Assembly: GCF_024721175.1 (NCBI RefSeq)
Contig: NZ_CP099402.1
Span: forward strand, 434,001 to 498,000
Direction of reading: 5' to 3'
DNA length: 64,000 nucleotides
Source: Rhizobium sp. Pop5
GTDB lineage: Bacteria; Pseudomonadota; Alphaproteobacteria; Rhizobiales; Rhizobiaceae
Shown here piece by piece: positions 1 to 64,000 of the stretch. The first letter of the stretch is position 1; every line of letters starts with the position of its first letter. The position numbers and the translations under genes are program-made. The notes beneath the pieces were generated by a model. It was given only the letters and a program-made list of their open reading frames with translations, was not told the origin of the DNA and searched no databases.

Positions 1-1
1 C

Positions 2-1000
2 ATCGACGGCGCTCATATCCTCTCGCCGCTCCCCTACCTCATGCATACGGGGAAGGTGACGCAGAACAACAAGCCGGTGCCGATGGCGATCCTTGCCCGG
101 CTCAATCTCGACAGCCAGGGCATTTCCGTTGCCAAGGAATATTCGGACACTGGCGTGCAGCTCGATGCCTCGAAGCTGAAGGCGGCGTTCGAAAAGAAGA
201 AGGCAGAGGGCAAAGAGATCAAGGCCGCCATGACCTTCCCGGGCGGCACTCACGACCTCTGGATCCGCTATTGGCTCGCCGCCGGCGGCATCGACCCGAA
301 CAAGGATGTTTCGACGATCGTCGTGCCGCCGCCGCAGATGGTTGCCAACATGAAGGTCGGCAACATGGATGTCTTCTGTGTGGGCGAGCCCTGGAACGAG
401 CAGCTCGTCAACCAGGGCATCGGCTTTACCGCAGCCACCACGGGCGAGCTCTGGAAGGGCCATCCTGAAAAGGCGCTGGGGCTTCGCGCCGAGTGGATCG
501 AAAAGAACCCGAATGCCGCCAAGGCCCTGCTGATGGCCATTATGGAAGCGCAGCAATGGTGCGACAGCATGGACAACAAGGCGGAGATGGCGGAGCTCCT
601 TGGCAAGCGCCAATGGTTCAACGTGCCGACCAAGGATGTGCTCGGCCGCCTCAAGGGCGACATCAATTACGGGAACGGTCGCGAGGTCAAGGCCACCGAC
701 CTCTATATGAAGTTCTGGAAGGACGGCGCCTCCTACCCGTTCAAGAGCCACGACACCTGGTTCATGACGGAAAACATCCGCTGGGGAAATCTGCCGGCGA
801 CGACGGATGTCAAGGCGCTGGTCAACCAGGTGAACCGTGAAGACATCTGGCGCGAGGCCGCCAAAGATCTCGGCATCGCTGCGGCAGACATTCCCGCATC
901 GGCTTCACGCGGCAAGGAGACCTTCTTCGACGGCAAGGTCTTCGACCCTGAAAATCCTTCCGCCTATCTCGACAGCCTTTCAATCAAGGCCGTCTCCTGA
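2..1000 (+). CDS. ABC transporter substrate-binding protein, NrtA/CmpA family (5' end missing)
   Basis: The reading frame is open from the first complete codon of the window, so the N-terminus and any signal peptide lie upstream; about 332 residues are visible. The visible start (DGAHILSPLPYLM) and the later NMKVGNMDVFCVGEPWNEQ stretch are typical of the periplasmic or lipid-anchored nitrate/bicarbonate/cyanate-binding proteins of the NrtA/CmpA type. It is followed at close spacing by a matching permease and ATPase, which supports an NrtABC-type importer. The substrate (nitrate, or another small anion such as a sulfonate or cyanate) cannot be decided from the sequence, and no nitrate reductase gene is visible. 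Confidence 0.85.
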   Translation: MDGAHILSPLPYLMHTGKVTQNNKPVPMAILARLNLDSQGISVAKEYSDTGVQLDASKLKAAFEKKKAEGKEIKAAMTFPGGTHDLWIRYWLAAGGIDPNKDVSTIVVPPPQMVANMKVGNMDVFCVGEPWNEQLVNQGIGFTAATTGELWKGHPEKALGLRAEWIEKNPNAAKALLMAIMEAQQWCDSMDNKAEMAELLGKRQWFNVPTKDVLGRLKGDINYGNGREVKATDLYMKFWKDGASYPFKSHDTWFMTENIRWGNLPATTDVKALVNQVNREDIWREAAKDLGIAAADIPASASRGKETFFDGKVFDPENPSAYLDSLSIKAVS

Positions 1001-1056
1001 CCCGCCTTCCGGCGCGCGACCAGCGCGCCGGCCCTTTTCCCGTGAGGAGCGCGCCG

Positions 1057-1950
1057 ATGTCCGCCCTGGCAAGTAAACACAATCCCTCCCCGACCGTCCC
1101 CATCAAGCGAGCGGCAAAGGTCCTGCCGTTTTCCGGCAACCATGGACCACGGATCGACTTTCGCCGTGCGGGCCTGACCGCACTAAGCAATGTCGTTCCG
1201 CCGGCCGTCGTCCTGGCGCTCATCCTGCTCGTCTGGCAGGTACTGTGCTCCTCGACCGACGCGTCCTTGCCCTCGCCGCATCAGGTCTGGCAGGAGAGCT
1301 ACGACCTGATCGCCTATCCCTTCTTCAACAACGGCTCCCAGGATATCGGGCTCGGCTGGCGCGTGCTCGTTTCGCTGCAACGCGTTGCCTATGGCTTCGG
1401 GCTTGCCGGGGTGGCCGGCGTCATCATCGGAGCGATCATCGGACAGTCGGTCTGGGCGATGCGCGGCCTCGATCCAATCTTCCAGGTGTTGCGTACGGTT
1501 CCGCCACTCGCCTGGCTCCCGCTTTCGCTCGCAGCCTTCCAGGATTCCAGGCCTTCGGCGATCTTCGTCATCTTCATCACCTCGATCTGGCCTGTCATCA
1601 TCAACACCGCAGTCGGCGTCCGCAACATTCCGCAGGACTACCGCAACGTCGCCGAGGTGCTGCGCCTCAACCAGTTCGAATTTTTCCTGAAGATCATGCT
1701 GCCTTCGGCCGCGCCTTACATCTTCACCGGCCTCAGGATCGGCGTGGGCCTCTCCTGGCTTGCGATCGTCGCGGCGGAAATGCTGACTGGCGGCGTCGGT
1801 ATCGGCTTCTTCATCTGGGACGCGTGGAACTCATCGCGTCTCCCCGACATCATCGTCGCGCTGGCCTATATCGGCATTGTCGGCTTTGCCCTCGACAAGC
1901 TGGTGGCGGCACTCGGCAAACTCGTCACCCGCGGCGCCATGGCCAATTGA
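1057..1950 (+). CDS. ABC transporter permease, NrtB/SsuC type
   Basis: A 297-residue inner-membrane permease with about six hydrophobic segments and the cytoplasmic EAA-type loop (around EVLRLNQFEFF followed by LPSAAPYIFTGLRIGVG) that contacts the ATPase. The family is the nitrate/taurine/sulfonate permease group. I chose the ATG at 1057 because GAGGAG at 1044-1049 sits seven bases upstream; the GTG at 1042 lies before that ribosome site and would add five residues. The gene lies 56 bases after the binding protein and 12 bases before the ATPase, so the three genes are almost certainly one operon. Confidence 0.88.
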   Translation: MSALASKHNPSPTVPIKRAAKVLPFSGNHGPRIDFRRAGLTALSNVVPPAVVLALILLVWQVLCSSTDASLPSPHQVWQESYDLIAYPFFNNGSQDIGLGWRVLVSLQRVAYGFGLAGVAGVIIGAIIGQSVWAMRGLDPIFQVLRTVPPLAWLPLSLAAFQDSRPSAIFVIFITSIWPVIINTAVGVRNIPQDYRNVAEVLRLNQFEFFLKIMLPSAAPYIFTGLRIGVGLSWLAIVAAEMLTGGVGIGFFIWDAWNSSRLPDIIVALAYIGIVGFALDKLVAALGKLVTRGAMAN

Positions 1951-1962
1951 GGAGCGCGACTT

Positions 1963-2760
1963 ATGAACGCCTATTTGAAGCTCGACCGTATCGACAAGCA
2001 TTTCGACCGCGGCGGCGTGCGCGCCGAAGTCCTGAAGGACATCAACCTGACGATATCAGAGGGCGAGTTCGTCTCGATCATCGGCCATTCGGGCTGCGGC
2101 AAGTCTACGCTGCTCAATCTCATCGCCGGTCTGACCCCGGTTTCCGCAGGCGCCGTGCTTCTTGAAAACCGCGAGGTCAACGAGCCGGGTCCGGAACGCG
2201 CCGTCGTCTTCCAGAACCACTCGCTCCTGCCTTGGCTGACCGTCTACGAAAACGTCAATCTGGCCGTTTCCAAAGTCTTCGGCAGAACGAAGACCAAGGC
2301 TGAGCGGCATGACTGGGTCATGGCCAATCTCGACCTCGTGCAGATGGCCCATGCAAAGGACAAGCGGCCCTCGGAAATATCTGGCGGCATGAAGCAGCGC
2401 GTCGGCATCGCCCGCGCGCTTTCGATGGAGCCGAAGATCCTGCTGCTCGACGAGCCGTTCGGCGCTCTTGACGCCTTGACCCGCGCCCATCTCCAGGACG
2501 CGGTGATGGAGATCCATAGCCGGCTCGGCAACACGATGGTCATGATCACCCATGATGTCGATGAAGCGGTGCTGCTGTCCGACCGCATCGTGATGATGAC
2601 CAACGGCCCGGCGGCCCGTATCGGCGAAGTGCTCGATGTAACGATGCCCCGCCCTCGCAATCGCATAGAACTCGCCTCCGACCGGGTGTATCTCAAATGC
2701 CGTGAGGTCGTGCTGAAGTTTCTCTACGAACGTCACCGCTTCATCGAAGCTGCGGAGTAG
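1963..2760 (+). CDS. ABC transporter ATP-binding protein, NrtD/SsuB type
   Basis: A 265-residue ATPase that would power the anion importer encoded just upstream. Walker A is GHSGCGKST at residues 41-49. The signature is SGGMKQR (instead of LSGGQ, as is common in the nitrate/taurine group), Walker B is LLLDEPFGALD and the switch histidine follows in MVMITHDVDEA. A GAGGAG ribosome site overlaps the end of the permease gene. It lacks the C-terminal NrtA-like extension of cyanobacterial NrtC, so it resembles NrtD. The specificity remains undetermined. Confidence 0.9.
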   Translation: MNAYLKLDRIDKHFDRGGVRAEVLKDINLTISEGEFVSIIGHSGCGKSTLLNLIAGLTPVSAGAVLLENREVNEPGPERAVVFQNHSLLPWLTVYENVNLAVSKVFGRTKTKAERHDWVMANLDLVQMAHAKDKRPSEISGGMKQRVGIARALSMEPKILLLDEPFGALDALTRAHLQDAVMEIHSRLGNTMVMITHDVDEAVLLSDRIVMMTNGPAARIGEVLDVTMPRPRNRIELASDRVYLKCREVVLKFLYERHRFIEAAE

Positions 2761-3145
2761 GTCCCTCGGCAATTGCCGACGCAAACCGCTGCCCGATTGC
2801 CAATCGGGCCGTGGCACGCATACTGGTCCATGTAGCAATCAGAAAATCAACTAGCCGCCATCGATATCGCTGGCTCTATCCGAACAACGCTGGCTGTTCG
2901 CCGCGCGGAGCCCGCATGAGCGTGACGGCGAGCACGAGCCGCCGCTTTCTGCTGAGGCCCCACACACAAATCCTGCAACGGTGATAATAGTCTGTCTTCG
3001 AACCGATCGCTTCCGGCAGCGTTGACGAGAGCAGGTCACGCAAAACTGGCGGCGGTTTTCAAGTCTGCAATTGCGCAAACACGAAAAGAGATAGAGCATC
3101 CCCGTGACTCAAGGAAAACGGAAATGGTAATCTGAGGAGACAGTC
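2761..3145. other. Intergenic region, no gene seen
   Basis: This 385-base gap holds the hairpin at 2791-2809 and, at its right end, the promoter region and the GAGGAG ribosome site of the following dehydrogenase gene. No open frame here has convincing coding character on either strand, and no clear operator was seen. Confidence 0.6.
2791..2809 (+). terminator. Hairpin after the ABC transporter operon
   Basis: A perfect 8-bp inverted repeat, GCCCGATT / AATCGGGC, with a GCC loop begins 30 bases after the ATPase stop codon. There is no T-tract, so it may be a transcript-stabilising hairpin rather than a classic terminator. Confidence 0.45.
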
Positions 3146-4597
3146 ATGGAATTGAAGGACGCAACATTGTTCCGGCAGGCCGCACTGGTGGGCGGCGACT
3201 GGATCGAGGCGGGCGACAACGCGATCAAGGTCGACAATCCGGCGACCGGCGAGATCCTCGGCCGGGTTCCCAACCTGGGGGCTGCCGAGACCAAGGCGGC
3301 GATTGCCGCAGCCGAGGTCGCGCAGAAGCAATGGGCTGCCAGCACTGCCAAGGAGCGCTCGGTGATCCTCCGGCGCTGGTTCGAGCTGATGATGGACAAT
3401 CAGGACGATCTCGGCCGCATCCTGACGGCGGAGCAGGGCAAGCCGCTCGCCGAAGCCAAGGGCGAGATCGCCTATGGCGCGAGCTTCATCGAATGGTTTG
3501 CCGAGGAGGCGCGGCGCGTCTATGGCGATATCGTTCCCGGCCATCAGAAGGACAAGCGCATCCTGGTGATGAAGCAGCCGATCGGCGTCGTCGCCGCCAT
3601 CACGCCCTGGAATTTCCCCAATGCGATGATCACCCGCAAGGCCGGACCGGCCTTTGCCGCCGGCTGCGCCATGGTGCTGAAGCCGGCCTCGCAGACGCCG
3701 TTTTCGGCAATCGCCATCGCCATCCTGGCCGAGCGCGCCGGTTTCCCCAAGGGCCTGTTCAGCGTGCTCACCGGCTCGGCGCGCGCCATCGGCGGCGAGA
3801 TGACCGCAAACCCCATCGTGCGCAAGCTGACCTTCACCGGCTCGACCGAGGTCGGCGCCGAGCTTTACAAGCAGAGCGCTCCGACCATCAAGAAGCTCGG
3901 ACTGGAGCTTGGCGGCAATGCCCCCTTCATCGTCTTCGACGACGCCGATCTCGATGCGGCGGTCGAAGGCGCTTTGATCGCCAAGTTCCGCAACAACGGC
4001 CAGACCTGCGTCTGCGCCAACCGGCTCTATGTGCAGGAGGGCGTCTATGACGCCTTTGCCGAGAAGCTGTCGAAGGCTGTGGGAACGCTGAAGACCGGCA
4101 ACGGCTTCGACGAGGGCATCAATCTCGGCCCGCTGATCGACGAGTCCGCCCTTGCCAAGGTCGAGGAGCATGTCGCCGATGCGCTGTCGAAGGGCGGCCG
4201 CGTCGTTGCCGGCGGTCATCGCCACCGGCTCGGCGGCCGTTTCTACGAGGCCACCGTGCTCGCCGACGTCACCCCTGCCATGGCGGTCGCCCGGGAAGAG
4301 ACCTTTGGGCCGGTGGCGCCGCTCTTCCGCTTCAAGGACGAGGCCGATGTCATCGCCCAGGCCAACGACACCGAGTTCGGCCTTGCCTCCTATTTCTACG
4401 CCAAGGATCTTGCCCGCGTCTTCCGGGTCGCCGAGGCGCTGGAATACGGCATGGTCGGCGTCAATACCGGGCTGATCTCGACGGCCGAAGCCCCCTTCGG
4501 CGGCGTCAAGCTCTCCGGCCTCGGCCGCGAAGGCTCGAAATACGGCATCGAGGAATTCACCGAAATCAAATATGTCTGCCTCGGCGGCATCGCCTGA
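3146..4597 (+). CDS. gabD: NAD(P)-dependent succinate-semialdehyde dehydrogenase
   Basis: A 483-residue soluble aldehyde dehydrogenase that oxidises succinate semialdehyde to succinate, the last step of the GABA shunt. The general base is Glu254 in LELGGNAPF and the catalytic Cys is Cys288 in [11 protein letters not shown]. The cofactor stretch [10 protein letters not shown] and the length (usual for GabD, about 480) fit, as does the end motif [30 protein letters not shown] leader gives a strong start. No aminotransferase (gabT) lies next to it, so it is a stand-alone copy. Related semialdehyde dehydrogenases, such as glutarate-semialdehyde enzymes, are hard to exclude by sequence alone. Confidence 0.88.
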
Positions 4598-4634
4598 GGC
4601 GAGCGGCCCGGTCGCCTAAAGACGAGACATAATC

Positions 4635-4669
4635 GTCCTGCGCGTTCCCCTCAGCGGGGCGCGCAGGAC
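4635..4669. terminator. Bidirectional hairpin between convergent genes
   Basis: A perfect 10-bp stem, GTCCTGCGCG / CGCGCAGGAC, with an inner CCCC/GGGG pairing lies between gabD and the convergent lipase gene. It overlaps the lipase stop codon at 4651-4653. No strong T-tract is present on either side. Confidence 0.5.
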
Positions 4670-7548
4670 ATCCCTTCTCCGCTTTGCTTTGCCGCAAGAC
4701 CGTCGAGCAGTTCTTTCCAGTTTTCGTCGTGTTTTGCGACATTATCCTGCTGCGCCCAGGCCTTGACCGATTTTGCCGCATCGCCGTCCTCGAAGTTTTC
4801 CGCGACATCGCTGTGCAGCGCCAGGACGAGCGTTCCGACGTCCCGTGCAGACAGGATTTCGGTCTGCGACGGGTCCTCGGGATTGGTGAAGGACAGCGAG
4901 TTGGGAAGCAGCCAATGTGTACCGATCCCGCCGTCCCGGTAAACGCGCGGCATGGTGATCTCGTGGATGCTGACTTGCGAATGATGATCGCAGTAGAGCT
5001 TCTCGATCGCCGCGCGAAGCTCCGTCTCCAGCCCGAGACCGAGCTGACCGCCGGCGCCGAGCACCGAGCCGAAACCGAAGCTCTCGCTGTAACGGCCGGC
5101 CGAGGCCGAGACGTCGGCGATGACCACATGCAACGGCGGCAGCGCCTGCGAGGGCTGCGGCGCTGACCGGAAGGCATCGCGGATGGAATAGTAGAGCGTC
5201 ATGGCGCCACGGTTTTCGACTGCCCCGCCGTCGGTGACCCAATATCGTTTCCCCATTTGGCCGGGGGTCTCGATGTCGATCGCGGCATCGGGAAAGACCG
5301 GCGGAAAGTTTGCGCTGAGCGCCGCGGCACGCCCGATCGATATATCGGCATTGTCGAGCGTGACCAGTTGCATGTGAAGTGATCCGTCATCAGGCGGAGG
5401 CGCCGGCGCGGCAAGGTTGGTCAGCACCAGCCGCCCACCCGCCTGGGCGGCATCCAGGAACTGGCGGCATTGCGTCGCCTTCTCAGGCAGCGAGAGCGTC
5501 GGATCGACCTTGCAGAAAGGACTGTTGCCGGAAGAAGGGCGGTCGGCGGAAAAAGATCCGACGATCGCGGTGTTGAGCATCAGGCCGAAGGACGGGGCTT
5601 CCATCGTTGCAGCGCCCATCTCGCAGACGAAGGATTCGGAAAGAATGGCACCCAGCCTCGACCGTGCCGGGGTCCAGCCGTTCGTGGCCTGATCCACCGT
5701 CTTGGCTTCATGGCAGGCCGAGGATGCCCAGTGCCAGCGCCCGAAGGTGAAGCGGATGTCGCTCGCGGCGTCGATCACCTGTTCGATGAAGGGCAGCACC
5801 ATGGCCTGCGAAAAATCATCCCACGCCTTGACATTCATGCTGTCGCGCGGCCGGCGAAGCTCCTGCTCGTGAAGCGCGAAATAGCCGAGCGCGGCGCTGC
5901 CGCCCGAAACGCCGCTGACGAGGACGACGTTGCAGATCTGGTCATGTTCGGCGAGCCCGCGCAGCAGCGAGGCGGTGTAGATGGCCGCCCGCGTGCCGCC
6001 GCCGGAAGCGACGACGGCAATTCTCGGCGTGGTGGGCTGGAGGGCAGCGCAGCCGCCATTGGGCTCATCGCTTCCGAAGAGGAATGACGCCGGCTGCTTG
6101 GCCACATGCCGTTCGGAACGGATCGCAAGCTCCGGCGGCTGGATCGCCCACCAGAAGCTGAAGGCGGCGGGACCGCCGATCAGGAGATAGGCCACAAAGC
6201 CGACGAGGGCGGGATAGACGAGCGTCGAGCGCTGAAAATTGCGCAGGCTCGCAAGCAGGTCTCCTGCCGGAGCCTGATCGGCGGGCAGACGCTCCAGCTG
6301 CGCGCGAAACTGGGCGAGCACTTCCGCCGGCGTCATGAATTGGATCGCCCTGTTCGACGCAGCCTTGGTCTGCTGCTGGTATCGATCCTCGTAGCGGCCC
6401 TCGATCTTCAGGCGTCCCGCGCCGTGCAGCGCAATCGTCCGGCCCTGGTTCTGGACCGTGCTCAAGGTCTCGCTGCCTTCATAGTCGTAAGCGATTTCGA
6501 CAGGCGTGATCGCTCGGTGCTGCCTGTCCATCAGGCGCATGACCCGGCGCGCGACGAAGTGATCGCACCAGAAGGCGTAATACCAGGCGACGGCATAGGC
6601 GAAGACGATGTAGCGCATGATCGTCGTATTGCCGTAGCCTCCGGAGCCGGCGTTGAAGAGATAGGTGATGTAGTGGACGTCGGCGAGGCGAAGCACCGCG
6701 ACGACGATGACGAGAACGCTGATGACCCGCTGCGGGCCGATGAAGAAGAGGCGCCCAATCGTCTGCAGGATTTCCATCAGCCGGTCGAACAGGATGCCGA
6801 GGAAAAGGGCGATCCATGCGACGGCGGCGGTCACGTAGAAGGCGTAGCCGAGATAATGGTCCGGCACGAACAGGGTGAGCAGCGATCCGGGCAGAAGCAA
6901 CTCGACCGGATAGCGGATCGGCGCGATGAACAGGGCCGAGGCCAGCGCGGCGATCGGTCCCCGGCCCATGAAATCGTATCGGTTCTTGGGCAGAAAGAGC
7001 TCCACCTTCGGCAGACTGTCGGCAAGCCCGCCGCCCGCATTGGAGCGGAACAGGCTCGATGCGAGCAGCCAAGCCGCCGGGAGCGCGAGAACGAGCGCGC
7101 AGACGATCGCGACGCCGACATGCAGGCGGGGCCGCGCCGTCATCATGCCGTAGGTTTCCGGGCGCGAATTGATGAGAAGAAGCACTGCAAGGACCGCGAG
7201 GATGACCAGTTGTCCCGCCAGCAGATATTGGTTGAAGACGGGTCGCCGAACCGCCGCCGCATGCAGCAGGAAAAGCAGCACGACACCAATCACGAGCAGG
7301 CCGAGATTGCCCCAGCGCATGTTGATGGTCGGGCCGAGCGCCATGGCAAGCGTCAGAATGGCCGCCAGTAGCGGCACGAACCAGGCATAGCCATCGGGGG
7401 CGAGCCATCGCCAGGCGAGGCGTCGGTTTGGCGGCAGCGGCTGGTTCAGCCAGGCATCGAATTCGCGCCACCATCGAACGAAGCCCCGGACATGTTCGCC
7501 GAGCCAATTGTAGATGCTGATATCCCGATGGATGCGGTGTTCGTTCAT
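4651..7548 (-). CDS. Membrane-anchored patatin-like phospholipase
   Basis: A 965-residue protein with two parts. The first half carries several hydrophobic helices. The second half is a patatin-type serine hydrolase: oxyanion stretch GGGTRAA near residue 512, nucleophile Ser548 in GVSGGSA, and the dyad Asp773 in DGGAVEN. Such enzymes hydrolyse acyl esters of phospholipids or other lipids. I chose the ATG at 7548 (MNEHRIHRD) because GGAAA lies upstream and it begins 14 bases after the oxidoreductase stop; the same frame stays open further upstream only as a shadow of that gene. It is the last gene of the seven-gene operon with the three di-haem cytochromes. Its size is well above that of simple patatins (300-400 residues) because of the membrane domain. 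The substrate is unknown. Confidence 0.85.
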   Translation of the reverse strand: MNEHRIHRDISIYNWLGEHVRGFVRWWREFDAWLNQPLPPNRRLAWRWLAPDGYAWFVPLLAAILTLAMALGPTINMRWGNLGLLVIGVVLLFLLHAAAVRRPVFNQYLLAGQLVILAVLAVLLLINSRPETYGMMTARPRLHVGVAIVCALVLALPAAWLLASSLFRSNAGGGLADSLPKVELFLPKNRYDFMGRGPIAALASALFIAPIRYPVELLLPGSLLTLFVPDHYLGYAFYVTAAVAWIALFLGILFDRLMEILQTIGRLFFIGPQRVISVLVIVVAVLRLADVHYITYLFNAGSGGYGNTTIMRYIVFAYAVAWYYAFWCDHFVARRVMRLMDRQHRAITPVEIAYDYEGSETLSTVQNQGRTIALHGAGRLKIEGRYEDRYQQQTKAASNRAIQFMTPAEVLAQFRAQLERLPADQAPAGDLLASLRNFQRSTLVYPALVGFVAYLLIGGPAAFSFWWAIQPPELAIRSERHVAKQPASFLFGSDEPNGGCAALQPTTPRIAVVASGGGTRAAIYTASLLRGLAEHDQICNVVLVSGVSGGSAALGYFALHEQELRRPRDSMNVKAWDDFSQAMVLPFIEQVIDAASDIRFTFGRWHWASSACHEAKTVDQATNGWTPARSRLGAILSESFVCEMGAATMEAPSFGLMLNTAIVGSFSADRPSSGNSPFCKVDPTLSLPEKATQCRQFLDAAQAGGRLVLTNLAAPAPPPDDGSLHMQLVTLDNADISIGRAAALSANFPPVFPDAAIDIETPGQMGKRYWVTDGGAVENRGAMTLYYSIRDAFRSAPQPSQALPPLHVVIADVSASAGRYSESFGFGSVLGAGGQLGLGLETELRAAIEKLYCDHHSQVSIHEITMPRVYRDGGIGTHWLLPNSLSFTNPEDPSQTEILSARDVGTLVLALHSDVAENFEDGDAAKSVKAWAQQDNVAKHDENWKELLDGLAAKQSGEGMSCAPR

Positions 7549-7562
7549 GACGGTGTTTCCAC

Positions 7563-9356
7563 TCAGCTGTCGGCGAGAATGACGTCGGCCGCCTTCTCGG
7601 CGATCATGTAGACGGCGGTCGCGAGGAAGTAGCCGGGTATGCGGGGAAAGACGGAAGCATCGACGACGCGCAGGCCTTCGATGCCGTGCACCCGGAAGCG
7701 GCTGTCGAGCACGCCGCCGCGGTCCCGGGGGCCGATGGCACAGGTACCGCAGGCATGGTGACCCCAGGCGTTTTCGGCGACATAGCGGCGAAGCGCCTCG
7801 TCGCTCTCGTACTGCCGGCCGGGCTCCTCCTCGCAGGCGATGAGATCGTCCATCGCATCGTTGACCTTCCTGACGAAGCGGATGGCATGGACGACGGCGT
7901 CGAGGTCGAGGTCGCAATTGCCGTTTCCCTCGAAGAAGGAGTGAAACATGACTGCCGGCAAGGCAGCGGGATCGGTGCTTCTCAGCCGCACCGTGCCGCC
8001 CTGGTTTTCGGTGTAGGCCTTGAGGATCGCCCAGGTCATATAGTCCGGCTTGCGGATGCGCTCGGAATAGCCGGGATAATAGCCGCGGAAATCGGCCAGC
8101 AGCGAAAAGCAGTGCAGGTCCGGCTCGGTCAGCGTGTCGCGGGATTTCAGCGTCAGGGAAAACATGACGCCATTGCTGGTATAATTGCCGATGCGGAATT
8201 TGCGCCACCTGCGGTAATGGGCGTCGCGGTTGGTATAGGTCACGCCCTTCAGCGCCGACCAGGGTTCGTTCATCCGGGTGACGACGCCGACCTCGTAGCG
8301 GTCCTGCAGGTTCTGTCCGACGCCAGGCAGCGCTTCGACGACACGAATCTTGTGCTTCTTGAGATGGCCGGGATCGCCGATGCCCGACAGCATCAGAAGC
8401 TGCGGCGAGGCGAAGGTGCCGCCTGAGAGGATGATCTCGCGGCCGGCCCGGATGACTTCCTCGCGCCCCTCCCCGTCGACGCAGCGCACCGCCACCGCCC
8501 GCTTGCCCTCGAATTCGATGCGCGTGACCGTGGTGTTGAGGCGAAGCGTCAGGCGATCGGGGTGCCGCCTCATCACGTCCAGCAACCTCTCGCGCGGCCC
8601 GTGCCTGACGTGACGGCGCGTCGAAAGCGGCGTAACGCGCACGCCGCAGGCGCCGATGTTCCAGTTGCGATTGTCGTTCGGATCGACCTCGGTCGTCTCC
8701 CAGTCGGAGCCCCGCTTGCCGAAGGCATCGGCCGCAGCGCCGACACAGCGCAGGAGCGCCCGCCACAGCGGCCAATCGCGCAGGACCCTGAGCGGCAGCG
8801 CCCGCTCCGTCGTCATCCAGCCCCACCATCCATGGCCGGTCGGATTGAGGCCGGTTATGGCGGCAAGCCAGCGCCACAGGAAGAAGCGATAGCGACAGCG
8901 CTCGATGCGCTCGAAATAACCCTGCATGTGCGAGGCTTTCCAGCTTTCGTCGCCGGTGATCGCAAAAATGTGGTTCCAGTCGCAATGATTGGGCCGGACG
9001 ATGATCATCGCATGATGGGCGGTGCAGCCGCCGAGCCCGCGCACACGGGGATAAAGCACGCCGTCCTTTTCCTTGGAGTATCGCCAGTCGCGCTCCTGCA
9101 TTTCCTGATTTTCGTAGTGGCGCACCCAATGGTTCCCGGCCATCCCTGGATGTTCGGAGGCAAAGGCGTGAAAGGCCGGCACGCGGGAAGCATCGGCAAG
9201 CGGCATGTCGGAGCTGTCGTCCACCTTGGCGAGCGGATCGCCGCCGGCTTCGATGACGAGCACGGTGCGGCCTTCTTCGGCGAGCCGCGCGGCGACGACG
9301 GCGCCGCCCGCCCCGCTGCCGATGACGATATAATCGTGGATCGGCCCGCCGGACAT
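7563..9356 (-). CDS. GMC-family FAD-dependent oxidoreductase
   Basis: A 597-residue flavoenzyme of the glucose-methanol-choline family (cholesterol oxidase, choline dehydrogenase and fungal alcohol oxidases are relatives). The FAD fold is GSGAGG at residues 13-18, with the acidic strand end in VLVIEAGGD. The C-terminal catalytic region has His533-His534 in WGHHACGTC and the closing motif IPGYFLATAVYMIAEKAAD. There is no Tat or Sec signal, so it is probably cytoplasmic or membrane-associated. It starts 2 bases after the stop of the large di-haem cytochrome (TGACCATG), which suggests translational coupling, and the lipase follows by 14 bases. It probably oxidises an alcohol released or formed in the operon pathway (inferred). 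Confidence 0.88.
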   Translation of the reverse strand: MSGGPIHDYIVIGSGAGGAVVAARLAEEGRTVLVIEAGGDPLAKVDDSSDMPLADASRVPAFHAFASEHPGMAGNHWVRHYENQEMQERDWRYSKEKDGVLYPRVRGLGGCTAHHAMIIVRPNHCDWNHIFAITGDESWKASHMQGYFERIERCRYRFFLWRWLAAITGLNPTGHGWWGWMTTERALPLRVLRDWPLWRALLRCVGAAADAFGKRGSDWETTEVDPNDNRNWNIGACGVRVTPLSTRRHVRHGPRERLLDVMRRHPDRLTLRLNTTVTRIEFEGKRAVAVRCVDGEGREEVIRAGREIILSGGTFASPQLLMLSGIGDPGHLKKHKIRVVEALPGVGQNLQDRYEVGVVTRMNEPWSALKGVTYTNRDAHYRRWRKFRIGNYTSNGVMFSLTLKSRDTLTEPDLHCFSLLADFRGYYPGYSERIRKPDYMTWAILKAYTENQGGTVRLRSTDPAALPAVMFHSFFEGNGNCDLDLDAVVHAIRFVRKVNDAMDDLIACEEEPGRQYESDEALRRYVAENAWGHHACGTCAIGPRDRGGVLDSRFRVHGIEGLRVVDASVFPRIPGYFLATAVYMIAEKAADVILADS

Positions 9357-9358
9357 GG

Positions 9359-12145
9359 TCAGAACTGCTTCAGATAGGAAATCAGCGCATTCTTGTCCGA
9401 TTGCGTGAGATCGGCGCCGAAGGTGTGCCCACCATTGACGACGTAGTCAGGGCACTTGCTCAAGCCCACCAGGCGGTCGATCAGCTTGGTGTCGCGCACC
9501 ACCTTCTCGGCCTTCGCGAGTACGGCGGGATCGGCAAGCTCCTCCGGCGTGCATTGCCCGCCGAGTTCGGAAAAGGCCCCGATCAGCGCCGGGCCGTTGG
9601 CGATCAGGCGCTTATAATTGGCGAACTTGTCCTCGTCGTCATTGTCGGGAAGCAGCTCGGTATTGGTCAGCGCGTTGACCGGGAAACCGGCCGGGAACGG
9701 GCCGATGGTGATCGAACCGTCCTTCTTGAAGGCCCAGCCGGCGACCTTGTTGAGCACGCCGGTGAAGGGCTTCACCTTGTCGGGCACGAAGCCCGCCGGC
9801 ACGATGAGGCAGGAGGGGGCGCTTGTCCGGTAGATATAGCCGGGCACCGGCGCCTCGGTCACCCTGTCCATGCGGCGCGTCTGCGGCGAGAGCATCTGGC
9901 GGATCGACCGGTCGAAAACCCCAAGCCTGTTTTCGACGCAGGGCAGATAGGGATCGTCGGCGTTCGCCGCCGGGCAGGCCGTGTCGCGCCCGCCGTAGCC
10001 GCCGGCATAGTCCTGATTGTAGTAGTCGGTCCCGTAATAACTGTCCTCGTGGCCGACCGAATTGTTGAGCAGGAAGGGTGCCGTCGACCACAGGCTGACG
10101 AGGGAGGGCGGCCGGAGATAACCGCGGCCGTTGCCTCCCGCCTGCAGTGGGGTTGCCGCCCCCGAAACCGGATGATTGACCGTCACCTCATGCGGCGGAG
10201 GCAGCGATTTGTAGGTAGAGGAGGTGAAATTGTCCCAGATGTCGCCGGAAAGACCGTTGGTGGCGATGGCGCTGCAGGCATTGGTGCGCACGACATCCAT
10301 CGGCACGCGCCGCTCCGTCGAGAGATAATTGCCGTCTAGGAAATCCTTTCCATCGGCATCCTTTTCGGTGACGAGCTTGACCATGCCGGCCTTGAAGGCA
10401 TCCGACTGCGCCCAGGCCCAATAACGGTCCCAGCATTCGCGATAATGCGGGCCGGACCCGCCGCCTTCGCATATGCCTTGATCGACCCCGAGCTCCGGCG
10501 CCGGCACCGGCTGTTTGCTCGAATGGCAGGCCGCGCAGTTTTCGGCAAAGACGATCTTTCCGCGCTCGACCTCGGCCGGATCGCGCTCCGCAAGTACCTT
10601 TTCTCCGATCTCCGTGTCCTTGAGGTGATCGGCGCGGGCGGCGACCAGGAAGAAGATCGCCATGTCGGGCGTCATCGCTTCGGTCGCCTGCCAGTAGACC
10701 GAGTTCTTCTGGGCGTCGGCGATGCGGATCGGCGAGATCTTCTGCCCGCCGAGGAAGGGGCGGAAATGCAGCAGCCATTCCTCGCTGAACAGGCCGATAT
10801 TGAGATAGACGCGATTGAGCGCGCCGAGCGTGCCGACGGAATCGGCGCCGTCCTTCAGCACGCGCATGGAGGCAACCGTGCCCGTCGTCTTGTCATAGAG
10901 CGAACCAAAGGCCGCCGTCTGCGGATAGTCCTGCGCCTGCTTGTTGTCCTTCTCGTCTCCCTTGATGATTTCCTTGCCGGTCTTCGCTCCGATGCGCAGC
11001 CGCTCCAGCACGTCGTAGACGGCATTCATCGTGCGGGGATTGTTCATGTAGTCGCTCGAAACCAGCGAGGTATCAAGCGAACCCGGCGGGTTCGTATGGA
11101 AGAGCTGGAAGAGGAAATTCCCCTCGTTCTCGGCTGGCTGCCCGGCCGCCGCGCGCGGCCTGGTGTTCCAGAAGAAGATGCGATCGACCCAGAAATACTG
11201 GGCGCCAGGATTGGAGGAGATTTCGGAAAATTCCGGGCTTTCGACATTCTTCGGCGGGTTAATCGGATTGGGGCCGACATGGCAGAAGGCGCAGGACATG
11301 CCGACGCGATAAGGACGCACGAGATCCTTGTCGTTGTAGTAGGACGGATCGGTATAATAGCGCAGCGCATCCCAATGTTCGGCGGCCTTGCTGTCGAAGT
11401 CGGGATTGGGGAAGAGACGCAGGCCCACCACGCCCGTCGGCTCGCCGTAATAAGAACCGACCGGGATTTTCTTGTCTTCGCCCTTCACCTTGACCGTGGT
11501 GCCGCGCGAGCCGATCTGCACGCCGGGATAACGGGCATCGGCCTCGGCGTTGCCGCCGAAACTGTCGGCGGCGCAGTCCGTTTTGCGCTGATCGAGCCAC
11601 AGCCCCCAATGATTGGGATCGGCGCTCTTCGGGGCGTCGAAGCAAGGCTCGTTGACGAGCCCCAGATAGCGGAAGCGATTGTCGCGGCCATAGGCCATCG
11701 TCGGATAGGATGAAACGGTCTTCAGGAGGTCGAAGGAGCCGATCGTTGCCTTAGCAGCGAAATCCCAGAACTTGTCGTTGCCCCCGGTCCAGACGATCCA
11801 GGCATTCTGCCCGCGGATCGCCGCCTTGCGCACGGCCTCCGGATCGAGCCCGGTGGCGGTTGCGACTTCCTTGATCTCGGCGGGATAATCGGCGCCGGTG
11901 GCCGGCGGCAAGAGCAGACCCTTGTCCATCGCCGCGAAGTAAGGCTCGCCCGCCCCGGGAAATTCCTCGACCTTGCGATGGACTTTCTTTGCCTCATCCT
12001 CGACACGGCCGAACCGACTGGAATCCGGCTCGATCAGCCACCAGACGATGAGCGCAACCGCAGCAACGGCGACGACGGCGAGGGCGACGACGACCGCCAC
12101 GATCCAGGCGAGAAACCGCACGATGCGCTGTCTGACGTTTGCCAT
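9359..12145 (-). CDS. Large di-haem cytochrome c, RoxA-like (928 aa)
   Basis: One N-terminal hydrophobic anchor (about residues 8-32) puts a large domain in the periplasm. Two haem-c sites are seen: CAFCH at residues 285-289 and CAACH at 537-541. Towards the C-terminus, PPSLVSLWSTAPFLLNNSV matches the conserved tail region of RoxA-like and MauG/cytochrome c peroxidase-related di-haem proteins. The spacing of 252 residues between haem sites is longer than in the two smaller paralogues of this operon (223 and 218), and the protein is nearly twice their length. RoxA cleaves polyisoprene oxidatively; other relatives are peroxidases, so the reaction here is open. A GGAGGGG ribosome site precedes the ATG. 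Confidence 0.85.
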   Translation of the reverse strand: MANVRQRIVRFLAWIVAVVVALAVVAVAAVALIVWWLIEPDSSRFGRVEDEAKKVHRKVEEFPGAGEPYFAAMDKGLLLPPATGADYPAEIKEVATATGLDPEAVRKAAIRGQNAWIVWTGGNDKFWDFAAKATIGSFDLLKTVSSYPTMAYGRDNRFRYLGLVNEPCFDAPKSADPNHWGLWLDQRKTDCAADSFGGNAEADARYPGVQIGSRGTTVKVKGEDKKIPVGSYYGEPTGVVGLRLFPNPDFDSKAAEHWDALRYYTDPSYYNDKDLVRPYRVGMSCAFCHVGPNPINPPKNVESPEFSEISSNPGAQYFWVDRIFFWNTRPRAAAGQPAENEGNFLFQLFHTNPPGSLDTSLVSSDYMNNPRTMNAVYDVLERLRIGAKTGKEIIKGDEKDNKQAQDYPQTAAFGSLYDKTTGTVASMRVLKDGADSVGTLGALNRVYLNIGLFSEEWLLHFRPFLGGQKISPIRIADAQKNSVYWQATEAMTPDMAIFFLVAARADHLKDTEIGEKVLAERDPAEVERGKIVFAENCAACHSSKQPVPAPELGVDQGICEGGGSGPHYRECWDRYWAWAQSDAFKAGMVKLVTEKDADGKDFLDGNYLSTERRVPMDVVRTNACSAIATNGLSGDIWDNFTSSTYKSLPPPHEVTVNHPVSGAATPLQAGGNGRGYLRPPSLVSLWSTAPFLLNNSVGHEDSYYGTDYYNQDYAGGYGGRDTACPAANADDPYLPCVENRLGVFDRSIRQMLSPQTRRMDRVTEAPVPGYIYRTSAPSCLIVPAGFVPDKVKPFTGVLNKVAGWAFKKDGSITIGPFPAGFPVNALTNTELLPDNDDEDKFANYKRLIANGPALIGAFSELGGQCTPEELADPAVLAKAEKVVRDTKLIDRLVGLSKCPDYVVNGGHTFGADLTQSDKNALISYLKQF

Positions 12146-12157
12146 CGACCCCTCCAG

Positions 12158-13633
12158 TCAAAGTGTCTTGAGATAGGAAAGCAGCTGCTCCTTCGCCTCG
12201 GCAGGCAGATCCGTGCCCCAGACGTGGCCGCCATTGCCGTTGCCCGGAAGGCTCGTATCGTAGAGCGCGCCGTAGCGTTGCCCCGGCGTATCGGGGGCGC
12301 TCACGAAGCCGCCATTCTCGGCATCCACCAGATCGTAGCCACGGTAGAACTGTGTCGGCCGCTCGGCCGCCGGAAGCAGCAGCGCCCGCAATGTCGGGAC
12401 GCTGCCATTATGCAGGTAGGGACCGCGCAGCCACAGCCCCTTGAGACCCGTCGCGACATAACCGTCGGTCTTCTGGAAATTGGCAAAACCCCAGGCATAT
12501 CCAGGCTCGTAAACCGCGTAGCGGTCGCGGGCCGCGGGGCTCCACATGTCAAGGCGATGGCGGTCCGTGCCCACTTCGACGATCGAGATCGGCGTCCGGT
12601 AGCGCGCACCCTTGGCATCGTGGCAGACGGCGCACTGCGCGGCATAGATCGTCCGGCCGGCATCGACCGCTGCCGCATCGACATGATAGGGATCGCCTTC
12701 CGGCCTGAGCGGAGAAAAGGGCGACGGCGGCGGCCCCTGCAGGCGGACGAAATCCGTGATGCGGCGAAGGCCCTCTTCAGTGCCCGCGTAGGATTTATAG
12801 GTCATGCCATCGCCGATCGCGCCCGAGACCACCGTCTCGTAGAGATCGGTCTGCAAGCCGTCCCAATGCAGCGAGAAGCGGCGCGTATTGGTGGCCGTGA
12901 CATCGGCAAGAGACCAGAGCGGCATCATGTCGGAATTGCCGATCGTGTGGTCGTCGGCGAGATGCAGGTTCTGGAACTTGACCGGGTTGAAGGGATCGAT
13001 CCGGCCCGGACCCCAGTCCGGCCTGTCCTTCATCCAGGCGAAGCGCCGTCCCTGGTCCTGGAGAGCCGCCCGGGTCGCCGGGATCAACACGAAGCGATAG
13101 AGCGCCCGCTCCCAGAGCGGCATGTCGTAGATTCGGCCGATCTCCGTCAACACCCGGTCGGCGGTGAAGCGCGGATCGGCGCCGACATCGATCAGGAAGC
13201 GGATATAGGCCTGCGGATTGACCCGCGTTCCCGGCCCCGCATCGACCAGCCGCGCCGGTTCGTCGGCGCGCAGCCGGTAGCTGCCCTGATGGCAGAAGGC
13301 GCAGTTCGGCGCGACGCGCTCGATGACGCCGAGCGTCTTGACCGACAAGCCCACAGGAACCTCGTCGCCGGCGCGCCAGTAAAGCCCGAAGGCGCGGTAG
13401 CCATCCGCATTGGCCGGCAGATGGTCGGGAAAGAGCTGCGGCAGGACACGCCAGATCCAGTAGGGAATGCCCTGCGCTTCCTCATTGCCGATCGAACCGT
13501 GGTTGAAAACATCAGCGAGATCGTTCGTCTTCGGCTGGGCGACCGGCCGGAAAAGCAGGAAGAACAGCGCGAAGGCGCCGACGACGAGCAGGATCAGAAG
13601 TGCGAAAAGCCATTTCCAGAAGACGCGCCTCAT
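12158..13633 (-). CDS. Di-haem cytochrome c, RoxA-like (491 aa)
   Basis: The first 30 residues form a membrane anchor, followed by a periplasmic di-haem domain with CAFCH at residues 111-115 and CAVCH at 334-338. The tail PYLHNGSVPTLRALLLP is the conserved RoxA-like cytochrome motif and is nearly the same in the neighbouring 508-residue paralogue. The start MRRVFWKW overlaps the stop of the membrane-protein gene by ATGA; an open frame that continues upstream in the same frame is only a shadow of that gene. The role is inferred as peroxide- or oxygen-dependent oxidation of a hydrophobic substrate, or electron transfer between operon partners. Confidence 0.86.
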   Translation of the reverse strand: MRRVFWKWLFALLILLVVGAFALFFLLFRPVAQPKTNDLADVFNHGSIGNEEAQGIPYWIWRVLPQLFPDHLPANADGYRAFGLYWRAGDEVPVGLSVKTLGVIERVAPNCAFCHQGSYRLRADEPARLVDAGPGTRVNPQAYIRFLIDVGADPRFTADRVLTEIGRIYDMPLWERALYRFVLIPATRAALQDQGRRFAWMKDRPDWGPGRIDPFNPVKFQNLHLADDHTIGNSDMMPLWSLADVTATNTRRFSLHWDGLQTDLYETVVSGAIGDGMTYKSYAGTEEGLRRITDFVRLQGPPPSPFSPLRPEGDPYHVDAAAVDAGRTIYAAQCAVCHDAKGARYRTPISIVEVGTDRHRLDMWSPAARDRYAVYEPGYAWGFANFQKTDGYVATGLKGLWLRGPYLHNGSVPTLRALLLPAAERPTQFYRGYDLVDAENGGFVSAPDTPGQRYGALYDTSLPGNGNGGHVWGTDLPAEAKEQLLSYLKTL

Positions 13634-14061
13634 GCCTGCCTCCCTTCGGAGATGTTCTGTTCGAGCTTCAGGATGCGCAGGAGACAGAAGAGCGTCGCAA
13701 TGCCGATCGACCCGTCGAGGAAGACGCCGGCGAGATAGCCGATCGGCTGGCCGAAGACGAAGACGGCGAGAAAGAAGAAGACCGAACCGAGCGTGCGAGA
13801 GGGGAAGACCGCGAGCCAGGCGAACACGCGGTAGCGGTCGATATCGAGCGTCGCCGGGATGTAGAAGATCGACAGGATGCCGAGCAGCAGGCCGGCAAAT
13901 CGCGGCCAGATCAGTTGATTGACGGTGATGCCGAAGAGACCGAGGATCCATTCCGGGCAGAAGATGAGCGGCAGGACGAAGGCGAAGTTCAGAAGGATGC
14001 CGATCCAGACGAGGACCGCATGCCGTGCCTTCCATTTGCTGAGCGATCGCGACTGGGTCAT
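13630..14061 (-). CDS. Four-helix integral membrane protein of unknown function
   Basis: A 143-residue, very hydrophobic protein with about four membrane segments (for example FAFVLPLIFCPEWILGLFG and IGYLAGVFLDGSIGIATLF). I do not recognise a family. It overlaps the cytochrome genes on both sides by ATGA (4 bases each), so it is translated together with them, and it may be a membrane partner or quinone-side anchor of the cytochromes. That role is inference from position only. Confidence 0.8.
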   Translation of the reverse strand: MTQSRSLSKWKARHAVLVWIGILLNFAFVLPLIFCPEWILGLFGITVNQLIWPRFAGLLLGILSIFYIPATLDIDRYRVFAWLAVFPSRTLGSVFFFLAVFVFGQPIGYLAGVFLDGSIGIATLFCLLRILKLEQNISEGRQA

Positions 14062-15584
14062 AGGGTTTTCATATATTCGACGAGGGCGTCTTTTGCGGCA
14101 TCCGGCAGCTCGGTGCCGTAGCGATATCCTTCATGGCCGGCATTGCCGTTGCCGGGCCGGCTCGTGTCGTAGCGGAAGAGATCGCCGCCGGCCGACTGAT
14201 CCGAGCGATAGCCGACCTTGGCGAGATCGAACTCGTCGCTGCCGCGGAACCAGACGGAGGGCCGCTTCGCGCTCGGCTCGAGCAGATCGCGCAGGGTCGG
14301 CACCGAGCCGTTGTGCAGGTAGGGCGAGCGCGCCCAGATGCCGTCGAGCGGGTGATTGGCATAACCGTCGGTTTTGTGGAAGCGGTTGAAGCGCCAGGGA
14401 TAGCCGGCATAGAGCAGGTTCTGCTCGGCGGCGAAATTTTCCGTATAGGAGGTCCAGCGTCCGACATCGGTGCCGATCTCGGCGAGCGGCACGGTTTTGC
14501 CGAGCTGCGTGAAACGCTGCCTGTCATAGCTGTAGCCGTTCGCGTCCTTGAAGCCGTGGCAATCGGCGCAATAATGGAGGAACAGCATCTTACCCTGCGC
14601 CGCCTTCGCCTGATCGATCTTGGCTGCGGCCGGGAATTGCGGCGGCGGCAGATCCCACATCCAGTCCTCGATGCGGGCGATCGATGCCCGGTCGACCGTC
14701 ACGGGCGTCACCCCGGCGCCGAGTGCTGCGCTCAGGTTTCGTTCGGCGACGGAATCATTGTTGCCGTCCCAATGGAGGTTCATGCCCTCGCGCGGGCGCT
14801 GGCGCCAGATGGCGGGATAGTCGGAAGAACCGTTCAGCGCAGCACCCGATATATGGGCCTCGTCCATCGGAAAATTGAACTGCAACGCCTTGTAGGGATT
14901 GAACGTGTCGACGCGGCCCGGACCCCAATCCTCCTGGCGCTTGACGAAATCGAGCTGGGTGCCGAGGTCGAGGAAGGCACTCTTGACCCTCGGGAAAACC
15001 ACGTAACGATAAATCAGCCGCTCGAAAATATTGAGATCGCCGCCGACCTTGGGACTATCGATCGTCGCAACCAGCGCGTCCGCGGTAAAGCCCGGATCGC
15101 GGCCGACATCGATGAAGAAGCGGATGAATTCCTGCAGGCGCAGATTATTGGATGGCGCGCCGGGAATGAGATGGCGAACCGGATCGCCGGGCAGATGATA
15201 AGTGCCGACATGGCAGACGGAACAGTTGAGCCAGACCCGCTCGACGCCTGAGACCACGCGGCGCGACACCCCGATCGGAAGATCGTCATCCGGCTTTTCG
15301 TAGAGGAAACCGAAACGGCTCCAGCCTTCCGGCCCGAGCTTGTCGGCATACATGACCGGCAAGGCCTTGAAGACCCAATAGGGCGGTCCCGTCGCCGTCT
15401 CGCTGCCGATCGAGCCATGCATGAAATGATCGCTCTGGCTTTTGAAGGCGACGACATACTGGTTGACGAAAACCAGGTAGTAGACGACCGCCAGCAACAG
15501 CAGCACGACGATGGCCAGCCACCAGCGGCGGTGACGGGCGACGGCGATCTCGACGGGCGTCTTGCGGTCGTTGTCGCTGCTCAT
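14058..15584 (-). CDS. Di-haem cytochrome c, RoxA-like (508 aa)
   Basis: A signal anchor at about residues 19-42 (WLAIVVLLLLAVVYYLVFV) is followed by a periplasmic domain with CSVCH at residues 121-125 and CADCH at 339-343. The beginning (GSIGSETATGPPYWVFKALP) and the tail (SPYLHNGSVPTLRDLLEP) align by eye with the 491-residue protein two genes downstream, so the two are paralogues from a duplication. A strong GGAGGGG ribosome site precedes the ATG, and the gene starts 33 bases after the flavoprotein stop. The catalytic type (dioxygenase, peroxidase or electron carrier) cannot be settled from sequence. Confidence 0.86.
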   Translation of the reverse strand: MSSDNDRKTPVEIAVARHRRWWLAIVVLLLLAVVYYLVFVNQYVVAFKSQSDHFMHGSIGSETATGPPYWVFKALPVMYADKLGPEGWSRFGFLYEKPDDDLPIGVSRRVVSGVERVWLNCSVCHVGTYHLPGDPVRHLIPGAPSNNLRLQEFIRFFIDVGRDPGFTADALVATIDSPKVGGDLNIFERLIYRYVVFPRVKSAFLDLGTQLDFVKRQEDWGPGRVDTFNPYKALQFNFPMDEAHISGAALNGSSDYPAIWRQRPREGMNLHWDGNNDSVAERNLSAALGAGVTPVTVDRASIARIEDWMWDLPPPQFPAAAKIDQAKAAQGKMLFLHYCADCHGFKDANGYSYDRQRFTQLGKTVPLAEIGTDVGRWTSYTENFAAEQNLLYAGYPWRFNRFHKTDGYANHPLDGIWARSPYLHNGSVPTLRDLLEPSAKRPSVWFRGSDEFDLAKVGYRSDQSAGGDLFRYDTSRPGNGNAGHEGYRYGTELPDAAKDALVEYMKTL

Positions 15585-15617
15585 GGATCCCCTCCGGATG
15601 CGCGTGCGATGCGGGCC

Positions 15618-17003
15618 TCAATGGAAGGTCGGCGGTTCGAAAACCGACATGACCTGCTTGATCATCTCTCTGTAGCGATCCTCGAAGGTCGCCCCGTCGA
15701 ACCGGCTGAGGTCGTAACAGCCGAGCGGGTTTTCGAGATCGTTGAGCAGACACTTGTTGCAATAGGTACATTCCTTCTCCGGGCCGTTGGCCTGGGCGAG
15801 AATCTGCGGCAGATTATTGTTGGCGATCAGCGGGCGGGCCATGGTGACGCCGTCGCAGGCTCTCGAACGGATCGCCTCGGCGATCCTGTCGGCATGCTGG
15901 AAGCCGCCGGTACAGAGCACCTTGATATCGGAATCGATCTTGCCGATCGCTTCGGAGACGGCGCGGGCATAATCGAGATTGATGCCCTCGATGACCTTGC
16001 CCCGGCGCCAGCGCCAGAGCGCCTGGAAGGCGCGCCCGAGCACCGGATTGGAGAAGATCGCATAGTTCATCGGCGCCCGCGTGCCCTGCGAGAGCATGCC
16101 GTCATACCAGCGGTGGAGGTCTTCCAGCGGCAGGTCGCCGGCGGGATTGCGCGGATGCGGGAAGGTCGAGCCGCTCGAAACGTGGAAGGAGTCGACGCCC
16201 TTGCCGCCGTCGAGCAGCATCGTGCAGATCTTGACGGTTTCGTCGAGCGTGTTGCCCTTCTTGATCCACGGGTAGAGCCAGTCATTGTGGTCGACGCCGT
16301 TGATCTTCATCTGCAGGTGAAAATCCTGGCCGACCTCGCGGCGGATCGCCCTGACGATCTCGAGCACGAACCGCGCCCTGCCCTCCCAGCCGCCGCCATA
16401 TTCGTCCGTCCGGTCGTTGATGCCGGAGCTCAGGAACTGCGTCAGCAGATAGCCGTTGGCGCCGTGCAGCTCGACACCGTCGAGTCCCGCCTCCCGGGCG
16501 CGCCGCGCCCCCTGGGCAAACTGCTCCACCACCTCGGCGATCTCGGGCTTCGTCATCGCCTGGGCGAGCAGGCCATGGAAATAGTCGCTCTTGTCGGTCG
16601 AGCTCAGGCCCTTGTTGAACAGGTTCTCGACCCCGCCCATGTCCTGCTGGCGGCCGGAATGGCTGAGCTGCATGATGAACCGACAGTCATGGCTGTGAAC
16701 CCGGCGCCCGACCTCGCGCCAGAAGGGGATCTTGTCGTCGTTGTCGATCATAGCGTAACGCACGAGGATGCGGCCACGCACCGAGACCGGCGTGAAGGAG
16801 GAGATGATGCAGCCGATACCACCACGCGCGAACTTCTCCTCCCAGTTCAGCCGGGCATTCCCGCCATGACCGTTATAGTCGTCGAACTGGCCTGATATGT
16901 TCGATCGAAAGAGCCGGTTCTTGACCGTCAGCGAGCGAAATTTCAGCTCGTTAAAGATAAGCGCCGCGTTATCGGCATGGGTGAACTGGCTATCTGGATG
17001 CAT
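15618..17003 (-). CDS. NADH:flavin oxidoreductase, old yellow enzyme family with Fe-S-type cysteines
   Basis: A 461-residue FMN-binding TIM barrel related to 2,4-dienoyl-CoA reductase and old yellow enzyme. The stretch GLDGVELHGANGYLLTQFLS is the family hallmark. Near the C-terminus Cys412, Cys415, Cys418 and Cys429 form a C-x2-C-x2-C-x10-C cluster like the 4Fe-4S site of dienoyl-CoA reductases, but the protein ends soon after and lacks their C-terminal FAD/NAD domains. It would reduce an activated C=C bond. The start MHPDSQF is preferred, with GGAT-AGG upstream; a longer frame to 17180 has no supporting features. It is the first gene of the operon, so the promoter should lie just right of 17003. 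Confidence 0.85.
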   Translation of the reverse strand: MHPDSQFTHADNAALIFNELKFRSLTVKNRLFRSNISGQFDDYNGHGGNARLNWEEKFARGGIGCIISSFTPVSVRGRILVRYAMIDNDDKIPFWREVGRRVHSHDCRFIMQLSHSGRQQDMGGVENLFNKGLSSTDKSDYFHGLLAQAMTKPEIAEVVEQFAQGARRAREAGLDGVELHGANGYLLTQFLSSGINDRTDEYGGGWEGRARFVLEIVRAIRREVGQDFHLQMKINGVDHNDWLYPWIKKGNTLDETVKICTMLLDGGKGVDSFHVSSGSTFPHPRNPAGDLPLEDLHRWYDGMLSQGTRAPMNYAIFSNPVLGRAFQALWRWRRGKVIEGINLDYARAVSEAIGKIDSDIKVLCTGGFQHADRIAEAIRSRACDGVTMARPLIANNNLPQILAQANGPEKECTYCNKCLLNDLENPLGCYDLSRFDGATFEDRYREMIKQVMSVFEPPTFH

Positions 17004-17514
17004 GCAGGGCCTATCCGAATGTCGTGCCGAAGCAACGGGGAGAATAAAAAGCCGAAATGCAATGCGAGCGTTATAACTTCCAAGTGTGCTTGACGGTAAT
17101 GCAATCCTATGTGGTTTGCAAACGGATTTCAGCGCGCCTCCACAACTAAAAAAGTGTGCAGAAACAGTCATGCCTAACAACCCGTGAAGCGCCCGCGTGC
17201 ATCCCGCCGCTTAACCCAGGACAACCGGCTTTCCCGGTAGTATTTCGAGCCAGCAGGCAAACAACGCCGCCCATTTATCCCGGCACGACGCCCGTTCAGC
17301 GCCTTGAGATCAGTATTTCCGGATGGAACCGGTACCCCTGTCGATCGCCGCCGCCCGCTTGAAATCGGCGGCCTCCGCGGTGCTTGCGGACCAGCGGCGA
17401 CCAGCCTGATGTGATGGTTGCAAATTCTTCATGCGATCACTTTAGGGATGCATACGTCACTCCGTGCGCATGTCCCACGCCACTGGAATGACGAGACGGA
17501 AAGATAGGAAAACG
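17004..17514. other. Divergent intergenic region
   Basis: About 510 bases separate the flavoprotein operon (leftward) from the small secreted protein (rightward). Short open frames in it have no ribosome site or coding character. The leftward operon promoter must be here, and the AT-rich stretch near 17080-17160 is the likeliest place; I could not identify a convincing -35/-10 pair or a regulator box. Confidence 0.5.
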
Positions 17515-18006
17515 ATGACACGTCGATACATTACACATCATATTGGGTCCGCAGCAATTTGCCTCGCCATGATGGCCGGATTGGCGGTTTGCACCGCGTC
17601 GGCAGCCGCCCCGCCGGTGGCGTCAGGCAAGACCGATATCGCCATCAAGGCTTTCAAAGACCTTTGCCTGAAAACCGCTCCGTCCTTCACGGCTGGGATC
17701 AGCGGCGCCAAGCGCTATGGCGTCACGGACTTCTTCGATCTGAACGGCGGCAAGGACGGCAACACGAAGGATAATTCCATGTCCGTGCAGATCAAGCCGG
17801 GCCGCGAATGCGCCATCACCAGCCCCAACCGCAGCGACCCGACCCTGCACGACCAGTTCCTGCGCACCGTCGCCGAATTCGCCGACCACGTCCCGATGAA
17901 CGACAAGCCCAACCAGCCCTTCGTCGCGATCATCAAGGGCAAGCGCTTCATCTTCCAGCATGACCGCAACGGCGGCGAAGCCTATGTCATGATCCCGCAG
18001 AAGTAA
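17515..18006 (+). CDS. Small secreted protein of unknown function
   Basis: A 163-residue protein with an N-terminal Sec signal peptide (hydrophobic stretch AAICLAMMAGLAVCTASA, cleavage expected near AAAPP). The mature part has FKDLCLKTAPSFTAG near its start and a second Cys in GRECAIT. I do not recognise a family. The start at 17515 is chosen because AGATAGGAA precedes it; a longer frame from 17464 would put 17 charged residues before the signal peptide. It stands alone between the lipid operon and the convergent beta-glucosidase. Confidence 0.7.
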   Translation: MTRRYITHHIGSAAICLAMMAGLAVCTASAAAPPVASGKTDIAIKAFKDLCLKTAPSFTAGISGAKRYGVTDFFDLNGGKDGNTKDNSMSVQIKPGRECAITSPNRSDPTLHDQFLRTVAEFADHVPMNDKPNQPFVAIIKGKRFIFQHDRNGGEAYVMIPQK

Positions 18007-18066
18007 CGTTCGACCGGCGCGAGTAGCATCAGCCCCCCGCGAGATCGACCAAGCGAGGCAGCACCG

Positions 18067-18093
18067 GGCGCGTCCATGTTTAATGGGCGCGCC
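18067..18093. terminator. Hairpin between convergent genes
   Basis: GGCGCGTCCAT and ATGGGCGCGCC form an 11-bp stem with one G-T pair and a GTTTA loop. It lies between the secreted-protein stop (18006) and the beta-glucosidase stop (18142) and could serve both directions. There is no T-tract. Confidence 0.42.
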
Positions 18094-18141
18094 GACCAGC
18101 AGCAGGCTTGCCGGTGGGTATGCATCGGGCCTTTCTGCCGC

Positions 18142-20604
18142 TTAGTACGACGTCGGCAGCAGATAGCCGGAGGGCGAGGGCAGGTCGATGACGGACCTGA
18201 CGTCGGCGGCATTCGCCGCCACGATCAGCTGATAGGTCCCCGCTTCGGCCCGGAAGGCGCCGGTCTCGATGTCGAAAAAAGCGAGATCGCGCGGGGTGAT
18301 CTTCAGCGTGGCCGTGCCGGTTTCGCCGGGCTGCAGCGAAAGCTTTGCGAAGGCGCGCAACTCCTTGTCCGGGCGTTCCACCTTCGCCTTCGGCGAACTG
18401 ACATAGAGCTGGACAAGTTCCGAGCCGGGCCGGTCGCCTATATTGGTGACGTCGATGCTGACGGTCACGCCTTCGGAACTCATTTCGCTCGCCGAGAGCC
18501 GCGGTTCGCTCCAGCGGAAGCGCGTGTAGCCAAGGCCGAAGCCGAAGGGGAAGAGCGGCTCGACGGCGCTGACATCGTGATGGCGGTAGCCGACGAAGAC
18601 GCCTTCGGCATAGCGCACATGCCCGTCCTTGCCGGGATAGACGGCGGCATCGCCTGTGATGGCGGAATTGTCGGAAAGCGCCTTCGGGAAAGTCTGCGGC
18701 AGGCGGCCGCCGGGCTCGGCATCGCCGAACAAGACGTCGGCGACGGCATTGCCGAGTTCCTGGCCGGGATACCACATCTGCAGCACGGCGCGGACCTTGC
18801 CGAGCCAGGGCATTTCGATGGGGCCGCCGGTCTGCAGCACGACGACGGTGTTGACGTTTGCGGCCGCCACCTTCTCGATCAGCTCCTCCTGGCGGCCCGG
18901 TAGCCGCATGTCGGGCAGATCAAGTCCTTCCGTGTCCCACTCGCCGTCGCGGCCGACGAAAAGAAGGGCCACGTCGGCATTGCGGGCCGTCTCGACCGCG
19001 GCCTCGATATCGGCCTCGCCGAGCGGCTTTTCGACGCCGAAACGGACGGCGATGAGATTGATCCCCTCCTCGCTCGCTGTGGACGGCTCATATTCTACGG
19101 TGATTTCGTAGGAACGGTCCGCTTCGAGCGTCATCGCGCCGCGCTGTTCGTCATTGGCGGTGCCGAAATAGTTCTCGCCGCGCGTCCAGCCCTCACGGCC
19201 GTCGACCGTGAGCTCGCCGTCGACGAAGAGCCGCGCCAGCCCGGCATTGGTCATGCCGAATACATGCTCGCCGGCCTCTTCCGGAGCAAACTGCATCGTC
19301 ATGCGGGCCGAGAAATCGGCGGGATCGAGTTCGCCTGACGGCAGCTCGAACCAGAAGAATTCGCCCTTGTCGACGATCTCGACATGGAGGGGATCGCCCT
19401 TGCAGCCGCGCCCCTTGAAATATTCGACTGCGATCTTGCCCTTGAACACGTCGATCAGGCGGTTATGGCGGCAGCCGACCGCGTGGCTGATGCTGTTGGC
19501 ATTGGAAAGAGCCGCGCGAATGCCTTCGAGCGGGCTCACCGTATAATGGGCGGCGATCTGCGCGCTGCCGCCGCCCATGACCCGGGCGCTCGCGGCATTC
19601 GGCCCGATGACGGCGATCCGGTCGAGCGAAGTCTTGGCAAGCGGCAGGATGCCATCATTTTTGAGGAGGACCGCGCCTTCGGCGCCGAGACGCCGGATCA
19701 GCGCCCGGTCTTCGGGCAGGTCGATCGCCCGTTCCGTGAGATCGGGTTTGCTTTTGAATGCGCCGACCCGCTCGAACAGCAGCAGCATGCGCCGGGCCGC
19801 CGCCCGCACAGTCGCTGCTTCCACCTTGCCTTCCCGCACGGCGGCAACGAGTTTTTCGCCGCGGTCGCGCGCCGGGCCTGGCATTTCGAGATCGAGACCG
19901 GCATTGATCGTCTCGGCGGTCGAATGCGAACCGAACCAGTCGGACATGACGATGCCGTCGAAGCCCCATTCCTCACGCAACACCTTGGTCAGCAGCCAAT
20001 GATGCTCGCTCGTATAGGTGCCGTTGAGGCGGTTGTAGGAAGACATGACGGCCATCACGCCGGCGCGGCGGACGGCCTGTTCGAAGGGCGGGAGGTAGAT
20101 TTCGCGCAGCGTTCGCTCATCGATGTCGGACGACATGGTCTGCCGCTCGATCTCGGATTCATTGCCTGCAAAATGCTTGATCGTTGCCGCGATCCCCTCG
20201 CCCTGCACGCCCTCGATATAGGCGACGGCGAGTTCTGATGTCAGCATCGGATCTTCGGAGTAACATTCGAAATTGCGCCCGTTGAGGCCGGAACGATGAA
20301 TGTTCACCGTCGGCGCGAGCAGTACGGCAGCACCCTTGCTCTTCGCCTGGCGCCCAAGCGCCCTGCCCATCTGCCTGATGAGATCGGGGTTCCAGCTGGC
20401 GCCGAGCGCGATGGCGACAGGAAAACAGGTCGCCTTGACGCCTGCGACCAGCGAACCGGCGCCGCGGGCGCCGTTCGGCCCGTCCGTGACCTTGATCTTC
20501 GGCACGCCGAGGCGCTCGACGGGAACGGTCGTCCAGAAATCGGCGCCTGATAGCAGCGAGACCTGCTCTTCGAGCGTCATCTTGTCGAGAATGGAATCGA
20601 TCAT
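18142..20604 (-). CDS. GH3 family beta-glucosidase with PA14 insert
   Basis: An 820-residue glycoside hydrolase. The N-terminal barrel contains the nucleophile Asp222 in GIVMSDWFGSHS; the second GH3 domain follows, interrupted by a PA14-like insert (around ADFSARMTMQFAPEEAGEHV), and a fibronectin-III-like tail closes it. Enzymes of this layout remove terminal glucose or xylose from plant-derived oligosaccharides or glycosides. No signal peptide is seen, so it probably acts in the cytoplasm on imported sugars. The start at 20604 follows a strong GGGAGG site; an open frame upstream to 20673 runs into the operator. It is divergent from a TetR regulator and shares the promoter region with it. Confidence 0.9.
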   Translation of the reverse strand: MIDSILDKMTLEEQVSLLSGADFWTTVPVERLGVPKIKVTDGPNGARGAGSLVAGVKATCFPVAIALGASWNPDLIRQMGRALGRQAKSKGAAVLLAPTVNIHRSGLNGRNFECYSEDPMLTSELAVAYIEGVQGEGIAATIKHFAGNESEIERQTMSSDIDERTLREIYLPPFEQAVRRAGVMAVMSSYNRLNGTYTSEHHWLLTKVLREEWGFDGIVMSDWFGSHSTAETINAGLDLEMPGPARDRGEKLVAAVREGKVEAATVRAAARRMLLLFERVGAFKSKPDLTERAIDLPEDRALIRRLGAEGAVLLKNDGILPLAKTSLDRIAVIGPNAASARVMGGGSAQIAAHYTVSPLEGIRAALSNANSISHAVGCRHNRLIDVFKGKIAVEYFKGRGCKGDPLHVEIVDKGEFFWFELPSGELDPADFSARMTMQFAPEEAGEHVFGMTNAGLARLFVDGELTVDGREGWTRGENYFGTANDEQRGAMTLEADRSYEITVEYEPSTASEEGINLIAVRFGVEKPLGEADIEAAVETARNADVALLFVGRDGEWDTEGLDLPDMRLPGRQEELIEKVAAANVNTVVVLQTGGPIEMPWLGKVRAVLQMWYPGQELGNAVADVLFGDAEPGGRLPQTFPKALSDNSAITGDAAVYPGKDGHVRYAEGVFVGYRHHDVSAVEPLFPFGFGLGYTRFRWSEPRLSASEMSSEGVTVSIDVTNIGDRPGSELVQLYVSSPKAKVERPDKELRAFAKLSLQPGETGTATLKITPRDLAFFDIETGAFRAEAGTYQLIVAANAADVRSVIDLPSPSGYLLPTSY

Positions 20605-20683
20605 GCAAACCTCCCGTTCGAAGACATTGCGAGCGCCGCAAGCCATCCGTCGGGCTTGGGTCGCCTTCAGCAATTATTAAACC

Positions 20684-20699
20684 TACCGATTACTCGGTA
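20684..20699. promoter_or_regulatory. Inverted-repeat operator, probably for the TetR regulator
   Basis: TACCGA-TTAC-TCGGTA is a perfect 6-bp inverted repeat with a 4-base centre, in the 195 bases between the divergent beta-glucosidase and tetR genes. Its form (ACCGAnnnnTCGGT) is typical of TetR-family operators. Confidence 0.7.
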
Positions 20700-20799
20700 A
20701 TTTTAAGATGTCAACCGGCCGAGCGTGTTGTATGAATGGATGCTGCAGAAATCGGCCGGAGGCTTGCCGATCGCCGGGGGAAGAGGCAGACGGGAGACC

Positions 20800-21438
20800 A
20801 TGGCAGAACTTTCAAAAGCAGACACCGGAGAGACGCAAACGCGCCGGCGCCGCTCCCGCAAGGGAGAGGAGCGCCGCGCGGAAATCCTGGCGGCAGCGAT
20901 GCGCCGCTTTGCCGAAGACGGCTACCAGAGTGCCGCGATCGGCGACATCGCCCGGGATGTCGGCCTGTCGCTGCCCGGCCTGCTGCATCATTTCCCCACG
21001 AAGGTCGATCTGCTGCTCGCGATCCTCGCCAAGCGCGATCTCGATAGCGCTGACTTCATCGGGCACTATCGCTCTGATCTCAGCGCCCTGCTGAAGGGCA
21101 TGGTCGAGGTCTTCCGCCGCAACGCCGGAATGATCGAGGTCGTCAGGGCCTTCGCCATCCTGAATGCCGAGAGCCTGATGAAGGATCACCCCGCCAAGGC
21201 CTGGTTTCTTGGTCGCGCCGTGGAGATGCAGAACGGCATCGCCGCGACCTTCGAGCGGGCGATCGCCGACGGTTCGATCGACAACAAGACCGACAGCCGC
21301 GCGATGGCCGCCGAACTGATCGCCGTGATGGACGGCCTGCAAATGCTCTGGCTGCGCGACCCCGACCGCTTCGACATGGTCGGCGGCCTGGAAGCCTATG
21401 TCAGCCGATTGCTGGCGAGTCTCGGCTTGCAGCCGTGA
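20800..21438 (+). CDS. TetR/AcrR family transcriptional regulator
   Basis: A 212-residue DNA-binding protein. The N-terminal helix-turn-helix covers IGDIARDVGLSLPGLLHHF, preceded by a basic tail and EILAAAMRRFAEDGY, the usual first helix. The C-terminal ligand domain is about 150 residues. The ATG at 20800 follows GGGAG; an alternative ATG at 20725 would add 25 residues without TetR-like character. It is divergent from the GH3 beta-glucosidase and most likely represses it and itself through the inverted repeat at 20684-20699. The inducer is unknown, possibly a plant glycoside or its product (inferred). Confidence 0.88.
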   Translation: MAELSKADTGETQTRRRRSRKGEERRAEILAAAMRRFAEDGYQSAAIGDIARDVGLSLPGLLHHFPTKVDLLLAILAKRDLDSADFIGHYRSDLSALLKGMVEVFRRNAGMIEVVRAFAILNAESLMKDHPAKAWFLGRAVEMQNGIAATFERAIADGSIDNKTDSRAMAAELIAVMDGLQMLWLRDPDRFDMVGGLEAYVSRLLASLGLQP

Positions 21439-21604
21439 CCGCCGGTCGAGCCGGCGGGATCTCACCAGCCGGACATCATTCCGCGTCCATGACAGTAACC
21501 TGCAGCCCATCGAGGATGAGAGCGAGCGGCGCGCGCGATGATCCTGACATAGTCGGTGACATCAGCCCGAACGGCGAGACGTTGCAGGACTGCTTTGTCG
21601 GGCC

Positions 21605-22327
21605 TCATTGCGCGGCGAAATAGGTCTGAGCCGCGTCGATGACCTCGTCCGCGCGATCCTGTTTCAGGAGGTCTATGGGCCTGCGCCCGCCCAGCATGGG
21701 GTTCGGCTGGGTGAGCCACAGCCATGCGACCCGCTGATTGGAAACGAGCGCGGCGACCGTTGCTATGCCGCTTGCGGGACGCCCGTCGATGAATTGTTCG
21801 ATCGGATAGACGTGCTTTCTCGTTCCCTTCAACAGTGCGATGACCTCGCCGGCATGCTGCCAGCGATTGAGCGTGGAGCGCGCGACTCCAAAATCGCGCT
21901 GGATTTCGCTGGCGCCGGCAACCGGCCCAGCCCAATCCTCCAGCCTGCGGGCGATCGCCAGTTCGCCCAGCAATCGCGCGCCCTCCTCGGCCGTGACGAT
22001 CTTCCCGAGCCCTTCGCCGCCGGAGGGTTCCACAGCCTTTGGAACCTCGAGGGCGATCTTGCCGCTGCCGGGCGCATCGGTGAACGTCTCGACCAGACCA
22101 CGAATGCGGCGGGCAAGTTCACCCTGGCGCTTGCTGAGCTCGCGCCGCACGCTGACGGGAAGATCGACAATCGCCGCGGCCGCCGCGCCCGCAATACTGG
22201 CCGACAGGGCCACCGAGCCGGACTCGAATGTGGCATCGGCTTTCAGCACGTCGGCGACTTTGGCGGCGACGCGATCGGCGACCCTTGCCTGACGCGCACG
22301 GTGCAGCCGCACCTCAGAACCAGCCAT
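21605..22327 (-). CDS. ParS/Xre-type antitoxin-like protein (orphan)
   Basis: A 240-residue protein. Its middle has a helix-turn-helix-like stretch (SEIQRDFGVARSTLNRWQHAG), and the C-terminus carries the Xre/MbcA/ParS toxin-binding-domain pattern (NQRVAWLWLTQPNPMLGGRR followed by PIDLL), which in partner systems binds a RES-domain toxin. No RES toxin or other small partner gene lies next to it, so it looks like an orphan antitoxin or a stand-alone regulator. The start is supported by GGAG upstream and by a good promoter at 22355-22383. Confidence 0.75.
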   Translation of the reverse strand: MAGSEVRLHRARQARVADRVAAKVADVLKADATFESGSVALSASIAGAAAAAIVDLPVSVRRELSKRQGELARRIRGLVETFTDAPGSGKIALEVPKAVEPSGGEGLGKIVTAEEGARLLGELAIARRLEDWAGPVAGASEIQRDFGVARSTLNRWQHAGEVIALLKGTRKHVYPIEQFIDGRPASGIATVAALVSNQRVAWLWLTQPNPMLGGRRPIDLLKQDRADEVIDAAQTYFAAQ

Positions 22328-22354
22328 GATACTATCTCCGTTCCTACACGAACT

Positions 22355-22391
22355 GATATAGTCTCAAATGGCCAATTTGTCCAGTTTGTCC
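22355..22391 (-). promoter_or_regulatory. Sigma-70-like promoter overlapped by direct repeats
   Basis: Reading leftward, TGGACA (22378-22383), a 17-base spacer and TATATC (22355-22360) form a good promoter for the antitoxin-like gene, with a leader of about 20 bases. GGACAAA occurs twice with a 9-base period (22376-22391) across the -35 element, as expected for an autorepression operator. Confidence 0.55.
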
Positions 22392-22430
22392 CATTTTGGG
22401 CGCCGCCGCAAGCGGATGGGGCAGGCGTGA

Positions 22431-25400
22431 TCAGCCCTTTTGCAGCCTCCAGCTCCTGATTTCGAAAGGCATGATGTCGGCGGAGCCTTGGCGCTCCATC
22501 GGCTCTTCGAGAATGCTGAGCGGCTGCGACGCCGTCCATCCCGAAGGCAGGGTAAGCGAAAAGCGGCCACGCCGGCCGGCGGGTTCATAGAGGCGCAGGA
22601 TCAGGCCCTCGCCCTCCTCCGCCGGCTTCAGGCCGGAGAAGGCGACAGGGGTGCCTGCGACCGTCAGCGGCGAGAAACTGCCGGCGGAAAGGCCGTTGGT
22701 TTCGGCCGTCACCAGCGGCTGGTTCAGGTCAAGCGCCTCGTCGAGGACGCCGCCTTCATGCCAGGCGCCGTCATGCGGCATCAGCGCATAGGTGAAGCTC
22801 TGCTCGCCTTCGTCGGCCAAGGGATCGGGGTAGATCGGCCCGCGCACCAGGCTCATGCCGATCACATTGCCGCGGGCGCTGTGGCCATATTTGGCATTGT
22901 TGAGGAGCGCCACGCCGAAGCCCGGCTCGCTGATATCGACAAAGCGATGGGCGGCGGCCTCGAACATCGCCTGTTCCCAGGAGGTGTTCGTGTGCGTTGC
23001 CCGCTCGACGATGCCGAAGGCGCATTCGAAGGTCGCCTTGCGGGCCTGGACGTCGACCGGATTCAGAGTGCGCAGCAGCGTGCGGCGGTCGTGCCAGTCG
23101 ATCGTCGTTTCGATATCGAGCCGGCGGGCATTGGCTGTCAGAACATAGGTCTGCGTGACGCTCGAATTGCGGTAGCGGTGCACGACGCGGATCGCCGCGC
23201 GGTGAGGGCCGCTTTCGACGAGGCTGATGCTTTCGGGCGCTTCGAGACGGACGCCCTTTTCGGCATAATCGGCATCGACATCCCAGGCGTCCCAGTTGCG
23301 CGGCTTGTCGGCCGGATAGACCCAGAGCTGGTTGGCGGAGCCATCGACCGCCTCGCGGCCGCTCGCCTTGTGGATGAGGCTGGCAACGGCCCCGTCGCTG
23401 CCGATGACGACCGAGAGATGATCGTTTTCGAGGCGATCGGAACTTGCCTTCAGCCCGCCTGCCGGCCGCAGCGCGCTGCTATCGAAGACCGCGACGGACA
23501 AGGGAGCAACGATCTCGGCTGATGAAAGCGCCGTGCCGTCGGCAAGCGTTGCGTTCAGCGGCCGGGCCGCAAGTGACGGATTGACGACGATGAGCGCGTC
23601 AGTGACGCCGCCCTTCGGCAGAGTGGCCGAGAGCGCCTGCAGGGCCTTGTGCTGCTCGGCCTTGGCATGGTCGATAACGCCGCCGAGCTCCTGCTCCGCA
23701 TCCTGATAGACTTCGCGGATGCTCGAACCCGGCAGAATGTCGTGGAACTCGTTCTTCAACACCACGCGCCAATCCGTCTCGAGACTCCGGGGCTTCTCCG
23801 CGCCGAGCATATGGGCGAGCGAAGCGAGCGTCTCAGCGGTGATGAGCGCGCGTTCGGCGTGGCGGTGCTTGCGCTTGACGCCGCTTTGCGTCGTCAGTGT
23901 CGCGCGGTGCAGTTCGAGATAGATTTCGCCATCCCAGACGGGAAGCTTCTTCTCCGATGCGGTCTGGTGCGCCTGCTCGTAGAAGCCCTTGACAGTGCCC
24001 CAGCGCGCTTGCGGGATGGCGGGGAAATCGCGCAGTTGCACTTCGCGCTCCACCATCTCGGGCGTGACCCCGCCGCCGCCGTCGCCGTAACCGACGGCGA
24101 GAAGCGAGGCGTGATGCTGCGTCTTGCCGCGGAAATTCTTCCATGTCGGCAGGTAGCAATCCGGCTGCACGAAGCCGTTATAGCCCTGCATCGGATTGTC
24201 GAAGGTATGGGTCAGCACCCGGCTGCCGTCGAGGCCCTTCCACCAGAAGAGATCGGAGGGGATGTGGTTCGTCTCACTCCAGTTGACCTTGATGGTGAAG
24301 AAGCTGTCGATGCCGCCCTGTTTCAGGATCTGCGGCAGCGCCCCGGAGAAACCGAAGCAATCCGGCAGCCAGCAGACCGTATGGCGCGCGCCAAACGTCT
24401 TTTCGAAGTAACGCTGGCCGTAGAGCACCTGGCGGACGAGGCTTTCGCCGGTCGGCATATTGGTGTCGGGCTCGACCCACATACCGCCGACCGTCTCCCA
24501 CTTCCCGTCCGCGACCTCCTTCTTGATGCGCTCGAGAAGCTCGGGATCTTCCTCTCCCATCTGCGCGTAATAATGGGCAGTCGACTGGTTGAAGCGGAAA
24601 TCCTCCGAACGCTCCATCAGCGAAAGCGCCGTGTTGAACGTGCGCCGCATCTTCCGCCGCGTCTCGCGATAGGGCCAGAGCCAGGCGAGATCGATATGCG
24701 CATGGCCCGTCAGCACCAGTTCGCCATTCGGAGGAAAGCGCTTTTGCAGTTCCTTCAGCCGCACCGTCAGGGCGTCGAAGGCTGCAGCTGCCGAAGCGCT
24801 CTCCTCGTCCGTGAGACCCGCCGGATTTTCCTGAAGCTCCGGCAGTTCCCAGATCTTCTGCTGCATGACGGCGTCTGATGTGCGGGAGATGTAAGCCGCC
24901 GTATCCGACGGCCAGTCGAGGCTGCGCAGCGTGCGCTCGGCAGCGTCCACCATATGCGGCACGACCTCATGCTCGCCGAGCGCGCCGATCGCCTCGGCAA
25001 CCTGCTTCAGGAGAAGGTGCAAGCGGTGCACGGGGCCGTCGCGCCAGATCAGCCGGGCCTTGTTGAGCCTCGGCGCGCGGTTCGGCTCGCCGAAGGGAAA
25101 GCGGGCAACGCTTTCCGTCGCAATCGAGAAGCGGCGGCCTTTCACCGGGAATTCCTGATGGTAGGGATCGAGACCGAATGTCTCGCTCTCGCCGTCGGGG
25201 TAGCTCAGCGTAATCAGGCTCTCGCCGCCGAGATCGAGCTGCAGGCGGATATCTTCAAGAGGCCAGCCCTCCGGCGCTTCGGCGCTCGCGGCAAAATGCA
25301 CGACCCCATTGCGATGCGGCCAGTCCTGGTGATGGGCGATCGGCTCGCCCTCGAACGTCCAGCCATCGATCGGGCTGCTATACCGGTCCCGCCAATGCGC

Positions 25401-25457
25401 GAGCTCTGTGATACGGACCTTCAGACTGTCGAAGCGTTGGGCGATGGTGAGCGGCAT
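22431..25457 (-). CDS. GH38 family alpha-mannosidase
   Basis: A 1008-residue enzyme that removes alpha-linked mannose from oligosaccharides. The metal site begins with His254 and Asp256 in GHAHIDLAWLWP, and the nucleophile is Asp366 in WLPDCFGFS. The full family layout is present: N-terminal domain, catalytic barrel, three-helix domain and large beta-sandwich tail. There is no signal peptide, which fits a cytoplasmic enzyme acting on imported oligosaccharides, as in other bacterial GH38 proteins. AGGAT precedes the ATG. It may work with the GH3 enzyme nearby in using plant or microbial glycans, although the two genes are separated by other functions. Confidence 0.92.
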   Translation of the reverse strand: MPLTIAQRFDSLKVRITELAHWRDRYSSPIDGWTFEGEPIAHHQDWPHRNGVVHFAASAEAPEGWPLEDIRLQLDLGGESLITLSYPDGESETFGLDPYHQEFPVKGRRFSIATESVARFPFGEPNRAPRLNKARLIWRDGPVHRLHLLLKQVAEAIGALGEHEVVPHMVDAAERTLRSLDWPSDTAAYISRTSDAVMQQKIWELPELQENPAGLTDEESASAAAAFDALTVRLKELQKRFPPNGELVLTGHAHIDLAWLWPYRETRRKMRRTFNTALSLMERSEDFRFNQSTAHYYAQMGEEDPELLERIKKEVADGKWETVGGMWVEPDTNMPTGESLVRQVLYGQRYFEKTFGARHTVCWLPDCFGFSGALPQILKQGGIDSFFTIKVNWSETNHIPSDLFWWKGLDGSRVLTHTFDNPMQGYNGFVQPDCYLPTWKNFRGKTQHHASLLAVGYGDGGGGVTPEMVEREVQLRDFPAIPQARWGTVKGFYEQAHQTASEKKLPVWDGEIYLELHRATLTTQSGVKRKHRHAERALITAETLASLAHMLGAEKPRSLETDWRVVLKNEFHDILPGSSIREVYQDAEQELGGVIDHAKAEQHKALQALSATLPKGGVTDALIVVNPSLAARPLNATLADGTALSSAEIVAPLSVAVFDSSALRPAGGLKASSDRLENDHLSVVIGSDGAVASLIHKASGREAVDGSANQLWVYPADKPRNWDAWDVDADYAEKGVRLEAPESISLVESGPHRAAIRVVHRYRNSSVTQTYVLTANARRLDIETTIDWHDRRTLLRTLNPVDVQARKATFECAFGIVERATHTNTSWEQAMFEAAAHRFVDISEPGFGVALLNNAKYGHSARGNVIGMSLVRGPIYPDPLADEGEQSFTYALMPHDGAWHEGGVLDEALDLNQPLVTAETNGLSAGSFSPLTVAGTPVAFSGLKPAEEGEGLILRLYEPAGRRGRFSLTLPSGWTASQPLSILEEPMERQGSADIMPFEIRSWRLQKG

Positions 25458-25739
25458 GGCTTATCCTGTTGAAAATCGGCGGTGGACGATCCGGAATCAT
25501 GGCTTTGGGAGATGAAGATGGTGCGACAAGGATCGCAAATGCCGGCCCCTCCTCCCAACGGGTCCTGCCGATGCTTAGATTAAGTAACTTTGATTTGGCG
25601 TCAAGTCCGGAAGAAATTCGTTAAGTCATCGATACAGCGGGAGTCGATGTTCCGATATGTCTTCCATTTGTCATCGCACAATCACATCACCGCTCATCAG
25701 GCAGTGACCGCTTGCCGTGACGAGCCCGGCCGCACCCCG

Positions 25740-28034
25740 TCACTTTTCACAGAGCCGTCGACCGCCAGAGTACGGCTGATAGGTACAATCGGACGGCCGG
25801 AAGGAGCGATAGCTGCGTGAGCAGGCGGTGATGTTGCAGGACTGCGCCGCGCCTTGGGCGCCGTTTGCCGCTTCTGTCGATCGCACACCATCCAGAGGTT
25901 CGGCCGCCGCCTCGCGTATGAAGTCCCGCCAAATATGCGCTGGCAGGGCGCCCCCCGTCACCCCTTTCATCGGCGTGTCGTCATCATTGCCAACCCAGAC
26001 GCCGACGACGAGCGATTCCGTGAAGCCGACGAACCAGGCATCGCGATTATTCTGGCTGGTACCAGTCTTGCCGGCCGCAAAGGTGCCGGGATCTGCTCCA
26101 CGTCCAGTGCCGCGCTCGACCACCAACTGCAGGAGCTCGAGGAGATTGGACTGGTAGGGCGAAAGATCGACACTCGGCTTTGATTGTGCCCCTACCCGAA
26201 AGGCCTTGGGCTGTCCTGCCGCTTGGAAGTCGATGATACCCCATGGCTTGACGGGCGCCCTGCCGAGTTGGACGGACGCATAGGCGCTGGTGAGATTAAG
26301 CAGATTTACTTCGGATGTGCCAAGCGCCAAAGACGGGGTATTGGCAAGCGGCGCATCAATGCCGAGCTCGCGCGCTGCGGCAATTACTTGGTCCATCCCA
26401 ACCTCTTCGGCAAGCGCTACTGACGCAGCGTTGAGCGATCGCGCGAACGCTTCGGCAAGCGTTACCCAACCGCGATAGTTGCCGCCCGAATTTTCCGGCG
26501 ACCAGCCGTCGACGTCAATTGGCGCATCCAGAACCTGGTCGGCCAGGGTGAGCCCAGCTTTCAGTGCTGCGTAATAGACGAATAGCTTGAAGGTGGAACC
26601 CGGCTGGCGCATCGCGGTGACGGCCCGGTTGAACTGGCTTGCCTTGTAGTCTTGCCCACCAACCATGGCAACGACCGCGCCGTCCGGCGTCATCGCGACC
26701 AAAGCGGCCTGCGATGCTCCGACTGCGTGTCCTTCCCCGTTCAAGGCGCTCTTCACGACTTTTTCTGCGATCTGCTGCAACTGCGGCACCAGCGTCGTGC
26801 GCACCGTCGTCGAACCTGGCGAGGCGCCGGCGATCTCGCTCGCCTGCGGCGAAATCCAATCGGCAAACCAGCTTCCGGAGCGTGGTGTCGGCGTCGTTGG
26901 ATGCAGCTTGGCAAAGCTCGCCTTCGCCTCCGCCGCCTCTGGCGCGGTTATCTTGCCATTGGTCGCCATCGCATCGAGCACGACCGTGGTGCGCTGACGG
27001 GCGCCTTCAAAATTGTCGATGGGATTCCATTGGCTGGGCGCCCGCAGCAACCCCGCCAGCATCGCCGACTCCGGCAGGTCAAGGGCACCGATATCCTTGT
27101 TGAAATAGATCCGCGCGGCGGCAGGCATGCCGGTTGCGCCCGCGCCAAGATAGACGCTGTTGAGGTAGCGCGTCAGGATTTCCCGCTTGCCGAGCTTCCA
27201 TTCCAACCAGACGGCGATGACAACTTCCTGGATTTTTCGTTTTATCGTTCGATCGCTGTCGAGGTATTGCAGCTTGATGAGTTGCTGGGTGATTGTGCTT
27301 CCACCCTCTACCACCGAGCCAGCCTCCAAGTTCCGGAGGAACGCCCTGCCGATCCCCCTGGGGTCAACGCCGAAATGATCCATGAACCGGCGGTCCTCGA
27401 TCGAAAGGACGGCATCAATCAGATGGGACGGGAACTGGCCGTATTGGGCGTATGGCCCTTGATAGGGGCCCTGTCTTACCAAAGGCCCGCCATCTGCGGT
27501 TTCCAGCACCACGATAGGCTTTAACGTTCCGTCACGTATTTCGCTCCAGGGGACATCTTTTAGTGCCCACACCAGCATACTGGCCACGAGGAGACAGACC
27601 AGCAAAACCGCGCCCATAGCGAACTTCCACCAGCCCGCCCGAAGCGATCGGCGCTGGCGACTTTCCCGCGGATGGGCACCCCGATCGCGAATAACGCGCC
27701 CGGCTCGGGCTAGAGCAGCGCTCGCCAATTTTGTTGGGATTGATGAGGTGACCAGCCGCATCGACCTTCCTAGCTTCCGCCTCAAAAACGAAGTGGCTGC
27801 CTTGGTCCTCGCCAATCCAGAACTCGCCTGCAAATCTTGGAGCAGCGCACGTAATAGATTGCTTGCCGCCTGCCGAGTTTGGCCGAAGGATCCGTGCTGA
27901 AGTTGTGGATCTTCGGCCTGGGTGGTTCCCGTCGAATTCGAAGCGGTTCTTTGAGTTGTCGAATCTGCTGGCTGATTGCGACCCGTGGCCGGGTTGCCTG
28001 CACTTTCGTCAGAGGAGTCGGGAGGACTAGGCAT
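25740..28034 (-). CDS. Bifunctional penicillin-binding protein, class A (PBP1A type)
   Basis: A 764-residue cell-wall synthase. After a hydrophilic Ser/Thr/Gln-rich tail of about 100 residues comes one membrane helix (KFAMGAVLLVCLLVASMLV). The GT51 glycosyltransferase has catalytic Glu213 in SIEDRRFMDHFGVD and the GGSTITQQL motif. The transpeptidase has Ser480 in GSTFK and the KTGTS motif. The C-terminal end carries four cysteines after the catalytic domain, which could pair in the periplasm. Rhizobia have several such enzymes and this is an accessory one. The start is uncertain because no strong ribosome site precedes 28034, and the N-terminal tail may be shorter. Confidence 0.9.
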   Translation of the reverse strand: MPSPPDSSDESAGNPATGRNQPADSTTQRTASNSTGTTQAEDPQLQHGSFGQTRQAASNLLRALLQDLQASSGLARTKAATSFLRRKLGRSMRLVTSSIPTKLASAALARAGRVIRDRGAHPRESRQRRSLRAGWWKFAMGAVLLVCLLVASMLVWALKDVPWSEIRDGTLKPIVVLETADGGPLVRQGPYQGPYAQYGQFPSHLIDAVLSIEDRRFMDHFGVDPRGIGRAFLRNLEAGSVVEGGSTITQQLIKLQYLDSDRTIKRKIQEVVIAVWLEWKLGKREILTRYLNSVYLGAGATGMPAAARIYFNKDIGALDLPESAMLAGLLRAPSQWNPIDNFEGARQRTTVVLDAMATNGKITAPEAAEAKASFAKLHPTTPTPRSGSWFADWISPQASEIAGASPGSTTVRTTLVPQLQQIAEKVVKSALNGEGHAVGASQAALVAMTPDGAVVAMVGGQDYKASQFNRAVTAMRQPGSTFKLFVYYAALKAGLTLADQVLDAPIDVDGWSPENSGGNYRGWVTLAEAFARSLNAASVALAEEVGMDQVIAAARELGIDAPLANTPSLALGTSEVNLLNLTSAYASVQLGRAPVKPWGIIDFQAAGQPKAFRVGAQSKPSVDLSPYQSNLLELLQLVVERGTGRGADPGTFAAGKTGTSQNNRDAWFVGFTESLVVGVWVGNDDDTPMKGVTGGALPAHIWRDFIREAAAEPLDGVRSTEAANGAQGAAQSCNITACSRSYRSFRPSDCTYQPYSGGRRLCEK

Positions 28035-28189
28035 CGGTTACCGATAGAAAGCCAACGTAGCGTAAAACTTTATAGCCCGCCGAAGCTGAGTGTTCTACGG
28101 CAAAAGGTCTCAATCGCTTCGAGGAGTTTGCCGATTGCCGCCGCTTACCGGCGGCACCCTACGGGTGGAGCAGCCCTGTTGAGCCGGGC

Positions 28190-29137
28190 GTGAGCGTGGC
28201 GGAACCGAGAACGCGCTGCGGCGTTTGTTGGATCATGTTGAAGCACCAGGCATTGCAGCCCCGGATCGGCAAGATCTACCACGTCGACAAATATCAGGTG
28301 CATGTTCTGGAGAGCGGCGACTTGAATGCAAGTCCGGTGCTTGTGCTCCATGGCTGCGGGAGCCTGGCCGAGGAGGTTCTGCTTCCCTTTGCGCAGAGCG
28401 AGTTCCGGATAGTGGCGCCCGATCGTCCCGGTTACGGCTTCAGCGACCCGCTTCCTCCGGCAGAACGGGGACCCGTCGGCCAGTCGATCTGGCTCGAACG
28501 GCTGCTCGATGCATTGGGCCTGCGCGGGATCCCGGTGGTCGCGCACTCCATCGGTTGCGCGCCGGCACTGCATCTGGCTGCGCGGCGGCCGGAGCTGGTC
28601 AGCGGATTACTGCTTATTTCGCCTTGCTGCAGGCCTGTTCCTTCGAAGTCCCTACCACTCCTGCGGGCGTCCGCAGCTCCGGTGGTCGGATCATTGATCC
28701 GCCGGTACGTGATCAGCCGATGGGCGGACTTCTTTCTTGATCGCGGCCTGAAATCCTCATCATATCCGAACCCCTTGCCTCCTCATCTGTCGACGCTGCC
28801 AGCCGCTCATGTGGTCAATCCGGGCGCGATCGAGACGATGGCGAACGAGCTGCGAGCGTTCAACAGGGACATGGAGCTTTTGCAGAACCTGCCCGGCGAT
28901 CTTCCACTGCACGTCCTGTTCGGCACGGAAGATCGCATCATTCAGCCGTCCTGGCATATCGACTGGCTCAGGCAGAAGCACCCCTGTCCGATCGTCAGAT
29001 TGATCGAGGGCGTCGGCCATCTTCCCCATCATGTGGCGCCCGGCGTCGCGCGCCAGATGCTGAGCTCCCTTGCGCGGGAGCAAGCGCACCTGATTTCACA
29101 GCGGCAGCCTCTCTCCGGTGCCGCGGCCGCTGGATAA
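28190..29137 (+). CDS. Alpha/beta hydrolase
   Basis: A soluble alpha/beta-fold hydrolase of about 300 residues. The nucleophile serine lies in VAHSIGCAPA (residue 120 counted from this start), the acid is Asp in LFGTEDRIIQPSW and the histidine is in IEGVGHLPHHV. The oxyanion stretch is VLHGCGSLAEE. The start is unclear: the GTG at 28190 is shown, but the ATG at 28235 would remove 15 residues without touching the fold, and neither has a strong ribosome site. The substrate is unknown; esterase, haloalkane dehalogenase-like and lactonase activities are all possible. It is convergent with the sugar-acid operon. Confidence 0.78.
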   Translation: MSVAEPRTRCGVCWIMLKHQALQPRIGKIYHVDKYQVHVLESGDLNASPVLVLHGCGSLAEEVLLPFAQSEFRIVAPDRPGYGFSDPLPPAERGPVGQSIWLERLLDALGLRGIPVVAHSIGCAPALHLAARRPELVSGLLLISPCCRPVPSKSLPLLRASAAPVVGSLIRRYVISRWADFFLDRGLKSSSYPNPLPPHLSTLPAAHVVNPGAIETMANELRAFNRDMELLQNLPGDLPLHVLFGTEDRIIQPSWHIDWLRQKHPCPIVRLIEGVGHLPHHVAPGVARQMLSSLAREQAHLISQRQPLSGAAAAG

Positions 29138-29181
29138 ACGGCGGACGATACTATCAACGCAACATGCGTGGCCGCTCCTCT

Positions 29182-30381
29182 TCAGTCGAAAAAGCCGGCA
29201 TCCTCTTCCATGAGATATTTCCTGGCTCCTTCGGCGTCGATGTCTAGCCCCAATCCTGGCGCTTCCAGCAGGTCCACCATGCTGTCCTTGACGATCTGCG
29301 ACGGCAGGCCGATGACCAGATCCTCCCACCAGGGGTCGGAAGCCGTCGGATATTCGAAAGCGATGTAATTTGCCGGCAGCGTGGCGCAGACGTTGATCAA
29401 TGCGCCGAGGCCGAGCAGCCCGTTAGCCGTGCCGTGCGGCGACATCAGGATTGAGTGCATGTAAGCGTGCTCGGCGACCCATTTGAGCTCGGCAATGCCG
29501 CCGATATCGGCTGGGTCGGGCCCGATGACGCGTACCGCCTGCGTCTCGATCAATTCCTTGAAATTGTGCCGCAGGTAGATTTGCTCACCAGTATGGATCG
29601 GGGTTGAGGTGGAGGTTGTCAGCTCCCGATAGGCCTGCGGGTTGACCCACGGCACGTAATCGCCTGTCAGCATGTCCTCGAGCCACATCAAATTGTACTT
29701 CTCGACCGCGCGAGCGAACCTGATCGCATCGGGCAGCATCCAGCCCGGGCCGCAGTCGAGCGCCAGGCTGACCTTGTCGCCCAGCACTTCCTTCATCGCG
29801 ATCACACAGTCGAGCATATGGTTGAAGCCGCGCTCGCTGATCACGCCCTGGTCCATGGCTCCGTGATAACCGGCCTTCTTTTGCGTCACGCCGTAGTGGA
29901 AGTCCTCGATGCTGTCCTTCATGTTGGAATGGAACGAGATACCTTGCTTGATCATGAAGAAGTTCTGGGGCTGCTCCATCATCCACTTGACGTCAGCGGC
30001 GTAGTCCTCCGGCCGATCGCCAGTGCGTTTCCGGCGAACCGAGCCGTTATAGACGCGGACTTTGTCCCGCACTTTGCCGCCGAGCAGTTTATACGCGGGC
30101 ACGCCCGCAGCCTTGCCTGCGATATCCCACAGCGCATGCTCGATCGCGCTCACCGCCGCGCCATACGGCTTGAAGGAGCCCCGCTGGCGGATTTTCAGCA
30201 TGACTCTTTCGACGTCGGTCGGGTCCTCGCCGATCAGCGCCTCACGGAAATGCAGTACAAATGGCTTGAGGTACGTCTTGGTGAATTCGACTTCGCCCAG
30301 GCCGTAGAGGCCCTCGTCCGTGATGATCCGGACGATCGGGTGTCTGCCGATAACGGCACAGCGGAGATCAGTGATCTTCAT
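29182..30381 (-). CDS. Enolase-superfamily sugar-acid dehydratase (first of four)
   Basis: A 399-residue enzyme of the mandelate racemase/muconate lactonizing family. Metal ligands are Asp in LALDCGPGW, Glu in WLEDML and Glu in HTGEQIYL; the catalytic base His is in LMSPHGTANG, and Lys in MIKQGIS sits on the second strand. This set fits acid-sugar dehydratases, which turn an aldonic or aldaric acid into a 2-keto-3-deoxy acid. It is the last gene of a leftward operon made of a GntR regulator and three such enzymes, 15 bases after its neighbour. The exact substrate cannot be read from sequence. Confidence 0.82.
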   Translation of the reverse strand: MKITDLRCAVIGRHPIVRIITDEGLYGLGEVEFTKTYLKPFVLHFREALIGEDPTDVERVMLKIRQRGSFKPYGAAVSAIEHALWDIAGKAAGVPAYKLLGGKVRDKVRVYNGSVRRKRTGDRPEDYAADVKWMMEQPQNFFMIKQGISFHSNMKDSIEDFHYGVTQKKAGYHGAMDQGVISERGFNHMLDCVIAMKEVLGDKVSLALDCGPGWMLPDAIRFARAVEKYNLMWLEDMLTGDYVPWVNPQAYRELTTSTSTPIHTGEQIYLRHNFKELIETQAVRVIGPDPADIGGIAELKWVAEHAYMHSILMSPHGTANGLLGLGALINVCATLPANYIAFEYPTASDPWWEDLVIGLPSQIVKDSMVDLLEAPGLGLDIDAEGARKYLMEEDAGFFD

Positions 30382-30396
30382 CTTCTTTCCCTTGCC

Positions 30397-31758
30397 TCAG
30401 CTCCAGGTGCGATCCCAGGAATACTCGTTGTCCCAGTGATCGGTAGGCTGCCAGATGCCGGCGACGCCCGGCTGCAGATGCTGCAGGATCACCTCGTCGA
30501 CCACATCGTCGATCCCGAGGCCCGGCTTGTCCGGAACGGTGATGAAACCGTTCTTCACCAGCGGCCTGGGAAGACCGGTGACGATATCGTCCCACCAGTC
30601 GACATCGGCGGAATGGTATTCGACCGCCATGAAATTTTCGGTCGCGGTCGCGACATGTGCGGCGGCCATCGCCGCGATCGGACTTTCCGCCATGTGGATG
30701 GCCATGGCGACACCCCGATCCTGCGCCATGTCGCCGATCTTCTTGGTCTCGAGGATGCCCCCACTCGTGAGCAGGTCCGGGTGGATGACGGAGACACCGC
30801 CGCTATTGAGCAGCGGCTCGAAGCCCTCCTTGAGGTATATATCCTCGCCGGTGCAGATCGGCACCGTGGTGGCGTCCTGGAGTTGTCGGTATTGCTCGGT
30901 ATACTGCCATGGGATCACATCCTCGAGCCAGGCCGGCACGTATTTTTCAATTCGCCTGGCAAGGCGAATGCCGTTCTGCATCGAGATATGGCCGATATGG
31001 TCGATCGCCAGCGGCACATCCATGCCGATCACTTCACGCACTTCGGCGATATATTGCTCGAGCAGATCGAGGCCCTTGTCGGAAAAGTGGAGCCCGGTAA
31101 ACGGGTGCTGGACGTTATGCAGATCGTATGCAGCGTTGCGGAGACGCCGCTCTTCAATAGTCTTCAGCGGGCCGCGACGGGGACCTTCGCGGTATCCTTC
31201 CAGTGAGCCGGCAGGAAACACGACCGCACCGGGGACATCAGCGATCTGCATCAGACCAAGATCCATCTTGAGGAAGGTGAAGCCAAGCTCCATGCGCTGC
31301 TTGAGGCGCTTGCCGGTCGCCGTGCCGCTCGGCACCGCGGCATCGGTATCGCAATAGACGCGCACTTTGTCTCGAAAACGGCCGCCAAGCATCTGGTAGA
31401 TGGGAACGCCATAGGCCTTGCCGGCAAGATCCCACAAGGCGATTTCAATCGCCGATACGCCACCACCTTGCCGGCCGTGGCCGCCGAACTGCTTGATCCG
31501 GCGAAACAGGCGGTCGATGTCGCAAGGGTTCTCGCCAAGCAACCGGCTCTTCAGCATCAGTGCGTAGGTGGCGCTGGCACCGTCGCGCACCTCGCCAAGC
31601 CCGACGATGCCCTGGTTGGTGTAAATCTTGAGCAGCACTGAGGTGAACGGCGCGCCAACAATTTCGGCGATCCGCATGTCGGTGATGCGAAGGTCTGACG
31701 GCTTGGAATGCGTGTTTACCCGATTGAGCGCCTCGTCGGCTCCATGTGCCTCTGACAT
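30397..31758 (-). CDS. Enolase-superfamily sugar-acid dehydratase (second of four)
   Basis: A 453-residue member, longer than usual (about 390-400) by an N-terminal extension of about 20 residues and an insert after the second strand. Key residues: Lys in FLKMDLG, Asp in [10 protein letters not shown], Glu in WLEDVIPW, Glu in CTGEDIYL and His in MAIHMAESP. It belongs to the mandelate racemase subgroup and probably dehydrates a sugar acid. GAGGAT precedes the ATG. It has clearly diverged from the flanking paralogues, so the locus probably handles several substrates or several steps. Confidence 0.82.
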
Positions 31759-31825
31759 GATTTATCCTCGTTTTGGCGGGCGGGGCATGTCGCCGCGCGC
31801 GCTGGGCGGCGTAGAGCGTTGCTGA

Positions 31826-32992
31826 CTAGTCCAGCTCTATCTCGTGGCTTTGAAGGTAGTCGCGGTTCATTTCGACGCCGAGACCAGGCTTGGTCGTAAG
31901 CTTGAGGCTGCCGTTGGAAACATCGAGTGGTCTGTCGATGAGGTGATCGTATTTGCCCAGGTTCCATTCCGAGGTTTCGAGCTTGTAGAAGTTGGGAACG
32001 GTCATCATTACCTGCGCTCCGGCAACCACGTTGATCGGCCCTGCGGCGTCATGCGGCGAGACGGGAATGTAGTAAGCTTCGCATAGGGCAGAAATCTTCT
32101 TGAGTTCGGTAATGCCGCCGGTCCAGGTGACATCAGGCATGATGTAGTCGGCGAGCCTGTTTTCGAGCACCGGCACGAAATCCCACTTCGTGTGGCCGCG
32201 CTCGCCCCACGAGATAGCCGCGCTGACCTTCTCACGGACCTGCTTGAGGGCGTTAAGGCTCTCGGGTGGACAGGGCTCCTCGAACCAGTCGATCTGACCA
32301 GCTTCCTCGAGGCTCCGGCAAAGGCGAATGGCTGTGGGAACGTCGAAGCGGCCGTGCGCATCGATGAGGATGTCGACATCGGAGCCCGCGGTTTCGCGGA
32401 TCAGGGCCGTGAGTTCGGCCGCCTCGCGCTCATCTTTGCGGGTCATGCTGCCATCAAGATAGCCGTCCCGTTGTTCGCGCGGCTGTCCATCGGCGGTGCG
32501 GCCCTGATGGGGGAAAGGATCGAACTTGAGCGCAGTGTGGCCGGATTCGACAATATCTCGAATTTCCCGGACCACTGCCTCCTTGCTGGTAAACTTGCGC
32601 TGGTCGGGATGTGTGTAGAGCGAAATTTCATCGCGTACCGCTCCGCCCAACAGCTCGTAGATCGGCTGACCAAGGACTTTGCCGCGGATGTCCCAGAGGG
32701 CTATGTCGATGGCGCTTATGCATTCGACTGCGGCGCCGCGACTGCCCATGTAGGTGAAGCTGCGGAATATCTTGTGCCACAGATACTCGATCCGCGCCGG
32801 GTCTTCGCCCGTAATAGCGGCGCCGATCTGCCGCAGGATCGTGCAGAGGGCGCGATTGGCGAGCCTTGTCGTGGTGGTGATTTCGCCCCAGCCGCTCGCC
32901 CCCTCGTCGGTCGTCACTTCGACGAACAGGAACTCTCCCCAATAAGAGGCATCGGATCTGATGAGCCACGGCCGAACGCTGGTGATTTTCAT
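31826..32992 (-). CDS. Enolase-superfamily sugar-acid dehydratase, galactonate-dehydratase-like (third of four)
   Basis: A 388-residue enzyme. The second-strand Lys is in LKFDPFP, the metal Asp and neighbouring His are in IDAHGRFDV (the D-x-H pair found in galactonate and related dehydratases), Glu is in WFEEPCPPE and in SWGERGH, and the base His is in PVSPHDAAGP. It is the first enzyme gene after the regulator, 53 bases downstream of it. The product is expected to be a 2-keto-3-deoxy sugar acid. The ribosome site is weak (AAAGGCAG). Confidence 0.84.
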   Translation of the reverse strand: MKITSVRPWLIRSDASYWGEFLFVEVTTDEGASGWGEITTTTRLANRALCTILRQIGAAITGEDPARIEYLWHKIFRSFTYMGSRGAAVECISAIDIALWDIRGKVLGQPIYELLGGAVRDEISLYTHPDQRKFTSKEAVVREIRDIVESGHTALKFDPFPHQGRTADGQPREQRDGYLDGSMTRKDEREAAELTALIRETAGSDVDILIDAHGRFDVPTAIRLCRSLEEAGQIDWFEEPCPPESLNALKQVREKVSAAISWGERGHTKWDFVPVLENRLADYIMPDVTWTGGITELKKISALCEAYYIPVSPHDAAGPINVVAGAQVMMTVPNFYKLETSEWNLGKYDHLIDRPLDVSNGSLKLTTKPGLGVEMNRDYLQSHEIELD

Positions 32993-33045
32993 CTCAACTG
33001 CCTTTAACTGAAGTGGTGGGGATAACGATGTTCAGTCTATGGATT

Positions 33046-33777
33046 CTATCCTGCCCGAGCGGCACTACGCGCACGCATGTGTTCGAGGATGTGCCGGCCG
33101 GAGCCTTCGACATGGCGCGCAATGAGGTCGGCTGCCTCGTTTGCATGTCCCGCCTTTACATGCGCGATGAGTTCGCGATGCTCGCTAATGATCGCGGCGC
33201 GTCGGGCCACCGTGAAGTTGAAACGCCGGCTTACGGCTCGAAGCACTTCGCGATGCTTCCACCAAAGCTCGGCGGCATGGCGATTGTAGTGCTTCTGGTA
33301 CATTACCGTGTGAAAGGCGGTGTCCAACTCGCTGTGCCTGAACGGGTCGGCGAAGTTGTTTTCTTCAATCAGGCCCTGGACGCGTTCGAGTTCTGCAATG
33401 TCCTCGACGGTGGCCATATTCACGAACCATTTCGTCAGCGCCGGCTCGATCAAGACACCGATCTCGTAGATGTCCCGGACGAAATCCTGATCTATGGGCC
33501 TCACACGCGCTCCACGGTTGGGAACGAAGGTGACAAAGCCCTCCCCGCGCAACAGTTGCAGAGCCTCGCGCACGGGGTTGGTTGACGTGCCGTGGCGCCG
33601 GGCGAGATCGGTGACAACAAGCCGCTCGTTGGCAGCGAGCCGCCCTTCGATGATGTCGTCCCGGATCAGCTGGTACAGCGAGGCGCCCTCGCTGGAGGCC
33701 CCGATAGCGTCGATGCCATCGGGCGGCTGTGCTTTGAAATCGCTTGTTTCGACCAAGACTGTCCCCAAAAAATACAC
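33046..33777 (-). CDS. GntR family regulator, FCD (FadR-type) subgroup
   Basis: A 243-residue repressor-type protein. The winged helix covers LVVTDLARRHGTSTNPVREALQLLRGEGFV, described here by its ends LVVTDLARR and EALQLLRGEG. The C-terminal FCD domain has the metal-binding histidine pattern (ELDTAFHTVMYQ and later HRELIAHV). It heads the leftward dehydratase operon and faces the rightward ABC transporter operon, so it most likely controls both through the 184-base gap. The start is uncertain: the shown GTG gives about 30 extra residues before the DNA-binding domain, and a TTG codon 18 bases downstream is also possible. Confidence 0.86.
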   Translation of the reverse strand: MYFLGTVLVETSDFKAQPPDGIDAIGASSEGASLYQLIRDDIIEGRLAANERLVVTDLARRHGTSTNPVREALQLLRGEGFVTFVPNRGARVRPIDQDFVRDIYEIGVLIEPALTKWFVNMATVEDIAELERVQGLIEENNFADPFRHSELDTAFHTVMYQKHYNRHAAELWWKHREVLRAVSRRFNFTVARRAAIISEHRELIAHVKAGHANEAADLIARHVEGSGRHILEHMRARSAARAG

Positions 33778-33961
33778 AGATCATTCGGTTATCACACGAA
33801 GTTTCCGCAAACAATGTACGATTTCTATCATTGACAGGCAATCTTTGATCTGAAAACGTATGATCAGGTCCAAGGGATACATTCGGAAAGTCCCGCGGCC
33901 GGGGAGCAATGACCGCTCGCCTGACGCCGAGCGGCATGGGAGAGAACCTGGGAGGTTACCT

Positions 33962-35440
33962 ATGACGAGGATTTCACTCGGCCGTGCCGTCCTGCGCGGC
34001 ACTGTCTCGACTGCTTTAATGGTATCTCTGATGTCCGTGCCTGCGCTGGGTGCCCCGGTCGATCTCAGCAAGTGGTCGCCGGAATATGTTCGCTCCATCG
34101 CCGGCACACAGGATTTTGACACGGCCGGCGATTGCGCCAAGGTCACCCCGCTCGACTACAAGGGGCGGCTGACGTTCTGGTATCAGGGCGTGTTCGAGGG
34201 CGACCCCGACCTCCTGCGGCAGTATTACAAGGACTTCTTCGAGACCTTCCGCAAAACTTACCCAAACATCCAGCTTGAGGAACAAGCCCTCACCTACAAC
34301 GACCTTCTGGACAAGTTCCGGACCGCACTTCTGGGCAATGCAGCGCCGATGGCGGTCCGCCTGCAGATCCTTGGTGGCACCGAATTCGCCTCAAAGGGCT
34401 ATTTGCAGCCGCTCAAGCCTGAGGATGTAGGATATTCGACCGAGGATTTCTGGCCCGGCGCGATGAAAGCTGTAACCTGGGACGGGGTGACCTACGGGAT
34501 CCCAACCAATAACGAGACGATGGCGTTTATCTGGAATGCCGATGTCTTCAAGCGTGCAGGCCTCGATCCGGACAAGGCTCCGGCAACCTGGGACGACGTT
34601 GTCAAATATTCCAAGCAAATCCACGACAAGCTCGGCATTGCCGGTTACGGCCTCGTGGCGCGCAAGAATGCCGGTAATACGCCGTACCGTTTCATGCCGC
34701 AGTTGTGGGCCTATGGCGGCGGCGTCTTTGACGAGGCCACTGCGAGCCCGACCTATAAGCAGGTCGAGCTGAACAGCGCGCAGAGCAAAGCGGCGCTGCA
34801 GGCCTCGTACGATATGTATGTTCGCGACAAGTCGGTTCCGGTTTCGGCACTCACCAACCAGCAGGCCGATAACCAACCCCTCTTCCTGGCCGGCCAGCTC
34901 GGCATGATGATCTCGCACCCGTCCGACTATAACGTCATGCTCGACCTGCAGAAGAAGACGACGGGCAGCGACAAGGAGAAAGCGCAGACCGTCATCGACA
35001 ACATGCGCTACGGCCTGATTCCGACAGGCCCTGATGGCAAGCGTGCCGTCGTGTTCGGCGGCTCCAACATTCACATCCTGAAGCCTGAATACGTCGAGGG
35101 CGGCAAGGTAGACGAGCCGGCTGCAAAGGCTATCATCTGCATGTGGACAAGCCCCGAATGGTCGCTGAAGATGGCCTATGCCGGCTCCAACCCGGGAAAC
35201 CTTAACGGCTTCAAGACCAAATGGATGAAGGAACGTCTTGATAACATCAAGTTCCTTGATGTCACGACGTCGATGCTGCCATACGGCATCCCGTTTCCGG
35301 CGCTGCCACAGTCGCCTGAGATCATGAATATCATCGTACCGGACATGCTGCAGAATGCCCTGACGGGAGCCATGTCCGTCGACCAGGCAGCGGACGACGC
35401 GGCCAAAAAGGTCAAAGCTCTGATGGATGGTGGCCTCTAG
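33962..35440 (+). CDS. Sugar ABC transporter substrate-binding protein (family 1)
   Basis: A 492-residue periplasmic protein with a signal peptide (hydrophobic TVSTALMVSLMSVPALG, cleavage near GAPVD). The mature sequence has the family-1 features GVTYGIPTNNETMAFIWNAD and VVFGGSNIHIL. It is larger than usual binding proteins (about 420). The ATG at 33962 follows GGGAGG at 33950-33955, so longer starts upstream are not needed. It is followed by a hairpin with a T-run and then two permeases and an ATPase. Given the neighbouring dehydratases, the ligand is probably an acidic mono- or oligosaccharide (inferred). Confidence 0.88.
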   Translation: MTRISLGRAVLRGTVSTALMVSLMSVPALGAPVDLSKWSPEYVRSIAGTQDFDTAGDCAKVTPLDYKGRLTFWYQGVFEGDPDLLRQYYKDFFETFRKTYPNIQLEEQALTYNDLLDKFRTALLGNAAPMAVRLQILGGTEFASKGYLQPLKPEDVGYSTEDFWPGAMKAVTWDGVTYGIPTNNETMAFIWNADVFKRAGLDPDKAPATWDDVVKYSKQIHDKLGIAGYGLVARKNAGNTPYRFMPQLWAYGGGVFDEATASPTYKQVELNSAQSKAALQASYDMYVRDKSVPVSALTNQQADNQPLFLAGQLGMMISHPSDYNVMLDLQKKTTGSDKEKAQTVIDNMRYGLIPTGPDGKRAVVFGGSNIHILKPEYVEGGKVDEPAAKAIICMWTSPEWSLKMAYAGSNPGNLNGFKTKWMKERLDNIKFLDVTTSMLPYGIPFPALPQSPEIMNIIVPDMLQNALTGAMSVDQAADDAAKKVKALMDGGL

Positions 35441-35461
35441 TCCAAGCCTGACCACGATCTG

Positions 35462-35488
35462 ACCGGCTGCGCCGAGACTGCAGCCGGT
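35462..35488 (+). terminator. Intra-operon terminator or attenuator
   Basis: ACCGGCTGC and GCAGCCGGT form a perfect 9-bp stem with a 9-base loop, followed by TTCTTTCC. It lies between the binding-protein gene and the first permease gene and would give more binding protein than permease. Confidence 0.6.
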
Positions 35489-35515
35489 TTCTTTCCAAGA
35501 ACGAGGGCAGGCACA

Positions 35516-36475
35516 GTGACGATCTTGACTGGCAAGGCCGAGGCTCGCCGAAGACTGCAACCCGACAGGTTGGGAGTGCTGCGAAAGATTTGGGAGCACC
35601 GCGCCGACTACGCGTATGTGCTTCCCGCGATCGCAGTGATGCTCATCGTCATCGCCTACCCTATCTACTACACAATCGAACTGTCGTTCTTCAATACACC
35701 GCCCGGTCTGCAGCTCCGGGACAAGATTTTTGTCGGCATCGACAACTACACCGCCATCCTCACAAGTCCGGTGTTCTGGAAAGTCACCTCGAACACTCTT
35801 ATCTGGACACTGGGGTCCACTCTCATTTCATTTGTCCTGGGGTTTGCCTGCGCACTGGCGCTCCATCGCGACTTTGTCGGCCGCGGAATCCTGCGCGCCA
35901 TCCTGATCATTCCCTGGGTCATCAGCGCGGTCGCCGCATCCTATATATGGAAGTGGATCTACCATTCGGACTTTGGGATCATCGGCGCGGTGCTGGTCGG
36001 CCTCGGATTGACCGATCGGCCGCCGAATTTCATCGACAGCGTCAGCACGGTGCTGCCCTCGCTGATCGTCGTCAATATCTGGCGAGAGTTTCCGTTTGCG
36101 ATGATCATGATGATGGCTGGCCTGCAGACGGTTCCCGACCAATTGCTGCGCGCCGCAAAAGTCGACGGAGCCAATGCATGGCAGCGGTTCTGGCACGTCA
36201 CCTTTCCGCATTTGAGAAACGTCTCGACCGTGACGATCCTTCTGCTCGCAGTGGCCAATTTCAATTCTTTCATCATCCCATGGATCATGACCGGCGGCGG
36301 GCCGTCGAACGCATCGCATATCTGGATCACCCACATTTATGAACTCGCCTTCGGCCGCCAGCGCTGGGGGGTGGCATCGGCCTATTCGGTGCTGCTGTTC
36401 CTGATCCTGATGTCGCTCGGCTACTTCTACGTCCGTGCGCTGAGCGGTAACGAACAGAGGGGTGGAGGCGAATGA
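35516..36475 (+). CDS. Sugar ABC transporter permease, MalF type
   Basis: A 319-residue inner-membrane protein with six predicted helices and the EAA loop DQLLRAAKVDGANAWQRFW followed by VTFPHLR, the contact site for the ATPase. It starts with GTG at 35516, 75 bases after the binding-protein gene and just past the attenuator hairpin. Its stop overlaps the next permease start by ATGA. It forms the channel together with that second permease. Confidence 0.88.
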   Translation: MTILTGKAEARRRLQPDRLGVLRKIWEHRADYAYVLPAIAVMLIVIAYPIYYTIELSFFNTPPGLQLRDKIFVGIDNYTAILTSPVFWKVTSNTLIWTLGSTLISFVLGFACALALHRDFVGRGILRAILIIPWVISAVAASYIWKWIYHSDFGIIGAVLVGLGLTDRPPNFIDSVSTVLPSLIVVNIWREFPFAMIMMMAGLQTVPDQLLRAAKVDGANAWQRFWHVTFPHLRNVSTVTILLLAVANFNSFIIPWIMTGGGPSNASHIWITHIYELAFGRQRWGVASAYSVLLFLILMSLGYFYVRALSGNEQRGGGE

Positions 36476-37362
36476 GCGCGATTGCCGAGACGGTTCATCG
36501 AAGCCAGGCGCGTTCCCGTGCGCGCATCGATGGATGGCGGTGGGGCGGACGTGTCTTCCTTGTGTTCATGCTGCTTTACACCGCATTGCCGATGATCTGG
36601 ATGCTGATCACCTCGATCAAGTCCGGGTTCGCGGCCATGCAATTCCCGCCGCAGTGGTGGCCGGACCAACCCACCCTCGCCAGCTATCAGAAGCTGCTCG
36701 ATCCGCAAAACAGCGTCGGCCAGGATTTCCTGCGCTTCTTCTGGAACAGCCTTTTCGTTTCCTCTGCCACGACCATCCTTTCGGTGATCGTGGCGGTTCC
36801 TGCGGCTTACGCGTTTTCGCGCTTCACCTTCCCGGGCCGGAACTTTCTGTTCTTCGCCGTCCTGCTTCGCAACATGTTCCCGGCCGTGATCTTTCTCGTG
36901 CCGCTCTTCATCCTGATGCGCGCGATCGGGCTGGTGAACACGCATGGGTCGCTCGTCCTCACCTACCTTACATTCGGCCTGCCGCTGGCAATCTGGCTCC
37001 TCAAGGGCTTCTACGACAATATCCCGGTGCAACTCGAGCAGGCCGCACGCATCGACGGAGCAACGCGGTTCCAGGCCTTTTTCCTGATCGTGATGCCGCT
37101 CTCGGCGCCGGGAATCATCGCCACGGCGATCTATTCCTTCATCGGCGCGTGGAACGAGTACATCTACGCCTACACCTTCCTCTCCAAGAACGAGCAGTTG
37201 ACGCTGCCGGTCGGCATCCAGCGCTTCTTCTCGGAAAACACGACGGACTTTCCGGGCCTGATGGCAGCAAGCTTCATGATGAGCGTGCCCGTCGTGGTCC
37301 TGTTCCTCGTTCTTCAACGATACTTCGTACGCGCCCTCACGGAGGGCGCAGTCAAGCACTAG
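36472..37362 (+). CDS. Sugar ABC transporter permease, MalG type
   Basis: A 296-residue permease with six membrane helices. The EAA loop is QLEQAARIDGATRFQAFFLI followed by VMPLSAPG. The start overlaps the stop of the first permease (ATGA), showing translational coupling. After it comes a 118-base gap filled by a RIME-like double palindrome before the ATPase gene, which could lower or tune expression of the ATPase. Confidence 0.89.
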   Translation: MSAIAETVHRSQARSRARIDGWRWGGRVFLVFMLLYTALPMIWMLITSIKSGFAAMQFPPQWWPDQPTLASYQKLLDPQNSVGQDFLRFFWNSLFVSSATTILSVIVAVPAAYAFSRFTFPGRNFLFFAVLLRNMFPAVIFLVPLFILMRAIGLVNTHGSLVLTYLTFGLPLAIWLLKGFYDNIPVQLEQAARIDGATRFQAFFLIVMPLSAPGIIATAIYSFIGAWNEYIYAYTFLSKNEQLTLPVGIQRFFSENTTDFPGLMAASFMMSVPVVVLFLVLQRYFVRALTEGAVKH

Positions 37363-37474
37363 AACAGGATGATTTTAGGCCCTGCTGGCCTAAAATCTGA
37401 ATCCTGTTCTAAATTAAAGAGTTAGAGCATGATGTCGTGAGAAAACCGCTCACAATTTTCGGCATTATGCTCTA
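37361..37474. repeat. RIME-like double palindrome
   Basis: Two imperfect palindromes in tandem. The first has an outer 10-bp stem (37361-37370 with 37401-37410, AGAACAGGAT / ATCCTGTTCT) and an inner 11-bp stem (37371-37381 with 37387-37397). The second has TAGAGCAT / ATGCTCTA (37423-37430 with 37467-37474) and an inner GTGAG / CTCAC. This arrangement and the AGAGCATGATG start resemble the Rhizobium intergenic mosaic elements (RIME). The ribosome site of the next gene directly follows. Confidence 0.65.
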
Positions 37475-37486
37475 GGGGAGTTGCCG

Positions 37487-38584
37487 GTGGCCCACGTGGT
37501 CCTCAAAGATCTGGTCAAGACCTATGGCGCCTTCAAAGCTGTCAACGATGTTTCGCTGACGGTCAATGACGGCGAGTTCGTTGCGCTCGTCGGCCCTTCA
37601 GGCTGCGGCAAGACGACCACGCTCAATCTTGTGGCGGGGCTCATCCCGGTCACATCCGGCGACATCGTCATCGGCGACCAGGTGGTCAACGATCTCGATC
37701 CCAAGGACCGCGACATCGCGATGGTGTTCCAGAACTACGCGCTCTATCCGCAGAAATCGGTCTACAAAAATCTGGCATTCCCGCTGCAGATGCGCAAACT
37801 GCCGCGGGACGAGATCGACAAGAAGGTCAGGGAAGCAGCGCGCGTACTCGACATGACGCAACTGCTCGAGCGCAAACCACGCGAACTTTCGGGCGGGCAA
37901 CAGCAGCGCGTGGCGCTCGGCCGTGCCCTCGTTCGCGATCCGGCGGTATTCCTGATGGATGAGCCGCTTTCCAACCTCGACGCAAAGCTGCGCGTGCAGA
38001 TGCGCTCGGAGATCAAGCGTTTCCACCAGGATCTCAAGGCGACGATCATCTATGTGACGCACGACCAGCTCGAAGCCGTAACCATGGCCGACAGGATGGC
38101 GGTGATGAACGGCGGCTACCTGCAGCAATACGATACTCCGGCGCAGGTTTTTGCCCATCCGGTGAACATGTTCGTCGCCAGCTTCGTCGGCAGCCCGGCG
38201 ATGAGCCTCGTCCCACTGGAGGCGTCAACGGCAGGCGGCGAGACCGTGTTGACCAGCGCGGAGGGCTGGCGCCTCGAGCTTTCGCCAAAAAACGCCCAGA
38301 AGGTCGCAAGGTCATCCACCAGGAAAGTCGTGCTCGGCGCACGCCACTCGACGATCAAGCTGCATAAGAGTGCGATGCCTGGAAGCGTCCCTGCCAAGGC
38401 CTACACGGTGGAGCCGACCGGAGATGTCACTTTCGTACAGGCATTTCTCTCCGGCGCCATCGTCAATGTCAGCGTGCCGCCGACCATTGCCGTCGCGCCC
38501 GACGAACAGATCTGGCTCGAATTCGATCAGGAGCGGATGCATCTGTTCGACGGCGAAACGGAAATGGCCCTCAAGGCCGACTGA
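37487..38584 (+). CDS. Sugar ABC transporter ATP-binding protein, MalK/UgpC type
   Basis: A 365-residue ATPase for the sugar importer. Walker A is GPSGCGKTT, the signature is LSGGQQQR, Walker B is FLMDEPLSNLD, and a C-terminal regulatory TOBE-type domain of about 130 residues follows. The GTG at 37487 is chosen because GGGGAG at 37475-37480 lies six bases before it; a TTG at 37481 touches the ribosome site. The gene stands behind the RIME-like element but in the same direction and cluster as its permeases. Confidence 0.9.
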   Translation: MAHVVLKDLVKTYGAFKAVNDVSLTVNDGEFVALVGPSGCGKTTTLNLVAGLIPVTSGDIVIGDQVVNDLDPKDRDIAMVFQNYALYPQKSVYKNLAFPLQMRKLPRDEIDKKVREAARVLDMTQLLERKPRELSGGQQQRVALGRALVRDPAVFLMDEPLSNLDAKLRVQMRSEIKRFHQDLKATIIYVTHDQLEAVTMADRMAVMNGGYLQQYDTPAQVFAHPVNMFVASFVGSPAMSLVPLEASTAGGETVLTSAEGWRLELSPKNAQKVARSSTRKVVLGARHSTIKLHKSAMPGSVPAKAYTVEPTGDVTFVQAFLSGAIVNVSVPPTIAVAPDEQIWLEFDQERMHLFDGETEMALKAD

Positions 38585-38617
38585 GACCAGGCGGAGATGT
38601 GTGAAACGAGGGCGTGG

Positions 38618-39781
38618 ATGACTGCGAAGCTTAAAATCACGGCGATCAAACCCTATCCGGTATGGGTAGGAACGCGCAACCAGATGCTGGTCAAGGTGGA
38701 GACCGACAACGGCATCTTCGGCTGGGGGGAGAGCGGCCTGAGCGGCCGCGAGAAGGCCGTCACCGGCGCGATCGAGCACTATCGCGAGTTTCTCATCGGC
38801 CGAGACCCGATGCAGATCGGTCGGATCTGGCAGGAAATCTACCGCAGCCAATATTTCGAAGGCGGGCGCGTTCTGCAGGCGGCGATTTCCGCGATCGACA
38901 TTGCCCTCCACGACATCAAGGGCAAGGCGCTGGGCGTGCCGGCCTACGAACTGCTGGGCGGCAAGCAGCGTGACCGCATCCCGACCTTCGCCTCGACGGG
39001 CGACGAGGCCGAGGGCGATGTTGCCATCGAACGAGCCCGCGAACTCCATGCACAGGGGTGGCAGGCGATCCGCTTCTTCCCCATCGGGCAAAGCAGCAAG
39101 GACATCTTTGAGCCGCGGGAGTCGATCGGGCCTACCGCACGGATGCTGAACAAGGCGCGCGAGGCACTCGGCGACGACGTCGTCCTCGGCATCGACTATC
39201 ATCATCGGCTGTCGGTGGCAGAGGCGGCGAGCTTCTGCAGCAAGCTCGGCCGTGGCGTGCTTGATTTCCTCGAGGAGCCGATACGAGATGAAACGCCGGA
39301 GGCCTACGAATCCCTGCGAGGGATGACCGACATCCCGTTTGCCATCGGAGAGGAGTTTGCCAGCAAGTGGCAGTTCCTGCCCTATATCGAGCGTGGCATC
39401 CATCAGTTCAACCGGCTCGATGTCTGCAACGTTGGTGGGCTCACCGAAGCGATGAAGGTCGCTGGCTGGAGCGAGGCGCACTATGTCGACCTGATGCCGC
39501 ACAATCCCCTCGGCCCAGTCTGCACGGCCGCGACCATCCATTTCGCCGCCGCGGTCCCGAATTTCGCCTGGCTCGAGACCAGGGCGCCCGAAGCAAAGCT
39601 CGGCTTCGACAATTCCGACTTCTTCCCCGTGCAACCACGGCTCGCCGGCCCCGACTATCCGGTGAGCGATCTGCCGGGGCTCGGCATCGAGGTCAACGAA
39701 GAGGCGGTCAAGGCGGAGAGCTTTCGTTTCTGGGAAGCGCCTCACCTGAAGCACCGCGACGGTTCTGTCACAAACTGGTAG
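38618..39781 (+). CDS. Enolase-superfamily dehydratase, D-galactonate-dehydratase-like (fourth of four)
   Basis: A 387-residue enzyme. Asp and the following His are in LGIDYHHRLS, Glu in FLEEPIRDE, Glu in AIGEEFASKW and the base His in LMPHNPLGPV. The C-terminal end (LKHRDGSVTNW) resembles the end of E. coli DgoD. At the second-strand position usually holding Lys the sequence reads AIRFFP, so Arg may replace it. The ATG at 38618 has GAGGG five bases upstream; the ATG at 38597 touches its own GGAG. It is transcribed with the ABC transporter, so it probably acts on the imported sugar acid. Confidence 0.84.
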   Translation: MTAKLKITAIKPYPVWVGTRNQMLVKVETDNGIFGWGESGLSGREKAVTGAIEHYREFLIGRDPMQIGRIWQEIYRSQYFEGGRVLQAAISAIDIALHDIKGKALGVPAYELLGGKQRDRIPTFASTGDEAEGDVAIERARELHAQGWQAIRFFPIGQSSKDIFEPRESIGPTARMLNKAREALGDDVVLGIDYHHRLSVAEAASFCSKLGRGVLDFLEEPIRDETPEAYESLRGMTDIPFAIGEEFASKWQFLPYIERGIHQFNRLDVCNVGGLTEAMKVAGWSEAHYVDLMPHNPLGPVCTAATIHFAAAVPNFAWLETRAPEAKLGFDNSDFFPVQPRLAGPDYPVSDLPGLGIEVNEEAVKAESFRFWEAPHLKHRDGSVTNW

Positions 39782-39802
39782 CTGAACTCACGGGAGCCTA
39801 AA

Positions 39803-40549
39803 ATGACGCATACCCCCGATATTGCGCGACCGCCCAGAGACATGATCGACGCGCTGAAGGAGATCGGCGCCGCGACCATTGCCGGTACGCTCGGCCACAT
39901 GGGCTTCCGCAATCCGCATATGGTCGGCCCGGTATCGCAGAGCCGCGGGAAATCGATCGTCGGCCCGGCGCTGACGCTTCAGTTCCTGCCTCAGCGTCCG
40001 GACCTTTTCAACGAGGGAGAATATGCAGATCCGGAGACGCAGTTGCACCGGCACGTGCTCTATCACGTGCAGGAGGGCGATGTGGTCGTGGTTGACGCGC
40101 GCGGCGACATGAGCTCCGGTGTCTTCGGCGATATGATGTCGACCTATTTCAAAGGCAGAGGCGGCGCCGGCATCGTGATCGATGGCTGCATGCGCGATCG
40201 GCCCAATGTCGAGAAGCTCGATCTCGCCCTCTGGCTGCGCGGCTGGACGCCCAACTACCATGTCCAGACCAGCATCTATCCAAACGCCGTCAACGTGCCG
40301 ATTGCCTGCGGAGGTGTCACGGTCATTCCCGGAGACATCATCGTCGCCGACGATGACGGGGTGGTGGTGCTTCCAGTCGCCATGGCCTCTGAGGTAATCG
40401 GCGAGTCGCAAAAACATCACGATTGGGAGGAGTTTTCGCGGGCGAAGCTTATGGAGGGAGGGTCGCTGCAGCGCTACTATCCGCTGCATGACGATGCCCG
40501 CGCAGAGTACGAAGAGTGGCGCAAAACAAACCGCTTGGGAAGAACTTAG
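39803..40549 (+). CDS. RraA/HMG-aldolase-like protein
   Basis: A 248-residue protein of the RraA-like fold. The hallmark GAGIVIDGCMRD (conserved Gly-rich loop and Arg-Asp) and GDVVVVDARGDMSSGVFGD are present. Members are metal-dependent aldolases or oxaloacetate decarboxylases (4-hydroxy-4-methyl-2-oxoglutarate aldolase type) and, in enteric bacteria, RNase E inhibitors. Directly downstream of a sugar-acid dehydratase an aldolase cleaving a 2-keto-3-deoxy acid is the most sensible role, but this is inference from position. It lies 21 bases after the dehydratase and ends the rightward operon. Confidence 0.82.
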   Translation: MTHTPDIARPPRDMIDALKEIGAATIAGTLGHMGFRNPHMVGPVSQSRGKSIVGPALTLQFLPQRPDLFNEGEYADPETQLHRHVLYHVQEGDVVVVDARGDMSSGVFGDMMSTYFKGRGGAGIVIDGCMRDRPNVEKLDLALWLRGWTPNYHVQTSIYPNAVNVPIACGGVTVIPGDIIVADDDGVVVLPVAMASEVIGESQKHHDWEEFSRAKLMEGGSLQRYYPLHDDARAEYEEWRKTNRLGRT

Positions 40550-40576
40550 CCGATGGATTACCCCAAGGGGCCGCTG

Positions 40577-41134
40577 TCAGGATGCGCTGAAAATCAGCAT
40601 GGCGCAGAACACAGCGAGAGCTGCCGAACCGCATCGCCGGGCCAACAATGGCATCTGCTTTTCGTCTCCCAACACGATTCTGCCTATTGACAGCCAAATC
40701 GAGGAGGCTGCCATCACGGCGGATGCGAGAGTGGCGATGGTGGCCATCTGAGATGCCTGTGGCGCGCGGGGAACCATCGTCAGTCCAATGATCAGCGCTT
40801 TGGGATTCAGCAATGTCGTTATAACAAGCTGCCGCACCCCCACAGCCGCGACAGGAGCAGATCCGATGCCCCAGAGCCGAAGCGCAAGGTAGGACATCCA
40901 TGTCGCTGAGGCGAGTTTGACGCCTTGCGCGACTGCAGGATGAGCGCGCAGAAATGGGCCGGCCAGGCTTGAAATCGGAAGAACAATCGCAAGATAGGCG
41001 AAGACGACCGTAGCAAGCAGCGTGATCGCACGTGGGACGGTCAATCCCTGAGATGCCATTGCCAATATCGCATTGGTCGGTCCCGGCAAAATAAGAAGCG
41101 CGAAAACGCCTACGGCAAAGGGAAGTAAATTCAC
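40577..41134 (-). CDS. LysE/RhtB family exporter
   Basis: A polytopic membrane protein of about 185 residues with six hydrophobic segments and the family N-terminal motif LLILPGPTNAILA. Members export amino acids such as lysine, threonine or homoserine lactone. I prefer the GTG at 41134 (AGGA upstream, family-like N-terminus); an ATG at 41194 would add 20 hydrophilic residues. It is convergent with the aldolase gene and diverges from the small membrane protein at 41262. The substrate is unknown. Confidence 0.82.
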   Translation of the reverse strand: MNLLPFAVGVFALLILPGPTNAILAMASQGLTVPRAITLLATVVFAYLAIVLPISSLAGPFLRAHPAVAQGVKLASATWMSYLALRLWGIGSAPVAAVGVRQLVITTLLNPKALIIGLTMVPRAPQASQMATIATLASAVMAASSIWLSIGRIVLGDEKQMPLLARRCGSAALAVFCAMLIFSAS

Positions 41135-41261
41135 GGTTCCTGGTCCTTCGGTTCCCTCCCCTTTTGCACGACTCGCCCGCGCGGTCGTTGACAAATATCA
41201 TTCTCCGGCTGGAACATTTTCGGTGTCTGTCGGTTCAATCGGTCAGATTTGAGGTGTCGCC

Positions 41262-41480
41262 ATGCCTCGTATGATCAGGTTCATGCTCATTCGTTTGGCC
41301 ACGGGCTTCGCAATCGGATGCGCCGTGGGTTTCTTCGCTTTTCAGAGCGGCTTTCTGCCCTCCGGCTCTGCCGCAGGGACAATCGAGAATTACATCGCGC
41401 AAGGGCTGTTCATCTACCTCTTCGCCAGCACGATCGGCATGGGCTATCTCGCGACCGCCCTTCTGCTGGAAGCAGAATAG
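41262..41480 (+). CDS. Small membrane protein of unknown function
   Basis: A 72-residue protein with two hydrophobic segments (ATGFAIGCAVGFFAF and GLFIYLFASTIGMGYLATAL). I recognise no family. It has a plausible gene context between the divergent exporter and convergent hemA, good codon use for this genome and a G-rich leader (GAGG at 41251-41254). It may be a membrane accessory protein of the microaerobic block that follows; that is only inferred from position. Confidence 0.6.
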   Translation: MPRMIRFMLIRLATGFAIGCAVGFFAFQSGFLPSGSAAGTIENYIAQGLFIYLFASTIGMGYLATALLLEAE

Positions 41481-41530
41481 CTGGCTATCATCCCGAAAGA
41501 CGGACGAAGGTCAGGACAATCCGGCCTATT

Positions 41531-42748
41531 TCAGGCAACCATCCGTGCCAGTGCGCAGCGCGACCAGAGGGAATGCAGCGCCTCGACCAGATGGGCGATA
41601 TCGGCGTCGGAATGCAGCGGCGTCGGCGTGATGCGCAGCCGCTCGGTCTTCTTCGGCACTGTCGGATAGTTGATCGGCTGGACATAGACGCCGCAATTAT
41701 CGAGCAGCAGGTCGGAGATCCACTTGCACTTCGCCGCATCGCCGACCAGCACCGGCACGATATGGCTCGGATTGGGCACATGCGGAATGCCGTTCTGATC
41801 GAGCAGCGAGCGCAGCTTGCGCACCCGGTCCTGATGGCGGGCGCGCTCGAACTGGCTGACCTTCAGATGCTGGATCGAGGCGACCGCACCGGCGGCCAGC
41901 GCCGGCGGCAGTGCCGTGGTGAAGATGAAGCCGGAGGCAAACGAACGGATGAAATCGCAAAGGGCGGCCGAAGCCGCGATATAACCGCCCATCACCCCGA
42001 AGGCCTTGCCGAGCGTGCCCTCGATGACCGTCAGCCGGTCCATCAGCCCCTCGCGCTCGGCTATGCCGCCGCCGCGCGGGCCGTACATGCCGACCGCATG
42101 CACCTCGTCGAGATAGGTCATCGCGCCATATTTGTCGGCGAGATCGCAGATCTCCTTGATCGGGGCGATATCGCCATCCATCGAATAGACGCTCTCGAAA
42201 GCAATCAGCTTCGGCGCCTTCGGATCGGCGGCTTTGAGCTTGGCTTCGAGATCGGCGACGTCATTGTGCTTCCAGATCACCTTGTCGCACTTGGCGTAAC
42301 GAATGCCCTCGATCATCGAGGCATGGTTCAGCGCATCGGAGAAGATGATCAGGCCGGGGATCTTCGCACCGAGCGTGCCGAGTGCGGCCCAGTTGGAGAC
42401 ATAGCCTGAGGTGAAGATCAGCGCTGCTTCCTTGCCGTGCAGGTCGGCGAGCTCACGCTCGAGCAGGACGTGGTAATGGTTGGTGCCAGAAATATTCCGG
42501 GTGCCTCCCGCACCCGCGCCACAGTGATCGATGGCGTTCTTCATCGCCTCGATCACCTTCGGGTTCTGACCCATGCCGAGATAGTCGTTGGAGCACCAGA
42601 CCGTGACTTCCTTTTCACCATCGGCCGTATGGCGCGTCGCGCGCGGGAAGTGGCCGCGGTGACGTTCGAGATCGGCAAAAACGCGGTAACGGCCCTCGGC
42701 ATGAAGCCCGTCCAGCTCGTTTTTGAAAAACGCTTCGAAATCCATCAT
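41531..42748 (-). CDS. hemA: 5-aminolevulinate synthase
   Basis: A 405-residue PLP enzyme that condenses glycine and succinyl-CoA to 5-aminolevulinate, the first step of haem synthesis in alphaproteobacteria. The PLP lysine is Lys248 in [12 protein letters not shown], the same number as in well-studied bacterial ALAS. Other family marks are [10 protein letters not shown] and [12 protein letters not shown]. The start at 42748 follows AGAAGGAG; the frame stays open to 42778 without support. A FixK/FNR box lies about 50 bases upstream (42799-42812), so expression should rise in low oxygen, in step with haem-rich cbb3 oxidase. It could be a second copy besides a chromosomal hemA. Confidence 0.95.
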
Positions 42749-42798
42749 ATGCTCCTTCTGCCTGCCCAGGGGATACATCGGGGTCGCCGTCCGCGTAA

Positions 42799-42812
42799 TT
42801 GATCTCTGTCAA
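42799..42812 (-). promoter_or_regulatory. FixK/FNR box for hemA
   Basis: TTGAT-CTCT-GTCAA lies 51 bases upstream of the hemA start, with both half sites of the anaerobox type. Confidence 0.75.
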
Positions 42813-43032
42813 GTCAGACGTAAGCACATGATACCGAAAGCATGCTTCGACCGTGCGGCCCCCCATTGCTTCGATCAAAGAAGAAGAGGCTTGGCCTGCC
42901 TAAGGTCGGCTCACGAGTAGGGAATTCCGTGTCAAACAGGGAAGCTGCCGGATGGCTTGCTCCACCCTGAACGATCGAGCAAGCCTCCTCGCCGCATCGG
43001 CGCGATGACGGCGCGGCAATATAACGAAGTCC

Positions 43033-43710
43033 TTAACCCTGGCCGTGAGCAGGCGTTACGAGCAGCCGATCCCGGTAACCGGCGATTCCGCCCAGGCCCT
43101 CGACGAGAACCCTGATAGCCTTGCGCTTGAGCTCGGATTCCACCTGGCCGTCGACAGTCACCTGACCGTTCCTGACCGAGACCTGCACCCTTTGAGACGT
43201 GAGCCCGAGATCCGATCGCAGCCGCGTGCACACCGCCAGGCTGATGGCCTCATCCCCTCCCGCCAATATGGCCGCCGGCGCTTCGGCAATAACGCGCAGG
43301 ATATCCCTTCGGCTGACGATACCAACGAGACGTTCCTCTTCGACGATCGGCAATCGCTTGATGCGATGCACCTGCAAGCTCTCAGCGATATCGGAGACTT
43401 CGCTGTCCGGTCGCGCGACGATCACGTCCCGGGACATGACATCGGCGACGCACCATCCGTTGCTGCAGATATAGCGCTCGAGATCGATCTCGGAGATGAG
43501 TTCCGGCGCCCGCGCGGAACGAGGTGCCAGCCGAACCTCGCGGCGCAACAGCAGATCGCCCTCCGTAACCAGGCCGCAAACGCGTTCCTGGTCATCGACG
43601 ACAGGCAGGCCGCTGACATGGTTCTGCAACATTATCGCGACGGCATGACGAACGCTGACCGCCGGGCTGATCGAAACCACCTTCGTGGTCATTATATCCC
43701 GTGCCTGCAT
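43033..43710 (-). CDS. CBS-domain pair plus BON-domain protein
   Basis: A 225-residue protein with two CBS domains (the first around residues 5-60, the second around 95-150: VADVMSRDVIVARPDSEVSD) and a C-terminal BON domain (QVTVDGQVESELKRKAIRVL). CBS pairs usually sense adenosine nucleotides; BON domains bind membranes or cell envelope. Similar proteins are common in microaerobic and stress-regulated gene sets. A FixK/FNR box (43775-43788) precedes it, so it belongs to the low-oxygen regulon. The partner it regulates is unknown. Confidence 0.88.
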   Translation of the reverse strand: MQARDIMTTKVVSISPAVSVRHAVAIMLQNHVSGLPVVDDQERVCGLVTEGDLLLRREVRLAPRSARAPELISEIDLERYICSNGWCVADVMSRDVIVARPDSEVSDIAESLQVHRIKRLPIVEEERLVGIVSRRDILRVIAEAPAAILAGGDEAISLAVCTRLRSDLGLTSQRVQVSVRNGQVTVDGQVESELKRKAIRVLVEGLGGIAGYRDRLLVTPAHGQG

Positions 43711-43774
43711 GGTCGCTGCCTCCTGATCGCCGTTATTGTCAGGAGCAGGCTAGAGGCCGATCAACCGCAGTGCT

Positions 43775-43788
43775 TTGATCTTCGTCAA
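43775..43788 (-). promoter_or_regulatory. FixK/FNR box for the CBS-BON gene
   Basis: TTGAT-CTTC-GTCAA lies about 65 bases upstream of the CBS-BON start at 43710. It also lies just downstream of ccmE, so it marks a separate promoter. Confidence 0.75.
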
Positions 43789-43837
43789 AGTGCCGGCTGT
43801 GAGCGCGAACACCATGACGTGGCGGCGATCTCGATGA

Positions 43838-44320
43838 TCATTGCGTCACCTTCGCTTCCTGCGCTTTGCCTTCTGCCCCTTGGCCCTCCTGCCACAACCC
43901 CTGCTGCTTCAGCCTGTCGGCCACATCCTTCGGCATGTAGGTCTCATCATGCTTGGCAAGCACGGTGTCGGCGATGAAGATATTCGTTCCCGATGCAAAC
44001 ATGCCCTCGGTGACGACGCCTTGACCCTCGCGGAAGAGATCAGGAAGGATGCCCGTATATTTGACCTTCACGGCATTGGTGCTGCCGTCGGTGACGGCAA
44101 ATTCCACGGTCGAGCCGGTACCGCGCACGACGCTGCCCTCACCCACCAGCCCACCGAGCCGGATGCGGGTTTCGGGCGCCACCGGCGTCTTTGCGAGATC
44201 CGCCGGCATGTAGAAATAGGCGACCGACTGGCTGAAGGCGAACATGACCAGCAGCACGGCGGCGATGATGAAGCTCACACCGCCCCCGATCACAGCAAGG
44301 CGCTTTTGCTTGCGGGTCAT
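43838..44320 (-). CDS. ccmE: Cytochrome c maturation haem chaperone CcmE
   Basis: A 160-residue periplasmic haem chaperone with one N-terminal membrane helix. The haem-attaching His124 and nearby Tyr128 stand in [12 protein letters not shown], the invariant motif. It normally sits in a ccmABCDEFGH cluster; here it is alone, 30 bases after a Crp-type regulator gene and downstream of fixGHIS, so it is probably the end of that operon. It would supply extra capacity for haem attachment to FixO, FixP and other c-type cytochromes in low oxygen. A second, chromosomal ccmE is expected. Confidence 0.92.
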
Positions 44321-44350
44321 TCCGGATCTCCTGTCCCTGTCATGGGAAGC

Positions 44351-45016
44351 TCAGCACGCCTTCCGTAGCTGATCGACGCTATCGACGAGAACGACCTTGC
44401 CTCTGACTTCGACCCCTGCGGGGACGAGCGCGGCAAAGGCTCGCGAAAGTGCTTCGGGGGCAAGTCCCAGTTTGCCGGCCAAAATCCTCTTCCGATAGGG
44501 AAGGCGAAACGTAACCTGCGAGGCGGACGCCGGGCATCGGCTCATGAGGTAATTCGCAACGCGCTGAGCGGCCGTGTGCAGCCGGTCTCCCGCAATGCAA
44601 TCCATCGCCCCGAGGAGATGTCGGGCCATGATGCGCATGACGTTTCGATGCATGACGGGGTTCCGTTCAGCGAGTGCCCGCAAGTCCACAAGTTCGAACA
44701 AGGCGATTTCGGCCCCGTCGGCAGACCACGCGCTATAGGCATAAGAGCCGCCGCCCGAGAGAAGATATTCGCCGAAGGTATCGCCCGGTTCGCATACGTA
44801 GATATCCGCCTCGCGCCCGGCGGATTCCGATTTGGAAAGCCGCACGAACCCGCCGATGACGCAATAGACGAATGACGCCTCCTGGCCTTCGGCGATGATC
44901 CGCTCGTCGGGAGCGAAGGTGCGAAGCTCAGCCTTGGCGGCGAGTTGCCGCACGATCGCCTGGTCCAGGCCGTCGAACAGGTCAGACTGCAAAAGTACGG
45001 AATTTTTCGCAGGCAT
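44351..45016 (-). CDS. Crp/Fnr family transcriptional regulator without Fe-S cysteines
   Basis: A 221-residue regulator with an N-terminal cyclic-nucleotide-type beta barrel and a C-terminal winged helix (KRILAGKLGLAPEALSRAFAAL). The N-terminal Cys cluster of FNR/FnrN is missing, so it does not sense oxygen by an Fe-S cluster; it could be a DNR/NNR-type NO or redox regulator. The recognition helix (ALSRAF) differs from that of FixK (ETVSRT), so the binding site may differ. The ATG at 45016 follows AAGGAAG. It starts 32 bases after fixS and is probably cotranscribed with fixGHIS, which is unusual. Confidence 0.82.
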   Translation of the reverse strand: MPAKNSVLLQSDLFDGLDQAIVRQLAAKAELRTFAPDERIIAEGQEASFVYCVIGGFVRLSKSESAGREADIYVCEPGDTFGEYLLSGGGSYAYSAWSADGAEIALFELVDLRALAERNPVMHRNVMRIMARHLLGAMDCIAGDRLHTAAQRVANYLMSRCPASASQVTFRLPYRKRILAGKLGLAPEALSRAFAALVPAGVEVRGKVVLVDSVDQLRKAC

Positions 45017-45048
45017 CGATCTTCCTTTCGTGTTGGGCCTGTGTGTGA

Positions 45049-45207
45049 TCAAGGTTTCTTTCGGTCGGCTTCGTCTTCGCCGAGAATGCGCCAGGCGGCT
45101 CCCTCAAGATCGTCGTACTGGCCGCTCTTCAGCGACCAGAGGAAAGCCAGCAGCCCCATGCCCCCCATCAAGAGCGCGATCGGTATGAGATAGATCAGCA
45201 TGTTCAT
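45049..45207 (-). CDS. fixS: Cbb3 oxidase assembly protein FixS/CcoS
   Basis: A 52-residue protein (MNMLIYLIPIALLMGG start) with one membrane helix and the FixS pattern FLWSLKSGQYDDLEG. It is needed for incorporation of cofactors into cbb3 oxidase. Its ATG overlaps the fixI stop (ATGA). It is the fourth gene of the fixGHIS cluster and is followed 32 bases later by the Crp-type regulator gene. Confidence 0.95.
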   Translation of the reverse strand: MNMLIYLIPIALLMGGMGLLAFLWSLKSGQYDDLEGAAWRILGEDEADRKKP

Positions 45208-47492
45208 GCGGTTTTCACCTCCGCTTGCCCGCCGGCGCGTTCCGTGCTCCGGATGCCGGGACGCTTGCCGAATGCATTGAGGCGCAGCGCATTCGTCACC
45301 ACGATGATCGACGATGTCGACATGGCCACCGCCGCGATCAGCGGTGTCGCCAGTCCGGCGATTGCGATGGGCACCGCCAAGACGTTGTAGCCGATGGCAA
45401 GCGCGAAGTTCTGCCGGATGAGGCTGGCGGACCGCCGCGCGACTACGATCGCTTCAGGAACGGCGTCGAGGCGGTCGTTGAAGAAGACCAGGTCGGCGGC
45501 CTGTCGGCCGATATCGGACGCCGTGGCGGGTGCCATCGAGACATGCGCAGCGGCGAGCGCCGGAGCGTCGTTGAGGCCGTCGCCGACCATGAGCACGCAA
45601 TGGCCCTGATCGCTCAATCTCTGGCATTCCTCGACCTTCTGCTTCGGCGTTAGCGCCCCCAGGGCCCTGTCGATGCCGAGAGCCCTGGCGGTGTTGTCGA
45701 CGACGGTCTGCCTGTCGCCGGATACCATCAGCGTGCCAAGGCCGGCGGCATCGAGCTGGCCGACGGCCTCGGCAGCGCCTGGGCGAAGCGTGTCGTCGAA
45801 GAAGAAGCGGGCGAGATCGACGCCGTTCTTCGACAAGACCACTTCCGAAAAAGGACTGTCGCCGGCGCGCGGTATGAAAGTCGTTCCGCAGGCAAATACT
45901 GCGCTGCCCAGCCGGTAGACATCGGATCCGGTCTTTGCCTCCAGCCCGCCGCCGGGAATTTCCGCGATACTGTCGAAGAACGGTATGGGAACGTCGTCGG
46001 TATCGCGCACCAGCGCTTCGGAAAGCGGATGACGCGAATGCGTGGCCAGCCCGCGGGCAATGGCTGCGCTGCCGTTTTCGATCGTTTCGATTCTGATGAG
46101 CCGCGGCCTTCCCATCGTCAGGGTGCCGGTCTTGTCGAAAGCGACGATATCCGCCTCGCCCAGTCTTTCGAGTACCGAGCCATCCTTGACCATGATGCCT
46201 TTGCGGAAAAGCTCGCCTGCCGCGACAACTTGGACGACCGGAACGGCAAGACCCAGCGCACATGGGCAGGTGATGATCAGGACCGCAACCGCGACCAGCA
46301 TCGCATGCTTCCAGTCGCCGCCGAGAAAACCCCAGGCGAGAAACGAGATCAGCGCCAACAGGTGCACGGCTGGGGAATAAAGTGCCGCGGCGCGGTCGGC
46401 GATCCGGCGGTAGCGCGCTCGCCCGCCCTCTGCGGCTTCCATGAGAGCGATGATTTCCGAGAGGAGCGAATTCCTGGCAAGTCTCGTCGCCCTGAAGACG
46501 AGCGAGCCGGTCAGGTTCATCGCGCCGGAATTCACTTCGCTACCGGCGGCGACGGCGACCGCGCTGCTCTCGCCCGTGACGATGGAGAGGTCCACATCGC
46601 TTTCCCCGCTGACGACGACGCCGTCGACGGGAACGCGTTCACCCGCCGCGATCGAAATCTCGTCGCCCACCGCGATCTCTTCTACCGCGATATAGCGCTG
46701 CGACCCGTCCGGCATCATCAGCAGCGCCCCGCGCGGGGCGAGCCTCGCCAGCCCGTTGATTGCCGCGCGCGCCTTTTCGCGCATGACGTGATCGAGAGTC
46801 CGGCCGATCAGCAGAAAGAACAGCAGGGAAACCGAAGCGTCGAACCACGCATGTTCGCCGTGGTGAGCCGTCTCCCACAAGGAGACGGCATAGGAGAGCG
46901 TGACGGCAAGCGAAATCGGAACGTCCATGTTGGTACGCCCGCGCTTCAGCACGTTCCAAGCCGACTTGAAGAAGAAACGCCCTGCATAGACCAGCGCGGG
47001 TGCCGCGATCATCGCCGAGATCCAGTGAAACATATCGCGCGTCGCAGCATCCGCGCCCGACCAGACCGATACCGAAAGCAGCATGATATTGGCGGCCGCG
47101 AAACCGGAAACGCCGACCGCCAGCAGAAGCTGGTTTCTGGTCCTGTCGCTTTCGGGGGTCGAGGGCGTAAATAGGTGCGCGCGATATCCCGCGGCATTGA
47201 TCGCCGCGAGGATTTCGGAGGGATCGGTCACGCCTTCGTCGAGTTCCTCCTGATAGACGCAGGTCACCCTTCGCGCGGTCAGATTGACCCGGGCTTTCCT
47301 GACGAAGGCCAGCGCCGACAGCGCTCTTTCGATGGTCGAGATGCAGGCGCCGCAATGGACGTCGGGAACGCTGAGATCAAGCTGACGCAACCCTGCGCCG
47401 AGCGGGTGGCTGGCAAGGCGGGTTTCCTCGGCGCTGGATGATGTCGCGCTGAGGGCGAGCACGCTTTCCGTGTCCATGGAGCAGCAGCTCAT
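45204..47492 (-). CDS. fixI: Copper-transporting P-type ATPase FixI/CcoI
   Basis: A 762-residue P1B-type ATPase that brings copper to the cbb3 oxidase assembly pathway. The N-terminal metal site is CGAC (in VPDVHCGACIST), the membrane CPC motif is Cys409-Pro-Cys411, the phosphorylated Asp453 is in DKTGTLT, and GDGLNDAPAL closes the nucleotide domain. A Cys-rich start (MSCCSMD) is typical of FixI. It overlaps both fixH and fixS by ATGA, so the four fix genes are coupled. Confidence 0.96.
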   Translation of the reverse strand: MSCCSMDTESVLALSATSSSAEETRLASHPLGAGLRQLDLSVPDVHCGACISTIERALSALAFVRKARVNLTARRVTCVYQEELDEGVTDPSEILAAINAAGYRAHLFTPSTPESDRTRNQLLLAVGVSGFAAANIMLLSVSVWSGADAATRDMFHWISAMIAAPALVYAGRFFFKSAWNVLKRGRTNMDVPISLAVTLSYAVSLWETAHHGEHAWFDASVSLLFFLLIGRTLDHVMREKARAAINGLARLAPRGALLMMPDGSQRYIAVEEIAVGDEISIAAGERVPVDGVVVSGESDVDLSIVTGESSAVAVAAGSEVNSGAMNLTGSLVFRATRLARNSLLSEIIALMEAAEGGRARYRRIADRAAALYSPAVHLLALISFLAWGFLGGDWKHAMLVAVAVLIITCPCALGLAVPVVQVVAAGELFRKGIMVKDGSVLERLGEADIVAFDKTGTLTMGRPRLIRIETIENGSAAIARGLATHSRHPLSEALVRDTDDVPIPFFDSIAEIPGGGLEAKTGSDVYRLGSAVFACGTTFIPRAGDSPFSEVVLSKNGVDLARFFFDDTLRPGAAEAVGQLDAAGLGTLMVSGDRQTVVDNTARALGIDRALGALTPKQKVEECQRLSDQGHCVLMVGDGLNDAPALAAAHVSMAPATASDIGRQAADLVFFNDRLDAVPEAIVVARRSASLIRQNFALAIGYNVLAVPIAIAGLATPLIAAVAMSTSSIIVVTNALRLNAFGKRPGIRSTERAGGQAEVKTA

Positions 47493-47974
47493 TGTCCGAA
47501 CTCCGCGGTATCGAAGCGTTTGGCCTCGTGCATGACGACGATGCCGGCCCTTCGCGAGATGATCTCGACGATCCAGTCGCCTTCGGCGACCACATGCTCG
47601 GCTTCGAAGCGCCCCTCACCCGTCTTTCCGAGCGTGAGGTGGAAGTCCTCGTGGTCTCCGACCGGCCGCTTGAAATTCAGCACGACATCGTCGACGACTG
47701 CGGGCGACCCGCCCTTGTCGTGAATGTCGTAGCGGATCTCGCGCCCGTTGATGGATAGATCGCCCTCAATACCGGAGGCGGCCATCGCCTTCATCGCTGC
47801 CGCGTTGCGATTGAATTCCTGGCTGGCGACATAGGTGTTTTCCACGACCAGACCGCTCCAGCTGGAGGAGGCATATACGGCCATGGTGACATTTACGGAA
47901 ATCACCACGGCGAAGAATGCCGAGGTCACGAGCAGCATGTGCAGGCCAGTGAAACCTTGAGCAGAAGCCTTCAT
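47489..47974 (-). CDS. fixH: Cbb3 oxidase accessory protein FixH
   Basis: A 161-residue protein with one N-terminal membrane helix (LLVTSAFFAVVISVNVTMAV) and a periplasmic beta domain, typical of FixH/CcoH, which acts early in cbb3 oxidase assembly together with FixI. The start and stop codons overlap fixG and fixI by four bases each. Confidence 0.94.
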   Translation of the reverse strand: MKASAQGFTGLHMLLVTSAFFAVVISVNVTMAVYASSSWSGLVVENTYVASQEFNRNAAAMKAMAASGIEGDLSINGREIRYDIHDKGGSPAVVDDVVLNFKRPVGDHEDFHLTLGKTGEGRFEAEHVVAEGDWIVEIISRRAGIVVMHEAKRFDTAEFGQ

Positions 47975-49539
47975 TTGACGTCTCCCGGTGCATTGAACGC
48001 CGCCCGATAGGTCGCCCGGTCGGATCGGTCCGCATCTTCGATGACGAAGAGGAATTCGTTGATTTCGGCTCCGTCAGGCTTGCGCGTCACGAAGACCTTG
48101 AGCGTTGTGGCCGCGTCGGGTTCGGCATGGACGATAAAGCTGCGGCCGTCTTCCTTGCCGAGTTCGGAAATGCGCATCGTCGCTCCCTCCAGCCCGACCA
48201 GCGCAATGCTCACATCCCTCGGCGTCGGCACCATGTTGAGGACGCGCAGCGTGTAACCGTTGCGGATCGAGCCGTCGCTTTCCAGGACATATTGCGGGTT
48301 TCGGTCGTGGACGACATTGAGTTCGAGGCGCTCGCGGAAGGCGAGATGGATGATCATGGCAATGCCGATCGAGGCCCAGACGACGGCGTAAAAGACAATT
48401 CTCGGACGGAAGACGATGCGCCAATCGAAGTGCCGGACCGCCGAAACGAAACTTCCATCCTCGTTTCGGACCTTGGACGGTTGGATCGGCGTTGTTCCCC
48501 CTTCCGTCGCAAGCGACATATTGCTCGAATATTCGCTGAGCGTCGCGTAGGCGATCAGGCCGCGGGGCTTGCCGAGCTTGTCCATCACCCCATCGCAGGC
48601 ATCGATGCAGAGAGCGCATGTGATGCACTCCATCTGCTGCCCGTCGCGAATATCGATTCCCATCGGACAGACGGCCACGCAGGCATTGCAATCCACGCAG
48701 TCCCCGAGCGGCGCGCCCTTGGCCTGCGCCTTCTTGGCATGGCGCGACCGCTGCTCGCCCCGCCAGTCGTTGTAGGTGACGACGAGGGAGTTCTCGTCGA
48801 GCATGGCGCCCTGAATGCGCGGCCAAGGGCACATATAGGTGCACACCTGCTCGCGCATGAGGCCGCCGAGCACATAGGTCGTCCCGGTCAGTATGGCGAC
48901 CGTCGCATAGGCGACTGCGGGAGCCCCACCGGTGAACAGCGAAACAGCCAGGGTCGGGGCATCGGCAAAATAGAAGATCCACGCGCCGCCGGTGGCAACG
49001 CCGATCACGAGCCAGATCGAATGTTTGACAACGCGTTTCCTCAACTTGTCGAAGCTGAAGGGAGCGGCATCAAGTTTCATTCGCGCATTCCGGTCGCCTT
49101 CGATCGCGCGTTCAACGACGAGGAAGAGATCGACCCAGACGGTCTGCGGACAGGCATAGCCGCACCATGCACGGCCGACCGCCGAGGTGACGAGAAACAG
49201 GCCGAAGCCGGCCATGACGAGCAGGCCGGCGACATAGTAGAATTCCTGGGGCCAGATTTCGATGAAGAAAAAGAAGAAACGCCGCGACGAGAGGTCAATG
49301 AGGATCGCCTGGTCGGGCGCATAAGGACCGCGATCCCAGCGGATCCACGGCGCAAGGTAGTAGATACCAAGCGTGATCAGCATCACGATCCACTTGAACC
49401 GGCGGAATCGCCCCTCGGCGCGCTTGGGAAAAATCTTCTTCCGAGGCGCGTAAAGAGGCTGCCGGTTGCGGCGCGCATTGACCGGCTCGACATTGACCCG
49501 CTCGACGTCATTGGGATCTGGTGCAGAGTAGAGATTCAT
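47971..49539 (-). CDS. fixG: Ferredoxin-like membrane protein FixG/CcoG
   Basis: A 522-residue inner-membrane protein with several helices and two 4Fe-4S motifs: CVDCNACVAVCP and CITCALCIDAC. The membrane part has GYACPQTVWVDLF. CcoG reduces copper for cbb3 assembly and is the first gene of fixGHIS. A consensus FixK/FNR box (49593-49606) lies about 55 bases upstream. A C-terminal FixG-type Ig-like domain follows. The operon most likely extends to fixS and further to the Crp-type regulator and ccmE. Confidence 0.96.
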   Translation of the reverse strand: MNLYSAPDPNDVERVNVEPVNARRNRQPLYAPRKKIFPKRAEGRFRRFKWIVMLITLGIYYLAPWIRWDRGPYAPDQAILIDLSSRRFFFFFIEIWPQEFYYVAGLLVMAGFGLFLVTSAVGRAWCGYACPQTVWVDLFLVVERAIEGDRNARMKLDAAPFSFDKLRKRVVKHSIWLVIGVATGGAWIFYFADAPTLAVSLFTGGAPAVAYATVAILTGTTYVLGGLMREQVCTYMCPWPRIQGAMLDENSLVVTYNDWRGEQRSRHAKKAQAKGAPLGDCVDCNACVAVCPMGIDIRDGQQMECITCALCIDACDGVMDKLGKPRGLIAYATLSEYSSNMSLATEGGTTPIQPSKVRNEDGSFVSAVRHFDWRIVFRPRIVFYAVVWASIGIAMIIHLAFRERLELNVVHDRNPQYVLESDGSIRNGYTLRVLNMVPTPRDVSIALVGLEGATMRISELGKEDGRSFIVHAEPDAATTLKVFVTRKPDGAEINEFLFVIEDADRSDRATYRAAFNAPGDVK

Positions 49540-49592
49540 TGGACCTTATCCGGTTTCGCCTGTTCTTCTGTCATCCGTGGCGCATCCATTCC

Positions 49593-49606
49593 TTGATGCA
49601 GATCAA
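49593..49606 (-). promoter_or_regulatory. FixK/FNR box for fixG operon
   Basis: TTGAT-GCAG-ATCAA is a full-consensus anaerobox, 54 bases upstream of fixG. Confidence 0.85.
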
Positions 49607-49649
49607 GAAAGAACACCTTCCGCGGACGAACGCCTCGCGGAGAAGGAAA

Positions 49650-49679
49650 AGGCCACGCCCTGGAGAGAGGGCGTGGCCT
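49650..49679 (-). terminator. Rho-independent terminator of the fixNOQP operon
   Basis: AGGCCACGCCCT and AGGGCGTGGCCT form a perfect 12-bp stem with a 6-base loop; reading leftward it is followed by TTTTCCTT. It would end transcription from fixNOQP and the small frame at 49731-49916, and it isolates the fixG promoter. Confidence 0.8.
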
Positions 49680-49730
49680 GGAGGAACTGCGGAGGAGAAA
49701 CACCGCCGAGACGTCCTCGACAATCCAGAA

Positions 49731-49916
49731 CTACCGGCTCGTCGGCTCGTGATCTTTGAGGCAGGTCAAACTGACGATCGAATTGCCGATCTTTGCCGGA
49801 TCATCCCGCTCAGAAGATGAAGGTATCGCCTTGGCGCGTGCCGACACACGTGACCGGATGGCGGCGCGTGGCGTGCCGTAGAGAACGAGGATCGGATTGT
49901 GGTCATGAGCTGTCAT
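49731..49916 (-). CDS. Possible small protein at the end of the fixNOQP operon
   Basis: A 61-residue frame starting MTAHDHNPILVLYGTPRA. It starts 11 bases after the fixP stop with GAGGGACAGG upstream and ends about 50 bases before the operon terminator, which makes it likely to be transcribed. The sequence is hydrophilic with one short hydrophobic run and no known domain. It may be a real accessory gene or a random frame; I cannot decide without comparison to related genomes. Confidence 0.4.
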   Translation of the reverse strand: MTAHDHNPILVLYGTPRAAIRSRVSARAKAIPSSSERDDPAKIGNSIVSLTCLKDHEPTSR

Positions 49917-49927
49917 GGGCCTGTCCC

Positions 49928-50791
49928 TCACGTTCCGCCGCCAAGCGAATGAACGAAGACTGTCAGTTCCTTGACCGTCGTATCGCCGAGGCGCCCGGCC
50001 CAGGCCGGCATGATGCCATGTTTGGGAGAGGCCACCTGGCGAGCGATGGCGTCTTCGCCGCGCGCCTTCAGCCAGATCGCGTCAGCCAGATCCGGCGCGC
50101 CCATTTCCACCTTCCCCTTGGCGTCCTCGCCGTGGCATGCGGCGCAGTTGTCGAGGAAGACCTGCTTTCCCGCCGCCGCGAGAGCAGGATCAGAGGCTGT
50201 ATTGGTCAGTCCCCAAACGTAGGCGGCGACCTGTTTCATCTGGACAGGCTCCAGGACATCGGTAAAGGCCGGCATCTCGGAGGCGTGCGTTTCGGCGTCC
50301 GAATCGAAGCGGATCCCGTGCGCGATCGTCTTCTGGATGGCATCGAGATCCCCACCCCATAGCCAGTCGTCATCGTTGAGATTCGGAAATCCAGGGCCGC
50401 CGCTGGCGCCCGACCCATGGCACTGCGCGCAGTTCACCTTGAAAGCGGATGCGCCGCCGGCAATGGCGAATTCCCGAAGAACAGGATCGGTGTCGATCTC
50501 CTGCACCGTCTTGGCGGCAATCAGGTCATGGAACTTTGTCTGAGACGCCTTGGCGAGATCGAGGTCCTGCTGCAACTCGGCGCGCGTCGAGTAGCCGAAA
50601 TAGCCTTTGGTGGCGGACGTGATCATCGGGATGGCCGGATAGGCAATGGCATAGCCGATCGCCCACAGGATGGTCACATAGAATGTCCAGACCCACCAGC
50701 GCGGCATGGGATTGTTGAGTTCGCGGATGCCGTCCCATTCATGTCCGGTTGTTTCGACGCCGCTCAATTCATCGATATGTTTTTCCGACAT
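49928..50791 (-). CDS. fixP: Cbb3 oxidase di-haem subunit FixP/CcoP
   Basis: A 287-residue membrane-anchored cytochrome c with CAQCH at residues 121-125 and CAACH at 216-220, passing electrons to FixO/FixN. The N-terminal motif NNPMPRWWVWTFYVTILWAIG is the family start, here described by its first residues NNPMPRWW. I prefer the ATG at 50791 (MSEKHIDELSG, with GAAGGA upstream), which fits known FixP proteins; an ATG at 50800 would have no room for a ribosome site. The start overlaps the fixQ stop. Confidence 0.95.
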   Translation of the reverse strand: MSEKHIDELSGVETTGHEWDGIRELNNPMPRWWVWTFYVTILWAIGYAIAYPAIPMITSATKGYFGYSTRAELQQDLDLAKASQTKFHDLIAAKTVQEIDTDPVLREFAIAGGASAFKVNCAQCHGSGASGGPGFPNLNDDDWLWGGDLDAIQKTIAHGIRFDSDAETHASEMPAFTDVLEPVQMKQVAAYVWGLTNTASDPALAAAGKQVFLDNCAACHGEDAKGKVEMGAPDLADAIWLKARGEDAIARQVASPKHGIMPAWAGRLGDTTVKELTVFVHSLGGGT

Positions 50792-50792
50792 C

Positions 50793-50945
50793 TCAGTCAT
50801 CCTTCAAGGGAATATCGGCGGCCTCTTTTGCGGCCTGCTTGCTGCCCGGGCGAAGCGTGAATACGACCGCGCCGACGAAGAATGCCGTCATTGCCAGAAG
50901 GCCCCAGCTGTCGGCGAAGTGTCTCATTGCTGTGTAGGTTTCCAT
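50793..50945 (-). CDS. fixQ: Cbb3 oxidase small subunit FixQ/CcoQ
   Basis: A 50-residue protein (METYTAMRHFADSWG start) with one membrane helix (LLAMTAFFVGAVVFTL) and a charged tail, the usual size and shape for FixQ/CcoQ, which stabilises the oxidase. It lies between fixO (8 bases away) and fixP (start just past its stop) in the standard fixNOQP order. Confidence 0.95.
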   Translation of the reverse strand: METYTAMRHFADSWGLLAMTAFFVGAVVFTLRPGSKQAAKEAADIPLKDD

Positions 50946-50953
50946 GGATCACC

Positions 50954-51688
50954 TCATCGGTAGCCGGTCGCGTCGTCATAGGTCGAGAAATCGACCAGCG
51001 TGCCAAGCATCTGCAGATAGGACACCAGGGCGTCCATTTCGGTCAGCCTGGCCGGATCGCCATCGAAATCGCCGACCTTCGCCTTCGGATAGCGCGCAAG
51101 CAGCGCCGTCGTGTCCGCGTTCGGATCGGCCTGGGCCTTCATGTCGGCTTCCGCATTCGCCAGCATGTCGTCGTTGTAGGGCACGCCCACGTCCTCGTTG
51201 GCCTTGAGGTCCATGCCGATATCCTTGACCGTCACCTCCTGCTCCTTGAGGAAGGCGTAGCTCGGCATGATCGATTCCGGCACGACCGCCCGCGGGTTTG
51301 CGAGATGCTGGACGTGCCATTCGTTCGAATATCGTCCGCCGACGCGGGCGAGATCCGGCCCGGTCCGCTTGGACCCCCACTGGAAGGGATGGTCGTACAT
51401 GGACTCGGCTGCGAGCGAGTAGTGGCCGTAGCGCTCCACCTCGTCGCGGAACGGTCTGATCATCTGGCTATGGCAGAGATAGCATCCTTCGCGGATGTAG
51501 ATGTTTCGCCCCGCGAGCTCCAGCGGCGTATAGGGCCGCATGCCCTCCACCTTTTCGATCGTGTTCTGCAGGTAGAACAGCGGAGCGATTTCGACAATTC
51601 CGCCAATGCTCACGACAAGCAGCGAGCCGACGAGAAGAAGCGTCGCGTTCTTTTCAAGGATCTGGTGTTTATCAAGTATCGATGCCAT
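50954..51688 (-). CDS. fixO: Cbb3 oxidase mono-haem subunit FixO/CcoO
   Basis: A 244-residue cytochrome c subunit with an N-terminal membrane helix and one haem site, CYLCH at residues 69-73 ([15 protein letters not shown]). Length and order are standard. It starts 8 bases after fixN and is followed by fixQ 8 bases later. Confidence 0.96.
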
Positions 51689-51696
51689 GTCTCACC

Positions 51697-53319
51697 TCAT
51701 TCGGCAGGCTGTGCTTGAGGCACGAAAGTGGTCGGGATCGCCGCTTCGTCGCGCAGACGTCCGCGGATGGTCATGAACACGTTCCAAGCCATGACGAGAC
51801 CGCCCGCCAGGTAGAGCGCCCCGCCGACCGCGCGCAGCACGTAGTAGGGGATCATCGCCGCGACCGTTTCCGCGAAGGAATAGACGAGGAAGCCCTGGGC
51901 ATTGTATTCGCGCCACATCAGCCCCTGCTGGATACCGGCAACCCAGAGCACGGCGGCGTAGATCACGATCCCGAGCGTTGCGAGCCAGAAGTGCCAGTTG
52001 ACCATCCGCAGGCTGTAGAGGCGCTCGCGCCCCCATAGTTTCGGCGTCAGGTAGTAGATCGCCCCGAAGGTGATCATCCCGACCCAGCCGAGAGCGCCGG
52101 AATGCACGTGACCGATCGTCCACTCGGTATAGTGGCTGAGCGAATTGACCGTCTTCACCGACATCATCGGGCCTTCGAAGGTCGACATCCCGTAGAAGGC
52201 GATGGCGACGATCATCATGCGGATGATCGGATCGGTGCGGATCTTGTCCCACGCGCCCGAAAGAGTCATGAGACCGTTGATCATGCCGCCCCAGGAGGGC
52301 ATCCACAGCATCACCGAGAAGACCATGCCGAGCGTCTGGGCCCAGTCGGGCAGTGCCGTATAGTGCAGGTGATGCGGGCCGGCCCAGATATACATGAAGA
52401 TCAGCGCCCAGAAGTGGATGATCGACAGCCGGTAGGAATAGACGGGCCGATTGGCCTGCTTCGGCACGAAGTAATACATCATGCCCAGGAAGCCGGCGGT
52501 GAGGAAGAAGCCGACGGCGTTGTGGCCGTACCACCACTGGGTCAGCGCGTCCTGAACGCCCGAGAAGAGGGAATAGCTCTTGGAGCCGAGGAACGAGGCC
52601 GGAACCGCCAGATTGTTGACCACGTGCAGCAGCGCGATGGTGACGATGAAGCCGAGATAGAACCAGTTCGCCACGTAGATATGCGGCTCTTTGCGCTTGA
52701 GGATCGTGCCGAGGTAGACGGCGAGATAGGCGACCCAGACGATGGTCAGCCAGAGATCGACATACCATTCGGGCTCGGCATATTCACGGGCCTGGGTGAT
52801 GCCGAGAACGTATCCGGTCGCAGCCATCACGATGAAGAGCTGATAGCCCCAGAAGACGAACCAGGCGAGGCTGCCGCCGAAGAGACGGGCTCGACAGGTG
52901 CGCTGCACCACATAGAACGACGTCATGATGAGAGCGTTGCCGCCGAAGGCGAAGATGACCGCCGAGGTGTGAACGGGCCGCAGCCTTCCGAAATTCAGAT
53001 AGGGCGCGATGTTGAGGTCGGGAAAGGCCAGCTGCAGGGCGATGACGACCCCGACGAGGAAGCCGACCACGCCCCAGAACACCGTAGCGATCAGGCCGTA
53101 GCGTATCACCTCGTCGAAATAGCCCGACACATCGACCTTCCGCCGCTGGTCCGCCGGTGCGAAATCGACGTTCCTGACCAGGAGCACTGTTCCCACCACG
53201 AGGCAGAAGCAGAGTATGCCCATATGGACCGCAAAGAGATGATCGTGCGCGAATGCGGCTCCCAGCAGCGCTAGAAACGCCGCGACAGCAACCACCATCG
53301 TTTCCGTCGTGTAATTCAT
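51697..53319 (-). CDS. fixN: Cbb3-type cytochrome oxidase subunit I, FixN/CcoN
   Basis: A 540-residue polytopic catalytic subunit with about 12-14 membrane helices that reduces oxygen at very low concentration. The copper/haem ligand regions are present (for example [19 protein letters not shown] and [16 protein letters not shown]). It begins the fixNOQP operon. A perfect FixK/FNR box (53408-53421) lies about 90 bases upstream and is shared with the intergenic space that carries the fixK K-box. Rhizobia often have two or three fixNOQP copies; this is one plasmid-type copy. Confidence 0.97.
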
Positions 53320-53407
53320 GATGTCGTCCCCAGTGCAAAGACGACCGCGTCGCGGCCGGCTTTCTCGTCGCTCGAGGCAGGACTGTCACGAAGCGGGGAG
53401 AGGCTCC

Positions 53408-53421
53408 TTGATCTACATCAA
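53408..53421 (-). promoter_or_regulatory. FixK/FNR box for fixNOQP
   Basis: TTGAT-CTAC-ATCAA is a perfect anaerobox in the divergent fixN-fixK intergenic space, 89 bases from the fixN start. Confidence 0.88.
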
Positions 53422-53454
53422 CGAGAGAGCGACAAGCGGAGGGCGATCGCCGCT

Positions 53455-53470
53455 GTTACAAAGTGTTACA
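53455..53470 (+). promoter_or_regulatory. K-box (FxkR-type binding site) upstream of fixK
   Basis: GTTACA-AAGT-GTTACA is an exact direct repeat with a 4-base spacer, the form described for the K-box bound by FxkR upstream of fixK in Rhizobium etli. It is about 85 bases from the fixK start. Confidence 0.8.
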
Positions 53471-53555
53471 ATCTTTCACCCTTTTGCACCGTTCGCTCAT
53501 CCCCGTGTGACGCAGCAGAGTTCTAGTGGGCTCACTGACCACGAGGGACCAGACG

Positions 53556-54287
53556 ATGCTGATGCAGAACAATCAGGCGTTCGAAAATGCCGAGATGGCG
53601 AATGAGGCGATTCACGCCGGCCAATCTCTGTCGTCGCTTTTCCTGACGTCGGCGGCGGAAGCCGTTCCCGCCGGGAGAGCGATCTGCTGGGAAGGCGACA
53701 AGGCGAACCATCTTTTCCAGGTCGTGGAAGGAGTCGTCCGCCTGCATCGCATCATCGGCGAAGGTCGCCGCGTCATAACCGCGTTTCATTTCGCCGGCGA
53801 TCTCATCGGAGCCTCTCAGCAAAATGATTTCCTGTTCACGGCGGAGGCGGTTACCCACTGCAAGATTCGCCGCATCTCCCGGAAAAGCTTCCACGAGGAA
53901 GTCGCTCGGTCGCATGCTCTCGGCCCCGCTTACATCTCGCTCCTTTGCCAGGAGGCAGCCGCCGCGCACGAACAGATGGTGCTCCTGTCGAAGAAGAACG
54001 CCGAAGAGCGGCTGTGCAGCTTCATCGTCAGGCTTGCATCCCGCCGCAGCCCGCAGCCGCGGCAGGACCTGGTGCCGGTGCCGATGAACCGGCAGGACAT
54101 TGCCGATCATCTCGGACTAACCATCGAAACCGTGTCCCGCACGATTACGAAACTTGCGTCACGCAACATCGTTATTCCGGAGGGCCGGCACGACCTCAGG
54201 ATCGTAAATCTCGCTCGCCTTGCACAGTTGTCCGGTGATGCAGATGATTTTTCTGACGATTCCTGCCATAGGGTCAAGCTGCACTGA
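53556..54287 (+). CDS. fixK: Transcriptional activator FixK (Crp/Fnr family)
   Basis: A 243-residue activator without the N-terminal Fe-S cysteines of FnrN, hence FixK type. The effector barrel is followed by the helix-turn-helix NRQDIADHLGLTIETVSRTI, with the E-x2-SR residues that read TTGAT half sites. It activates fixNOQP, fixGHIS and other boxed genes in low oxygen. The ATG at 53556 follows GAGGG; an upstream GTG at 53526 is possible. Its stop overlaps the start of the hybrid FixL gene by one base, so sensor and regulator are coupled. It is controlled by the K-box upstream. Confidence 0.92.
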   Translation: MLMQNNQAFENAEMANEAIHAGQSLSSLFLTSAAEAVPAGRAICWEGDKANHLFQVVEGVVRLHRIIGEGRRVITAFHFAGDLIGASQQNDFLFTAEAVTHCKIRRISRKSFHEEVARSHALGPAYISLLCQEAAAAHEQMVLLSKKNAEERLCSFIVRLASRRSPQPRQDLVPVPMNRQDIADHLGLTIETVSRTITKLASRNIVIPEGRHDLRIVNLARLAQLSGDADDFSDDSCHRVKLH

Positions 54288-56239
54288 TGCAACAAGCCGC
54301 AGGACCGACGTTCATGCCCCATCGCCTCGTGTCGCCGAGAACCGCATCGTACCAGGAACTGGATGCAATGGTGCACGTGCTCGACGGTACGGAGATTCTG
54401 ATCCATCGGTTCGATGAAACCATCACGCACTGGTCCATCGGTTGCGAGAACATGTACGGCTGGGCAAGAGAGGAAGCGGTCGGCGAGAAGGTTTACGAGC
54501 TGCTTGCGACGAAATTTCCCGAGCCGGCAGAAGACATCCGCGATCAGCTGAAATCACGCGGCTTCTGGCAGGGCGAAATCATTCATCGTCACAAGAGCGG
54601 ATACGATATTCACCTCGCGTCCCGTTTCGTGCTCGTCAACCTGCCGGATGGTGACCTTGCGGTCATCCAGACGAACAGCGACGTCAGCGCATTGAAGGGT
54701 GCCCAGGAGGCGGTCAAGTCCCGCGAAGCGCACCTCAGCTCGATCCTGGATACGGTGCCCGACGCCATGGTGGTGATCGATGATAGGGGAACGGTGTTGT
54801 CGTTCAGCAGGGCTGCAGAGAAACTGTTTGGAATGTCTTCCGACCAGATTTGCGGCCGCAACGTCAGCGACCTCATGCCGAACCCCTACCGCGACGCCCA
54901 TGACGGTTACATCAATCACTATATCGATACGGGCGAGAAACGCATCATCGGCTATGGGCGCGTGGTCACCGGGCAGCGGGCGGATGGATCTCAATTCCCG
55001 ATGGAGCTTCATGTCGGCGAGGCGACGGCGAACGGAGAACGCATATTCACCGGCTTCATCCGCGATCTCACGAGCCGTTTCAAGATCGAGGAAGATCTTC
55101 GCCAGGCGCAGAAGATGGAAGCGATCGGGCAACTGACGGGCGGCATCGCGCACGACTTCAACAACCTGCTCACCGTCATCAGCGGCAATCTCGAAATGAT
55201 CGAGGACAAGCTGCCGCCCGGCACCCTTCGTGACATTCTCAAGGAAGCTCAGTCGGCAGCGCAGGACGGCGCGATCCTCACGGGCCAACTGCTCGCCTTC
55301 GGCCGGCGCCAGCCTTTGAATCCGAAACATGCGGATCTCGGTCAGGTCGTCGGTGGCTTCTCGGACCTGCTTCGGCGAACGCTTGGGGAAGATATCAAGC
55401 TGTCGACCGTCATCGAAGGATCGGACCTCGACGTCCTTGTCGACAGTTCCCAGCTTCAGAACGCCATCCTGAACATCGCCTTGAACGCCAGGGATGCCAT
55501 GCCGAAAGGCGGCAGTCTTACGACGACGATCTCGCGGGTTCACCTCGATGCCGATTATGCCAAGATGTATCCGGACGTGCGCAGCGGCAACTTCGTGCTT
55601 GTCGCCATGACGGACACCGGCGTCGGGATGAACGAAGAGGTCCGGCAGCGGGCGATAGAACCCTTCTTCACGACAAAGGGAGTGGGAGCGGGCACGGGTC
55701 TCGGACTCAGCATGGTTTATGGCTTCGTGAAACAATCGGGCGGCCATCTCCAGCTTTACAGCGAAGTCGGGCGCGGCACGACGGTGCGCATATACCTTCC
55801 CGCCACCCACGAGGCGAAGGTGCCGGAGCCCATGGCGGCCGGCGACGCCGGCGAGAACCAGCTGCCGGGCGGAAACGAAACGGTGCTGGCCGTCGAGGAT
55901 GACGCCCGCGTTCGCCGCGTCGCCGTCGCCAGGCTCGCTTCCATGGGCTACACCGTGCTTGAAGCCGAAAATGGCCATCGCGCGCTCGATCTCCTGCAGG
56001 AAAACAGCCAGATTGCACTGCTCTTTACCGATATCGTCATGCCGGGAGGGATGACGGGCGATGAACTCGCCCAGGAGGTGCGCCTGCTGCGGCCTGATAT
56101 CGCCGTGCTCTTCACGTCCGGCTATTCCGAGCCCGGCCTTGCGAGCAAAGGCATCGTTCCCGGCGCGCAGTGGCTGCGCAAGCCCTATACCGCAAAAGAA
56201 CTGGCGCTGAAGATCCGAGAGCTTCTCGACGCGAAGTAA
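54287..56239 (+). CDS. fixL: Hybrid oxygen-sensor histidine kinase FixL with C-terminal receiver
   Basis: A 650-residue sensor. N-terminal PAS (residues about 20-130) is followed by a haem-PAS with axial His205 in [13 protein letters not shown] and the signalling Arg in [13 protein letters not shown]. The kinase has His289 in [11 protein letters not shown] and a HATPase domain, and the C-terminal receiver (about 530-645) carries Asp582 in [10 protein letters not shown]. Classic FixL ends before the receiver and phosphorylates FixJ; this hybrid form of R. etli/leguminosarum works without FixJ. No fixJ is present in the window. The start is uncertain: 54287 overlaps fixK, while an ATG at 54314 has a better AGGA site. 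Confidence 0.93.
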
Positions 56240-56314
56240 TATCCGCGGCGACGCAGTGATTGCCCACCGCCTTTCGGAACAATTCGGACCGGAATTGTCA
56301 GCTTTTTCCTCTAT

Positions 56315-56328
56315 TTGACGAGCATCAA
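56315..56328 (+). promoter_or_regulatory. FixK/FNR box for pseudoazurin
   Basis: TTGAC-GAGC-ATCAA lies about 75 bases upstream of the pseudoazurin gene start. Confidence 0.75.
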
Positions 56329-56401
56329 AGAGGCCGGATCGAGCATGTCCTAGAAGCTGTGCACGAGGTCAAATCGACCTCGCCAAACAGGAGATATGCA
56401 T

Positions 56402-56845
56402 ATGCGTTTGAGATTCGGTTTGTTCGCTGCAACGGCAGCCCTGATGGTTTCGACAGCACCGTTGATGGCCGCCGACCACCAGGTTCAGATGCTCAACAAG
56501 GGCACGGACGGCGCCATGGTGTTCGAACCCGGTTTCCTGAAGATCGCTCCCGGCGATACCGTCACCTTCGTCCCCATGGACAAGAGCCACAATGTCGAGA
56601 CCTTCAAAGGGCTCATCCCCGACGGCGCTGCCGAATTCAAGTCCAAGCCGAACGAGCAGTATCAGGCGAAGTTCGACGTTCCAGGCGCCTATGTCCTGAA
56701 ATGCGCGCCGCATGTCGGCATGGGCATGGTTGCGCTGATCGAGGTCGGTGACAAGCCATCCAATCTCGACGCAATCAAGACTGCGAAATTGCCGAACATG
56801 GTGCGCAAGCGGCTCGATGCCGACCTCATACAGATCACCCAGTAA
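56402..56845 (+). CDS. Pseudoazurin, periplasmic blue copper protein
   Basis: A 147-residue precursor with a 23-residue signal peptide. The copper ligands are His63, Cys101, His104 and Met109; subtracting the signal gives 40, 78, 81 and 86, exactly the pseudoazurin numbering. It carries single electrons in the periplasm, typically to nitrite reductase or, in this context, possibly to cbb3 oxidase or another microaerobic acceptor. The start at 56402 has AGGAG eight bases upstream; the ATG six bases earlier is too close to it. A FixK/FNR box precedes the gene. No denitrification genes are in the window, which leaves its partner open. Confidence 0.93.
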
Positions 56846-56902
56846 TTGACGGTAGTGTGGGTTGGCGGCGACTGCGCGCCATCCCGCACCGTCTTCCGCC
56901 GC

Positions 56903-57356
56903 TCATGCCGCCGTTTGCTCGATTGGTGCCTGCTGAATCGATCCCATGATCTCGCGTTCCGATTTGATCTGCCGGCGCATGGGGCACAGGAACGAGCGCA
57001 TCTGATATGCGACGGCTTCCCATGACAGCCGGCAACTCCCCTCGCCCAGAGCGGTCAGTATAGCGACCAAGTCTTCCGTGGCATTCAGGCTGGATGAGCG
57101 CTGTGCTTGACGCCTCTTCCGACTCCTGATGTTCCATGGCCCGCTTGAGGGCCGCCGAGCAGTGCAATCGGTCCTCAAGCTCGTATGTCGTCAGCAGCAA
57201 GGGCATCAAGTCGCTTGAGATCCGGCCGCAAAGGCCTTCGTCGATGTGACAGGGCAGGAAGTCCGCGATCGCCTGAAGCACGTCGCACCACCACAAGAGC
57301 TTCTCATAGCGGCGTTCGAGTTCCATGAAATGGATCGGAACTGCATTTTTCATCAT
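56903..57356 (-). pseudogene. Conserved small gene broken by a frameshift
   Basis: From MMKNAVPIHF (start 57356, with GGAGG four bases upstream) a protein-like sequence runs to about LKRAMEHQESEEAS near 57105. It then continues convincingly in another frame (LNATEDLVAILTALGEG, through MRSFLCPMRRQ, to a stop at 56903). The span of 454 bases is one more than a multiple of three, so one base has been gained (or two lost) between about 57085 and 57130. The first frame instead runs on into low-quality sequence. I do not recognise the family; the helices and conserved Cys/His residues suggest a small helical regulatory protein. Either a real mutation or a sequencing error. Confidence 0.6.
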
Positions 57357-57415
57357 GTAGCCTCCGCAGGGACCGTGCAGAAGGGAGCCGGCCACGGAAC
57401 CCGAACGGTTCCCAA

Positions 57416-58768
57416 TTACGCCGCCTTGCTGTGCGTGCGTCCATGCGAGCCGAAATAAGCGTCGAATGCCGCCGCGACAGCGCGGACCATGAAACGTGCG
57501 TCTTGCGAAACGATGACCCGATCATCCCGGATCATCGCGACGCCATCGGCCACGAGCTCGCCGAGCCGTTCGTTGCGTTCGATGAGCAAGCCGGCGTCGA
57601 AGCCGGACGCTCTGCTCAGCCTCCCGAGGTCGACTTCAAAGTCGCACATCAGCCGTTCGATGATCCTCGCCCGAAGCTTGTCCTCTTCGGTCAAAACGTA
57701 TCCCTTGGCCGTCGGCAGCACGCCGGATGCAACGCGCTCCGCATAGAGGCCCAGCGGCACGTGATTCTGCATGTAGCCCGTCGGAAGCCGCCCGATCGCC
57801 GAAGCGCCGAGGCCGATGAGGCTGTCGCATTCGTCGGTGGTGTAGCCCTGGAAGTTCCTCCTCATCGTTCCGTTGCGCGCGGCGACCGCAAGCTGATCCT
57901 CCGGCAGCGCGAAGTGATCGAGACCGATACGCACATATCCCGCTTTTTCGAGTTCCACGGCGATGGCTTCGGCCTGCTCATTGCGCTGTTTTGCGTCCGG
58001 AAGCGAGGTTTCGTCGATGAGGCGCTGATGCTTCTTGAAGGCCGGGATGTGGGCATAACCGAAAACCGCAAAGCGTTGCGGCCGCAGCAGAACGGCCAGC
58101 CGCACGGTTTCGATGCACGACTGCACGGTCTGTTTCGGCAGGCCGTATATGAGGTCGAAATTGATGCTGGCGACACCCGCCGAACGCAGGCCGGCAACCG
58201 CTGCCTGCGTCTGCTCGAAAGACTGCATCCGGTTGATGGCCGCCTGGACGACCGGATCGAAACTCTGGACGCCCAGGCTCGCGCGGTCGACGCCGTTTTC
58301 GCCCATCGCCTCGATCATCGAAGGCGCAAGCGTGCGCGGATCGATCTCGACCGCGACGCTGACGTTCTCCTCGAACGCGAAGGCGCTCCGCAGCTTCGCC
58401 ATCAGCGCATCAAATTCCCGAGGTCTCATGATCGTCGGCGTACCCCCACCGAAATGAATGTTCTTGACGGGGATGTCGTTTCCGGCGGCGAAGGAGACGA
58501 GCTCGATCTCCTGGCTCATCGCATCCAGATATTCGAGAACCGGAGAGTCGTGCCGGGTAATGGTCGTGTGACACCCGCAGTACCAGCACATCGAGCGGCA
58601 GAACGGCACATGAAGATAGACCGAAACCGGTTCTGCTTCTCCGATCGCTGCAAGGCCCTTGGCGTATTCATTCGGTCCCACGGCGGCTGAAAAGGCCGGT
58701 GCCGTCGGATAACTCGTGTAACGCGGAAGCCGCGCATCGCCGTATTTGGCGACCAACCTGTCGGACAT
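57416..58768 (-). CDS. hemN: Oxygen-independent coproporphyrinogen III oxidase
   Basis: A 450-residue radical-SAM enzyme that makes protoporphyrinogen IX without oxygen. The 4Fe-4S motif is Cys57-x3-Cys61-x2-Cys64 in PFCRSMCWYCGC, with the adjacent Cys66 typical of true HemN, and HFGGGTPTIM follows. The start at 58768 follows AAAGGATG; a TTG codon six triplets upstream is unlikely. A degenerate FixK/FNR box (58826-58839) lies about 58 bases upstream. Together with hemA and ccmE it supplies haem for the oxidase at low oxygen. Confidence 0.94.
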   Translation of the reverse strand: MSDRLVAKYGDARLPRYTSYPTAPAFSAAVGPNEYAKGLAAIGEAEPVSVYLHVPFCRSMCWYCGCHTTITRHDSPVLEYLDAMSQEIELVSFAAGNDIPVKNIHFGGGTPTIMRPREFDALMAKLRSAFAFEENVSVAVEIDPRTLAPSMIEAMGENGVDRASLGVQSFDPVVQAAINRMQSFEQTQAAVAGLRSAGVASINFDLIYGLPKQTVQSCIETVRLAVLLRPQRFAVFGYAHIPAFKKHQRLIDETSLPDAKQRNEQAEAIAVELEKAGYVRIGLDHFALPEDQLAVAARNGTMRRNFQGYTTDECDSLIGLGASAIGRLPTGYMQNHVPLGLYAERVASGVLPTAKGYVLTEEDKLRARIIERLMCDFEVDLGRLSRASGFDAGLLIERNERLGELVADGVAMIRDDRVIVSQDARFMVRAVAAAFDAYFGSHGRTHSKAA

Positions 58769-58825
58769 TCTAGCATCCTTTGTCAAAACCAGGATGCCTT
58801 ATGACCCGCAGCGGCGCGCTCTTCC

Positions 58826-58839
58826 TTGTCCCAAATCAA
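58826..58839 (-). promoter_or_regulatory. FixK/FNR box (imperfect) for hemN
   Basis: Reading leftward, TTGAT-TTGG-GACAA; one half site is perfect and the other has one change. Confidence 0.55.
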
Positions 58840-58952
58840 TAAAAGCGTTGGAAGGCAATCAGATGGATATTCAGGTTCCACGGCCGCTATCGCGTTTGAA
58901 GCGGCGAGAGTGCCGGCAGGCCCCATCGCCGGATCGAATTATCCGCATCGCA

Positions 58953-58966
58953 TTGATCGAGGTCAA
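58953..58966 (+). promoter_or_regulatory. FixK/FNR box for the small gene at 59043
   Basis: TTGAT-CGAG-GTCAA lies 76 bases upstream of the start codon at 59043. Confidence 0.75.
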
Positions 58967-59042
58967 AGTGTCTTCCGGCTGACCTCGTAACCTTGGCTGG
59001 AAGCTGGAGGCTGCAGCGACCAGCCTATGACAGGAGCATAGA

Positions 59043-59399
59043 ATGCCGTACGAAGTCGTCACAGCAAGCCTGAACGCCGATAAATCCGGCCGCATCGATG
59101 TGTATTTCGGCACCGAGAAAAAGACCGTTATCGTCTCGCGACGTGCATTGCTGTCCGCGGCCTCGCCTCCTCGCGCAACCGAAATCCGTCTTCTCCAATA
59201 CATCGACATGTTCTGTGAAATTGCGGCGAGCCGCCTCGGCTCGACGGAGATGGGCGATGCGCTTCTGATCACCGCAAACGACGTCCGCAGATGGATTGAC
59301 GCACGGCAATCGCCCGAAATGCCGGCGCATGCGGCAAGCCGATCTGATGCCGGAACAGCATGGATTTCGCCGAATCCAAATCGAACAGCTACGCCCTGA
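59043..59399 (+). CDS. Small protein of the low-oxygen regulon, possibly DUF1488-like
   Basis: A 118-residue cytoplasmic protein without membrane segments. The part GRIDVYFGTEKKTVIVSRRAL followed by a helix (here named by VSRRALL and IDMFCEIAASRLG) vaguely resembles DUF1488 proteins, a family of unknown function. AGGAG six bases upstream supports the start. A FixK/FNR box precedes it, and the response regulator follows in the same direction 142 bases downstream. The function is unknown. Confidence 0.75.
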   Translation: MPYEVVTASLNADKSGRIDVYFGTEKKTVIVSRRALLSAASPPRATEIRLLQYIDMFCEIAASRLGSTEMGDALLITANDVRRWIDARQSPEMPAHAASRSDAGTAWISPNPNRTATP

Positions 59400-59541
59400 G
59401 ATACGTCCAAAATCTCTCGCCCCTGGCTTCATTCCTTCTTTGCCGATGAAAGCAGATGCGGTGGCTGGTGACACCTCGACGGCGTGCGTGTTAAAGACGG
59501 TGCCAATGAATACCGATCTGTAACGAGCAACGGCTTGACGG

Positions 59542-60273
59542 ATGACGATGGCAACAGCTCAGAGTGACGCGCATCTTCTCGTTGTCGATGATGATCCGCG
59601 GATTCGCCAGATGTTGACGCGCTATTTCGAGGGCGAGGGTTACACGGTCTCTTCCGCCTCTGACGGCACCGAGATGCGGGTACGCCTGCGTCAGCAGAAT
59701 TTTGACGCCATCCTGCTCGATCTCGTCCTCCCCGGCGGCGCCGACGGTCTTGACCTTGCTCGCGAAATCCGTGCCCAGTCCGATGTCCCGATCATGATGC
59801 TGACGGGCCGCGACGATGTCGTTGACCGGATCGTCGGTCTCGAAGTCGGCGCCGACGATTACATCGCCAAACCGTTCCACCTGCGGGAAGTCCATGCGCG
59901 CCTGAAATCGATCCTGCGCCGCCGGCAGCCTGCCCTGCGTGGCGCTGAAGCGGCCGGCGAGGAGATTATCGGCTTCGAGGACTGGAAACTCAATCTCAGC
60001 CGCCGCCAGCTTCTCGATCCCGAAGGCGTTGAAGTCGAGCTGACGACCGGCGAATTCGATATGCTGACCACCTTCGCGCGCCACGCCGGCCGGGTCCTCA
60101 CGCGCGACGTGCTGATGGAATTGACCCGAGGCCGAAACCTCGAAGCCTTTGACCGGACGATCGACGCCCAGATCGTCCGGCTGCGCCGCAAGATCGAAAC
60201 CGACCCGAAGAAGCCGCAATTTATCAAGGCCGTTCGCGGCGTCGGCTACGTCTTCACCGCCAAGCTCGATTGA
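59542..60273 (+). CDS. fxkR: OmpR/PhoB-type response regulator, probably FxkR
   Basis: A 243-residue regulator. The receiver has the acidic pocket (DDDPRIR) and phospho-acceptor Asp60 in ILLDLVLPGG; the C-terminal winged helix has the OmpR pattern (TTGEFDMLTTFARHAG, then RTIDAQIVRLRRKIE). In R. etli the partner of hybrid FixL is FxkR, an OmpR-type regulator that binds the K-box upstream of fixK. Here the hybrid fixL, the K-box and no fixJ are present, so this gene is the natural candidate. No histidine kinase adjoins it, which supports pairing with the FixL 3 kb to the left. The identity as FxkR is inferred. Confidence 0.82.
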   Translation: MTMATAQSDAHLLVVDDDPRIRQMLTRYFEGEGYTVSSASDGTEMRVRLRQQNFDAILLDLVLPGGADGLDLAREIRAQSDVPIMMLTGRDDVVDRIVGLEVGADDYIAKPFHLREVHARLKSILRRRQPALRGAEAAGEEIIGFEDWKLNLSRRQLLDPEGVEVELTTGEFDMLTTFARHAGRVLTRDVLMELTRGRNLEAFDRTIDAQIVRLRRKIETDPKKPQFIKAVRGVGYVFTAKLD

Positions 60274-60508
60274 GCTGCTGAGATGACATCCCCATTCAAG
60301 AGCAGAGTATGGCAGCCCCGCTCAAACCGACCGAGGTCGTCAAGCGCCCTGTTGGAATCCGGAAGCAGGTGGACGGTCGTGTAGGTCCGGATGCCGGCCC
60401 ATCCCATGCCGCGCCAAGGCCGTGAGCAAAACGGTGCGCCGCATCGTTTTCAATCGGCGACCAAAACTTGCAGGCCGAAACACAGGAACCCGTCCGGTTA
60501 TCGGCATA

Positions 60509-60856
60509 TCAAACCGAACGCGCACAATCTTGGCAGATTGCGGCATACGGAACCGCGTCCAGCCTTCGCTCGTCAATCACGTCGCCGCACTTCGAGCAGC
60601 GCCCGAAGGTTCCATGATTCAAACGGTCGAGCGCGGCATCGATAGCCGCAAGTTCGCTCTGCCCGGCAGTGCCGAGTTCTTCCAGTACTTCGTCGTTGTT
60701 GCGCTCTATCGCGCGATCGTCGTCATCCGGATCGCGAGGTCGTTCCAGGTCCTGCTCGATCGCATGTAGGCGTTGTCGCAGCTCCTCCTGACGTTTTACC
60801 AGTACCGAGCGGTATCTCTCGTAATGCTGAGCGTTTTGTGCAGGCGCTTTCTGCAT
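60509..60856 (-). CDS. DksA/TraR-type zinc-finger protein
   Basis: A 115-residue protein with a coiled-coil N-terminal part (RSVLVKRQEELRQRLHAIEQ) and a C-terminal four-cysteine zinc finger (CSKCGDVIDERRL and CQDC), the layout of DksA/TraR/YbiI-like proteins that bind RNA polymerase through its secondary channel. It is shorter than DksA (about 150) and lacks its full coiled coil, so it may be a modulator rather than a true DksA. A FixK/FNR box (60923-60936) lies 67 bases upstream, tying it to low oxygen. Confidence 0.88.
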   Translation of the reverse strand: MQKAPAQNAQHYERYRSVLVKRQEELRQRLHAIEQDLERPRDPDDDDRAIERNNDEVLEELGTAGQSELAAIDAALDRLNHGTFGRCSKCGDVIDERRLDAVPYAAICQDCARSV

Positions 60857-60922
60857 GGTCGGTTCGTCCTTGTTAAGATGCAGATTGTAAGTGGAGTCTT
60901 ACCTCAACTTCGTTTTAAGGCT

Positions 60923-60936
60923 TTGATCGTGGTCAA
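60923..60936 (-). promoter_or_regulatory. FixK/FNR box for the DksA/TraR-type gene
   Basis: TTGAT-CGTG-GTCAA on the + strand (its complement reads TTGAC-CACG-ATCAA), 67 bases before the start at 60856. Confidence 0.72.
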
Positions 60937-61031
60937 TAACAAGAGCCGCATAAAGAGTCCTCGAAGCCCGTAATCGAACTGCTGTCGCCCAGGGTATCGC
61001 ATCGAATTTATCGACCCTGCCAGGCCCGCGG

Positions 61032-61331
61032 CTAGAACAGGTCCTTGCCGTTTCTGCCAACGAATTCAGTCCAGAACCCCTTCGCATGCGCTTCCTTCAC
61101 AAAGGAATTTGCGCTGAGTGCGTCTGCCCGTATGACGTCGTTGAAGCATTGCGCAAAAGGAGAGCAGAGTTCGTCACGCACCCAGGCACGGGCGCGCGGC
61201 GAAACCGCGGCGATTTGCCAGTCATCATTGCTCGTTCGCTCAAGACGAAAATCGACTCCGGAGTAAGACGGATCGGAATTCGCCGCATCAACCAACAACA
61301 CGTCTGCCTTCCGCGAAAGAATCTGGCTCAT
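61032..61331 (-). CDS. Small protein of unknown function in the low-oxygen block
   Basis: A 99-residue soluble protein starting MSQILSRKADVLLVDA, with SARAWVRDELCSPFAQ-like sequence (actual text PRARAWVRDELCSPF) in the middle. I recognise no domain. The ATG at 61331 follows GAAGGAGAAGGAC; the frame stays open 33 bases further up without support. A palindromic FixK/FNR box (61484-61497) lies about 155 bases upstream, which is far but otherwise free of genes. Confidence 0.72.
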   Translation of the reverse strand: MSQILSRKADVLLVDAANSDPSYSGVDFRLERTSNDDWQIAAVSPRARAWVRDELCSPFAQCFNDVIRADALSANSFVKEAHAKGFWTEFVGRNGKDLF

Positions 61332-61693
61332 GTCCTTCTCCTTCTTGCAATCGGTGCGACCCAACTCCCGAGTGGCGCTGGCGCTTCCGTCTCATCCTCG
61401 CGGCATTCCGGTCTCCCGAAAGGGTCACGGCGTCGCCTCGCAGGCTGCTTTGCTATCATTGACACAAATCGGACATTTGGAATTTGACCAGCGTCAAACG
61501 CAGGCGTCAGCACATCAGCCCGCCATTTGATCCTGCGCAGTGCCTCTTCGTGGGCGAGTTCTAGACTATCGCCTTGGTGCAAATTGGAAAATGACATGAA
61601 GGCGATGGTTGCCAGTAGTCAACCGCCTGCGGTAGCGCTCCGTTGCTGCGCTCGAAATCCCGAAGGTCGTGTCGGGTGGGCGAACAAAATCAT
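61332..61693. other. Intergenic region left of the metal ATPase
   Basis: About 360 bases between two leftward genes. It holds a palindromic FixK/FNR box at 61484-61497 and a weaker half-matching site near 61459 (TTGAC-ACAA-ATCGG). No convincing open frame was seen. Confidence 0.6.
61484..61497 (-). promoter_or_regulatory. FixK/FNR box (palindromic TTGAC form)
   Basis: TTGAC-CAGC-GTCAA is a perfect inverted repeat of the anaerobox type, 153 bases upstream of the small gene at 61331. Confidence 0.6.
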
Positions 61694-63994
61694 TCATTCG
61701 GCCTCTAGCGAACGGTAGATCTCTTCCTCCTGCGCAAAATGAAGACGCGTGATCGCTTCCAGCCCGTGCAGCAGTCGCTGGACCTCACCAAGCTGCGTCT
61801 CTGTCGGCATGTCGCTGTCGAACGCCTTTCGCATGACGGTGAGGTTATGGATCTGTCGTTGAATTTCCATGTGGGTTCGGCTCATTCCGGCGAGAACATC
61901 GGGCCCTGTATTCCTTCGGCGAAGGCGCGCGTAAACCTGTTCGTCTCTTTTCTCATGGGGAAGGAGCCGGTCACGCAGCCCACGATCCAGTCTTTCGAGC
62001 TCGTCTTTTGCCTTCTTTCCTGGCAGGCGTGCAATCCGGTCCGCAGTAATGCCAATGTCGTCGACCACGTCAGCTAAGGCCCTGTGTTCAGCCTCCAGAG
62101 CCAGCAGGTCTTCTTTGCTCAATCGAGGCGAAGCCACGCCGATCGCGATTGGTGGCCCAAGGGCGCGGAGCGCGTTCAGAATGACCGCGACATCAATCGC
62201 CTCCTGGAACAATGCCCCTTCTACTGGCGTCAGATAGCCGAACGCGGCTGCGATCATGCCTGCGATCGACAAGCCCATGCCGGCATAGACGCTCTGCAAC
62301 GCAATCCGGCGTGAGCGTCGGGCTATTTGGAAGGCATCGACCAATTTATCAAGTCGATCGAGCAGGATCACAACATCTGCCGCTTCAGACGAAGCAGCGG
62401 CGCCGCGCGCTCCCATTGCTATGCCGACATCGGCCGCCGCAAGCGCCGGCGCATCATTGACCCCATCACCGATCATCACGACGGGGCGGTTTCTCGCCTG
62501 CTCCATCTTGACGGCGTTTGTCTTATCCTCCGGCTTCATTTCGCTGATGACGTCGTCCACCCCAACGAATGCGGCGACGCCCGCCGCGAGATCAGCGCGG
62601 TCGCCGGTGACGAGGACAATACGCGCAATGCCAGCCTGACGCAGATGCCGCAGCACGAAACCCGCTTCCGGACGAATCTGATCCGCCAGTAGCATTGCCC
62701 CGGCAAGGGCGCCGTCGATTGCCACAACGACCGCGACTGTTCCGTCGCGCCTTATCCATGCCTCGATCTCACGACGAAAATGCGAGTCTTCTATCCCTGT
62801 GCTCACGAAAGCCCAGCCACCGATTATGAGGTTTTGGCTGCCGACGCGGCCCGTCAACCCAGAGCCAGGAGTCTCGCGAACGTCACTGGGTACATCAAGC
62901 TGTAGACCCCTCTCGTGGGCAGCGGTCACGAGGGACTGGGCCACCACATGAGGCGAGCTCTGATCCAGCGATGCCGCCAACCTCAGTAGCTCGAGCGCGT
63001 CGAGATCGCCTTGCACCTTGATCTCGATCAGGCGGGCACGACCATCGGTTACCGTCCCCGTCTTGTCGAGGAGAACCGTCCTTGCGACTGCAAGGGCCTC
63101 AAGAGCACCTCCGTCCTTCACCAGAACGCCCTTCTTTGCACAGCGGGAAATGCCGGACACGACGGCGACGGGTACCGCAAGTATCAGCGGACAGGGTGTC
63201 GCCACGACGATGACGGCAAGGGCTCGAGTTGCGTCACCGCAGAGCGCCCAAGCCGAGGTCGCGATCGTCAAGGTGAGAGCGAGGAAAGCGAGACCGAACC
63301 TCGCCGCCAATCGCACCATCGGTGCTTTGGTCCGTTGAGCCGCTTCGACCAGTCGGACGACACCAGCATAGGTGCTATCAGCAGCCGCGCTTGTCGCTTG
63401 GAGATCAAAGGCATCGCCGGCATTTGTGGAGCCGCTCATCACGGCCTGGCCCGAGGTTCGCCGGACAGGCAGAGCCTCGCCCGTCAGCGCGGATTCATCG
63501 AGGACCGCAGCGTTGCCAGCGACGATGCCGTCGACGGGTACCACTTCGCCGCGACGGACCAGAATGAGATCGCCTGGGGCGATGCCCGATACGGCAATAT
63601 CTTCGATGCGGCCACTTTGATAACGGGCCGCGCGACTTGGAACCCGGCTGAGCAGCGCCGTCATCTCGCGACCGGCCCTGTTCTGGGCGAAAGTCTCCAG
63701 GAACTGCCCGCCGGTAAACATGAGTGCTACGACAATTCCAGCCAGATATTCGCCGAACGCGATAGCTCCACCCATAGCCAGCGCGGCAATCAGATCGAGG
63801 CCGAAATCCTTCCTGTGCAGACCGATGCCGATATCGACGAGGAGCACCGCGAAGACGGTTGCCGTCGCCGTCGTCCACAATTTCGCGGCAAGGTCCTCCT
63901 GGCCTGCAAACCAGGCCAGTCCGCCAGCGACCAGCGCCAATGTCACCAACGGCAGCATCCATGTCTTGGCGCCACGCCAGCCGCGCATCAGCAT
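61694..63994 (-). CDS. nia: P1B-5 type metal ATPase with C-terminal haemerythrin domain (Nia-like)
   Basis: At least 766 residues; the frame stays open to the window edge, so the true start may be upstream. The membrane metal motif is TPCPL (Cys268), not CPC; phosphorylated Asp310 is in DKTGTVT and GDGVNDAPAL follows. The last 130 residues form a haemerythrin-like HHE domain (EAEHRALADVVDD, LLPHEKRDEQVY, SRTHMEIQRQIH, RLHFAQEEEIY). TPC plus haemerythrin defines P1B-5 ATPases such as Nia of Sinorhizobium meliloti, a nickel/iron exporter expressed in nodules. The haemerythrin part probably senses iron or oxygen. Its place in a FixK-regulated block fits microaerobic metal control. Confidence 0.88.
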   Translation of the reverse strand: MLMRGWRGAKTWMLPLVTLALVAGGLAWFAGQEDLAAKLWTTATATVFAVLLVDIGIGLHRKDFGLDLIAALAMGGAIAFGEYLAGIVVALMFTGGQFLETFAQNRAGREMTALLSRVPSRAARYQSGRIEDIAVSGIAPGDLILVRRGEVVPVDGIVAGNAAVLDESALTGEALPVRRTSGQAVMSGSTNAGDAFDLQATSAAADSTYAGVVRLVEAAQRTKAPMVRLAARFGLAFLALTLTIATSAWALCGDATRALAVIVVATPCPLILAVPVAVVSGISRCAKKGVLVKDGGALEALAVARTVLLDKTGTVTDGRARLIEIKVQGDLDALELLRLAASLDQSSPHVVAQSLVTAAHERGLQLDVPSDVRETPGSGLTGRVGSQNLIIGGWAFVSTGIEDSHFRREIEAWIRRDGTVAVVVAIDGALAGAMLLADQIRPEAGFVLRHLRQAGIARIVLVTGDRADLAAGVAAFVGVDDVISEMKPEDKTNAVKMEQARNRPVVMIGDGVNDAPALAAADVGIAMGARGAAASSEAADVVILLDRLDKLVDAFQIARRSRRIALQSVYAGMGLSIAGMIAAAFGYLTPVEGALFQEAIDVAVILNALRALGPPIAIGVASPRLSKEDLLALEAEHRALADVVDDIGITADRIARLPGKKAKDELERLDRGLRDRLLPHEKRDEQVYARLRRRNTGPDVLAGMSRTHMEIQRQIHNLTVMRKAFDSDMPTETQLGEVQRLLHGLEAITRLHFAQEEEIYRSLEAE

Positions 63995-64000
63995 GTGAAC

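What the first reader, a model, noticed from the sequence alone, without database searches (positions are those of the whole stretch)
4651..17003. Seven-gene operon joining three RoxA-like di-haem cytochromes, OYE, GMC oxidase and a membrane patatin
Seen: seven leftward genes with gaps of 33, -4, -4, 12, 2 and 14 bases, two ATGA overlaps, and an order of old yellow enzyme, 508-aa cytochrome, 4-helix membrane protein, 491-aa cytochrome, 928-aa cytochrome, GMC flavoprotein, patatin. Known: RoxA-like di-haem proteins oxidatively cleave polyisoprene, relatives are peroxidases, patatins free acyl chains, GMC enzymes oxidise alcohols and OYE reduces activated C=C bonds. Inference: a complete periplasm-plus-membrane route that attacks an unsaturated lipid, sterol/hopanoid or isoprenoid and handles the reactive enal/aldehyde products; it could instead produce an oxylipin signal in the plant-associated setting. 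I know of no described pathway with this set.
Basis: partly seen in the sequence, partly recalled or inferred. Interest (0 to 1): 0.8.

Follow-up and report, generated by a model that had tools for sequence, protein, structure and literature searches.

The report
Conserved lipid-oxidation operon in rhizobia
A block of seven neighbouring genes in a Rhizobium, six of which recur in the same order in distantly related bacteria, encodes haem and flavin enzymes that together look like an untested pathway for oxidising fatty-acid-like lipids.

The parts
15618..17003 (-). OYE: old-yellow-enzyme-type FMN oxidoreductase, 461 aa, no hydrophobic anchor; single OYE domain plus a C412-x2-C415-x2-C418-x10-C429 motif; ELHGANGYLLTQF substrate motif
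   Evidence: an iron-sulphur reading of the Cys motif is recalled, not tested
14058..15584 (-). cytA: di-haem c protein with N-terminal anchor, 508 aa, CxxCH at 121 and 339, H484 (RoxA H641 position), PYLHNGSVP, W272 (W302 position), H271 (F301 position)
   Evidence: (NF040606 211.5 bits, cut-off 150)
13630..14061 (-). TM4: small membrane protein, 143 aa, four to five hydrophobic stretches, no known family
12158..13633 (-). cytB: di-haem c protein with N-terminal anchor, 491 aa, 37% identical to cytA, CxxCH at 111 and 334
   Evidence: (NF040606 121.8 bits, below cut-off 150)
9359..12145 (-). cytC: large di-haem c protein with N-terminal anchor, 928 aa, CxxCH at 285 and 537, C-terminal VVNGGHTFG; RoxA motif altered to PFLLNNSVG
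7563..9356 (-). GMC: FAD oxidoreductase, 597 aa, no signal seen; WGHHA with H534; canonical second catalytic position is F577
4651..7548 (-). PAT: polytopic patatin-like lipase, 965 aa; GGGTR 516, GxSxG with S548, DGG with D774
17004..17130 (-). leader/promoter footprint conserved among Rhizobium loci whose further flanks differ (TTTGCAAAC, ATTGCATTA, GTTATAAC, GCATTGCATTTCGG)

Best explanation
A cell-envelope pathway that oxygenates fatty-acyl chains (oxylipin-type chemistry). Inferred steps: the patatin, where present, frees acyl chains; the two RoxA-like di-haem proteins, anchored to the periplasmic face, add oxygen to an unsaturated chain or convert a hydroperoxide; the large di-haem cytC works with the GMC flavoprotein as the core redox pair that oxidises or rearranges the alcohol/aldehyde product; the OYE reduces the activated C=C of the resulting enone/enal. 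TM4 may hold the anchored cytochromes together. Shown here: gene content, conserved order, haem and lipase motifs, cytA fold, recurring genetic linkage and a GMC-patatin fusion in three loci. Not shown: any substrate, product, location or activity. Other lineages pair cytC-GMC with other haem enzymes (alpha-dioxygenase-like, DyP-like, catalase-like), which is why I favour fatty acids over rubber, sterols or peroxide defence.
Against: No substrate evidence for this operon itself. 11 of 25 clusters show no accessory gene; the window-type patatin is missing from 10 of the 21 six-gene loci (one of these, L046, ends at its contig end). In Calothrix three annotated genes, one a transposase, lie between the alpha-dioxygenase and the GMC, and there is no cytC there. 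The 'catalase-like' label is weak: only the L041 copy has a Pfam match, below cut-off (24.0 against 25); the copies of L045, L067 and L072 have none. No alpha-dioxygenase-like gene is near the window; the one PF03098 match of the genome lies on another contig. The distal pocket differs from RoxA and PA2077/78 (His instead of Phe/Gln). GMC and OYE look cytoplasmic while the cytochromes look periplasmic, so hand-over is unexplained. Linkage is association, not function.
Confidence: 0.45

Rival explanations
1. A respiratory alcohol/polyol dehydrogenase: the GMC flavoprotein oxidises a soluble alcohol and hands electrons to c-type cytochromes, like gluconate 2-dehydrogenase; cytA/cytB are electron relays or peroxidases.
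For: cytC and GMC are the most constant pair (23 of 25 clusters, though those 23 were found with cytC); NCBIfam best GMC hits are choline dehydrogenase models, all ten hits below cut-off.
Against: No small-subunit family and no three-haem cytochrome in the operon; no visible signal on GMC and its second catalytic residue is Phe in 19 of 19 aligned; does not explain patatin fusion or alpha-dioxygenase-like neighbours.
Confidence: 0.21
2. Oxidative degradation of an isoprenoid, terpenoid or sterol for growth, RoxA-like cleavage first, then GMC/OYE processing.
For: Fold nearest RoxA; OYE and GMC enzymes also serve terpenoid and sterol pathways (established knowledge).
Against: RoxA/RoxB/RoxC models score 32-66 bits on cytA/cytB and 18.5 on cytC against cut-offs of 900-1000; F301 not kept; no CoA-dependent catabolic gene in the conserved block; patatins and alpha-dioxygenases point to acyl lipids.
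Confidence: 0.15
3. Peroxide or lipid-peroxide defence: cytA/cytB/cytC are peroxidases that remove H2O2 or lipid hydroperoxides, the others clean up reactive aldehydes.
For: cytA passes the NF040606 'di-heme-cytochrome C peroxidase' cut-off; invariant distal-side His; DyP-like and (weakly) catalase-like neighbours in other loci.
Against: Sporadic: 15 of 148 Rhizobium genomes have an orthologue, odd for housekeeping defence; fold nearer RoxA than peroxidases; alpha-dioxygenases make lipid peroxides rather than remove them (established knowledge).
Confidence: 0.13
4. A MauG-like protein-modifying system: the di-haem proteins oxidise a partner protein rather than a small molecule.
Against: No constant partner protein in the block other than TM4; lipid enzymes recur instead.
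Confidence: 0.06

Closest known systems
RoxA/RoxB rubber oxygenases (PDB 4b2n)
   Different: N-terminal anchor, shorter (491-508 aa) or larger (928); F301 replaced by invariant His; scores far below RoxA/B/C cut-offs; sits in a conserved operon with GMC/OYE
Pseudomonas aeruginosa PA2077/PA2078 oleate 10S-DOX / 7,10-diol synthase (FadCcp)
   Same: Neighbouring paralogous RoxA-like di-haem pair (43% identical there, 37% here), same motifs; activity on fatty acids would fit
   Different: PA proteins have 634 and 624 aa, Phe at the 317 and Gln at the 301 position; 'GMC' and 'flavin' do not occur in that paper
Plant and cyanobacterial fatty-acid alpha-dioxygenases (CalDOX)
   Same: Occur in the neighbourhood of the same GMC subfamily: with patatin in Calothrix, with cytC-GMC in Nitrosomonas and Granulosicoccus
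   Different: Not present in the window operon; different protein family (PF03098)
GMC oxidoreductases (choline dehydrogenase, aryl-alcohol oxidase, Manduca hexenal isomerase)
   Same: FAD and GMC domains, catalytic His
   Different: Second catalytic Asn/His replaced by Phe in 19 of 19 aligned; extra adjacent His

Membership tests
RoxA/RoxB/RoxC rubber oxygenase | two CxxCH haem sites | tested here: met
   cytA 121/339, cytB 111/334, cytC 285/537
RoxA/RoxB/RoxC rubber oxygenase | C-terminal His ligand (RoxA H641) | tested here: met
   cytA/cytB profile aligned to 4b2n 622-662; H484 in 26 of 26 rows; cytC VVNGGHTFG by eye only
RoxA/RoxB/RoxC rubber oxygenase | curated NCBIfam score | tested here: not met
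   best 66.2 bits (RoxC) against 900-1000
RoxA/RoxB/RoxC rubber oxygenase | distal F301 | tested here: not met
   cytA/cytB: His271, 26 of 26 rows; cytC could not be aligned here
RoxA/RoxB/RoxC rubber oxygenase | distal F317 | tested here: inconclusive
   aligned column has Leu 16, Ile 8, Val 1, Phe 1 (the L043 cytA) of 26, in a weak stretch of 15.7 bits
RoxA/RoxB/RoxC rubber oxygenase | overall fold | tested here: met
FadCcp (PA2077/PA2078) | PYFHNGSVP-type motif and two haems | tested here: met
   PYLHNGSVP in cytA/cytB; not in cytC (PFLLNNSVG)
FadCcp (PA2077/PA2078) | common clade with PA2077/PA2078 | not tested
FadCcp (PA2077/PA2078) | fatty-acid oxygenase or diol synthase activity | not testable with these tools
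   needs assay
di-haem cytochrome c peroxidase subfamily NF040606 | curated score 150 bits | tested here: inconclusive
   cytA 211.5 met; cytB 121.8 and cytC 36.7 not met
GMC oxidoreductase | FAD and C-terminal domains | tested here: met
   PF00732, PF05199 above cut-off
GMC oxidoreductase | His plus Asn/His catalytic pair | tested here: not met
   H534 kept; second position F577 in 19 of 19 aligned; the pair itself is recalled knowledge
patatin-like phospholipase | GxSxG serine and DGx aspartate | tested here: met
   S548, D774; PF01734 43.4 bits, cut-off 27.7
gluconate 2-dehydrogenase type GMC-cytochrome complex | small subunit and three-haem cytochrome | tested here: not met
   no such family among the seven; cytochromes have two CxxCH; defining features recalled
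old yellow enzyme family | Oxidored_FMN domain | tested here: met
   PF00724 170.4 bits, cut-off 27

The most novel reading that the evidence does not exclude
A widespread, horizontally moving bacterial oxylipin system with an exchangeable design: a constant redox pair (giant di-haem cytC plus an atypical Phe-site GMC) is coupled in different lineages either to a RoxA-like di-haem pair with OYE and TM4 (this window) or to alpha-dioxygenase-like, DyP-like and catalase-like haem enzymes, with a patatin supplying acyl chains; in rhizobia it would make or remodel plant-active fatty-acid signals.
Probability: 0.28. Interest if true: 0.8.

Novelty: new variant of a known kind. Interest (0 to 1): 0.57.

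Why it matters
It would be a bacterial counterpart of plant and animal oxylipin pathways, encoded as one movable operon, and would give a function to a large family of di-haem proteins (6570 relatives of cytC at E up to 0.001 among the 7998 candidates scored; the window protein itself passes no Pfam or NCBIfam cut-off). It links the few characterised RoxA-like enzymes (rubber, oleate) to a conserved genetic setting. R. johnstonii 3841 carries the operon on pRL11, so deletion and lipidomics can be done in a standard laboratory symbiont.

Tried and rejected
Rejected: chance gene order; anti-phage defence (no PADLOC hit for any of the seven); cytA as an ordinary peroxidase. cytC as a clear RoxA homologue is not shown: RoxA comes only at E 0.021 with a 29-row profile; profile-profile comparison with cytA/cytB aligned 37 columns round one haem site; no Foldseek hit at E 0.001. 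It still looks like a remote relative because shorter relatives in L077-L079 have APFM(H/L)NNA(V/I)GPE and end near (K/A)GHRFG.

Led nowhere: PDB search with the catalase-like protein (0 hits); locus-tag paper search (0 papers); gene-set paper searches (0 papers; 8 listed; 19 listed; 3 listed; 20 of 35 listed) showed no title or abstract start on this set; the octadecanoid review held no passage on the terms asked (300,000 of 522,781 characters held). Promoter scan: 5 sites against 2.2 expected, none in the leader. Caspase-domain proteins near L041 and L081 were not pursued.

Bias and dropped rows: 23 of the 25 clusters were found with cytC, so its 23 of 25 is by construction; L080 and L081 came from a GMC search. 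One search used loci of 11 kb or more; L021 was dropped as a duplicate of L029; patatin hits under 150 aligned residues and OYE hits under 300 bits were dropped; accessory genes were sought by tblastn at E 1e-8 with a few queries, so more remote ones can be missed. Seven loci without a GMC hit were listed apart (L042, L070, L071, L076-L079). The 19 GMC sequences are a selection from the loci with a GMC (39).

Full report
What is there. The window lies in a Rhizobium genome (nearest records are mostly Rhizobium). Pfam and NCBIfam: OYE PF00724; cytA and cytB PF21419 RoxA-like_Cyt-c; GMC PF00732/PF05199; patatin PF01734; TM4 and cytC no family above cut-off. Each cytochrome has two CxxCH and a hydrophobic N-terminal stretch that reads as a membrane anchor; OYE and GMC show none; TM4 has four to five and the patatin seven to nine hydrophobic stretches (a simple hydropathy scan, not a signal predictor).

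Conservation. A genome scan with cytC gave 25 loci. All six of OYE-cytA-TM4-cytB-cytC-GMC in the same order and strand: 21 of 25 (L024-L041, L044, L046, L047); identities 47-99% over the six genes. L042 has five and ends at its contig end; L043 has cytC-GMC-cytA-cytB followed by a different patatin; the two Nitrosomonas MAGs (L045, L048) have only cytC-GMC of the six. A near full-length patatin of the window type is in 11 of 25. Patatin is decaying in places: S. fredii has it in two reading frames, L028 keeps 53 residues and L027 a 72-base remnant. The annotated records of R. johnstonii 3841 pRL11 and S. fredii pSF45436e show the same order.

Spread. cytC matches 19 of 148 Rhizobium genomes, 15 of them (own included) full-length at 90% or more, the other four distant. 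With the profile at E 1e-20: 3 of 297 family genomes, 7 of 385 class genomes, 2 of 155, 6 of 39 and 1 of 4 genomes round other hits; of 397 phylum genomes 17 pass 1e-3 and, by the printed E-values, 6 pass 1e-20. Long flank matches to the window occur in 2 of 9 Rhizobium loci with long flanks (L024 R. vallis, L026 R. pisi); six others share only 125-132 bases upstream of the operon, L040 none at E 1e-10. With the plasmid records this reads as a cassette that moves.

Other forms of the locus. I pooled loci of 11 kb or more and grouped their GMC proteins at 80% identity: 25 clusters from 39 loci. cytC 23 (by construction), six-gene core 12, cytA/cytB 13, patatin 10, catalase-like 4, DyP-like 3, c16 (unknown) 3, alpha-dioxygenase-like 3, any of these five accessory kinds 14. 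Accessory genes are commoner where the six-gene core is not complete (10 of 13 clusters) than where it is (4 of 12), which suggests alternative modules; L041 and L042 have both. In L023, L073 and L074 GMC and patatin lie in one frame of 1562, 1539 and 1537 aa. Labels: the patatins scanned pass the Pfam cut-off except L023's (26.6 against 27.7); the DyP-like protein reaches it in L042 and only just in L045; the catalase label rests on a below-cut-off match of the L041 copy alone. The home genome has three patatin matches, this one included, so a patatin within 10 kb of a given gene is expected about 1% of the time in such a genome.

Alpha-dioxygenase link. The Nitrosomonas neighbour's best solved relatives are plant alpha-dioxygenases (E 4.7e-56; next a lactoperoxidase at 2.9e-4). 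On a Calothrix sp. PCC 6303 plasmid a GMC 41% identical to the window's is followed, with a four-base overlap, by a patatin; about 2.5 kb upstream, past three annotated genes of which one is a transposase, lies a PF03098 enzyme. That enzyme hits plant fatty-acid alpha-oxidase at E 9.5e-121 and has 16 of 16 checked residues that PMC8720084 names for CalDOX of Calothrix parietina (passages read; check). CalDOX acts on C10-C14 fatty acids and gives aldehydes (same passages). The Nitrosomonas and Granulosicoccus proteins keep the THDW and VYRLH motifs. The catalase-like proteins of L045, L048, L067 and L072 share TKTHG; that Thr-His marks catalase-related allene oxide synthases is recalled, not tested, and L041 lacks the His.

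GMC. In 19 of 19 aligned relatives, from Rhizobium to Calothrix, the motif is WGHHA and IPG(Y/F/L)F; the alignment to 8b7s puts F577 on the Asn where GMC enzymes usually have the second catalytic Asn/His (that role is recalled knowledge). A moth GMC enzyme is a hexenal isomerase (PMC10307781, passages), so non-oxidase GMC chemistry on enals exists; a link to this one is speculation.

What I conclude. Observation confirmed; interpretation partly supported. The most economical reading is a fatty-acyl oxygenation pathway with a constant cytC-GMC pair and exchangeable oxygenase parts. The main rival, a GMC dehydrogenase feeding c-type cytochromes, is weakened but not excluded. That I found no description rests on ten searches of an open-access library, of which 43, 58, 89, 103 and 104 combined terms for this gene set; for those five only listings were seen, in 104 20 of 35 papers; subscription papers were not searchable.

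Noticed in passing
L077-L079 (unnamed alphaproteobacteria of two families; L076 alike by its hits): A version without a GMC hit: a cytC-like 817-850-aa protein, a protein of about 306 aa, in L078/L079 also a 520-548-aa protein with a CxxCH, then cytA- and cytB-like genes.
   Followed up: partly
L022:13595-16484; L028:14601-14759; L027 near 14649-14719: The patatin gene is split between frames in S. fredii and reduced to remnants in Rhizobium sp. BK316 (53 residues) and L027 (72 bases): the lipase seems dispensable.
   Followed up: partly
L081 (Microvirga lotononidis plasmid): Phe-site GMC without a cytC hit, preceded by a 582-aa protein of no Pfam family and followed, after a 299-aa protein, by a caspase-domain protein.
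   Followed up: partly
L045:5819-7123; also L042, L048, L067, L072: c16, an unknown protein of about 420-434 aa next to the DyP-like gene in each of these five loci; the L045 copy has no Pfam or NCBIfam hit, the L042 copy no Pfam hit.
   Followed up: partly
window 17004-17130: Leader with short palindromes TTTGCAAA and GTTATAAC and repeated TTGCA, conserved among ten aligned Rhizobium sequences: a possible regulator site.
   Followed up: partly
window 41-2760 and 3146-4597: ABC-transporter-like genes and an aldehyde-dehydrogenase-like gene (by eye) convergent with the operon; the latter is shared with the L024 and L026 flanks.
   Followed up: no
window 18142-20673 and 20725-21438: Beta-glucosidase-like and TetR-like genes (by eye) upstream of the operon; not part of the conserved block.
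   Followed up: no
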